In this document: piece after piece, positions 1 through 35,896 of the stretch
Numbering within the stretch: position 1 is the first letter of the stretch
How the letters are laid out: each line of letters begins with the position of its first letter
Translations under genes and position numbers: made by a program
The notes under the pieces: model-generated
Told to the model about the DNA's origin: nothing
Databases searched by the model: none
The model's input: only the letters and a program-made list of their open reading frames with translations
Virus record (IMG/VR): IMGVR_UViG_3300046464_000737
Span: 1-35,896 of that record
Source of the DNA: a virus
Length of the DNA stretch: 35,896 bases
Reading direction: 5' to 3' (one strand)

Positions 1-1381
1 TGGGGTCTAGCGAAAAATCGTCGTCGACATCTGGAGTTCCATCGTTATCATCATCTGTGTCTGCATTATCTCCTGTTCCGTCGCCGTCTGTATCAGTATC
101 TTCTGTGGGGTCTAGCGAAAAATCGTCATCAAAGTCTGGAGTTCCGTCGTTGTCATCATCTCCGTCAAATTCATCGTCTTTTCCATCTCCGTCAGTATCC
201 GTTCCTGACGCTTTATTTGGGTCAAGAGGAAAGTTATCGTCGTTGTCTGACACTCCATCGTTATCATCATCTGTGTCTGCATTATCTCCTGTATTGTCGC
301 CGTCTGTATCAGTATCTTCTGTGGAATCTAGCGGAAAATCGTCGTCGACATCTGGAGTTCCATCGTTATCATCATCTGTGTCTGCATTATCTCCTGTTCC
401 GTCACCGTCTGTATCAATTGATTCTGACGAGTCAAAGGGAAATGCATCATCTTTATTCAATACTCCATCTGCATCTTCGTCTTGATTTGGGTCAATTTTA
501 ACGTCGATGGTGAATGTTTTTACCGCAGCGCTTCCCAGTAACCCTATAGCTGTTAGTTTGCAAATGAAAATTGGATTGCTTTCTTGTGCAGAGTTTGGTC
601 CAGCTGGGGCATTTATAAAACTTAAAGAATAAACATCTGGATGAAATTCTTCGCTTAGTGATGAAGAATTGTTTGTTGCGTTTCTGGAAGATTTTTCGAT
701 TTTAAAATATTTGCTTGATCCTTCTTCCACGCTAATCTGGCCTTGCATTGAGTTTGGGTGAGATTTGCAGCGATAAGTATAATTACCTATTGATGTAGGC
801 TTGAAGGTTGTAACTTGGTTAACTTGAGTAGCTACAACAGCTCCGTTCGAATTTAAAATTTCAAGCGGGTGCCCACTGCTGGTATTTGTAAAAAGATAAA
901 CACTACCTTCTTTTAAATTTGAAAGAGGTATATTCTCTGAACTTCCATTTACTGAAAGCTCGACTCCATCTTTAGTTAATGTATATGAAGTTGATCCATT
1001 GGGGGTTAATTCGTAAAATAACTGCTCTCCTAAGACAATATCTCTGTATGTCATATTATTTGGACGCAATAAACTCGCTAAATCATTTTCTATATTTAGC
1101 GTGCCTTCTATGTGACTAATGCTTTCTTCCTCAAGCAGCCATTCTGGAGGGGGAGCGATAACTCCCGCTTGAGAAAGCAACCTTTTCATTTCTTTTTGAG
1201 TAAAAGATGTCTGCGAACTTAAATTCTCTCCGTTTAATGTGAGATTTCCTTCTACATTAAGGTTTTGATTTATTTCAACGCTTTTACTTACTTCTATAGA
1301 ACTTCCGGTAGATTGAAACTCATCTATCCATAGAACCTTTCCGCTAATTACGTCTGAGTTGAATATATGGTTGGAGTTCAT
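1..1381 (-). CDS. Cupredoxin and TSP type-3 repeat virion protein (partial, C-terminus beyond left edge)
   Basis: Reading frame starts with ATG at 1381 and is open for 460 codons to the left edge. Residues ~110-220 look like a cupredoxin domain: GHPLEIL (His171) is followed by NYTYRCKSHPNSMQG, giving Cys205, His208 and Met212, the full type-1 copper ligand set. Similar domains occur in tail fibre proteins of marine phages (my recollection). From residue ~297 to the edge the protein is a run of acidic repeats of the DTDGDGTGDNADTDDDNDG type, matching calcium-binding thrombospondin type-3 repeats. Residues 1-70 are beta-rich with a VNGN/LTLNGE-like pattern common in fibres. There is no signal peptide. 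It is probably an exported virion surface protein or fibre, in the same direction as the two lectin-like genes upstream. Whether it binds copper is inferred from the motif alone. Confidence 0.75.
   Translation of the reverse strand, partial: MNSNHIFNSDVISGKVLWIDEFQSTGSSIEVSKSVEINQNLNVEGNLTLNGENLSSQTSFTQKEMKRLLSQAGVIAPPPEWLLEEESISHIEGTLNIENDLASLLRPNNMTYRDIVLGEQLFYELTPNGSTSYTLTKDGVELSVNGSSENIPLSNLKEGSVYLFTNTSSGHPLEILNSNGAVVATQVNQVTTFKPTSIGNYTYRCKSHPNSMQGQISVEEGSSKYFKIEKSSRNATNNSSSLSEEFHPDVYSLSFINAPAGPNSAQESNPIFICKLTAIGLLGSAAVKTFTIDVKIDPNQDEDADGVLNKDDAFPFDSSESIDTDGDGTGDNADTDDDNDGTPDVDDDFPLDSTEDTDTDGDNTGDNADTDDDNDGVSDNDDNFPLDPNKASGTDTDGDGKDDEFDGDDDNDGTPDFDDDFSLDPTEDTDTDGDGTGDNADTDDDNDGTPDVDDDFSLDP
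2..490 (-). repeat. Tandem ~105 bp DNA repeats encoding TSP type-3 units
   Basis: The sequence tggggtctagcgaaaaatcg recurs at 1 and 106, with diverged copies near 216, 322 and 427. The spacing is close to 105 bp, or 35 codons. The copies at 1-105 and 322-426 are nearly identical. On the minus strand each unit encodes a DxDGDG...DDDNDGxxDxxDxFxLDP block. Near-identity at DNA level points to recent duplication and possible copy-number variation, so the true repeat count may be misassembled at this edge. Confidence 0.85.
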
Positions 1382-1405
1382 GTTTTTATATACACAGTTT
1401 TTAAT

Positions 1406-2242
1406 TTATCTGACCGCATGAGTATGTATTCTGCAAGGGTCTTTTAATTGTGCTCCGAATAATATATGAAAGGAATTTTCGGACACTCCAGAAACTAGGT
1501 GCAGTAATGCAGGCCCTTCGGTTTCTAAGCTATTAGAGATTGTCGGGGTCGCATGAAATGTATTCGGGAAATTAATTTCATAAGAATCTTGTCCGGTCGC
1601 TAGGTCTGTAAAGAAAGATTGCGTGGTAGTTTTGCTTGTTGAAGATTGACCTGTTGCTCTTGTTGAAGTGTGCATTTTATATGCGTCGCTTCCGAGAGTT
1701 TCATCAAAATTTACATAATATTCTGAAGTGTTAACTCCTGAAATAGAATAAGGAATAATTTTTGTTGCTCCGTCAATTTCCAAAGATAGTGTCACTGCTG
1801 GAGGTTCTCCGAAAGTCTTCGGAAAGTCTATTTTATAACTATCACTTCCTGCTGCAAGCGGAGTAACAAAAGATACTGATTCATCTGACCCTCTTGAAAC
1901 TTTATTCCATTCTCCATCTTCTGATTTTATAAAAACATTTTCCAAAAACGCATCTCCAGATACATTGACTCCGTCAAGAAATGTACAAGAGTCTGCAAAA
2001 TTTTTTTCACCACTAATTAATTGATCTCCTGTTAGTAGCATAGTATTATCCAATATAGAACTTTTTAAATTCTTGTATTGTATTTTTTCATTGTATTGTC
2101 CTGAATTTGAAATTAAAAATAATACTTCATCATCTTTATTTCCTTGAGTATTGATTTTTGCACTGCTTGGAAAAGGTTCTAATCCGTCAGATGACAGTTT
2201 TTGTGTATGAAAAAGATTAGATATTCTATTATCTTTGTTCAT
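1406..2242 (-). CDS. Virion-associated protein with two lectin-like beta-repeats (paralogue of 2245-3108)
   Basis: 278 residues. The N-terminal ~105 residues align by eye with the upstream neighbour: RISNL against RISDL, EPFPSSA against ESFPSSA, NLKSSILDN, LTGxQLISGE and FLENxFI. Residues ~121-198 and ~206-277 are two copies of one module with the pattern F-T-x-L-x-x-G-x-D-x-Y-x-I-x-FP-x-x-F-x-x-x-P, ending in IHT or MHT. The FPxxF...P core resembles the H-type lectin/fibre-tip beta-sandwich, but this is a pattern match only. The stop of the upstream paralogue lies 2 bp before this ATG, so the two are cotranscribed. Likely a tail fibre or host-surface binding protein; a capsid decoration protein is the alternative. 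Confidence 0.6.
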   Translation of the reverse strand: MNKDNRISNLFHTQKLSSDGLEPFPSSAKINTQGNKDDEVLFLISNSGQYNEKIQYKNLKSSILDNTMLLTGDQLISGEKNFADSCTFLDGVNVSGDAFLENVFIKSEDGEWNKVSRGSDESVSFVTPLAAGSDSYKIDFPKTFGEPPAVTLSLEIDGATKIIPYSISGVNTSEYYVNFDETLGSDAYKMHTSTRATGQSSTSKTTTQSFFTDLATGQDSYEINFPNTFHATPTISNSLETEGPALLHLVSGVSENSFHILFGAQLKDPCRIHTHAVR

Positions 2243-2244
2243 TG

Positions 2245-3108
2245 TTATGATCTTTTTGTTCCCTGCGTGCTAGAGAAGGTGTGTATCGTATAGTCGTCAT
2301 TAACATTTGTTCCAAAAGTGATTGTGTATGAACTATTGTTTACACTAGATATCGTGTAAGGAATAATCTTGTTTGTTCCTTCTACACTGATCGTAACAAT
2401 AGGAGCTTGTGAGTACGCAAAAGGAAAAAATATTTCGTATTGATTTGAACCTTTTGTTAATGTGCTGCGAAAAGCCTGAATTTGCTTTTCTTCGGTTGTT
2501 CGAGACAAAGCCGTGGTATTAAGATAGTAGTTTTGACCTTGAGTTTTGGAACTTAATTTTAAAGAAAAATCGTGCCTTGTAACGTTTGAAATTATGAACG
2601 GCTTTATTACTCCTCCATTCTCGCTTTCAAGGTTTGCGCATATTACTGGATTCGATTCAAATGTTTTTGGTAAATTTATTTTAAATTCATCGAACCCTTC
2701 TTTTAACCGAGTTTTGAATGCTACTGTCTCATCTTTTATTGATGAAATTTTGAAAAACTCTGCGGAGGGCTGTTCTTGGATGAACGCGTTTTCCAAAAAA
2801 CAGTTTCCTGATATCGACAGATCTTTGGTTGGGCCAGCCGAATTAAGCGAGCAGTTAGAGTTAAAAGTTCTTTCTCCGCTTATCAATTGAGTTCCTGTTA
2901 AGCATACTGCATTATCTAATATCGAGCTTTTTAAATTCGAGTAAGATATTTTTTCATTTCTTTCTCTTGGTCTAGCCAGTAAGAAGTCTATTTTTTTGTC
3001 ATGCTCTGTTTGCGAGTTTAAATGCGCAGAACTTGGAAAGCTCTCTAGAGTTAAATCAGAAATTAATATTTCTTTTTCTTGTAAATCTGAAATTCTTTTA
3101 TTAGGCAT
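2245..3108 (-). CDS. Virion-associated protein with two lectin-like beta-repeats (paralogue of 1406-2242)
   Basis: 287 residues, beginning MPNKRISDLQEKEIL. It shares a ~105-residue N-terminal region with the next gene, probably the attachment or trimerisation part. Two C-terminal repeats follow: FKTRLKEGFDEFKINLPKTF...P and FRSTLTKGSNQYEIFFPFAY...P, ending YLNTT and YTIHTFSS. Divergence between the paralogues is concentrated in these repeats, as expected for host-range determinants under diversifying selection (inference). It is first in a minus-strand unit that also holds the second paralogue and the cupredoxin protein. The start is supported by an AT-rich upstream region containing TATAAATA, but no clear Shine-Dalgarno site. 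Exact function unknown. Confidence 0.6.
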   Translation of the reverse strand: MPNKRISDLQEKEILISDLTLESFPSSAHLNSQTEHDKKIDFLLARPRERNEKISYSNLKSSILDNAVCLTGTQLISGERTFNSNCSLNSAGPTKDLSISGNCFLENAFIQEQPSAEFFKISSIKDETVAFKTRLKEGFDEFKINLPKTFESNPVICANLESENGGVIKPFIISNVTRHDFSLKLSSKTQGQNYYLNTTALSRTTEEKQIQAFRSTLTKGSNQYEIFFPFAYSQAPIVTISVEGTNKIIPYTISSVNNSSYTITFGTNVNDDYTIHTFSSTQGTKRS

Positions 3109-3159
3109 GGCGAGTCTTTTATTTATACACTTAATTAATAAAAAGGTGTAATCAGTTTA
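3109..3159. promoter_or_regulatory. Divergent intergenic region with a T4-late-like TATAAATA element
   Basis: This 51 bp gap separates divergent genes. On the minus strand it contains TATAAATA (3120-3127), the consensus of T4-type late promoters, 11 bp from the ATG at 3108. A related TATATAAA (1385-1392) precedes the ATG at 1381. Such a short leader would leave little room for a ribosome site, so the element could instead be chance AT-richness. Low certainty. Confidence 0.3.
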
Positions 3160-4287
3160 ATGGCTAAACCTTCTCCTACTAGAATCACATACGAAAGGCT
3201 TGGAATTATGGTATCTGATTCTCCCGCTTATAAAGAGGCAGGTTCTGTTTTCAAAAACTTGATAAGAGTTCAGGATGTTGATTATGATTTTTCACATCCC
3301 GCTTTAGATTTAAAGTCTGTTGGTTTTGATAATTTAATTGTTAAAGACGAAGAGTCTCCTGTTGTCAGGCAGGGTGATGTTCGGTGTAATATTTCATATC
3401 TTTTTTCTAGCGGACAAAACGAAGAAGCTATCGGTTTTAATTTAAGCCCTAGCGAAACAATTTTAAAAAATTTTATAGATGCTCCTGGCCACAACGACAG
3501 TAATATAGTTATTGTCGCCGCAAACGAGGTTGACTCTATAGATTTAAACAATATAAAAGATCAAGATTCTTTTGAGGGATATAATGTAATAGGTTTAGGT
3601 AACTCCTTTTTGATCGATTATAACTATGAAGCTTCTGTTGGGCAGCTGCCTTCTGCTTCAGTTACTTATGACTGCGGAAACATGAAATTCGATATTTATG
3701 AACACAGTAACCCTCCCTCTTTTCCTTCTTTAAAGCTAGGCTCTGATAATAAATTTTCAGAAGAAAAAATTAATATAACTTCTGAAACGTTTTCTCCACA
3801 AGTATCTGCAGACTGCAATGCAATTATGCCTGGAGATATTTTGATAGAAATAACTAAAAAAGCTGGAGATTACGGAGGTGTCCCTTTGGAAAAAGTAAAC
3901 GCAGCAATACAAAGCGTATCTATCGATGTTCCAATTCCTCGGCAAAATATTTTTGGATTTGGTAGTAATTATGTTTTTGATAGAAAATTAAAACTTCCAA
4001 TTATAGGATCGTGTGCTATAGAAATGATTGTTCGGGAATTTGATGAAGGTCAGATAGACTCTTTTTTTACAAAAGGCTCTGTATACGACATCAAAATCAA
4101 GCATACTGATAGAGATTTAAATGACGGCAGGGTTGAAGTTTCTTCTGTGATTAATACATTTTTAATAGAGGGAGCGCAATTAAAACAGCAGGCATACAGA
4201 GCTGGAATTGGTGGCCAAATGACTGTTGGAACTTTTTTTACTTTTGGAATAGGTAGAAAAAAGGGATTAAAGTTATATAGACAATAA
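3160..4287 (+). CDS. Tail-tube-fold protein, paralogue of the major tail tube
   Basis: 375 residues. It aligns by eye along its length with the convergent 509-residue protein at 4338-5867: YLFSSGQNEEAIGFNLS against YYLTNGINERLLGMNVS, ALGN/GLGNSFLIDYNYEASVG against GNGFVSNYSIEAAVG, and AIQSVSIDVPIPRQ against HIQSFSIDVPLSR. The Y(N/S)xEAxVGxxPxAxVT segment is the recognisable core. It lacks the ~53-residue CBM-like insert of its paralogue, so it is the plainer form of the fold. Possible roles are a minor tube subunit, a tail-tip adaptor ring or an alternative tube protein. It is a single + strand gene between minus-strand units and is closed by its own terminator. Confidence 0.65.
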   Translation: MAKPSPTRITYERLGIMVSDSPAYKEAGSVFKNLIRVQDVDYDFSHPALDLKSVGFDNLIVKDEESPVVRQGDVRCNISYLFSSGQNEEAIGFNLSPSETILKNFIDAPGHNDSNIVIVAANEVDSIDLNNIKDQDSFEGYNVIGLGNSFLIDYNYEASVGQLPSASVTYDCGNMKFDIYEHSNPPSFPSLKLGSDNKFSEEKINITSETFSPQVSADCNAIMPGDILIEITKKAGDYGGVPLEKVNAAIQSVSIDVPIPRQNIFGFGSNYVFDRKLKLPIIGSCAIEMIVREFDEGQIDSFFTKGSVYDIKIKHTDRDLNDGRVEVSSVINTFLIEGAQLKQQAYRAGIGGQMTVGTFFTFGIGRKKGLKLYRQ

Positions 4288-4315
4288 AAAACCCGCCGAA
4301 TAAAGGCGGGTTTTT
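4287..4315. terminator. Bidirectional rho-independent terminator between convergent genes
   Basis: An 11 bp stem, aaaaacccgcc (4287-4297) with ggcgggttttt (4305-4315), encloses a 7-base loop. A T-tract follows the GC core on both strands, so it can stop the + strand gene ending at 4287 and the minus-strand gene ending at 4338. The stem begins at the last base of the TAA stop codon. Confidence 0.95.
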
Positions 4316-4337
4316 ATTAAAGATAATTAATAGTATC

Positions 4338-5867
4338 TTATCCAGAATACCATCCAGGTAGGTTTTCAACGTCTAAAGCGTTTCTAGATCCTAGTATAAA
4401 TAAACCTCTTGCTTTATCATCTGGAGCTCCAACTTGAGCAGTAAAGGTTAAGTCTACAGATTTATTATCTCCAATGCTTGAACTGAACGACTCTCCTTCG
4501 AGAAGAGCTCCCTTTACAACATATTGCATTGCTACTGGGCCATCTCCCATTTGAGCTGGCTCACGCATTGTAAATACTAGATCGTGCTCTTCAGTGTTCC
4601 ATAACAGCTCTGCTACGTCGCCTTTTTTGAGGTCTGCTAGTATTGCATTTACTGAAATTGAAATGTTTACTGGATAATCTACCACTCTGCTGTATCCATA
4701 TGGCGATCCTAATCTGTTTAATACAGATCTTGAAAGAGGAACATCGATACTAAAGCTTTGAATGTGTGCTGACCCTGCAACAGAGTAGTCTTTTTTCGGG
4801 TCATCTTGCACTGAAACCGAAGTGCCATCGTCAAATTTTTGATTTTCCGCTAAATCCCAATTACCGTCTTGTCCTGTGGGTACTGCTGTGTTTGAGGCTG
4901 TTAACGATTTGTAAAGATGTGGGCCATCTGCGTTCACCCCTGTGTTCTGAATAATATCGCCTAAACCGTAAGTTGTGTTAGCTTCGTAACTTGGGTATGC
5001 ATTGATATATTTTCCCTTAACTGTATTTCCGTAGTCGCTTGCTCGAGGATCTTCGCCTGGAAGAAGCTCGAATTCTGCAGCTCGTCCATCTGTTCCAAGA
5101 GATAGTGTTATATCTCCAGGGCGCAAGCAAGACCAACCTTCTGATTCTTGATCTGTGTCTGTAGCGCTGTCATTTAAAACGCCACTAACTGCAGGAGGAA
5201 TACTAAATTTAACGTCTGTAATTGGTGTTCCATAATTAGTATTAACTGCTGGAATTTCAAGATCTTTGCATCCTGTATAACTTTTTAAGTTTAAACCGTC
5301 AACTGTAACATTCGCAGTTGGCATTCCGCCTACTGCAGCTTCTATTGAATAGTTTGAAACAAAACCGTTTCCAAGAGCTATAACACTTTTATTGTCTGAA
5401 CTTGTTGTGTCTGCACCGACCGCATCTTTTCCTTCGCAGGTTGTTAATATAAAAAAGTTTTTTCCTGCAGCGTTAACGCTTTCTCCACAAACAACTCCGT
5501 CCATAATTTCGCTTGAAAGTGCGCTTTGTTTTCCGCTAACATTCATTCCTAACAATCTTTCATTTATTCCGTTTGTTAAGTAATATGAAAAATCGAGAGT
5601 TACTGTGGGAGGCTCTATCGAGACCGAGTCTACTCGAGCAAGCTGACCAAATTGATTTACGTCTTGACGATTAATACTGAAACTATAGTTTGCGCTTTGT
5701 ACTCTTCGAAGTTGTTGAATGCCTGTTTTGTCTACGCCAGCCACGTCAGTTGCTTTGCCTACGTTGCCGTCTGCGAAGTGGTGCCCTGTTGCATCGACTG
5801 TTCCGGCATATAATGCCTCGCTTTGATAAATTACTCGCGCTCGTCCTGGTAAATTTTTGTCTGCCAT
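4338..5867 (-). CDS. Major tail tube protein candidate with inserted CBM5/12-like domain
   Basis: 509 residues, last gene of the minus-strand head-tail operon, the position of the major tail protein in siphoviruses. The fold is shared with the 375-residue protein at 3160-4287 (see FVSNYSIEAAVGGMPTANVT, residues 169-188). Against that paralogue it has an insertion at residues ~293-345, YEANTTYGLGD...HLYKSL...NWDLAEN, which matches the CBM5/12 pattern Y-x-x-GD-x-V...xLYK...W. The insert probably projects from the tube surface and could let the shaft stick to polysaccharide. The C-terminal region ~365-480 is conserved with the paralogue. The call as major subunit is from size, operon position and paralogy; a secondary tube protein remains possible. 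Confidence 0.65.
   Translation of the reverse strand: MADKNLPGRARVIYQSEALYAGTVDATGHHFADGNVGKATDVAGVDKTGIQQLRRVQSANYSFSINRQDVNQFGQLARVDSVSIEPPTVTLDFSYYLTNGINERLLGMNVSGKQSALSSEIMDGVVCGESVNAAGKNFFILTTCEGKDAVGADTTSSDNKSVIALGNGFVSNYSIEAAVGGMPTANVTVDGLNLKSYTGCKDLEIPAVNTNYGTPITDVKFSIPPAVSGVLNDSATDTDQESEGWSCLRPGDITLSLGTDGRAAEFELLPGEDPRASDYGNTVKGKYINAYPSYEANTTYGLGDIIQNTGVNADGPHLYKSLTASNTAVPTGQDGNWDLAENQKFDDGTSVSVQDDPKKDYSVAGSAHIQSFSIDVPLSRSVLNRLGSPYGYSRVVDYPVNISISVNAILADLKKGDVAELLWNTEEHDLVFTMREPAQMGDGPVAMQYVVKGALLEGESFSSSIGDNKSVDLTFTAQVGAPDDKARGLFILGSRNALDVENLPGWYSG
4833..4991 (-). other. CBM5/12-like domain inserted in tail tube protein
   Basis: Residues ~293-345 of the tube protein read YEANTTYGLGDIIQ, then GPHLYKSLTASNTAVPTG and GNWDLAENQ. 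This has the Y-x-x-GD, (L/V)Y(K/R)(S/C/A) and terminal W(D/E/K) spacing of family 5/12 carbohydrate-binding modules. The paralogue at 3160-4287 has no equivalent between GDILIEI and AIQSVSIDV, so this is a clean insertion into a loop. Ligand unknown. Confidence 0.55.
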
Positions 5868-5933
5868 AATATTGTTTGTATAAAAGTTAGTTCTGTGTTA
5901 GTTACATTTTTTTGTATATAAAGGGAAATTTTT
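5868..5933 (-). promoter_or_regulatory. AT-rich leader upstream of the tail tube gene
   Basis: A 66 bp gap inside the minus-strand operon, the only sizeable one there. It holds TTATATAC (minus strand, near 5925-5935), related to the TATA-like elements near other minus-strand starts. A separate promoter for an abundantly made tube protein would make sense, but no -35 box or strong ribosome site is evident. Confidence 0.25.
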
Positions 5934-6779
5934 CTATCGAGGAAATCTTAGGCTAGTTACTTCGAAGTCTATAAAGCCTACAAATAAAGATGGATCTATA
6001 TTTTTGCTAACCCTGTCGCTTAACTTGGAAACTCTTGATTCTTCAACATGAAATAATGGATATCTTTTTGAATTTATAAATTGTTTATAATTGAATTCTA
6101 TAACATCTCCATATTCATTGAATGGATAATCTTCGAAATTTAATTTTGCAAATACTTCATTTTTTGCATCTGCGAAAACAGATAATGCTCCGTCTAATTG
6201 GTATGTGTTTTCTGCAAACACTACGCATCTAATGTTTGTTGTTGTTTTGTCTTCACCTCCAAATGCATAAGGTTCGTTTTCTGAAAGTTCAGGGTTTACA
6301 AAGATAGCGGGAACAACTTGTTTGTATGGAGCTATGCCTGACACATCTTGCTTGAATCTTCCGTTTACATCAAATTTACTGTCAACAATTAATTGCTCTT
6401 CTGTTTGATTTGTTATATAAAAATTGAAATCTTTTACTGCGTAAGATCCACTAACCGTTGTGTTCGACGATCCAAAAGACGAATCAAATATTGCGCGCCC
6501 ATTGTCAAAGTCGAATTGCAGACCTTCGTCTCCTCGATTCATAAAGGTTCCGTTGTCGAATACCCCACTTGGAATGCTTGCGCCTTCGACGCTTGAATCG
6601 TAAACCCATTGTTTGTGTGGACTACTGTAACTTACGAGTCCATTTCCAAGCCTGTCATCTGAATCGTTTGAATAAAAAGTTGATGTGTGATTAGTAAATG
6701 CTTCTGCTTTATTTGTTATAAAGTTGTCTGCCCAAAGCATAAAGCTTGTTGTTAATTCATGTTGAAATTGTGGTTTCAT
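5934..6779 (-). CDS. Tail terminator / minor tail protein candidate
   Basis: 281 residues, between the neck protein and the tail tube, the position of the tail terminator (lambda U) in siphovirus operons. The C-terminal half has the expected alternation: KQVVPAIFVNPELSENEP, then NIRCVVFAENTYQLDGALS, then a helical stretch SVFADAKNEVFAKLNF. The N-terminus FQHELTTSFMLWADNFI is helical. It is longer than most terminators (usually 130-200 residues); the extra length is a Gly/Asn/Ser-rich beta-type segment (~45-115) that may be a decoration. The ATG overlaps by one base the stop of the upstream gene. No direct family match recognised; the call is positional. Confidence 0.45.
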   Translation of the reverse strand: MKPQFQHELTTSFMLWADNFITNKAEAFTNHTSTFYSNDSDDRLGNGLVSYSSPHKQWVYDSSVEGASIPSGVFDNGTFMNRGDEGLQFDFDNGRAIFDSSFGSSNTTVSGSYAVKDFNFYITNQTEEQLIVDSKFDVNGRFKQDVSGIAPYKQVVPAIFVNPELSENEPYAFGGEDKTTTNIRCVVFAENTYQLDGALSVFADAKNEVFAKLNFEDYPFNEYGDVIEFNYKQFINSKRYPLFHVEESRVSKLSDRVSKNIDPSLFVGFIDFEVTSLRFPR

Positions 6780-7402
6780 TAAAAATAAGATTTTGATACT
6801 CTTGATGCTTGAATTGAATTTAAATCTTTTTCAAAATTATTTAATAAAGACTTTATATAGGAAGTTTTTACTCTTCCTCCTCCTGATATTTTACTGTTTT
6901 GAATTCCTGTTCCTGATCTTCCTTTTGAGGATCTTTTGAAAATGTATTGTCCTAAGTTTGGTATTCCTCCACCTTCTATTTCTCTGAGCCAGCTTAATCC
7001 TTTTGCCCACGGCATCGGGGTTGCCTTGTATAAATCATTTAAAGAGGGCGCGGTTATTATATAAGTCCAAATTAAACCTTTTGTTCCTATCGATCTTCTT
7101 TTGAGTATAATTTCTGTTTTTTGAAGCAATGATTCGACGGTTGATAATGGATCTGTCTCTACATTAAATCCAATAAAACTAAAAAGATTGCCGCGAGGAG
7201 TCAATCCTGAGGAACTTGATGCGTTTGGGCCGCTTTTTAATTCTCGAGTAACAGGATGAGATTCAAAATCTTTCATCATTTTATTGTGCAGAACTTTAAA
7301 TTCTTTTTGTATCAAGTTTCTTGTTTTGAGCATCAGCTCATTGTCTCTCTGTAATTGTTTTACAATAGAAGTTTTTATTGATCTATCTAATCGCGCAGCC
7401 AT
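6779..7402 (-). CDS. Neck / tail completion protein candidate (HK97 gp10-like position)
   Basis: 207 residues. A helical N-terminus, RSIKTSIVKQLQRDNELMLK, leads into a basic, glycine-rich middle and C-terminal region (KRSSKGRSGTGIQN, GGGRVKTSYIKSLL). Small basic proteins with an N-terminal helix in this position commonly join the head connector to the tail. The sequence GLSWLREIEGGGIPNLG holds conserved-looking Trp and Gly. It shares a base with each neighbour (stop/start at 7402 and 6779), so translation is coupled with head closure and tail terminator genes. Function is inferred from context. Confidence 0.45.
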   Translation of the reverse strand: MAARLDRSIKTSIVKQLQRDNELMLKTRNLIQKEFKVLHNKMMKDFESHPVTRELKSGPNASSSSGLTPRGNLFSFIGFNVETDPLSTVESLLQKTEIILKRRSIGTKGLIWTYIITAPSLNDLYKATPMPWAKGLSWLREIEGGGIPNLGQYIFKRSSKGRSGTGIQNSKISGGGRVKTSYIKSLLNNFEKDLNSIQASRVSKSYF

Positions 7403-7863
7403 TATACTTCTGTTGGTCTTAGGAACAAAGTGTAAAATTGAACTTTGTCGAAAAGTCCGTGAGCTCTGGGGTCAGACTCAACATGGAACATTCTTCCGTC
7501 AAGCTCTATTCTTTTTGCGTCTTTTATATATTGGTAATCTTCTATTTTTAATTTAATTCTTACCATACTATTAGCATCAGGCTTTGACACTTTAACTTGT
7601 GCATCTGTATCTCCGAAGTATTCTAAGCTTCTATCTGTGTCGTACCTTATTCTCGCTTTAAATACTTTTTTTACGGGAACATTTTCCACGCTATTTGTTT
7701 GAGCTCCAGCTGTATTATATAAATAGTTGTAATTTGGGTCTGTGCTAATGATGACTTTTTGAGCCTCTTTATATACAATAATATCTCTTCCAAATGTATC
7801 GTGAAGGTTTAATAAATTTGCCGCAATGTCTGCTCTGTCTGAAGGTGATAAGAATTCTACCAT
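7402..7863 (-). CDS. Head closure / head-tail connector protein candidate
   Basis: 153 residues from ATG at 7863 (MVEFLSPSDRADIAAN). A longer frame to 8028 exists, but its extra 55 residues are basic and low-complexity and would overlap the divergent gene starting at 7921, so I reject it. The C-terminal half VRIKLKIEDYQYIKDAKRIE, followed by LDGRMFHVESDPRAHG and VQFYTLFLRP, has the beta-barrel pattern of head-closure knobs: a polar strand, 'D-G-x-x-(Y/F)-x-V', then a final strand of alternating aromatics. It is first gene of the minus-strand operon, as expected for closure before neck and tail genes. Moderate certainty. Confidence 0.5.
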   Translation of the reverse strand: MVEFLSPSDRADIAANLLNLHDTFGRDIIVYKEAQKVIISTDPNYNYLYNTAGAQTNSVENVPVKKVFKARIRYDTDRSLEYFGDTDAQVKVSKPDANSMVRIKLKIEDYQYIKDAKRIELDGRMFHVESDPRAHGLFDKVQFYTLFLRPTEV

Positions 7864-7920
7864 GAATAACTTTACACTAAACAATATTTTTTGTGTATAT
7901 CGTTTTAGGTATAAGGTTTT
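7864..7920. promoter_or_regulatory. Divergent promoter region between head-tail operon and tail operon
   Basis: 57 bp between divergent starts at 7863 (-) and 7921 (+). It is very AT-rich (caatattttttgtgtatatc) and carries GTGTATAT, seen as TGTGTATATAAA before the ATG at 1381. GTATAAGG lies just before the + start and again just before the GTG at 26072. It must hold the start signals of both transcripts unless read-through from outside supplies them. Confidence 0.35.
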
Positions 7921-8208
7921 ATGGACGCAGAAGGTATTTTTAAAAAATCCTGTCAAAGGAATACGGTTTCCCTTTTTAAGGGTTTCCTCGTTATGCTTGA
8001 AGACTTGCATAATGAGCATCAGATTCATTTTAATAAATTAAAATACAATCTTCCTGAGGGCTGTTCCCCTATTATTGATCAAGCAAACTATTTTGATGAT
8101 GATAAACTTCAATACTTAAGAAAAAGAACTTTAGATATTGGTAATGAAACAATTAGAAATATCGAAGGTGAATTAGATAATTATACTATAGGCTTTACAT
8201 TTAAATAA
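7921..8208 (+). CDS. Small conserved-position protein of unknown function upstream of tail chaperones
   Basis: 95 residues, MDAEGIFKKSCQRNTV..., first gene of the long + strand tail operon. It is acidic at the C-terminal half (NYFDDDKLQYLRKRTLDIG) and largely helical, with no membrane segment. An internal ATG at residue 25 is an alternative start. The next gene begins 7 bp after its stop. No family is recognised. By place it could be an extra assembly factor for the tape measure or tail tip. Confidence 0.5.
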   Translation: MDAEGIFKKSCQRNTVSLFKGFLVMLEDLHNEHQIHFNKLKYNLPEGCSPIIDQANYFDDDKLQYLRKRTLDIGNETIRNIEGELDNYTIGFTFK

Positions 8209-8215
8209 TAATATT

Positions 8216-9034
8216 ATGGCAGAATCAACATTAGAAAAAGATCAAACAATGGACGATACGCGCAAAAAGTTGCGTGAAATTTACAGCTTCACTTTTGAAA
8301 AGGAAGAAAAAGCAAAAAAAACTGAAACGAAAAAAGTAACCAATCCTGAGAGTGGAGAGGAAGAGGAAATTTCTGTCACTAAGGAAGTTGTAGATAAGAT
8401 TCCATATAGGGTCATAATGAAGCAGCCTAACAGAAGGCAAATCGAAGAAGCTGAGCTAGAGTTTAGTGTTGAAATGAGTAACTGTATTAAGAGAGGTATT
8501 TTGACCAAAGCTATGCTCGCAAAAAAATACAGCGACACGGGAGGTCTTCTTGCGGAAGAAGATGCGAAAGCTCTCACCAAAATGTATATTCGTTACGGAG
8601 AACTTTCTCAAGAAAGCGAAAAGAAACAAATCAAAAACCTTAAGACAGATGAGGATAAAAAGCGACTCGAAGAGATCGCTGGAGAAATCGCTACATTAAG
8701 AAAGGATATCATTAATGTCGAGACATCTTATTCTAATTTATTTAATCATACTGCCGACGTTCGAGCAGAAAATAAAGTTATTCAATGGTATATTCTTCAT
8801 TTAACGTTTATACAAAAAGATGATTCTGATGATTCAACTCCTCTATTTGAGGGAAATGATTTTGATCAAAAGCTTCAAACTTATTATGAGCTAGAAGAAA
8901 ATGGAGATGAGCTTTACGACTTGGTTGGTGGAAAAATCGCAGCCCTATACAGCTTTTGGTATTATAGTTCTGGCGCGGTATCTACGGCCGATTTTGAAAA
9001 GTTAGACAACGATATCGAAGAGGGTAACATTTAG
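8216..9034 (+). CDS. Tail assembly chaperone candidate (first of pair)
   Basis: 272 residues, highly charged and mostly helical. An acidic/lysine-rich N-terminal part (KEEKAKKTETKKVTN) precedes PNRRQIEEAELEFSVEMSNC, a helical stretch with GILTKAMLAKKYSDTGG. Position two genes before the tape measure corresponds to lambda G/T-type chaperones, which coat the tape measure during assembly. Its stop is 5 bp before the next gene, which lies in the -1 frame, the register used for programmed frameshifting. No slippery heptamer is visible in the short shared window, so the two may be simply coupled. Function is positional, with no recognised domain. Confidence 0.5.
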   Translation: MAESTLEKDQTMDDTRKKLREIYSFTFEKEEKAKKTETKKVTNPESGEEEEISVTKEVVDKIPYRVIMKQPNRRQIEEAELEFSVEMSNCIKRGILTKAMLAKKYSDTGGLLAEEDAKALTKMYIRYGELSQESEKKQIKNLKTDEDKKRLEEIAGEIATLRKDIINVETSYSNLFNHTADVRAENKVIQWYILHLTFIQKDDSDDSTPLFEGNDFDQKLQTYYELEENGDELYDLVGGKIAALYSFWYYSSGAVSTADFEKLDNDIEEGNI

Positions 9035-9039
9035 TATGC

Positions 9040-10026
9040 GTGGAAACTGTCAAGCGCAGAAAAATATTTAGAGATATAGTTCGAGGTTTCTCTGCTACAA
9101 TCTTTAAGGATGATTATGTTTACATAAAACACTTGACTCCTCATGATCAAGTAGAACTTGAGGAGATAGAGGAAAAATATTTTAATATAGCTTTAAGAAA
9201 AGGAGTTCCCACAGAAGAGGATATGCTCGCCTACCTTAAACAAGAGGGCGAATGGTCTGAAGATGACGATAAATTTATTGTTGACAAGCAACTATTTGTA
9301 GAAAATTTAAAAAAAGCACAGTCCAAAATAATTCTTAAATCAGATGTTGATCGACAATCTAAGTTGATCGAGAAAGAGGAAAGTTTATTGCGGCAAAAGC
9401 AATTTCAAAAAATTTCTTTGATCGGAAACACTTGCGAAAAATATGCAAAAGATAGATTAAATGATTTTTATATGATTAAAAGTTTTTTCTCTGATGTTGA
9501 TATGAAGAAGCCTTTATTTAGTCAAGATAAATTTGATGAGCTTGATAATCATGATATAAAAGTTGTTATAAATAGATACAATGAAATATTCGAAAGCTTT
9601 AATGAAGAAAATATACAATATACTATACTAGAAGATTTTTATAATCCATATTTAAGTTTTGCTGAAGATAGTATGCAATTTTATGGCAAAGCATTTTGTG
9701 ACTTAACATATAATCAAATAAGATTAATTGTATATACTAGAGTATTTAAAAATATATTTGACTCAAATGAAAATATTCCTGAAAATATAAGAAAAGATCC
9801 TGCGAAATTGCTAGAGTTTGGAAGCAGCTCTAGGGAGGAGCGGGACAAAGCTAAGGATAAACTTTCGCAGGGAGATGGAGGCACTATAGTTGGGGCAAAG
9901 GACGAAGATTATGAGTATCTTGGAGTCGAAAAGCCAAAGAATACAATAAATCTTCATGAAGAAGCAAAAAAGAAGGGCGGCACTTTAAATATGGAAGATT
10001 TAATGAAATTACATGGCGTAGGATAA
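9040..10026 (+). CDS. Tail assembly chaperone candidate (second of pair)
   Basis: 328 residues from a GTG at 9040 (METVKRRKIFRDIVRG). An N-terminal beta-like segment (ATIFKDDYVYIKHLTPHDQVE) leads into a long helical acidic/basic region and a disordered, charged C-terminus (SSREERDKAKDKLSQGDGG, NLHEEAKKKGGTLNMEDLM). A frame stop at 9025-9027 shows it cannot be an upstream-extended part of its neighbour. The ATG at 9036 is out of frame and dies at once. Being immediately before the tape measure fits a chaperone that loads or coats it. The protein is longer than lambda T (about 144 residues). Not identified by family. Confidence 0.45.
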   Translation: METVKRRKIFRDIVRGFSATIFKDDYVYIKHLTPHDQVELEEIEEKYFNIALRKGVPTEEDMLAYLKQEGEWSEDDDKFIVDKQLFVENLKKAQSKIILKSDVDRQSKLIEKEESLLRQKQFQKISLIGNTCEKYAKDRLNDFYMIKSFFSDVDMKKPLFSQDKFDELDNHDIKVVINRYNEIFESFNEENIQYTILEDFYNPYLSFAEDSMQFYGKAFCDLTYNQIRLIVYTRVFKNIFDSNENIPENIRKDPAKLLEFGSSSREERDKAKDKLSQGDGGTIVGAKDEDYEYLGVEKPKNTINLHEEAKKKGGTLNMEDLMKLHGVG

Positions 10027-10065
10027 TTTTGGTGTATTAATACCTTATCTAAGGAATAAGGAAAT
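10027..10065 (+). promoter_or_regulatory. Tape measure leader with small hairpin over ribosome site
   Basis: CCTTAT (10043-10048) can pair with ATAAGG (10056-10061) around a 7-base loop. The loop and 3' arm contain AAGGA (10051-10055) and AAGG (10058-10061), the two Shine-Dalgarno-like options for the ATG at 10066. Pairing could dampen translation of this very large gene. The stem is only 6 bp and AT-rich, so this is weak. Confidence 0.25.
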
Positions 10066-13000
10066 ATGTCTATAAATTTAAATGTAAACGGTAATACGGC
10101 CCCGCTGGAGGCAGCTGTTCAGGCGGCTGTAAACAGAATTCGCAAGACTCCAATCAAGGTAACTGTTGACGATAAGGGCGCTACTCAGCCCTTGGGCAAT
10201 ATGAAGCGGGGCGCTGATGAGTTTAGCAAATCGATGGAAGCTGCGAACGCTCGTATTATAGCTTTTGGAGCAAGTATGGCGATTATAAATGGAATTTCTG
10301 ACGCATTCAAAGCTATGGTCACCAATGTCGTTCAGGTAGAAAAAGCTTTGGCAGATATTAATGTTGTGATGGGTTTAAGTTTGGCTAACTTGGATAAGTT
10401 TTCAGACTCTTTATTTAAGGTGGCGAAGGAAACTGCTGCAAGTTTTGATGTAGCTGCTGCAGCAGCCACGGAATATGCACGTCAAGGTTTAGCTGTTGAG
10501 GAAACCTTGAAAAGAACCAAGGACGCTTTAATCTTGACTCGATTAACAGGCATGGACTCTGCAAATGCAGTTAAAGCTTTAACTGCCGCGATGAATACAT
10601 ACGGAGATCAAATAAAAGATACTACTCAATTGGTTAGTAAGTTTGCCGCAGTAGACGTTAAGTTTGCGGTTAGCGCGGAAGACTTTGCTGATGCAATATC
10701 TCGTACTGGTCAGGCTGCAAAAAGTGCTGGAGTAGATATTGATGAGTTGGTGGGTCTGGTTACTGCAGCGCAGCAGCAAACTGCTAGAGGTGGTAAAGTA
10801 ATCGGAAACTCGTTTAAAACAATTTTCACGAGAATAGGAAGAACTGATACATTAAATCAATTAGAAAACTTGGGCATTGCTGTTCGAGATGTCGAAGGAA
10901 ATACAATCGGCGCAAAAAGAATTTTGACTGATCTTGCAAATACGTTTGACTCTTTGACCGAGTCGCAAAAAGCTCAAATTGCACAAACAGTTGGTGGAGT
11001 TTTTCAAATCAATGTTCTTAAGGCTGTATTAAGTGATGCCGCGAAACAAAACGGAATTCTTGCGAACGCAACACAAATTTCTGCAGGGGCTACGGATGAA
11101 GCTATACAAAAGAATGAACAACTAAGAAGCACAATGTCTGCAATGGCTAGCGAAACAGGTCTCGCGCTTAAAGAAGTTTCTGCTAAAATAGGGGAGCTCG
11201 CGATAGCTCCTGGAATGGAAAAGATTTTAAATATCGTTAAAGGTTTTGCGGAAGGAGCTTCTGATATGCTTGGAGATGGAGAGTCTTCTGGAAATAAATT
11301 TGCTACAGGTTTTTTAAAAGGACTCGGTAATATTATTACTGGTCCGGGATTGGTTGTTATCGTTGCCGTGTTTGGCAAACTATTTTTGAAAGCGGCTCAG
11401 TATGCTCGAGAAAGTTTGGGCTCGTTGATTGGTGTTACGAGTGAAGCTCAAAAACAAAAAGCTATACAAACTTCTTTGGTCACTTTATTTGGTCAGAACG
11501 CAGCTCTTAGCAAGGAAATGTTGCGCACCGATATCTCTCGAACAGAAAAGGAAAGAATAATTCTTGGATTGCTTAAAGCTCAGGTAGTGGAAGCTAATGC
11601 TTTAAACACTATCGCGAGAAGTTCTGCAGCTAATTTGTATCAAAAAGGTTACGGATCTAATCTTGCTCCCAGAGCAAAACCTCGCCGTACAAGCGCGCAA
11701 GGTTATATACCTAATTATGTAGACGCTGAGCGCCAGCAAGCCGCACAAGGTGGGTATGCTGCTGGAAGTATTCGCAGTATGAACATGCCTGGCGAAGGCT
11801 CGGTGATATACAACAGTGCAGAAAAAGTAAAGAATTTTAAAGGTATGAGTCAGCCCGCGATTATGCCTCCAAAGTCAAGTAAAGCTGGAGAAAATTATCA
11901 ACAAGCATTTGGCAGTATACATGGATTTGATCCATATGCTGCAGGAGGATATATACCGAATTTTGCGAAAAAAACCGCATCTAAAACTTCTGATATTCCA
12001 CGAAATCTTAATTCTAAAAAACTGGGAGATCTGAATAAAGATTCTTCTTTAATTTTATTAACCGCTGACTCTTCTGCTGATAGCGAGTCGAGGTTCTTTG
12101 TGGGAAAAGACCCTAAGGGTGGGACAAAAATTTTAAACACTGCAGATCTAGCTTCAAAGAGGACTACGGGTTATTACCAAGTAGATGTTCCGTATTATTC
12201 TCTAGATAAAAACGACAAAAGTAGGAAAAGTAAAATAGACTTACCCTCGATACAAAAGGCAATTACTGCTGCAGCATCAGGCAAAGCTCTTGATATAGCC
12301 AAGCAAATTGTCGGGGGAGAGAAGAATTTAAAACCTTTTAATAGAGAACAAATTAAAGAAACATTTAATAAAGGCGCTTTTAAGGGCGCCGCTGGTAGCG
12401 CATTCGAGAGTGCAATAGCTGCAGCCCTTGACTCTTATTTGTTTCAAGATTATAAAGCAAGAACTGATACATCTGCTATAGATTTACCTTATGACCCTAA
12501 GGTGTTTCAGTATTTTGGAGCTCCTCCTGGTGCTGGGAAAATGGGGGCAGAGGTAAAAGCTGATCTAGCTAACAATTTGCAACAAGGTGCCGCCAATAAG
12601 TTTTATCAGGTTTTAGCGGGGGGTCGTGCGGCATGGCAATATAAGGATAAAAATTTTAAGGACCAAATGAGGGGGCCGGCTGAAGATGCAGGTTTGGAAA
12701 GAAGGGGGGGCGCTTATTTTAAGAAAGGTAGGGCTTACGGTCATATTCCAAACTTCGCCGCAGCGCGACTAGCTCTCACGGGTGGATTGGTTGGAAAAAA
12801 CAAATTTGGCAATATAGATCGCAGGCAGATGACAAGACTAGTAAGATCTAATCCTTACTTCAACGGCTTGATGAATGAACATCTTACATGGGACAGTTTT
12901 CCGAAAAAAGATAAGCGTAAATTAAGCAGGTGGCTACTCAAACAAGGGGTGTCTAACCGAGCCTTACAAGCGTATGGTCTTGCAAGCATGCATTCAAAAT

Positions 13001-16000
13001 CGATCGGAGAGGGAATCTCAAACTTAGCTATGGCGAAAGGCTATATTCCTAACTTTGCTGACCCATTATCTGATGCGATAGGTAGGGAAAAAGAGGCTGG
13101 AGTTCCTGTTTCAAAAATAAGAATTGGCTCTCATTCAGCGCTAATGAATAAAAGCAATCCGATTGGTCTGGGCGTAACCAATACAGACGATGAACCAAAT
13201 GGATTGCGAGATGTATTTGGAGCTGCTAATGGATATGTGCCGAATTATTTTAATCCATGGGAGCGCTTAAAAAGTTCGGTAAAGAATAGCGATTTTGGAA
13301 AAAGCTGGGATAAGGCTACGGCGCAGCACACCAAAGAAATACAAAGATTAAACGCCAGAATCAAACAAAGAGAGCAAGCTTTAAGCAAGCATAATCAAGA
13401 GTTATCAGCACTCACTAAGGGGACTAGTGAGTATAACGCAGTTCAGAGAAAAATAAGAGACACCACCAAAAATTTAAATAAAGCTACGCAAAAAAAGACT
13501 GCCCTCCTAAACTCTCCTGCGCCTGGCGTCGGGGGCAAGATGGGTAGATTTAGTCAAGGTCTCGGAAAAGCTTTTTCTGGAAATTCAGGCATGATGATGA
13601 TGATGGGAGCTCCTATGGCGGCAGGGTTTCTTCAGCAAGGGGGGATGGGTGCACAGGGAGGAAATCAAAATATGTACGCTGCAGGTGGAGCCTTAAGCGG
13701 TGCCGCTTCCGGAGCTATGATGGCAAGCATGATAGCCCCAATGTTTGGACCTGGAGCTCCTTTAGTTATAGGTATTGGTGGACTAATTGGAGGACTTGAG
13801 GGCTTAGCGGCTGCAAATGAAGAAAATACAAAAGCATTAAAAGAAGTCGAGAAAGAAAGAAGGCAGCAGGTTGTATCTTCTTTTGTAGGTGCAGATCCTA
13901 AGTTCATGCAAAAATTTTCCAAGAACATATTTAAAGACCTGAGCCCAGAAGACAAATCAGTCATGAGAATGGCAGCGCCTGAGTTTACAGCCACTAAACC
14001 CCCCGATGTTAGCGAAAAAGACATATTTACGAGAAGCGCAGTTAACCCAATAGCTAAAATGAAAATTCCTTTTTTGTCTCCGCTGTTTTCTCCAAGCGAC
14101 GAAGAAAGAGCGCAAGCTACGGAATATAGAGAACAGATGGATGAACAAAAGCAATTTCAAAAATACCAAAAATACCAAGTTAGCAATATGAGAAAAGCTT
14201 TGGGGTCTATGGGGGATGAAGAATTTTTGTTGCCAAATTATCAAAAAAATAAGCAAGGTAAAATACAAACAAAAGGGCAACCCGAGTTAAAAAAAGCTTC
14301 TGCATATCTAGAAAATTTAGAAAACATAGGGTTTTTTGAGGTAAAAGATACTGGTGACGTAGCGAGGGTTGAAGCTCTTCGGTCAAAGTTATACGAAATC
14401 TACCAAAGCAATCTAACCCAGCAAGAAAAAGCCTTAATTCTTCAATTAAACTTTCAGCGAGTGATGTTAAAATCCCAAAAAGCTGCCGCGGATACTCAAT
14501 TAGATATAAAAAGTAAATATCTAAAACAATCTAATTTATTAGATTCTCAAGAAAAGATTCTCGGTGGTTTGATAAGCGAAGAGCAAAAAGTTAGAATTCA
14601 ATACAATAAAAATTTAACAAAAGCTTCTGAGGCGTATGCTAGTGGAGCTGCCAAGGCGGAATCTGATTTTTCTATGGGCCTGCTTCAAGATATTCAGGGA
14701 CAAGGTAGGGATAGCCTTAGATCTGCAATAAAGCAAGAGTTGTTTAATCGGATGACCAACGAAGAACAGCGTGGAAAGGGAACCGCAGAGAGTATTTCAA
14801 ATGTCGAACTCTCTGGAGAATTAGCCGCAATGTCATCTAAGGAAAAAGAAGAATTTTTAACGAGCTTAAAAAATAAAAATAAGGGGCTCGATAACGAAAT
14901 TAATGAAATACTAGGCAATAGACAATTAATATATGATAACCAAATAAACACCCTAGAAAAACAAAAAACTCTTTCTGATGGTCAGAGCCTGTCTCAAAAA
15001 AATCTCAATGAAAAAATTGCTAAACAAAAAGACCTAATGGTTGATGTTAACAGGGAGATGCAAGCTTACATCCGTGGGTTAGATAATGCTGCTCAATCCA
15101 GGGTAATAGCTTCTGAAATTACCGCTGCTAGATTTGGAGCTAGACCTCAAACACAAGAAGCAACTTTTGCGGAGCAACAAAGATTGGTCAAGGAAAGACA
15201 GCAAGGTATTCGCGAATCATATACAAAAAGCGCAGTTTCAGAAATGCAAAAACTGGCAACTGATAAAGGTTTAACTAAGGAGCAAAGATTGGAAATTGCT
15301 GCTGACCCATCAAAATTAAAAGGTATGTCTTCAGCGGCTATTGACTCTATGGAGAAAAGCTTTAAATCAAGAGGAGGGTCGAGGAAAACTACAATGCTAG
15401 ATCAATTAATAAAAAATAGCCCTACTGACACGGAAGACCAAAAAAAATTAAAAATTTCAAGAAAACAGGAATTGGATGAATTAAAAACCCTTGAACAATC
15501 AATTACTGACGCAAAAGCTCAAACATCCAAACAAGAAGACGATATTATTGCCAAGCTTGAAGAGCAAAAAAATAAAGTTGAAGAAAGAATATCAAAAGAA
15601 AAAATATTGCAAGAAATAAGAGAAAAAGAATACACCCGAAGAACTGGCCCAGGTGCTTTCGGAGAGGGCGTTAAGGATGCTGGGATAGATATGGAAAAGC
15701 GGGTCGCTATGATGGACTACGAGCTTGGAACAAGGCTTCCTCAAACATTTGCTAATGGTTTGTCTGGAGCGTTCATTGAGGCGATCAATGGAGCCAAGGA
15801 CTTGGACGACGCGCTCAGAGACGCTGGCTTGAATTTCTTGAAGATGATTCAAGAAGCCATGATGCAAAAAATGGTCATGCAAATGATGGGAGGCTTGGGA
15901 TTTTCGCAAGGAGGTAATGTCCGCAATTACTCGAAGGGCGGAAATGTTCCCGCAAGAGTTTCGAATGGAGAATATTTAATGAGTCGAGAGGCTGTAAATA

Positions 16001-17082
16001 AATACGGCGGATCATTTATGCATGGATTGAACGCCCGAGGAAAAGCTCCTGGATTTTCTTCTGGAGGAAGAACTATTCAGCCAGGATCCGCACTGGCTGC
16101 TAATTTTGGCGGAGCCGAAGGTTATAAATCCGGAAAAAGGTACCAATCTCAAGCAATGTCTTCATTTTTTTATAGCGGACAATCCGGCAATCCTGGACTG
16201 CGGGAGGACACCGACGAAATGAGTAAAATATTGGCAGAAAGAGAGCAAGCAAGGTTGAGAGCTGAGGCTGAGGCAAAAGCAAAAAAACAAGAAAAAAGAG
16301 CCATGTGGGGCATGCTTGCCGGAATTGTCGCGACCTCAGCGGCGAGCTCATTAATGGATCATTTCTCTAGTTCAAACTTAACTGCAGACGCAAAGGCTGA
16401 TGGTTATACTGTAGACACTCCTTCTGGGGTTAGGTCTGCCACAAAAGATGGTTACCAATACAGTCTTCTGCCTGGCGCTAGCGACAAAGGATTTGATAAT
16501 GTTTCTAAAACCAGAAGCTGGAACCCTTTTAGCTGGGGAGGTTCTGGAGCTGGAGCCAGCATAAATGAAAGGCAATTTCAATTTAATGATTTTCAGGCTT
16601 CTCCGAATTATGGCGTTCCCCCCGACCCGTTCGGCTATAAGGACCCTAGGCTTGCGTATTTTGGTGGAAAAATAGGTAACTACGCAAATGGCGGACCTAT
16701 TTCTGGGAAATCTGGAATCGATCAAATTCCTGCGATGCTTAGCGAGGGCGAGTATGTCGTTAAAGCTAGTAGTGCGAGACAGATTGGTAGGCCAATGCTT
16801 GACCAAATAAATGCAGGAAAGTTTTATGATGGAGGGCAAGTATCTACTTTAAGCCAGAACTCGGAATCTTCCGTATCTGAGGGTAATACAAATAATATAA
16901 ATATTTCCGTAAATATAGAAAATGGAACAGTAAAAGAATCTAATGAAAACTCAAAGGATCAGGATTCGAAAAATCAGGATTCTAGTAGTGAGTCTAAGAT
17001 CGCCCAAAAAATTAAACAACAAGTAGTTGCTGTAATAATAGAAGAACAAAGGATTGGGGGTCTTTTAAACAAGTCTAAATGA
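10066..17082 (+). CDS. Tail tape measure protein, modular, with internal nuclease-like region
   Basis: 2338 residues. It sets tail length and is normally released on DNA ejection. Residues ~60-330 match the TP901-type tape measure core (VVQVEKALADINVVMG, then ATEYARQGLAVEETLKRTK and GGKVIGNSFKTIFTRIG). A hydrophobic stretch lies near 420-435 (GPGLVVIVAVFGKLFLKA), another at ~1215-1245 and a third at ~2085. Five GYIPNF-type motifs begin at residues 546, 628, 892, 992 and 1056 and delimit modules. Module 628-892 carries a PD-(D/E)XK-like pattern. Coiled coils follow at ~1085-1140 and over much of 1440-1900. Two C-terminal 'GG...P...S-x-GEY(L/V)(M/V)' signatures (near 1958-1990 and 2208-2260) are typical of tape measures. 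At roughly 0.15 nm per residue a fully helical protein would give about 350 nm, but much of it is not helical. Its stop overlaps the next start (ATGA). Confidence 0.93.
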   Translation: MSINLNVNGNTAPLEAAVQAAVNRIRKTPIKVTVDDKGATQPLGNMKRGADEFSKSMEAANARIIAFGASMAIINGISDAFKAMVTNVVQVEKALADINVVMGLSLANLDKFSDSLFKVAKETAASFDVAAAAATEYARQGLAVEETLKRTKDALILTRLTGMDSANAVKALTAAMNTYGDQIKDTTQLVSKFAAVDVKFAVSAEDFADAISRTGQAAKSAGVDIDELVGLVTAAQQQTARGGKVIGNSFKTIFTRIGRTDTLNQLENLGIAVRDVEGNTIGAKRILTDLANTFDSLTESQKAQIAQTVGGVFQINVLKAVLSDAAKQNGILANATQISAGATDEAIQKNEQLRSTMSAMASETGLALKEVSAKIGELAIAPGMEKILNIVKGFAEGASDMLGDGESSGNKFATGFLKGLGNIITGPGLVVIVAVFGKLFLKAAQYARESLGSLIGVTSEAQKQKAIQTSLVTLFGQNAALSKEMLRTDISRTEKERIILGLLKAQVVEANALNTIARSSAANLYQKGYGSNLAPRAKPRRTSAQGYIPNYVDAERQQAAQGGYAAGSIRSMNMPGEGSVIYNSAEKVKNFKGMSQPAIMPPKSSKAGENYQQAFGSIHGFDPYAAGGYIPNFAKKTASKTSDIPRNLNSKKLGDLNKDSSLILLTADSSADSESRFFVGKDPKGGTKILNTADLASKRTTGYYQVDVPYYSLDKNDKSRKSKIDLPSIQKAITAAASGKALDIAKQIVGGEKNLKPFNREQIKETFNKGAFKGAAGSAFESAIAAALDSYLFQDYKARTDTSAIDLPYDPKVFQYFGAPPGAGKMGAEVKADLANNLQQGAANKFYQVLAGGRAAWQYKDKNFKDQMRGPAEDAGLERRGGAYFKKGRAYGHIPNFAAARLALTGGLVGKNKFGNIDRRQMTRLVRSNPYFNGLMNEHLTWDSFPKKDKRKLSRWLLKQGVSNRALQAYGLASMHSKSIGEGISNLAMAKGYIPNFADPLSDAIGREKEAGVPVSKIRIGSHSALMNKSNPIGLGVTNTDDEPNGLRDVFGAANGYVPNYFNPWERLKSSVKNSDFGKSWDKATAQHTKEIQRLNARIKQREQALSKHNQELSALTKGTSEYNAVQRKIRDTTKNLNKATQKKTALLNSPAPGVGGKMGRFSQGLGKAFSGNSGMMMMMGAPMAAGFLQQGGMGAQGGNQNMYAAGGALSGAASGAMMASMIAPMFGPGAPLVIGIGGLIGGLEGLAAANEENTKALKEVEKERRQQVVSSFVGADPKFMQKFSKNIFKDLSPEDKSVMRMAAPEFTATKPPDVSEKDIFTRSAVNPIAKMKIPFLSPLFSPSDEERAQATEYREQMDEQKQFQKYQKYQVSNMRKALGSMGDEEFLLPNYQKNKQGKIQTKGQPELKKASAYLENLENIGFFEVKDTGDVARVEALRSKLYEIYQSNLTQQEKALILQLNFQRVMLKSQKAAADTQLDIKSKYLKQSNLLDSQEKILGGLISEEQKVRIQYNKNLTKASEAYASGAAKAESDFSMGLLQDIQGQGRDSLRSAIKQELFNRMTNEEQRGKGTAESISNVELSGELAAMSSKEKEEFLTSLKNKNKGLDNEINEILGNRQLIYDNQINTLEKQKTLSDGQSLSQKNLNEKIAKQKDLMVDVNREMQAYIRGLDNAAQSRVIASEITAARFGARPQTQEATFAEQQRLVKERQQGIRESYTKSAVSEMQKLATDKGLTKEQRLEIAADPSKLKGMSSAAIDSMEKSFKSRGGSRKTTMLDQLIKNSPTDTEDQKKLKISRKQELDELKTLEQSITDAKAQTSKQEDDIIAKLEEQKNKVEERISKEKILQEIREKEYTRRTGPGAFGEGVKDAGIDMEKRVAMMDYELGTRLPQTFANGLSGAFIEAINGAKDLDDALRDAGLNFLKMIQEAMMQKMVMQMMGGLGFSQGGNVRNYSKGGNVPARVSNGEYLMSREAVNKYGGSFMHGLNARGKAPGFSSGGRTIQPGSALAANFGGAEGYKSGKRYQSQAMSSFFYSGQSGNPGLREDTDEMSKILAEREQARLRAEAEAKAKKQEKRAMWGMLAGIVATSAASSLMDHFSSSNLTADAKADGYTVDTPSGVRSATKDGYQYSLLPGASDKGFDNVSKTRSWNPFSWGGSGAGASINERQFQFNDFQASPNYGVPPDPFGYKDPRLAYFGGKIGNYANGGPISGKSGIDQIPAMLSEGEYVVKASSARQIGRPMLDQINAGKFYDGGQVSTLSQNSESSVSEGNTNNINISVNIENGTVKESNENSKDQDSKNQDSSSESKIAQKIKQQVVAVIIEEQRIGGLLNKSK
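11701..13248 (+). repeat. Five GYIPNF-type motifs delimiting tape measure modules
   Basis: GYIPNY (11701), GYIPNF (11947), GHIPNF (12739), GYIPNF (13039) and GYVPNY (13231) occur within residues 546-1061, each after a small Ala/Gly/Lys-rich segment and mostly followed by (A/V/F). The spacers are 76, 258, 94 and 58 residues. The motif also occurs in other marine-phage tape measures as I recall; I cannot check that here. Possible meanings are linker/hinge, protease site or binding site for another tail component. Confidence 0.85.
12379..12651 (+). other. PD-(D/E)XK nuclease-like region inside tape measure
   Basis: Residues ~772-862. A small-residue helix GAAGSAFESAIAAALDSY carries Glu781; Asp806 lies in TSAIDLP; Glu829 and Lys831 lie in GAEVKAD; a helix NNLQQGAANKFYQVL with Gln follows. 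Order and spacing fit a helix-Glu, strand-Asp, strand-ExK, helix-Gln nuclease core. There is no experimental support, and the Asp to ExK gap of 22 residues includes a Gly/Pro-rich loop. A structural or degenerate domain is the alternative. Confidence 0.4.
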
Positions 17083-18209
17083 GTTTCTCTAATTACCAAC
17101 AAACCGTAATAATAAACGGAATATCTTTATCTGGGGTTCAAGATGTTAACGGAAGTTATGGAATCAATGAAAAGCCTGTTCGTGTTGCAGGGGCTGGATT
17201 TGTTGACGCTTTAATAGATTCTCCGCTAGAAGGAAACTTTTCGATTTCAAGAAAAATGGTAAGCCGGGACCCTCTTCTCTCTTCCAATGTTATTGGCTCC
17301 TACGATTTTGATGAAGAAGAAATTAGCGGGGCTATACTTTATGATGAAGCTAGCAAGGGGTTCGGGTTTACTAAAGGTAGGGTTTCCAGGTATTCTGTTT
17401 CTTGTTCTGTTGGAGATATTCCGTCTATCGAGACCGATATTATTGTGTTTGGGTCGTTGGGAAAAAATGTTCTATCTGAAACTCGTTTCGAAATTAATGA
17501 GTCTTTTGCAAATTATCCATTTGGGGGCGATGATGTCTATTTCTTGGATTCTAATGGAAATCTTCTTGATGGTTCAAATTCAGAGAATTTAAAAACTAAA
17601 TGGGATGGCGGATCTTTAGTCGTCAGTCAAAGTGATTATAATTCTCTACCTTCTAACTCTCGCATATTCGACGATGGTGATGTTTTGGGTTTGGGCAGAA
17701 ACGCATTCTCTTCGCAAGTTTCCTATGAGGGAGCTATAAACAAAGAGCATCCACCAATACAATTTTGCGATCAATCTAGTATTAAGGTCAGTGTTAGTGA
17801 TTTTGAAATAGATGCTGTCAGTGATTTTAGTTTTAGCAGGACAATAAACTTATCACCGATTTATGCAATACATCAAGGAAACGACCAAGAGTGGGATGAG
17901 GGCAAACTTAGTTTTCCTAACCTAGAGCCTGTTCAGATAGATACTCAATATCCGATTGAGACAGATATAAATTTCACGATGATCGTTCAGTCTTATCAAA
18001 TAAGAGAAATTAGGGAAAGAATACAGTCTGCCCCAAAAAGCGATGTATCTATTCAAATAAGGGATTCAAAGACCGATCAAATAATCAACTCTCTGGTCGG
18101 AAGAAACGTAAGACTTACAAGTGAATCTCTCACTTCGAATACAGAGCAGGAGATGTCCATATCTTTAACCTATAAAGGTTATGAAACCTCTCACAATCCC
18201 GTAATATGA
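17079..18209 (+). CDS. Tube-fold tail protein downstream of tape measure
   Basis: 376 residues. The segment RVSRYSVSCSVGDIPSIETD matches the Y(S/N)xExxVGxxP core of the tube proteins at 3160-4287 and 4338-5867, so it likely forms a ring at the distal tube end. Relative to them it has an insertion at ~147-210: FGGDDVYFLDSNGN, then SENLKTKWD and DVLGLGRNAF. The same ~65-residue module interrupts the peptidase of the 1800-residue protein. Its start overlaps the tape measure stop and its stop overlaps the next start (ATGA), so the genes are translationally coupled. A distal tail (Dit-like) adaptor is the best guess. Confidence 0.6.
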   Translation: MSFSNYQQTVIINGISLSGVQDVNGSYGINEKPVRVAGAGFVDALIDSPLEGNFSISRKMVSRDPLLSSNVIGSYDFDEEEISGAILYDEASKGFGFTKGRVSRYSVSCSVGDIPSIETDIIVFGSLGKNVLSETRFEINESFANYPFGGDDVYFLDSNGNLLDGSNSENLKTKWDGGSLVVSQSDYNSLPSNSRIFDDGDVLGLGRNAFSSQVSYEGAINKEHPPIQFCDQSSIKVSVSDFEIDAVSDFSFSRTINLSPIYAIHQGNDQEWDEGKLSFPNLEPVQIDTQYPIETDINFTMIVQSYQIREIRERIQSAPKSDVSIQIRDSKTDQIINSLVGRNVRLTSESLTSNTEQEMSISLTYKGYETSHNPVI

Positions 18210-19123
18210 GTAATCCGTTTTTAAGGTTCGAAGATGGAAAAATTTCCTTAGGAGGTAAAGACTTATTGGTTTCATCTGCGAACCTTTCTATTTCTCCATC
18301 TTTTCAGGTAGAGAGGGTTTACGGGGATTATGATCCCGACCTGGTTGGAGCTAAGACAGAATTTATTAATTTCGCCCCAATGACCGGACTTAATGGAAAA
18401 TTGGATATTTCGTTTTACATCTCCGCCGAATCTTTTAATCGAGAAGGAGGTATTAATTCTATCGAAAGACTGTTTGAAATAAAAGGCGGAATGTCTGAGG
18501 ATCCTATACATTCAAATGTTGTTGGTAGATATTCTTTCGACAATATGTATTTAACTTCTTTTAGTTTTGAGCTTCAACCTTTTAAAATTGTTAAGGCTAG
18601 CGCTTCGTATATTATATATGGTTCAATCAGAAAGAATCCTAGCCGAAGATTTGTTCAGTTGGGAGCTAATTTTGCTCATGGGTTAAAATCTTTCGGGCAA
18701 ATAAAAATTGGAGGCGCTGCAGTTAACCCTTCTTCCTCTGAGAAGTTTGAAATTAATAGTTTGAATTATAAAATAATCGTGGATAGAAAGCTACATACTA
18801 AGATAAGAGAATCTGAAAATACGAGTATTAATACTTTTCCCGACGGGGTCTTGCCTTATAGAGTTTCAGTTGAAAGCATCGAGTCTGAAATGAATGTGCA
18901 ATGTAATGATATTGTCTCAAGCTTGAATTCTTACGGAGATCAGCAGCTGGGGAGCTCTCCCGAAGGGCTGCAAGATTCTGAAATTTGCGCCTTTTTGTAC
19001 TCTGCAAAAGGGGAGAGGGTCGCTAAATTTTCCTCAAGGGGTAAGATTCAGTCAGAGTCTATTTCTATAACTGAAGGATCAAACGCTTCTTGCAATATAT
19101 ATATTAAGGAAATTATAAAGTAA
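18206..19123 (+). CDS. Tube-fold tail protein / distal tail adaptor candidate
   Basis: 305 residues, rich in beta-strand pattern. RYSFDNMYLTSFSFELQPFK and KASASYIIYGSIRKN align with the corresponding region of the 376-residue neighbour (GFTKGRVSRYSVSCSVG, TDIIVFGSLGKN). It also begins with ISLGGKDLLVSSANLSIS, comparable to the neighbour's INGISLSGVQDVNGSYG. It lacks the inserted FGGD module. The pair may be successive rings between tube and tip. The stop shares bases with the next start (TAATG). Confidence 0.55.
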   Translation: MSNPFLRFEDGKISLGGKDLLVSSANLSISPSFQVERVYGDYDPDLVGAKTEFINFAPMTGLNGKLDISFYISAESFNREGGINSIERLFEIKGGMSEDPIHSNVVGRYSFDNMYLTSFSFELQPFKIVKASASYIIYGSIRKNPSRRFVQLGANFAHGLKSFGQIKIGGAAVNPSSSEKFEINSLNYKIIVDRKLHTKIRESENTSINTFPDGVLPYRVSVESIESEMNVQCNDIVSSLNSYGDQQLGSSPEGLQDSEICAFLYSAKGERVAKFSSRGKIQSESISITEGSNASCNIYIKEIIK

Positions 19124-22100
19124 TGAGTAATAATCCTGAAGATGGAAATTATTTTCTAGCTAACATATCTAATTATAGCGGGGTTTTTGACCCTTCTCTT
19201 GGTTATAAAAAGTTTGATTTTGTTTATGATCAGAATGACGGGCTTTATTATTACGCAAAAAAAGATATTTCTTTTGGTGGTAATGTTCAAGTTTCGGGTG
19301 ATTATAGATTTGATTTAGTTCCCGATGGCCCCATAATAGATAATAGACAATCGTATTACATTTATGATAAATGGAATCAATTAGGGTTGCTAAACCAAGG
19401 CTTTAGTGCTGGGCAAGAAATAAGTATACAGGGTTCTATGCAGGGTTCAAACGGAAACTTTGAGGTTTTAGAGGTTGAAGAGAGCGTGGATGCTTATTTT
19501 TCTTCAGAAGCTCAAAACACCATTATCTCTGCGTTAGATCTCACTGAACTTGCTGGAGGTTGGTACAGGTCTTCGTGGTTTTTTATTCCTAATAAGGGAG
19601 AAGTTTCTGAACTCGACAAGTCTCTTAACTATCTAATAGAAGGTAGTAATTGGATTTATAATACACTACTCGGTTGGCTTTTTATTAATCTTGATAATTC
19701 TTACGGAAAAAACTTTTGGTTTTACATGCCACAATTTTCTAACTCTAGGAGTGAGGGTGACGGTGTTTGGTTGTGGGCTGATATTCAAACTATCGGCTCT
19801 TCAATTTCAAGCTCAAACTCTTTTATTTATCTAGGACCTTCTAATCAAGTTAACGACTACTTGAGTTATGTGGTAAATTCTCCAGAGCTTAATGAATATT
19901 ACTCTCTTGGTAAAAGTTGGGATTATCAGGATGGCCTGGGCTCTCTTCCGTCAGATAGAAAAAGTAAAGAGGAATTTGGACTAAGTCATTGGGTTTTTAA
20001 AGGAGAAAAAGAAGGTTATTCTATGCCAACAAAACAGCTCATGGGTGCAGAAAGTTGGGTTTCTTGTTCCGAGTCTCACTCAGACTTATATTCTGTTTAT
20101 TTTTATAATTACTCTGATAATACTTGGTTTGGCAAATCAACGTCTTCTCTGGCCATCTCTCAAGTTTCGAGCTCTCAGGTTCAAATATCTCCAGAGTCTT
20201 CTACTCCTTCGAGTTTTGTGCCTAATAGGTTGACCGATGGGGTATCTTCTAGGTTGATCGTTAGAGGTGTAAATGAGAATTCTAAGATCTCTGCAATTGA
20301 GGAAGCTGGCGGAAATAATATTATTCTTACCTCTGTCAATCATTTGCCCAGTTCTAGTCAAGATGCTTGGGCGTCCGACAGATTCTTTTTTGATGCAGAT
20401 TATGGGTCTAATGTAAATTTCAAAGCCAATGTAAGTAAAAATGAATTCGGCAATGGATATTATTCTGTTCAACCAAAAGGAATAAATTGTTTGGACTTTG
20501 AGGTTAATTTAGATTTTAAAAATAGGACTAATAGGGAGGCTAATGCAATCATTCATTTTTTAGAATCCCATCAAGGCCAACTAGAAAAAGATTCTTCCTC
20601 TTCTTTTTTGCAGTATAATCAGGGAATATCCGGATTCAATTGGGACGGATCTTCCACCTTTCACCCATACGACTCCCTGGATAATCAATCTAAGACTTTT
20701 TACTGTTCAGAGTTTTCTCATAGTTTAAATTTTGAGAATAGCAATGATATCTCTGTTAAGTTGAGAAATTTTAATACTTCTATATTGAATAAGTCTGAAT
20801 CATTGTTTGTTAATAGAGCTGATGATTATAGTGAAAGCTCTTATTATTCTAAAAATGATGTGGTTTTTTATCCAGATAATCATCAGTATTATTATTTTCA
20901 TAGCGGAAGCCAGCATCAGGAGACTCTAGCTGGGCCTCCCGCTTTGATGCATGATGAGTGGACTAAACAAAGCGGGTATTGCTCAGAGATAAACAAAGAA
21001 GCGTGGACTAGGGAGTTTTTCTGGAAACCTTCTGTCGGGCTAACTGTGTCCCAGAAACCCAAAGTTTTAGAAGTAAATTTGAACGATTCGTATTCGCAGA
21101 TTTATAAAAACGGAATTAATGCTAATCTATTAAATTTAAATCTGAATTTTAATAATAGAGATGACGCAGAGTGTTATTCTATTCTTCATTTTTTGGAACA
21201 ACATTACGGATCTGTACCTTTTATATTTTACCCTCCTGCTCCCTACGAAACAGAAAAGGCTTTTATATGTAGAGATTGGTCTCACGTTTATAATTTTAAA
21301 AATAATCATAGTATATCTGTTCTATTCGAGGAGTTTCCTTTAAAGCTATCGAGTGAGGATTTAATTAACCAAACACCTCCCGCAATAAAAACTAAAGGAG
21401 AAATAATTGCTCCTTCTTTTTTAGAGTTTTCTGAAGAGAATGAAGAGTTCTCTTGGGATTCCGTGTTAAAGAAAAGGTTTTATATAAAAAATGTTGGCGG
21501 AACTGATGTAGATATATCAAGCTTGCGCATTTCTTCAGAAAGATATTTTAGAATTTTAGGAAAAAGGTCCTTAGGCGAAACGTATTGCACTGAGGGGCTT
21601 GATAGAAAAAGTTTGGTTTTCGACGAGAGCTTTGTTACAGCGCGATCTATATATTTAGATATTTTAGAGCAAGATGCTCCCGAGAGTTTTATTCAAATAT
21701 ATTCTGAAGATTTAAAATATTGGAGCGTTGGCGATTTTATTGGGGTACTAATGAATGACGATTTATTTCTTTATTCCGCTCCTTCCGTTAAAAAAATAAA
21801 AATTTTATATAAAGATTTATTGGGCAGGGATGCAGATTCGCAGGGCTTAGATTACTATATAAATGAGAGTGATAATTTAAGTATTGTTGAGTCAATAATG
21901 GATTCTAGTGAGTTTTGCGAAGCTTTTCTTTTGCCTAAAACTTCTGAGCGGCCAGGAACCGTACTGCAAGTACCTTTGGATAAGCTATTAGATCTTAATC
22001 TTCAGGGTAGGACGATAAAACTTAAATCTTATGATGATGGAGTTCAGGGTTTTGAGACTTTCGATGATGGCCCTTTTGCTAGATTTATTCAGTACCCGGA

Positions 22101-24525
22101 TGGAAAAATAAAAGATGAGGGATCTGGCACATTTTATGATTATTCGTATTTCATTAATAGCTCTATGTTTGAGCAATATGGAACTTCTGTCGTTCCTGCT
22201 TATTCTGAGGTATATATAGACATAGTATATCAAAATAAATATGGCGAGATTCCGGCATTTTTTTTAGAAGATAATTTAGGGGAGAGAATAGAGTGGAATA
22301 ATTATGATGGAAGCCTGGGAGGAGGTTTAAAGATTTCAAATGGAAGCGAGTGGCTCGACTCCGAACTTACAATTCAAGCTGATTCTAAGGCAATAAAGTC
22401 AGAGCTTCGAGCTTGGGTAACGTCTTCAGATAAAGAGCGCAAAGAAGTTATTGAGGAGGAGAATGAAGCCTGGAAAAAAGCCGAATGCATAACTTTTCCT
22501 TTAAGCCTGAGATTTATGGACGCAGATAACAGTCGTTTAGAAAAATTTGGTGACATGTTTTTTCAATCACTTAGTCATGGGGACCCAGTCCGACCTAGAA
22601 CCGAAAACTCTGAGGGAACTTTATTTAAAGATGCGGTTAATTGTAGGGCTGATTGGGCTTTGCTTGACTCTTCTGACTTTGTTCATTATTTAGGTTTATG
22701 GGTTCCTTATGAATTTAAAACTTTTTCAATACAGAATGGGGGGGTTTTATTGCCAAGGCCTTTTTCTCCAACTTCTGTTCTAAGTTCTACCGGTGAACTA
22801 AAAATTAACTCCTCTATTTCTTTGGACGTCGCTAATTCTGATATTCATACATTGATAAGTATTGAGCCTATCGATTCATCTGAATTACCATTAGGGTATT
22901 CCAGCGGTTGGAGTCAAAAGGGAATTATGAAAATTCATTCTTCAAAAGCTAACACTTTCGAAGATAATTTACCTTTGCCGGTTAGTGTTTCATACTCTTG
23001 TTTTTCTGAAGCTTCTTGCTTTATTGAGGATAATGCGGGATTGGGTAATATACAGTTTTCTATAGAACCTGTAGTTTATAAATATGGAATGTTGTATGAC
23101 AGCGAGCTTGAAAGTTATTATGTAGAGAATAAAGATGGAGATTCGCTAGGAACAAACCTAGATCTTAATTCGGCTTACAGTCTGCTACTGAGGTCAAAAA
23201 CATCTCTCGATGCTTATAAGAAGATGGTTGATTACTGGAGCAGGATTTCATGCAGAATTTGGAGGCACTTGACTAGAACTGATGCTCAGGATGAATTGCT
23301 CAAGCAAGCTTATTCAAATCAGGGGCTTGAGCAACTTTGGGTTGCAGGAAGCTTTATTCGACAATCTTCTCCGCTTCCATATTTAAAAAACTCTCCTGGG
23401 TTTAATTTTGATATAAATTTTATGTGCCCAGATATAGATCCTAGGTTTAAAGAAGGGCTTGAAGAAGCTATACTTTCTTGGCAGAATATTATTCAAGATG
23501 ATTGTTCTATAAGTGTGGACATAGTTGAGAGCTCTCATGGCAGAGTACCTGGAGAATTTGGGTTTGATCCAAATTCTTCAACAATAGCTTATGTCGCATC
23601 GAGTCAGTTAAGTTTTATAGAAAAAGGCATGAGGGTCTGGGGAAAAGATTACCCTCTTCGCGCAAGCGCTGTTTTTGGGTATAACCCTGAGATTATGTCT
23701 TCTGATGAATCTCTTAATTTAAATAGCTTGGGATCAAGTTTTGCTAAAGAGGTATCATCTCATGAACTTGGGCACGTTTTTGGGTTGACTATGTTTCATA
23801 AAGTGGGGTTTTTTATGCCCGCAAGCCAAGAGAAGCTTAATGAGATAATACCTAACCAAATCATAAGGCCTTTTGGCGGAGATTTTGTTTTCTTTACTAA
23901 TTCGAATGGAGATACTTTAAGCGAAGATGAAAATCTGAAGACGGTATGGGACAACGTACTTGGACCTTGGGAAACAGAGCCTGTGTTTATAGACCAGGCG
24001 CAATACGATTCTCTGTCCGACGAATCTTTTTTAAGTTCTGACAATAAAACATTATCTTTGGGCAAAGACGCCTTTAGTGAAAGACATAACATAACCTCTT
24101 TATGGAGAGATGAGAGTCAGCAACTCATGACTCATTCTTATGAAAATGAAGATTTTGGATGGCAATATGTCGCAGCTAAAGGGGTTGAAAAATATCAAGA
24201 GTTAATTGCTCATAATGGATACGATGATCCGGATAATTATTTTTATGAAAGCGCGCCTCTTAATCAAAGGAATAGTACCAATTCTACAGAAATACTACCG
24301 GACCTGCACTTTTCTGAGTTTCCAAAAAAGCAAAAAAATGGCATTAAATGGCAACCAGCTTTTCCAGCCGCCCTTATGACCCCTTTTATCGACTTAAATA
24401 AGGGCATGACTCAATCAAGATTTACTTTAGGATGTATAGAGGATTTAGGTTATACTGTTGATTATACTTTTGCATGTTCTAATGACCACCCTAGCTTAAA
24501 AATAGATGCTGGAGATAACGATTAA
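19123..24525 (+). CDS. gpM-like tail tip protein fused to DUF4214 and leishmanolysin-like peptidase
   Basis: 1800 residues. Residues ~20-54 and ~565-619 resemble CBM5/12 modules (SYYSKNDVVFYPDNHQYYYF). Residues ~145-345 are aromatic repeats (SNWIYNTLLGWLFINLDN, FWFYMPQ, VWLWAD). Two lambda-M-like minor tail domains lie near 435-555 and 640-745: RTNREANAIIHFLESHQGQ and RDDAECYSILHFLEQHYG, each followed by F(Y/I)C(S/R)(E/D)(F/W)S and a closing F-E-E-F-like strand. An Ig-like region with (I)KNVGGTDVDISSL lies near 755-880, and DUF4214 near 885-940. The C-terminal ~380 residues form a zinc peptidase with HELGHVFG at 1547-1554. It sits in the M position before the L-like gene. Fusion of a tip protein with a peptidase is unusual. 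Confidence 0.8.
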   Translation: MSNNPEDGNYFLANISNYSGVFDPSLGYKKFDFVYDQNDGLYYYAKKDISFGGNVQVSGDYRFDLVPDGPIIDNRQSYYIYDKWNQLGLLNQGFSAGQEISIQGSMQGSNGNFEVLEVEESVDAYFSSEAQNTIISALDLTELAGGWYRSSWFFIPNKGEVSELDKSLNYLIEGSNWIYNTLLGWLFINLDNSYGKNFWFYMPQFSNSRSEGDGVWLWADIQTIGSSISSSNSFIYLGPSNQVNDYLSYVVNSPELNEYYSLGKSWDYQDGLGSLPSDRKSKEEFGLSHWVFKGEKEGYSMPTKQLMGAESWVSCSESHSDLYSVYFYNYSDNTWFGKSTSSLAISQVSSSQVQISPESSTPSSFVPNRLTDGVSSRLIVRGVNENSKISAIEEAGGNNIILTSVNHLPSSSQDAWASDRFFFDADYGSNVNFKANVSKNEFGNGYYSVQPKGINCLDFEVNLDFKNRTNREANAIIHFLESHQGQLEKDSSSSFLQYNQGISGFNWDGSSTFHPYDSLDNQSKTFYCSEFSHSLNFENSNDISVKLRNFNTSILNKSESLFVNRADDYSESSYYSKNDVVFYPDNHQYYYFHSGSQHQETLAGPPALMHDEWTKQSGYCSEINKEAWTREFFWKPSVGLTVSQKPKVLEVNLNDSYSQIYKNGINANLLNLNLNFNNRDDAECYSILHFLEQHYGSVPFIFYPPAPYETEKAFICRDWSHVYNFKNNHSISVLFEEFPLKLSSEDLINQTPPAIKTKGEIIAPSFLEFSEENEEFSWDSVLKKRFYIKNVGGTDVDISSLRISSERYFRILGKRSLGETYCTEGLDRKSLVFDESFVTARSIYLDILEQDAPESFIQIYSEDLKYWSVGDFIGVLMNDDLFLYSAPSVKKIKILYKDLLGRDADSQGLDYYINESDNLSIVESIMDSSEFCEAFLLPKTSERPGTVLQVPLDKLLDLNLQGRTIKLKSYDDGVQGFETFDDGPFARFIQYPDGKIKDEGSGTFYDYSYFINSSMFEQYGTSVVPAYSEVYIDIVYQNKYGEIPAFFLEDNLGERIEWNNYDGSLGGGLKISNGSEWLDSELTIQADSKAIKSELRAWVTSSDKERKEVIEEENEAWKKAECITFPLSLRFMDADNSRLEKFGDMFFQSLSHGDPVRPRTENSEGTLFKDAVNCRADWALLDSSDFVHYLGLWVPYEFKTFSIQNGGVLLPRPFSPTSVLSSTGELKINSSISLDVANSDIHTLISIEPIDSSELPLGYSSGWSQKGIMKIHSSKANTFEDNLPLPVSVSYSCFSEASCFIEDNAGLGNIQFSIEPVVYKYGMLYDSELESYYVENKDGDSLGTNLDLNSAYSLLLRSKTSLDAYKKMVDYWSRISCRIWRHLTRTDAQDELLKQAYSNQGLEQLWVAGSFIRQSSPLPYLKNSPGFNFDINFMCPDIDPRFKEGLEEAILSWQNIIQDDCSISVDIVESSHGRVPGEFGFDPNSSTIAYVASSQLSFIEKGMRVWGKDYPLRASAVFGYNPEIMSSDESLNLNSLGSSFAKEVSSHELGHVFGLTMFHKVGFFMPASQEKLNEIIPNQIIRPFGGDFVFFTNSNGDTLSEDENLKTVWDNVLGPWETEPVFIDQAQYDSLSDESFLSSDNKTLSLGKDAFSERHNITSLWRDESQQLMTHSYENEDFGWQYVAAKGVEKYQELIAHNGYDDPDNYFYESAPLNQRNSTNSTEILPDLHFSEFPKKQKNGIKWQPAFPAALMTPFIDLNKGMTQSRFTLGCIEDLGYTVDYTFACSNDHPSLKIDAGDND
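21775..21945 (+). other. DUF4214 module in the M-like protein
   Basis: Residues ~885-941 read VKKIKILYKDLLGRDADSQG, LDYY, then SIVESIMDSSEFCEAF. This fits the DUF4214 pattern: V..LY...LGR.aD..GL.YY...... followed by ..S.EF. DUF4214 is common in secreted and S-layer-like bacterial proteins, and its function there is not settled. A second copy sits in the I-J fusion at ~28403. Confidence 0.75.
23376..24492 (+). other. Leishmanolysin-like (M8-type) zinc peptidase domain
   Basis: The domain (residues ~1419-1790) begins FDINFMCPDIDPRFKEGLEE with AILSWQNII, the usual substrate-face entry of such bacterial peptidases. HELGHVFG supplies His1547, Glu1548, His1551 and Gly1554. A candidate third zinc ligand is His1729 in LHFSE, with Met1752 in AALMTP as Met-turn and TLGCIEDLGYTVDY as the closing signature. 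A ~68-residue FGGD module is inserted at ~1584-1651. All catalytic residues look intact, so activity is plausible but not shown. Confidence 0.7.
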
Positions 24526-24531
24526 TATATT

Positions 24532-25731
24532 ATGACACAGGAATCAAGTTCAAACTTAAATAAGCAGTTAAATTCTTTAACTCCCGATACTCTTCTTGAG
24601 TTTTTTGAGATAGATTTTAGCACTCTCCAAGCAAACTTTGATCAGTTTAAATTGGATTATGGAATAACTTTTGGCGCTGACCCTATTTATAGGTTTTGCC
24701 CCATGATAAATGGAACAAACCCTATTATCTGGCAGGGAGTCTCCTTTCAGCCTTTGCCTATAAAGATAGAAGGTTTTGAGCATAAGTCTGAAGGAGGTTT
24801 GCCTAGGCCAATATTAACCCTTGCAAATCCTGATGGAATATTCTCTAGAATAGTTTATTCTAATCAAGATTTTACTAATTGTAAGGTAACCAGAAAGCGA
24901 ACTTTTGCTAAATTTCTTGACTTGGATAATTTCCAAAACAGGAATCAGGAGGGTGGTACCAATAGCCTTTTTGCTCTCGAAGATAAAGAAGCTCATTTTG
25001 ATGATGATATATATTATGTAAATAGGAAGGTTTCCGAGAATAAAAAAAGCATATCTTTTGAGTTAATTTCTCCACTGGAAATGGACAATGCTAAGATTCC
25101 TGCAAGAAAAATAATTTCTAATTTTTGTCCATGGACTTATAGGTGTTCTGTGGGTTGCAAGTACAGTGGTTTGCCTATAGAGAGTATTGAGGGGGTTGAT
25201 CTTACTGAAAATTTTTTAAGCAAAAAGAACCAAGGGTTGTTCTCTAATTCTTCTTCAATCAATGAAGCATTACTTGATAAAGATTTAGGTAAAGTCAGGG
25301 TAGATCGATATCCAGAAATGCTTAAGTCTGTGCCTGAGTGGAGCCCTTTTGGTCATCAATTTTCTGAAGAATCTAAAAAGTTTTTAGAAGGTTCTGAAGG
25401 GGAAATATTCAGTTATAAATTGGGAGATTTGGTAAAAATAGTTAATTCTTCGTCTTCTAATCCTTACGTTCAAGCGCCGCAAGTTTTTGTGTGTACGAAA
25501 ACTCATACATCTCCGGCTGAATTTCATCCCTATTTAAGCAAGAGTTATTGGGCTAAGGATGAATGCTCTAAGACTATAAGCGCATGCAAAAAAAGATTTC
25601 CCCCTCGAGGTTCTGTAGAAGAAAAAAAATACGCAACTAGAGGTAATATTTTTGTAAGAAAAGAGGGCACCATTCCTCAAGACCTTAGGTTTGGGGGTTT
25701 TCCTGGAACTGAGGAATATCCTTTTGAATAA
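24532..25731 (+). CDS. L: gpL-like minor tail protein with Fe-S cysteines and CBM-like insert
   Basis: 399 residues. The N-terminal part has the L pattern: WQGVSFQPLPIKIEGFE, GGLPRPILTLANPDGI, a later SFELISPLEM, then SNFCPWTYRCSVGCKYSG and ECSKTISACKKRF before the FGGFPGTE tail. Lambda L has four cysteines that bind an iron-sulphur cluster; here Cys199, Cys205/Cys209, Cys345 and Cys352 are the candidates. The second Cys pair is separated from the first by ~135 residues containing a CBM5/12-like insert (~294-342: YKLGDLVKI, QVFVCTKTHTS, KSYWAKDE). It starts 6 bp after the previous gene. It should form part of the tail tip, below the M-like protein. Confidence 0.85.
   Translation: MTQESSSNLNKQLNSLTPDTLLEFFEIDFSTLQANFDQFKLDYGITFGADPIYRFCPMINGTNPIIWQGVSFQPLPIKIEGFEHKSEGGLPRPILTLANPDGIFSRIVYSNQDFTNCKVTRKRTFAKFLDLDNFQNRNQEGGTNSLFALEDKEAHFDDDIYYVNRKVSENKKSISFELISPLEMDNAKIPARKIISNFCPWTYRCSVGCKYSGLPIESIEGVDLTENFLSKKNQGLFSNSSSINEALLDKDLGKVRVDRYPEMLKSVPEWSPFGHQFSEESKKFLEGSEGEIFSYKLGDLVKIVNSSSSNPYVQAPQVFVCTKTHTSPAEFHPYLSKSYWAKDECSKTISACKKRFPPRGSVEEKKYATRGNIFVRKEGTIPQDLRFGGFPGTEEYPFE
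25411..25557 (+). other. CBM5/12-like domain inserted in gpL-like protein
   Basis: Residues ~294-342 read YKLGDLVKIVNSSS, PQVFVCTKTHTSPAEFHPYL and SYWAKDE: the Y-x-x-GD-x-V, (V/L)(F/Y)xC and terminal W pattern of the tube insert and fibre repeats. It is placed between two cysteine pairs whose clustering is expected in the L family, so it must loop out from the fold. Confidence 0.55.
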
Positions 25732-26056
25732 TCCCTTCCAAGAATTATTGTTATGCAAGATTAAAAAATATGCGAGAAAAAATAGTGGGGAAGAGTCCTG
25801 CGGCGTTATAGTTCGGGATCTTGCGGGTTTCAAGTTCTTTCCTTGCGAGAATTTAAGCCTAAAAAAAGATTCTCATTTTTTTATAGACCCTTATATTCTA
25901 GTTGAAAATAATGTAGCGTGCATTTATCATTCTCATGTGAGCCAATCTTCTGAGCCTTCTACTCTTGATAAAAAAACTTCCAATGAATTATGTATTCCTT
26001 ATTTAATATATAGTTTAAAAGATGATGACTTTTATTTTTATAATTGTGTACATTAA
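25724..26056 (+). CDS. K: gpK-like tail assembly protein, JAMM/MPN peptidase domain only
   Basis: About 110 residues. The frame contains HSHVSQSSEPSTLD, an exact HxH-x7-S-x2-D JAMM zinc motif. An upstream Glu in GEESCGVIV is the expected fourth element. In lambda K this MPN domain is followed by an NlpC/P60 hydrolase; here the protein stops after LIYSLKDDDFYFYNCVH, so the hydrolase is absent. There is no ATG in frame: candidates are TTG at 25691 and TTG at 25724, the latter overlapping the gpL stop TAA (25729-25731). I favour 25724 because of coupling, but it is not certain. Between L-like and I/J genes it matches the lambda order. Confidence 0.75.
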   Translation: MNNPFQELLLCKIKKYARKNSGEESCGVIVRDLAGFKFFPCENLSLKKDSHFFIDPYILVENNVACIYHSHVSQSSEPSTLDKKTSNELCIPYLIYSLKDDDFYFYNCVH

Positions 26057-26071
26057 GTATAAGGCAATAAG

Positions 26072-29000
26072 GTGAAAAAGGTATATTTACATGGCAAGAT
26101 GGGGGAGAAATTTGGCTCGGAGTGGCATTTTAATGTTAAGACGATTCCTGAGGCTTTAAGGGCTATAGATTGCAATTGCGAGGGCTTCCTTGATTATTTC
26201 CAAAAAAAAATAAATGAGGGGAATAAATATTTTATTTTCAAAAAAGATTATAGAAATATAAAGAGCAAGAAAGACTTCGAGGATAGTCTTGTACTTAATA
26301 AGGACGAGGCCTTGTTGGAAATAGAGTCGGAAGAGATTCATTTGGTTCCGTCTGTTCAGGGAAGTATTCCGGGTTTGGGCGCAGCTATCGCGTCTTGGGC
26401 CGCTTCGTTTTTTACTGTAAGTACTCTTATTAATATTGTAGTTATGACCGCCATAAGTTATGGCATCGCTATGCTTACAAAGCCCCCTGACGAGGAGGAG
26501 GTCGATGTTAAAACTATAACCTCTAAATCTTATGTTATGAATGGAGCTTCTAACAGGGCTGCCCAAGGAATTCCTGTTCCGATTGGTTATGGAAGATTGA
26601 TGGTCGGTTCTGTTAATATAGGGCTTGAGCGAGTGATTAAAAAATCTTCTTTTTTGCGATCCGAAAGTGATCAAGTTTTACAATCTTTTTCTACTACTAG
26701 GTTTTTGGAATTAATCTGTGAAGGCCCTATAGAGGGGTTTGTCGATCAAAAGGGAGTTAAGTTAGCTCAAGAAGATTGGGAAAAAGCCGTTTTTTTAAAT
26801 GAGGTTCCTGTGAGAAATGAAGATGGAACATATAATTATATATTATCTGAAGAAAAGAATCAATCTGTAGTAGTGGATCAAATCGCAGACGTAACCCCAA
26901 GTATATCTATTTCTACCGGAGATGAGGATAACTTTTCTCGATCCACTTCTTTTTCTGATGGGATAAATTATATCAAGGAATATAATAAGGTTATGTATGG
27001 GCCATCTCCTTATACAATAAAGAATGAGGCTTTTGTCGTTGAAGGTGAGGATTCAGGCCTACAGGAAATAGAAAAAGCTAAAAAATACGGAGCTAAGATA
27101 TTTTCTCATTTTGTTTCTAACGTTAGTGTTGGGCAGTGTATTTTTTCTTTTGCCGCAAGATTATCAAAGAGCGATACACAGGGGAACACTTCCCCTGAAA
27201 CTTGCAGGTTTGCTATTCTAGTTCAGAGATTTGATGGAGAATTTAATATCCTAGATAAACAATCTGGGTGCCGCGTCAAAATCTCAGATGACTTTAGGGT
27301 GGATCGCGGAGGAATTGGTATTTACGAAGATGAGAGCGCGAATATCGAAAAGTGGGAGTTTGGATATAAGTTTTACTGGGAGAAGCTTAAAGATGAGGAA
27401 ATGCAAGGCGAGAATCTTGTGATGTTTCCGATGTTTAGACCTAAAAATATTGACGAGGCTGTCGAGTCTTTTCGCACAGAGCCTCATTTTGCTGAAAGAG
27501 CCAAAGGCTTTGAAGATTTTGTAGATAGGAATGAACAAGCTTATTCTTCGTATAAAGAAAAAATAAAGAGTTTGGGTATTTTTTGCGTAAACGGGATCGC
27601 TACGGAAAGTTTTGAATTTCAAATAAGTTGCGATTTTGATTTTAATTTTGGAACTTCAGAGATTAATGAAGGCATAACGTTTAAAATTATTAAATTAAGC
27701 CCTGAATACGATCCGTCTATCTCTGGAGATGCAGATATAGCCGGAATGAGAAAGGTTCGTTCAATATCTTTCGTAAGCGCTCAGGAGAAGGTTGACTGTT
27801 CCTTAAGGTATCCTCATAGTGCAATTTGCTCTGTGGAATTTGACAGTAGGAATTTTGAGAATACTCCTAGTAGGGCTTACCATTTAAAGCTTAAGAAAGT
27901 TCTTATTCCTTCTAATTATGATCCAATATTAAGGAAGTATATAGACGATAAAGGAAATAAAACTCCATGGGACGGATTGTTTAAGGGGCAACAGCCTTCT
28001 GTCGAATCCCTCAATTCAATTAGCGATTTTTACAAATACTGGACAGATAATCCGGCTTTTATTTTGTTTGATTTGATACAAAATCCAAGGTTTGGTGTTT
28101 CTAGGTATGGCCTTGAAGAAGGTTCTATAGATAAGTGGCAAATTTATAAAATAGCAAAATACTGTGATGAGTTGGTGAGTACTGGTTATATTGTGGAGAC
28201 AAAAACTCAGATCCTTAGGTCTTTTTTTACAAGTGGAATTATTAAGTTTGATAAATACTCTGACATTCTGGATGGAAATTATGGTTATATGGAAATTTCT
28301 GTAGATGATAATTTTTTCTATAATTCTGGCGATAATAGAGTGCTATTGCAGTCGAAAAAAGTAGGTAGAAGTGATTATTCTCCTCTTGGACTAAATAGGG
28401 ATGACCCTTGTACTTCTGCAAGTCTTGAGGTGATTTTTGATGAAGTTTTGGGTAGAGAGCCTACTAGTGAAGAGGCTTCTATTTATGAAGATTTTTCTAT
28501 TGGTCGTGTTTGTGATTCTGTAGTTTTTAAATTGAATGAGCAGAGCCCTCAGTCGGTATTTTTTGACAACGATTTTAAAAAAGAGTTCGGGAGTGGATCT
28601 CAGTTCGCTGGCAAAAAAATAGCATTCTTCTCTTCGGATCATGACTTAAGTAGTTTTTCTCCAGATGTAAAGCTTAAGATACAAAAGGATTCGTGCCTTA
28701 AGAATGGAGGGTTTAGTATAGAAGAAAGGGTGCTTTTAGACGCTGACCCTGTTTCTAGAAAAATATATGTCTCCGGACCAAGTTTTAAAGAAGACTTTAA
28801 ACCTGTTTTGAATCCTTGGGGAGACGAATTGTATTTAGGGGGCTGCGCTTGCCAGGTGAATCACCCGCTTGTTGAGCCTAGGTTTTCTTCTAATTTTTAT
28901 ATAACTGATCAAACTGATGCGTTGTCTGCCTTAAATCACGTTTGCTCTATTTTTAGAGGGATCCCAAGTTATTATTCAGGGAAAATAAGCTCCAACCATG

Positions 29001-31198
29001 ACTTTCCAAAAAAAACAAGGATGCTTTTTACTAATTCTAATATACATTCTGACGGCTTTTCGTATTCAGGAAGTCATAAAGCTCAAAAGTACACCAGTTC
29101 GCTTGTCAGGTTTAATAATAAAGAGAAAAATTTTGCACCAGATGTAATTGTTGAAGAGGATTCAAAAGCTCTTCAAAGAATAGGGTTTCAGCAAAAAGAA
29201 ACTATTGGATTCGGGATTACTTCTGAGTCTCAAGCTAGAAGGCTTGCTAGATGGACTCTTCATACTGCTAATTCGGAGGTTGATGCAGTGTCATTTAAAA
29301 CGTCGCTCCCCGCAAACTTATTACATCCCGGTTCTATTTTTGAAGTGTCTGACGAAATGAGGGTGGGCAAAGGTCGAAGCGGGAGAATTTCTGAGATAAT
29401 TATGACTAGAAATTATGATTTACTGAATGAAGAAAATGAGCCTGCTCTTATTGAAGACCCCTATATTTTGCTTGACAAGTTCGTAAGTCAGGGCCCTAGC
29501 CCTTCAAGGGTTGAGCTGTCTGTATCTGTGGGCACAAGCAGCGGGTCGTTTTACTCAATAAGTGACAGATCGTTAGAGGAAAAAACTGTGGACGATCAAG
29601 ACGTTGAAATTAATAATGTACAGTCTTCTCAGATACTTAGGTTTGACTGTTCCGTTGGTAGCTTGGGCGAAGCTAGCGGAAAGTCTTTGGGTGCTGATCG
29701 ACCTTCTATACTCGAAGATTTTTTGTTAAAAATAAGTTTAGAGGTTGATGTTAAAAATAATACTTTTAAGGCTTATAAGCATGGATTTATATCTGGGTCG
29801 AGAGTTCGATTTTTATCTAGTGGAATTTTGCCTGCTGGGTTGGATGTTCATCGAGTTAATGATCGTTCCTACTTTATTGTTAATGAGACTGACCATACTT
29901 TTCAAGTATCTAAAACGAATAACGGCGAGCCTGTTTTTATCTATAACGAGGGGTTTGATACTTTTTTGCAAAGAGGGGGCTCTCATTTTGTTTGCCCTGA
30001 AAACTTAAACGGGAAAACGTCCGCTGCAACTTTAGAATATTTAGGGCAAATACAAAAGGGTGCAAATTTTTCTATAAGCGGTAGGGTGAATTCTGAAATT
30101 AGTAACGTTGGTACTACTTCATTAAACTCTTCTGAGCTTTCTAGTATAGGGGTATTCAATACTAGTTTTGCTAATTTTTTGTCGTGGCAATATTCTACTA
30201 TACTTGGGCAAATATACATTTCTTCGAAAGAATGGGTTCTTTCGGCTGATTTTGGGTGGGTTTATATTAGTTATATTATTGATTCTCCGGCGGGCGATAG
30301 GTGGATATTTATCGAAGGTATGGGATGGACGCTTATAGATGCCGCGCAGAATTATTGGTGGATACCTTATTACCACGAACATCAGACTATTAGTCCTTGG
30401 GTTTTTAAATCTGAAAAAAATGAACTTTTTATTCGAGACTCTGGTTGGGCTAGTAAGAAAAAAACTGATTATGTTTATATAGGTGGATATTCTCATAATC
30501 CTTATGGTAAAAAATTTTTAATAACTTATGTCTCCGAGAGCTCTTTGGGTTATTGGGTTAAGCAGCCAAGTGCCGAGTTAACTGAAGAAGCTTCTCCCGA
30601 ACCCCCTTCTTCGCCGGAATCTGTAGATATAAGTGGGCCCCATCAGGGCAGTTCTTCGTTGGATCATATTTACTACATAGACAGTTTAAGTTCAGAACAG
30701 GGAAGTGAAGCTATAGGAGTTAAGCTTTTAAACTCTCAGCCTTTAGCCTCAAAAATTAATCCTAGTGTAATAATCGAGGGACTTGAAAGCGAAAGTCATA
30801 ATTTTAACGCCTTAATTAATAAAAAATGGGAAGCAGTTTATATTGACGATCTTAATCTTGAGCTTATAGGTTCAAATCTAGAGGCCGCTGATTTTCTGCA
30901 AGATTCTTATCAAATTAATGATTACGGGAAAGTGAAATACGAGAGTGTCGCTTTCTCTATTTTTCTAAATTTTTTAGAAAAAAAGCTGTATAGAACTTTG
31001 TCGGTAAAAGAGTTACCTGATGGAGAATTTGAGGTTTCTGGCATGGAATATAATTTTCAAAAATTTAAATCTGTTGATGAAAATGAATCTTTAAGGACTC
31101 CTTATTTTCCTATACCGCCCCAGGCAGATATGAGCGTTCCTGACTCTCCTTCTGATTTGGAACTTGAAGATAATACTTATAGGGGTGTATTTAAGTAA
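26072..31198 (+). CDS. J: Fused gpI-gpJ tail tip / host specificity protein
   Basis: 1708 residues from GTG at 26072. Residues 1-100 match lambda-type tail assembly protein I (VYLHGKMGEKFG, TIPEALRAI). A hydrophobic segment follows (~110-135, ASFFTVSTLINIVVMTAISY), then GASNRAAQGIPVPIGYGRLM, the usual end of I. The J core follows: TDNPAFILFDLIQNPRFGVS and KIAKYCDELV (~658-700), with RRLARWTLHTANSEVDAVSF and LLHPGSIFEVSDEM (~1055-1100). A DUF4214-like module sits at ~777-830 (LEVIFDEVLGREPTSEEAS). A beta-domain with KHGFISGSRVRFLSSGILPA spans ~1230-1300, and aromatic repeats ~1372-1475. The C-terminus RTLSVKELPDGEFEVSGMEY matches the J segment just before its FNIII domains. J appears to continue in the next gene. 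Confidence 0.88.
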   Translation: MKKVYLHGKMGEKFGSEWHFNVKTIPEALRAIDCNCEGFLDYFQKKINEGNKYFIFKKDYRNIKSKKDFEDSLVLNKDEALLEIESEEIHLVPSVQGSIPGLGAAIASWAASFFTVSTLINIVVMTAISYGIAMLTKPPDEEEVDVKTITSKSYVMNGASNRAAQGIPVPIGYGRLMVGSVNIGLERVIKKSSFLRSESDQVLQSFSTTRFLELICEGPIEGFVDQKGVKLAQEDWEKAVFLNEVPVRNEDGTYNYILSEEKNQSVVVDQIADVTPSISISTGDEDNFSRSTSFSDGINYIKEYNKVMYGPSPYTIKNEAFVVEGEDSGLQEIEKAKKYGAKIFSHFVSNVSVGQCIFSFAARLSKSDTQGNTSPETCRFAILVQRFDGEFNILDKQSGCRVKISDDFRVDRGGIGIYEDESANIEKWEFGYKFYWEKLKDEEMQGENLVMFPMFRPKNIDEAVESFRTEPHFAERAKGFEDFVDRNEQAYSSYKEKIKSLGIFCVNGIATESFEFQISCDFDFNFGTSEINEGITFKIIKLSPEYDPSISGDADIAGMRKVRSISFVSAQEKVDCSLRYPHSAICSVEFDSRNFENTPSRAYHLKLKKVLIPSNYDPILRKYIDDKGNKTPWDGLFKGQQPSVESLNSISDFYKYWTDNPAFILFDLIQNPRFGVSRYGLEEGSIDKWQIYKIAKYCDELVSTGYIVETKTQILRSFFTSGIIKFDKYSDILDGNYGYMEISVDDNFFYNSGDNRVLLQSKKVGRSDYSPLGLNRDDPCTSASLEVIFDEVLGREPTSEEASIYEDFSIGRVCDSVVFKLNEQSPQSVFFDNDFKKEFGSGSQFAGKKIAFFSSDHDLSSFSPDVKLKIQKDSCLKNGGFSIEERVLLDADPVSRKIYVSGPSFKEDFKPVLNPWGDELYLGGCACQVNHPLVEPRFSSNFYITDQTDALSALNHVCSIFRGIPSYYSGKISSNHDFPKKTRMLFTNSNIHSDGFSYSGSHKAQKYTSSLVRFNNKEKNFAPDVIVEEDSKALQRIGFQQKETIGFGITSESQARRLARWTLHTANSEVDAVSFKTSLPANLLHPGSIFEVSDEMRVGKGRSGRISEIIMTRNYDLLNEENEPALIEDPYILLDKFVSQGPSPSRVELSVSVGTSSGSFYSISDRSLEEKTVDDQDVEINNVQSSQILRFDCSVGSLGEASGKSLGADRPSILEDFLLKISLEVDVKNNTFKAYKHGFISGSRVRFLSSGILPAGLDVHRVNDRSYFIVNETDHTFQVSKTNNGEPVFIYNEGFDTFLQRGGSHFVCPENLNGKTSAATLEYLGQIQKGANFSISGRVNSEISNVGTTSLNSSELSSIGVFNTSFANFLSWQYSTILGQIYISSKEWVLSADFGWVYISYIIDSPAGDRWIFIEGMGWTLIDAAQNYWWIPYYHEHQTISPWVFKSEKNELFIRDSGWASKKKTDYVYIGGYSHNPYGKKFLITYVSESSLGYWVKQPSAELTEEASPEPPSSPESVDISGPHQGSSSLDHIYYIDSLSSEQGSEAIGVKLLNSQPLASKINPSVIIEGLESESHNFNALINKKWEAVYIDDLNLELIGSNLEAADFLQDSYQINDYGKVKYESVAFSIFLNFLEKKLYRTLSVKELPDGEFEVSGMEYNFQKFKSVDENESLRTPYFPIPPQADMSVPDSPSDLELEDNTYRGVFK
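28403..28565 (+). other. DUF4214-like module in the I-J fusion
   Basis: Residues ~777-831 carry SASLEVIFDEVLGREPTSEE, then IYEDFS, with SVFFDNDF following. It keeps the LGR core and trailing F of DUF4214 but lacks the clear 'GL.YY' segment of the copy in the M-like protein, so it is a degenerate version. It interrupts the J fold between the NPAF/CDE block and the later LAR/LHPG block. Confidence 0.5.
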
Positions 31199-31199
31199 A

Positions 31200-34100
31200 A
31201 TGGCTACAACAATATTAGGATTAAAGTTTAAGATTAATGACCTTTCTGCTAGGTATGAAGTTATTGGGACGTCTGACAATTATTCTTTTTCTTATGATCT
31301 TGGTAAGGGCGAGGACCTAGTTGAGAGCTCTGTCGATAATCAATACACTAAGTCTATAGATCTTCTAGGTAATTATGGCATTTTTAATGTGAGGGTTTTT
31401 GCCGAAACTTCTTTGGGTATAAGGTCACAATTTATTGAAGACACTGTAGTTATCTCTCCTCCAAGTTTTGGTGGAACTTATACGTTTTCTAAAATTCAGA
31501 TGTCTTCACTTGGTAAAGATTTTGATCCGTTTATAAATAAAGCCGCTAGTCAGCAGGATAATTTATTAAACTGTTCTTCTGTGTTTGCCGGTAGGCATGT
31601 AAATATAAAATGGGAGGTATCTCCTCCTCCAGGCCACCCTTTGGAGGGACAATCTATTTCTTCAGAATTAATGTCCGATCCTTTTTTTGATCACTTTGAG
31701 TTGAGTCTGAAAAGTGGAAACCCTGGCCTAGATATCTCCAGTTTAAGCTCTTCAGAGCCTTTGATGAATACTCTTAAAACTGAAGAGGTTAATGAAGCGC
31801 TCTCTAATTATCGAGAGAATTTTTTAAATATAGATAATTATATTTTTGAGGATTTAGATTTAGCTAGAAATTTAGACCTTCAAATTGTGTGCGTAGATTC
31901 TCTTGGTGATACGTGCACAGGTTTGATTAGCGGGTTTAATCCTGCTCCTGTTTTGAGTAGTTTTTCTAATTCCACTTCTTCATCTAAGACTTCTTTTTCT
32001 TGGAGCTCTGAAGATTTTGACTTTAGGAATGTTCAGGTTTCTTACCTTGCTGTGCCTCATGGGTATTCTATATATGATGACCAGGATCTTCAGAATAGTA
32101 TACTTCATTTAGAGTCATTAAGTGCAGCAAAAGAATATATAGCTTTACCGGATTTTAGTTATCAGGTTGGAGATCTTGCGCTATATTCTGATGATAATGT
32201 ATATAGAGCTACTCAAGATCATATAGTTAACTCTTTGAACGGCCCTGGAGATTTAAATTTTTGGGAGGAAGTTGGGCCCAAGGTTAATTTTCATTCTGAT
32301 ACAGAAACTGTTAATTTGAACTTTTTTGAGAATGTCCAGTTGTGGGGATTCAATTATTACTATTCTTTATTACCTTTTGATGAGTTTGGGGCTGGAGATG
32401 TTTTTAATGTTACCAGTGAAGGTTTAAGTAGGAAGGGTGAGGGTGGCGAACTTAGGAGTTTTAATACGTCTGTTGCGATTGGCGATTTAAATTTTAGGGA
32501 GCGAGGCGATGATCTAGTTTTTTCTTGGGGTTTTTTTGATGAAAAAGGTAATAAGTTGGACCTTACTGATTATAGGGTTAAATCTGATAGCATTGATGCA
32601 AGTGAGCAGCTGTTTGTTCAGGCTTACATTTTTGATGTAGACACTCTTGATGTTGTTTACGATATTGACCCCCTAGATCCCTCTATCTTTGATTATTTTG
32701 AATACAATAGAGATTTAAACAATTCAATATATCTTCAGGGAGGTTTTCCTCCTTACGCTCAAGAGTTCGATCCTGATCAAGTTTATTCTCCTGATGGATC
32801 CAATAATTGCGCTTTTATTGAGGGGCAGTATAAAATTTTTAAGTCTGTAGCTCAGAACAGCTTTACTTCTCCTTATGTTCGTCCTTACTATAAGGATTGG
32901 GTTAGCGAGAATAATTATTATTCTGTTTCTGATGAAAATATTGTAAAATACGATGGGGCTTTATATAAAGTTATACAAGACATTGGGCCTCTCGCTCCAT
33001 CTGTGGTTGGTTTTTTTAATGAAGAGTTCCTGTCTGAGAATTCTGAATATTATTCTATAGGAGATTTGGTTTTTGCTCCTGATATTGATATTGAAATTTT
33101 TAACCCTTCTTTATCTTTTAATGTTGGGGGGTTGGTTTTTTATAGAGGGTCTGTTTACAGATGCCTTTCTTCTCAGTCTAAAGGTAACGCAATTTATCCG
33201 AATTTAGATTCTGAATTTTGGCGTAAAGAAAATCCGGTTGAAGATTTTTCATGCTCTGTCTTTAAACTAATATACGATTCTTCGATCGAGCCAATGGGGG
33301 TAAGTCCGGCTTCAGTTAACTCGGGTTGGGAAAGGGTTACTCCAAATAATAACTCTGATTATTTTTCTTTATTTGCTGGACCTTTCAATTATAATGTCGT
33401 AGAGTGGAGCGAAGATTATGATTTTTATGAGGGAGACTTTACTGTTTATGGAAATGATATTTGGATATGTCTCGCGCCAAATAGGTCGCAGCGACCCCCT
33501 GAATATTCTAGCTCCTGGAGCAATCAAATTTTCTCGTCAGATTCAAATTCATTTCAAGATATAGTTGCTGATTATAAGTTTGAGGATATTGTATTCCATA
33601 ACGATCAGGTTTATAAGTGCTTATCTGATAACCCTACTGGCGCACCTATATCTGCTATCAGCGAGCCTAATAGGAGTTCATTAAGTAATTATTTAGATTC
33701 TCAGTGGATTCCTTTTTGGGAAGAGGATCTAAGTGACTATGGTAACGTATTTGGTCATGTAGGCATCCCCGAAAGCGGAAAAAGAGATATAGGCATAGAT
33801 GTTTCTTTGGTCAATCTCAATGGCGACATATTAGACTCTTCGCGAATTATTGCAACTAATCCTCCTCCAAGAATATTACCGCAAGGCTTTAGTGTTGACA
33901 GTACAAGTATGGCTTCTAGGGTTAGATTTAATTTTAATTACGATCAGGGATTTCAAGAAAAAACAACGAAAGTCAATTTGTATAGATCTAGCTTTCCGGA
34001 TTTCGATATAACCGGATCTGATAAATTTCCTCTTGAGCATATTGGCGCAGATTCTACATTCGTAAAGTCTGTGTTGGGTGCTGGAGATGCTACGTTTGGC

Positions 34101-35896
34101 GATAATATTACTGAAATTTTTGACGATCCTCCTTTGTATGTAAACTCAGAAGGTATAGAGGAGGCTACTGGTTATTATTATAAAATTCTGCCTTTTGATG
34201 ATTTTGGGTCCGGAGATTTGTTTGGAGTAAACCCTAGTAACGATGGAGGTCTTGATAAGATTATAGTTTACCCAAAAAACTTTCACAGTCAAAATCCAAC
34301 AGATCCAATTGGAGAAATTCCCAAAGCATCCCAACCAAACCTGGGTCCAGATGGGGGTATAATTTTATACGAATCTATTCCTGGTCCAGCGCAAAACTTA
34401 ACTGGAGATACTGCGTTTGTAAACTACTTCTTGAATTGGGATATGCCTACTTCAGAGAGGGATGAGAATGATAATTTTGTTAAGAGAGTGCCTAATGATA
34501 TTGATTATTATGAAATCTGGGAATCTACAGGTAAATATATAAACTACAGTTTGGATGGAGGAGTTAGTTCAAGCTTTTTGAATCAAACTACTAATCTAAG
34601 TGGTTATAGAAGAATTATTGGAGATCTTGAAAGCTATGGAGATGTACCTTTACCAGCAATTGATATCGCAGAAAGTATAGTTGGTTCAAAAAATATATTT
34701 GATGTAGACGCTCGGTCACTGTCCTTAGAAACCACTTACAAGGGGGAAGTTAATGATAGAAGATATTTTTGGGTAAGACCTGTAGATTTTGCGGGAAATA
34801 AGGGACCTTTTACTGGAGCCAAAAATTTCGATGGAGAGTACGTTGAGGGTTTAGAGTTAACACTGGGACAAGCAAAAACTACAGATATTGCTGACTTTGA
34901 GCAAAATATAACAAAAACATTTCCTAATACGGTAGCTTTGGTTCCTAATAACCCTTTTAAAAATCAAGACCCCAATAGTTCGTCTATATCTTGGGAAAGT
35001 CATTATTTGTATAATAACGGAACTGGCTATTATATTTCTGCAGGTAGCACAGACGATAAATTTCTTTATTTTACGGGAAGTTCTTTAGAGTTAACTGAAG
35101 ACCAAAAGAAGGAAGAATTAAAGCTGGGTCAAGCTGGAGGAGGAACTCTTGACGACTCTAAAAATAATCCCCTCAGGAATGTAGTCTTTACTGGAGATTA
35201 CGATTCTGTAGATTATCATCCCGCTGGACAGGGGCAGGGTACCGACAATGAGCTTCCGGCAGTAGTAGATGATAGCGATTTTATAATAGCAAGAAATGTA
35301 AACGGCGTAGCCTCTCCAATGTGGCACGCATTTGCTAACGCATTGATTGGTAGTGCTCACATAGAAAATGCCGCTATTACAAATGCAAAAATTCATAACT
35401 TAACTGCAGACAAAATTAGAAGTGCAGAAATAAAAGGTCAAGATATTCAGGTGGGTCTTGATGGAGGTAGCGGTCAAATTAGGAGCGCTGGCTTCGATGG
35501 TCTTGCTGATACTGGAAAAGGTTTTGTTGTTAGTGGAGACGGAAGCTTCGTTTTTGCGGCGGACGACGGAAGATTACACTTTGATGATGGCGAACTTGTA
35601 TTAGAAGGAAAGCTTAAGCAAGTTGATGGTAAAGAATATACATTTATAGATTTAGATGCTTCGCCTGATTCTTTCTTTTATAGTGAATTGTCTGATGGAA
35701 CATATGTTAGTGATGGAGCTCAAGCCTGTGAAATTAGGGCGTCTTTTCAAAATAGTTTTGTTCAAGGCAATCAAGTTAGATTTAGAGTCAGTAATCCTAA
35801 TAATGGATATGAGTTTATTAAGTATAGCGACACAGGCTCTAATGGTGGATACGATATAAGCGGATTTAAATATGATCCAACCGATGGTGACTTTGT
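31200..35896 (+). CDS. Tail fibre / gpJ C-terminal-like central fibre (partial, runs off right edge)
   Basis: Open frame from ATG at 31200, 2 bp after the I-J stop, with 1565 codons visible. The start (LKFKINDLSARYEVIG, LGNYGIFNVRVFAETSLG) has the look of J FNIII/Ig-like domains. Residues ~313-842 hold about five CBM5/12-like modules. Near 1384-1420 SAHIENAAITNAKIHNLTAD with KIRSAEIKGQDI is the repeat seen in J C-terminal fibre regions, which marks a helical or beta-helical transition. Repeated W, Y and D-rich beta-segments fill the rest (FTGDYDSVDYHPAGQ, DGGSGQIRSAGFDGL). Together with the preceding gene it probably forms the tail-tip fibre that binds the host. The 3' end lies beyond the window. 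Confidence 0.82.
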   Translation, partial: MATTILGLKFKINDLSARYEVIGTSDNYSFSYDLGKGEDLVESSVDNQYTKSIDLLGNYGIFNVRVFAETSLGIRSQFIEDTVVISPPSFGGTYTFSKIQMSSLGKDFDPFINKAASQQDNLLNCSSVFAGRHVNIKWEVSPPPGHPLEGQSISSELMSDPFFDHFELSLKSGNPGLDISSLSSSEPLMNTLKTEEVNEALSNYRENFLNIDNYIFEDLDLARNLDLQIVCVDSLGDTCTGLISGFNPAPVLSSFSNSTSSSKTSFSWSSEDFDFRNVQVSYLAVPHGYSIYDDQDLQNSILHLESLSAAKEYIALPDFSYQVGDLALYSDDNVYRATQDHIVNSLNGPGDLNFWEEVGPKVNFHSDTETVNLNFFENVQLWGFNYYYSLLPFDEFGAGDVFNVTSEGLSRKGEGGELRSFNTSVAIGDLNFRERGDDLVFSWGFFDEKGNKLDLTDYRVKSDSIDASEQLFVQAYIFDVDTLDVVYDIDPLDPSIFDYFEYNRDLNNSIYLQGGFPPYAQEFDPDQVYSPDGSNNCAFIEGQYKIFKSVAQNSFTSPYVRPYYKDWVSENNYYSVSDENIVKYDGALYKVIQDIGPLAPSVVGFFNEEFLSENSEYYSIGDLVFAPDIDIEIFNPSLSFNVGGLVFYRGSVYRCLSSQSKGNAIYPNLDSEFWRKENPVEDFSCSVFKLIYDSSIEPMGVSPASVNSGWERVTPNNNSDYFSLFAGPFNYNVVEWSEDYDFYEGDFTVYGNDIWICLAPNRSQRPPEYSSSWSNQIFSSDSNSFQDIVADYKFEDIVFHNDQVYKCLSDNPTGAPISAISEPNRSSLSNYLDSQWIPFWEEDLSDYGNVFGHVGIPESGKRDIGIDVSLVNLNGDILDSSRIIATNPPPRILPQGFSVDSTSMASRVRFNFNYDQGFQEKTTKVNLYRSSFPDFDITGSDKFPLEHIGADSTFVKSVLGAGDATFGDNITEIFDDPPLYVNSEGIEEATGYYYKILPFDDFGSGDLFGVNPSNDGGLDKIIVYPKNFHSQNPTDPIGEIPKASQPNLGPDGGIILYESIPGPAQNLTGDTAFVNYFLNWDMPTSERDENDNFVKRVPNDIDYYEIWESTGKYINYSLDGGVSSSFLNQTTNLSGYRRIIGDLESYGDVPLPAIDIAESIVGSKNIFDVDARSLSLETTYKGEVNDRRYFWVRPVDFAGNKGPFTGAKNFDGEYVEGLELTLGQAKTTDIADFEQNITKTFPNTVALVPNNPFKNQDPNSSSISWESHYLYNNGTGYYISAGSTDDKFLYFTGSSLELTEDQKKEELKLGQAGGGTLDDSKNNPLRNVVFTGDYDSVDYHPAGQGQGTDNELPAVVDDSDFIIARNVNGVASPMWHAFANALIGSAHIENAAITNAKIHNLTADKIRSAEIKGQDIQVGLDGGSGQIRSAGFDGLADTGKGFVVSGDGSFVFAADDGRLHFDDGELVLEGKLKQVDGKEYTFIDLDASPDSFFYSELSDGTYVSDGAQACEIRASFQNSFVQGNQVRFRVSNPNNGYEFIKYSDTGSNGGYDISGFKYDPTDGDF
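32137..33726 (+). repeat. Five CBM5/12-like modules in the fibre
   Basis: Segments at ~32137-32275 (FSYQVGDLALYSDDNVYRAT, then FWEEVG), ~32886-33003 (YYSVSDENIVKYDGALYKVI), ~33100-33234 (FNVGGLVFYRGSVYRCLSSQ, then FWRKEN), ~33400-33528 (YDFYEGDFTVYGNDIWICLA, then SSWSN) and ~33567-33726 (DYKFEDIVFHNDQVYKCLSD, then PFWEED) share one pattern. It is a polar turn, 'GD/DI-x-V-x-Y/F-x-x-x-x-(V/I)(Y/W)-x-(C/A/V)' and usually a closing W. This matches chitin- or cellulose-binding family 5/12 modules. Copies are diverged, so they are not recent duplications. Confidence 0.6.

Follow-up and report, generated by a model that had tools for sequence, protein, structure and literature searches.

Exchangeable, motif-bounded modules in the tape measure protein of an environmental group of tailed phages

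In one tailed-phage group, which we know through environmental DNA, the tape measure protein (TMP) carries an internal array of modules joined by a short hexamer motif, and one of these modules is replaced as a cassette among close relatives. We describe the array in the IMG/VR virus record IMGVR_UViG_3300046464_000737, of which the whole analysed stretch (35,896 nucleotides) is referred to here as the window. The array is best read as a set of effectors carried by the TMP, in cassettes that are bounded by motifs and can be exchanged. We assign a probability of roughly 60% to a modular array whose cassettes are swapped at motif seams, carried in the virion, and delivered to the cytosol, where they would serve early takeover or counter-defence.

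The array-bearing ORF is a PhageMin_Tail-type TMP of a lambda-type tail, as identified by Pfam, PHROGs, and gene order. It encodes 2338 amino acids in a reading frame that is open throughout, has an N-terminal TMP domain, and is positioned before the tail-tip genes. Of the 14 PHROG families that match it, 13 bear the name tail length tape measure protein. The whole window gave no match in Rfam and tRNA scans. The TMP gene, its array, and the tail-tip genes are laid out as follows:

10066..17082, + strand: TMP gene carrying the array (Pfam PhageMin_Tail, E 1.7e-27)
10426..10998, + strand: PhageMin_Tail domain (residues 121-311, Pfam)
11332..11388, + strand: hydrophobic, membrane-span-like segment before the array (residues 423-441, Kyte-Doolittle mean 2.19)
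11701..11718, + strand: motif 1, GYIPNY (residues 546-551; AlphaFold segment pLDDT <50)
11719..11946, + strand: module 1 (76 aa), conserved, cluster C3 (44 loci), with its own predicted fold
11947..11964, + strand: motif 2, GYIPNF, left seam of the exchanged cassette (residues 628-633)
11965..12738, + strand: module 2 (258 aa), polymorphic cassette, cluster C1 (130 loci), predicted PD-(D/E)xK-like nuclease
12739..12756, + strand: motif 3, GHIPNF (residues 892-897)
12757..13038, + strand: module 3 (94 aa), accessory insert, cluster C11 (7 loci)
13039..13056, + strand: motif 4, GYIPNF, right seam (residues 992-997)
13057..13230, + strand: module 4 (58 aa), conserved, cluster C0 (138 loci)
13231..13248, + strand: motif 5, GYVPNY, border to the variable scaffold (residues 1056-1061)
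13249..15165, + strand: scaffold after the array, variable (residues 1062-1700)
13720..13776, + strand: hydrophobic segment after the array (residues 1219-1237, Kyte-Doolittle mean 1.51)
19123-24525, + strand: Phage_min_tail, lambda-type tail-tip gene
24532-25731, + strand: Phage_tail_L, lambda-type tail-tip gene
25691-26056, + strand: JAB domain, among the lambda-type tail-tip genes
26072-31198, + strand: tail assembly protein fused to central tail fiber J, lambda-type tail-tip

The original prediction described five near-identical hexamers with spacers of 76, 258, 94, and 58 residues, and all were located in the TMP as described. The pattern G[YH][IV]PN[FY] did not occur in 20,000 shuffles of the TMP, and a looser pattern found only two single look-alikes elsewhere in the six frames (GEIPAF and GMVPSF). 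The five copies use differing codons and thus do not represent a recent DNA repeat. Across related ORFs, 399 motifs, mostly retrieved using the motif itself, give the consensus A-A-x-G-[YFH]-[IV]-P-N-[FY]-A. Among the matches listed from motif scans, which select for the motif, two or more motifs in one ORF were found in at least 110 of 120 viral loci versus at least 4 of 107 bacterial loci. ORFs shorter than 250 aa, ORFs nested in another, and all but four bacterial loci were removed before counting (the length and bacterial-locus filters took 233 ORFs to 210); many of the related ORFs are truncated at contig ends. A TMP N-terminal profile, seeded with 18 relatives and iterated on the same ORFs that it scored, matches 126 of the 131 ORFs whose first motif sits at least 400 aa in. 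A literature search, with subscription papers and preprints outside its scope, found no paper for the string GYIPNF and only titles unrelated to phages for IPNFA.

AlphaFold predicts four confident domains in the array and places all five motifs in low-confidence linkers (pLDDT <50). The motifs thus appear to lie between predicted folds, as anticipated, rather than inside one continuous fold. The hexamer may act first of all as a linker or docking site, and cleavage is possible. Fold searches of the array against PDB and BFVD returned nothing usable, and searching PDB with a profile of the array alignment produced weak matches only (best E 0.17).

Conservation differs sharply along the protein. 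Among 14 chosen relatives, a set that leaves out the two sharing the window's cassette (L003 and L005), mean identity to the window is 0.87 for module 1, 0.86 for module 4, and 0.82 for the N-terminus, but only 0.15 for module 2; the post-array scaffold stands at 0.29. The modules had been proposed to be cargo. Module 2, which varies, fits that description, whereas modules 1 and 4 are conserved like the N-terminus and are therefore probably not cargo, and module 3 is an accessory insert. Pfam and PHROG matches assign no activity to modules 1, 3, and 4 of the window.

Comparison of closely related TMPs strongly supports module swapping at hexamer-bounded slots. In all 15 pairs among six TMPs (L006, L020, L021, L028, L030, and L139), the 250-aa upstream segment is 98-100% identical; module 2 is 20-38% identical and module 4 98-100%. 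At the DNA level, identity drops and recovers at the motifs. Mean identity in 15-nt blocks is 94, 88, 94, and 89 before the left motif and 39, 28, and 34 after it, across 29 pairs that have members in common and are non-independent (33 pairs with N >=90% and module 2 <45%, minus four with L011, a near-copy of L010). Before the next motif it is 25, 27, and 49, and after it 95, 91, and 88, across 25 of these pairs, the other four being dropped as their next module differs. The cassette DNA of L020 and L026 is 95% identical inside flanks of 67, 76, and 82%.

Cutting at every motif and clustering the pieces, a check suggested with the original prediction, resolved 616 pieces into 100 clusters. Unlike domains occupy equivalent slots in TMPs whose 300-aa N-terminal segments are 98-99% identical: L265 (C14) and L320 (C18, the SNase family) hold dissimilar domains (N segment 99%), and L119 and L144 hold domains without detectable similarity (N segment 98%). 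Inserts arrive as a module plus one motif. The motif is thus kept while module content varies, as first noticed, with module 2 replaced in near-identical flanks. Of the swap-and-deliver system originally suggested, the swap is borne out as exchange at the motifs, while delivery is what we infer.

Module 2 of the window is most likely a PD-(D/E)xK-type nuclease, as predicted from its residue pattern. The PD-(D/E)xK signature comprises a Glu in helix 1, an Asp, a (D/E)xK, and a Lys or Gln in helix 2. The candidate residues are:

12406..12408, + strand: candidate active-site Glu781 in a helix (G..FE); E in 114 and D in 4 of 119 sequences
12481..12483, + strand: candidate active-site Asp806; D in 118 and E in 1 of 119
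12550..12558, + strand: candidate active-site Glu829-x-Lys831; D/E in 118/119, K in 119/119
12598..12600, + strand: candidate second-helix Lys845; K in 106 and Q in 13 of 119

The first four residues of this PD-(D/E)xK-like signature are retained in 118 of the 119 module 2 sequences and the helix-2 Lys or Gln in all 119, despite a mean column identity of 10% across the module. The profile derives from 131 modules, reduced to 126 by length and to 119 by removing near-duplicates; alignment A2 holds 118 of these 119, with L026 left out. The predicted model of module 2 (pLDDT 86, pTM 0.82) matched no PDB chain at E <= 0.001 (best Z 3.9, an unrelated chain). In Pfam searches of 118 members, no nuclease appeared in the 25 of 41 weak families listed. 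The profile matches 130 ORFs, every one with at least two motifs, at loci mostly fetched via the motif or the TMP; all 130 matches lie in motif ORFs, and no cassette copy outside a TMP was found at these loci.

Related TMPs carry other domains in their arrays. Pfam scans covered the arrays of 30 loci, as against 190 ORFs holding at least two motifs, and only three families lay above curated cut-offs: SNase (2.3e-8 in L126; PDB 1.5e-6), GNAT (5e-7 in L300), and HIGH_NTase1_ass (L289, 41 residues matched). The remaining rows were weak or chance. For kinase-like catalytic residues the count is 4 of 4, and some arrays hold HExxH-type sites. Neither the HAD-like nor the kinase-like profile had a PDB relative at E <= 1, and phmmer of a GHKL-like module against PDB found none at 0.1. 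The kinase, ART, HAD, zincin, and nucleotidyltransferase labels follow motifs that we take to be diagnostic, with patterns set after reading the sequences. Shuffling gave mean counts per 616 modules of 0.0 for kinase, 0.6 for ART, 0.75 for HAD, 2.2 for zincin, 0.0 for nucleotidyltransferase, and 1.2 for P-loop patterns, so single ART-type and zincin-type matches are weak. At the motif or family level, several disparate activities can occur in one polypeptide: L061 has a P-loop (C5) and a PD-(D/E)xK-like module (C1), and L300 has GNAT, HAD-like, and zincin-like modules, only part of these sets being above Pfam cut-offs.

Multi-motif ORFs were also found in four bacterial genomes (L191, L203, L240, and L257), all MAGs, which may contain co-binned phage contigs. 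Two array-bearing MAGs carry the label Flavobacteriaceae, which is no more than a hint. Within one bacterial family, 1 of 397 genomes had an array, the genome already known to carry it. No cultured phage with an array was found among the isolate tblastn matches listed for array or motif-region queries. The window's 516-aa region had no match in the isolate phage collection, nor did the L265 array; an isolate match to the module 4 query (E 3) runs antisense to small genes and is attributed to chance. From its first motif onward, L126 matched 17 isolate records. Two of these, Moraxella phage Mcat8 (E 2e-5) and Microcystis phage Mae-JY22 (E 0.01), match at SNase in a short separate gene outside any TMP array; the remaining 15 match sequence past the array. 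Among those 15 is Synechococcus phage S-BM3 (51 residues at 55%), whose matching ORF and surrounding stretch have no motif; the stretches of two related cyanophages likewise have none. With N-terminal parts included, the matches listed for L061 (20 of 330) and L126 (40 of 175) were all N-terminal, and those listed for the L271 array (15 of 83) all fell at its GHKL-like part. The N-terminal part of the window's TMP matched 230 isolate records, all at <60% identity.

A gene-by-gene comparison with the window, made for 18 of 29 relatives, bears on a linked immunity gene. The genes at 3160-10026 stay similar in relatives bearing other cassettes. In L003 and L005, which share the window's cassette, the downstream genes reach only 53-59% identity (17079-19123) or fall below it. 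The pair of variable genes at 1406-3108 is 99-100% identical in L005 and 24-51% elsewhere, with L003 lacking coverage, and the gene at 57-485 has no coverage. Among the genes assessable in these 18 relatives, a set that excludes 57-485 and 1406-3108, none tracks the cassette.

We propose that independently folding domains, joined by disordered linkers, would follow the N-terminal TMP domain and precede the scaffold, each linker holding one A-x-G-Y-I-P-N-F-A motif. The motif would be a fixed in-frame seam, and recombination at or beside it would swap, add, or remove one unit of module plus motif. Conserved modules (1 and 4 in the window) would frame a variable slot, which elsewhere may hold staphylococcal-nuclease, acetyltransferase, P-loop, kinase-like, ADP-ribosyltransferase-like, HAD-like, or metallopeptidase-like domains. 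The array would ride in the virion with the TMP. Hydrophobic segments flanking it would then enter the inner membrane and expose it to the cytosol of the new host, where it would act on putative targets in early takeover or counter-defence. Such a segment is present before the array in 86/87 TMPs, after it in 70/87, and within it in 3/87. The cytosol is where ATP, acetyl-CoA, and NAD are found. A tail lumen is roughly the width of a folded 258-aa domain, so packing would call for unfolding or a different site. Array and post-array lengths show no trade-off (Spearman 0.20, p 0.13 in 59 TMPs; 0.32, p 0.19 in 18 close relatives), which settles nothing. In the available text of one study, robust labelling by an inner-membrane reporter during injection is described for no phage protein other than the lambda TMP (PMC13190303).

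Alternatively, the modules could act in the producing cell or be excised before tail assembly, the TMP being a late polyprotein with the hexamers as processing sites. A strict short linear motif in disordered linkers is what a protease site would resemble, the tail genes include one for a JAB-type domain, and the HExxH-type sites of some arrays could fit. However, Pfam finds no peptidase in the window's TMP, and the motif is retained also between conserved, structural-looking modules. We consider this alternative unlikely.

It is quite improbable that module 2 serves as a structural or membrane-channel part that evolves fast, with variability ordinary for a TMP and no enzymatic or cargo role. 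Catalytic-type residues persist in 118/119 sequences at 10% mean column identity, whole domains are replaced at fixed seams, and SNase and GNAT modules exceed Pfam cut-offs, even though the post-array scaffold is variable too (mean 0.29), module 2 has no fold match to a nuclease, and TMPs are described as often mosaic by sequence (available text of PMC10684548). Selfish elements (homing endonucleases, inteins, or introns) inserting in the TMP gene are highly improbable: module 2 is nuclease-like and mobile, and homing endonucleases in spliced introns are reported to interrupt TMP genes of other phages (available text of PMC10448857), but here the frame is open throughout, the slot is filled by many diverged versions rather than a single spreading element, other cassettes are acetyltransferase or kinase-like, and the insert unit is a module plus one motif.

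An exchangeable effector array in the TMP, the reading that we prefer, has parallels in several described systems. Polyvalent proteins (Iyer et al. 2017, PMC5512222) also combine unrelated enzymatic domains (ARTs, kinases, GNATs, peptidases, and nucleases) in one protein and, like the array proposed here, are thought to be injected along with phage DNA; unlike it, they are discussed in the available account for MuF, portal, and conjugation proteins, and its main text does not contain the word "tape". Here, the carrier is a TMP and the joints are marked by one hexamer. By analogy, the window's TMP may work like a polyvalent protein, with injection suggested by TMP biology, but we do not class it as one: polyvalent proteins have several activities per polypeptide, and in the window's TMP only module 2 is enzyme-like. 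The TMP of mycobacteriophage TM4 reportedly has a peptidoglycan hydrolase motif. TMPs of this type likewise have an enzymatic part inside the protein but act on the cell wall, whereas the majority of the domains here would depend on substrates or cofactors of the cytosol.

The contractile injection system effectors Tme (PMC11126660) and Sle1 (PMC13277306) similarly have a TMP-like carrier and diverse functional domains, including a TMP-related effector with a C-terminal DNase (PMC11126660). As presented in the available texts, their functional domain is C-terminal in an effector of a bacterial particle, whereas the array here is internal to a phage TMP. MuF polymorphic toxins share a phage-linked carrier and a variable enzymatic part; in the available account, a C-terminal toxin is paired with an immunity protein (PMC12226406), whereas the modules here are internal and no immunity gene was found among assessable genes. 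A survey of phage mosaicism found TMPs to be often sequence-mosaic, but in its available text reports being unable to confirm a genuine case of recent emergence (PMC10684548); the exchanges seen here, in contrast, involve whole domains within nearly identical flanks.

We regard as evenly balanced the broader proposal that the tail ruler hosts a polymorphic effector system, with open-ended, exchangeable, host-directed enzymes, a universal hexamer that would accept any cassette in frame, and delivery in tail stoichiometry ahead of or with the DNA, in a widespread phage group for which no cultured member was found here. If the array is delivered, long-tailed phages would gain the kind of protein-injection route that has until now been proposed for head proteins and for contractile particles, and there would be a testable link among tail assembly, DNA entry, and early host takeover. 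The motif also provides a handle for finding many unknown effector domains in metagenomes. Motif-joined, exchanged, and often enzyme-like TMP domains suggest that, together with the DNA, the tail brings a varying assortment of proteins into bacteria.

The motif array is carried by a tape measure protein (TMP) of a 35,896-base virus record. Fourteen PHROG families match this protein, and 13 of the 14 are named tape measure. The relevant features of the window are:

10066-17082, TMP open reading frame, 2338 aa
TMP residues 121-311, PhageMin_Tail domain, E 1.7e-27
25691-26056, JAB-domain protein of the tail-tip region, 121 aa

The genes 3' of the TMP gene mark the tail as lambda-type: they encode Phage_min_tail, Phage_tail_L, the JAB-domain protein, and a fusion of a tail assembly protein with central tail fiber J. 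The JAB-domain protein would be a candidate peptidase if the hexamers were cleaved. Farther on, a 1577-aa frame with a TTG start (31164-35894) runs off the record's right end and is perhaps a tail fibre-type gene. Two genes at 1406-3108 on the minus strand stand at 24-51% among relatives, except in the related locus L005 (99-100%); for the first of them, a weak match to H-type lectin (E 6e-5) narrowly misses the curated cut-off.

The five hexamers of the original prediction are present at TMP residues 546, 628, 892, 992, and 1056, separated, as it had stated, by 76, 258, 94, and 58 residues. No hexamer-type motif appeared in any of 20,000 shuffles. The consensus over 399 motifs is A-A-x-G-[YFH]-[IV]-P-N-[FY]-A. 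The back-translated GYIPNFA pattern occurs in at least 120 viral contig stretches and 107 bacterial genome stretches, with two or more motifs per ORF in 110 of 120 viral loci (among the matches listed) versus 4 of 107 bacterial loci. One metagenome-assembled genome labelled Woesebacteria (L257, one of these four, and G004:C2) has two long ORFs whose matches to the array alignment are weak, at E 7.8e-5 and 1.1e-4. Scanning for GFIPNFA gave at least 93 further loci, 78 of 93 with two or more motifs among the matches listed. A TMP N-terminal profile, seeded with 18 window relatives and iterated on the same ORFs that it later scored, matches 126 of the 131 ORFs whose first motif lies at least 400 residues in. 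The hexamer is a mark of one protein type. It may serve as a tolerant linker, a docking site, or a cleavage site, with cleavage less likely than not.

An AlphaFold2 model of TMP residues 541-1075, based on an alignment of 111 sequences, contains four confident domains. Longer stretches with pLDDT <50 fall at model residues 3-13, 87-103, 332-371, 437-457, and 513-531; motifs 1 to 5 lie at 6-11, 88-93, 352-357, 452-457, and 516-521. In this model, the motifs separate domains rather than sitting within one continuous fold. Because they are conserved and common in the group (module 1 cluster C3 in 44 loci; module 4 cluster C0 in 138), we read modules 1 and 4 as probable fixed parts of the carrier.

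Module 2 (258 aa, 11965-12738) is exchanged as a cassette between these parts. Across 14 chosen relatives (L003 and L005, which share the window's cassette, were omitted), identity to the window averages 0.82 at the N-terminus, 0.87 in module 1, and 0.85 in motif 2, falls to 0.15 in module 2 and 0.17 in motif 3 and module 3 (module 3 is missing in most), and returns to 0.89, 0.86, and 0.89 in motif 4, module 4, and motif 5. The pairwise table has 25 rows; in 22 of them, all but L003, L005, and L008, module 2 is <40% identical to that of the window. Among 89 ORFs, 28 pairs share an upstream 250-aa segment at ≥98%; their median module 2 identity is 25% (<40% in 24 pairs, ≥80% in 4). Six loci (L006, L020, L021, L028, L030, and L139) are 98-100% identical in both this segment and module 4, and all 15 of their pairs have module 2 just 20-38% identical. 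The scaffold following the array averages 0.29. In the region 13231-15165, motif 5 is a boundary too: identity to relatives, 0.89 within the hexamer, is down to about 0.2 directly behind it, so that the scaffold may be exchanged there as well.

The seams of this exchange lie at the motifs in DNA. Mean identity per 15-nt block, over 29 pairs with similar upstream sequence and differing module 2, is 94, 88, 94, and 89% before the left motif, 79% inside, and 39, 28, and 34% beyond; at the right seam (25 of 29 pairs), it is 25, 27, and 49% before the next motif, 87% inside, and 95, 91, and 88% beyond. Between L020 and L026, module 2 DNA is 95% identical, whereas the upstream flanks reach 67 and 76% and the downstream flank 82%. 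In-place divergence fails to explain this L020/L026 pattern, which cassette transfer accounts for. For L004/L030 (85%, against 66 and 77% upstream), the downstream flank is also high (88%), so that the tract probably extends past the cassette. The upstream contrast is less clear for L025/L026 (78%, against 67 and 74% upstream and 50% downstream) and L046/L061 (96%, against 81 and 92% upstream and 53% downstream).

Whole modules are also gained and replaced. L013 has an extra module 3 relative to L012 (300-aa N-terminal segment 100% identical, rounded), and between L088 and L110 (96%) the difference is a single insert carrying one motif along. The first slot of L265 and L320 (99%) holds cluster C14 or C18, followed by the same modules, and L119 and L144 (98%) have the orders C5-C1-C15-C8-C7 and C1-C13-C8-C7-C0. 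Cutting at a looser motif gave 616 pieces, which fall into 100 clusters, 61 with a single member. There are 82 module orders among motif-cut ORFs, many cut by contig ends and one empty once small linker clusters are excluded. The proposal that the motif is kept while content varies is therefore borne out by 100 clusters, with differing domains in the same slots.

The window's module 2 belongs to cluster C1, found in 130 loci. Its residues show catalytic-type conservation: among 119 divergent members, G777, D/E806, K831, and K/Q845 occur in all 119, and E/D781 and D/E829 in 118, with the four-residue signature intact in 118. We take these to be the active-site pattern of PD-(D/E)xK nucleases, and the predicted model has the elements in the fitting order, E781 in a helix, ExK in a strand, and K845 in a second helix. 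The Pfam matches listed in the profile comparison include no nuclease family, and fold searches found no relative; for these reasons we call module 2 a predicted nuclease with good, but not high, confidence.

Other modules are diverse. C18 holds staphylococcal nuclease-family modules (Pfam E 2.3e-8, for L126; PDB thermonuclease 1.5e-6), L300 has a GNAT module (Pfam 5e-7; PDB acetyltransferase 9.6e-4), and C5 is a P-loop module (PDB 2.8e-7 to a phosphate-loop protein, 34 residues). Kinase-like C16, HAD-like C8, ART-like C39 and C82, and zincin-like modules are assigned at motif level only. The L289 module (C43, 662 aa) combines a P-loop with a HIGH-type nucleotidyltransferase-like region (Pfam 1.5e-7, 41 residues) and is perhaps NAD-related. 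The L271 module (C21, 570 aa) joins a GHKL ATPase-like part (weak HATPase match, 9.5e-5, under the curated cut-off) to an HExxH-type site. The former weakly resembles phage proteins, some labelled rIIA among the matches listed (E 5e-4 at best, for an Arthrobacter phage Atuin protein annotated as hypothetical; 0.08 to 0.8 for those labelled rIIA), a likeness that makes a link to counter-defence possible. The L126 stretch with the nuclease module matches PHROG 8809 (2317 positions, function unknown; E 2.4e-10), so known phages may include additional carriers.

Segments of TMPs are thought to enter the inner membrane. Hydrophobic segments occur before the array in 86 of 87 TMPs, after it in 70, and within it in 3. 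If both flanking segments enter the membrane, the array would form a loop on one side. That side would be the cytosol, because the probable enzymes require ATP, acetyl-CoA, NAD, or DNA, which are found there. We infer that the array is delivered into the host, as originally proposed. In lambda, an inner-membrane reporter active during injection gave robust labelling of the TMP alone among the phage proteins (PMC13190303). Among the genes that could be judged, which are those other than two variable ones at 1406-3108 and one at 57-485, gene-by-gene comparison found none that tracks the cassette, and self-protection of the phage is a point against an easy delivery story.

Polyvalent proteins also combine such domains, but are discussed with head and conjugation proteins (PMC5512222). 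Contractile injection systems are described as having a TMP-related effector with a C-terminal DNase (PMC11126660) and a group of TMP-related effectors whose functional domains are diverse (PMC13277306). For tape measures, recent exchange of domains could not be confirmed in a survey of phage mosaicism (PMC10684548). We found no paper naming the motif, and no cultured carrier was among the isolate-collection matches listed for array and motif-region queries. On these grounds, we call the array polyvalent-like cargo, of which the carrier and the motif-based exchange seam are the new elements.
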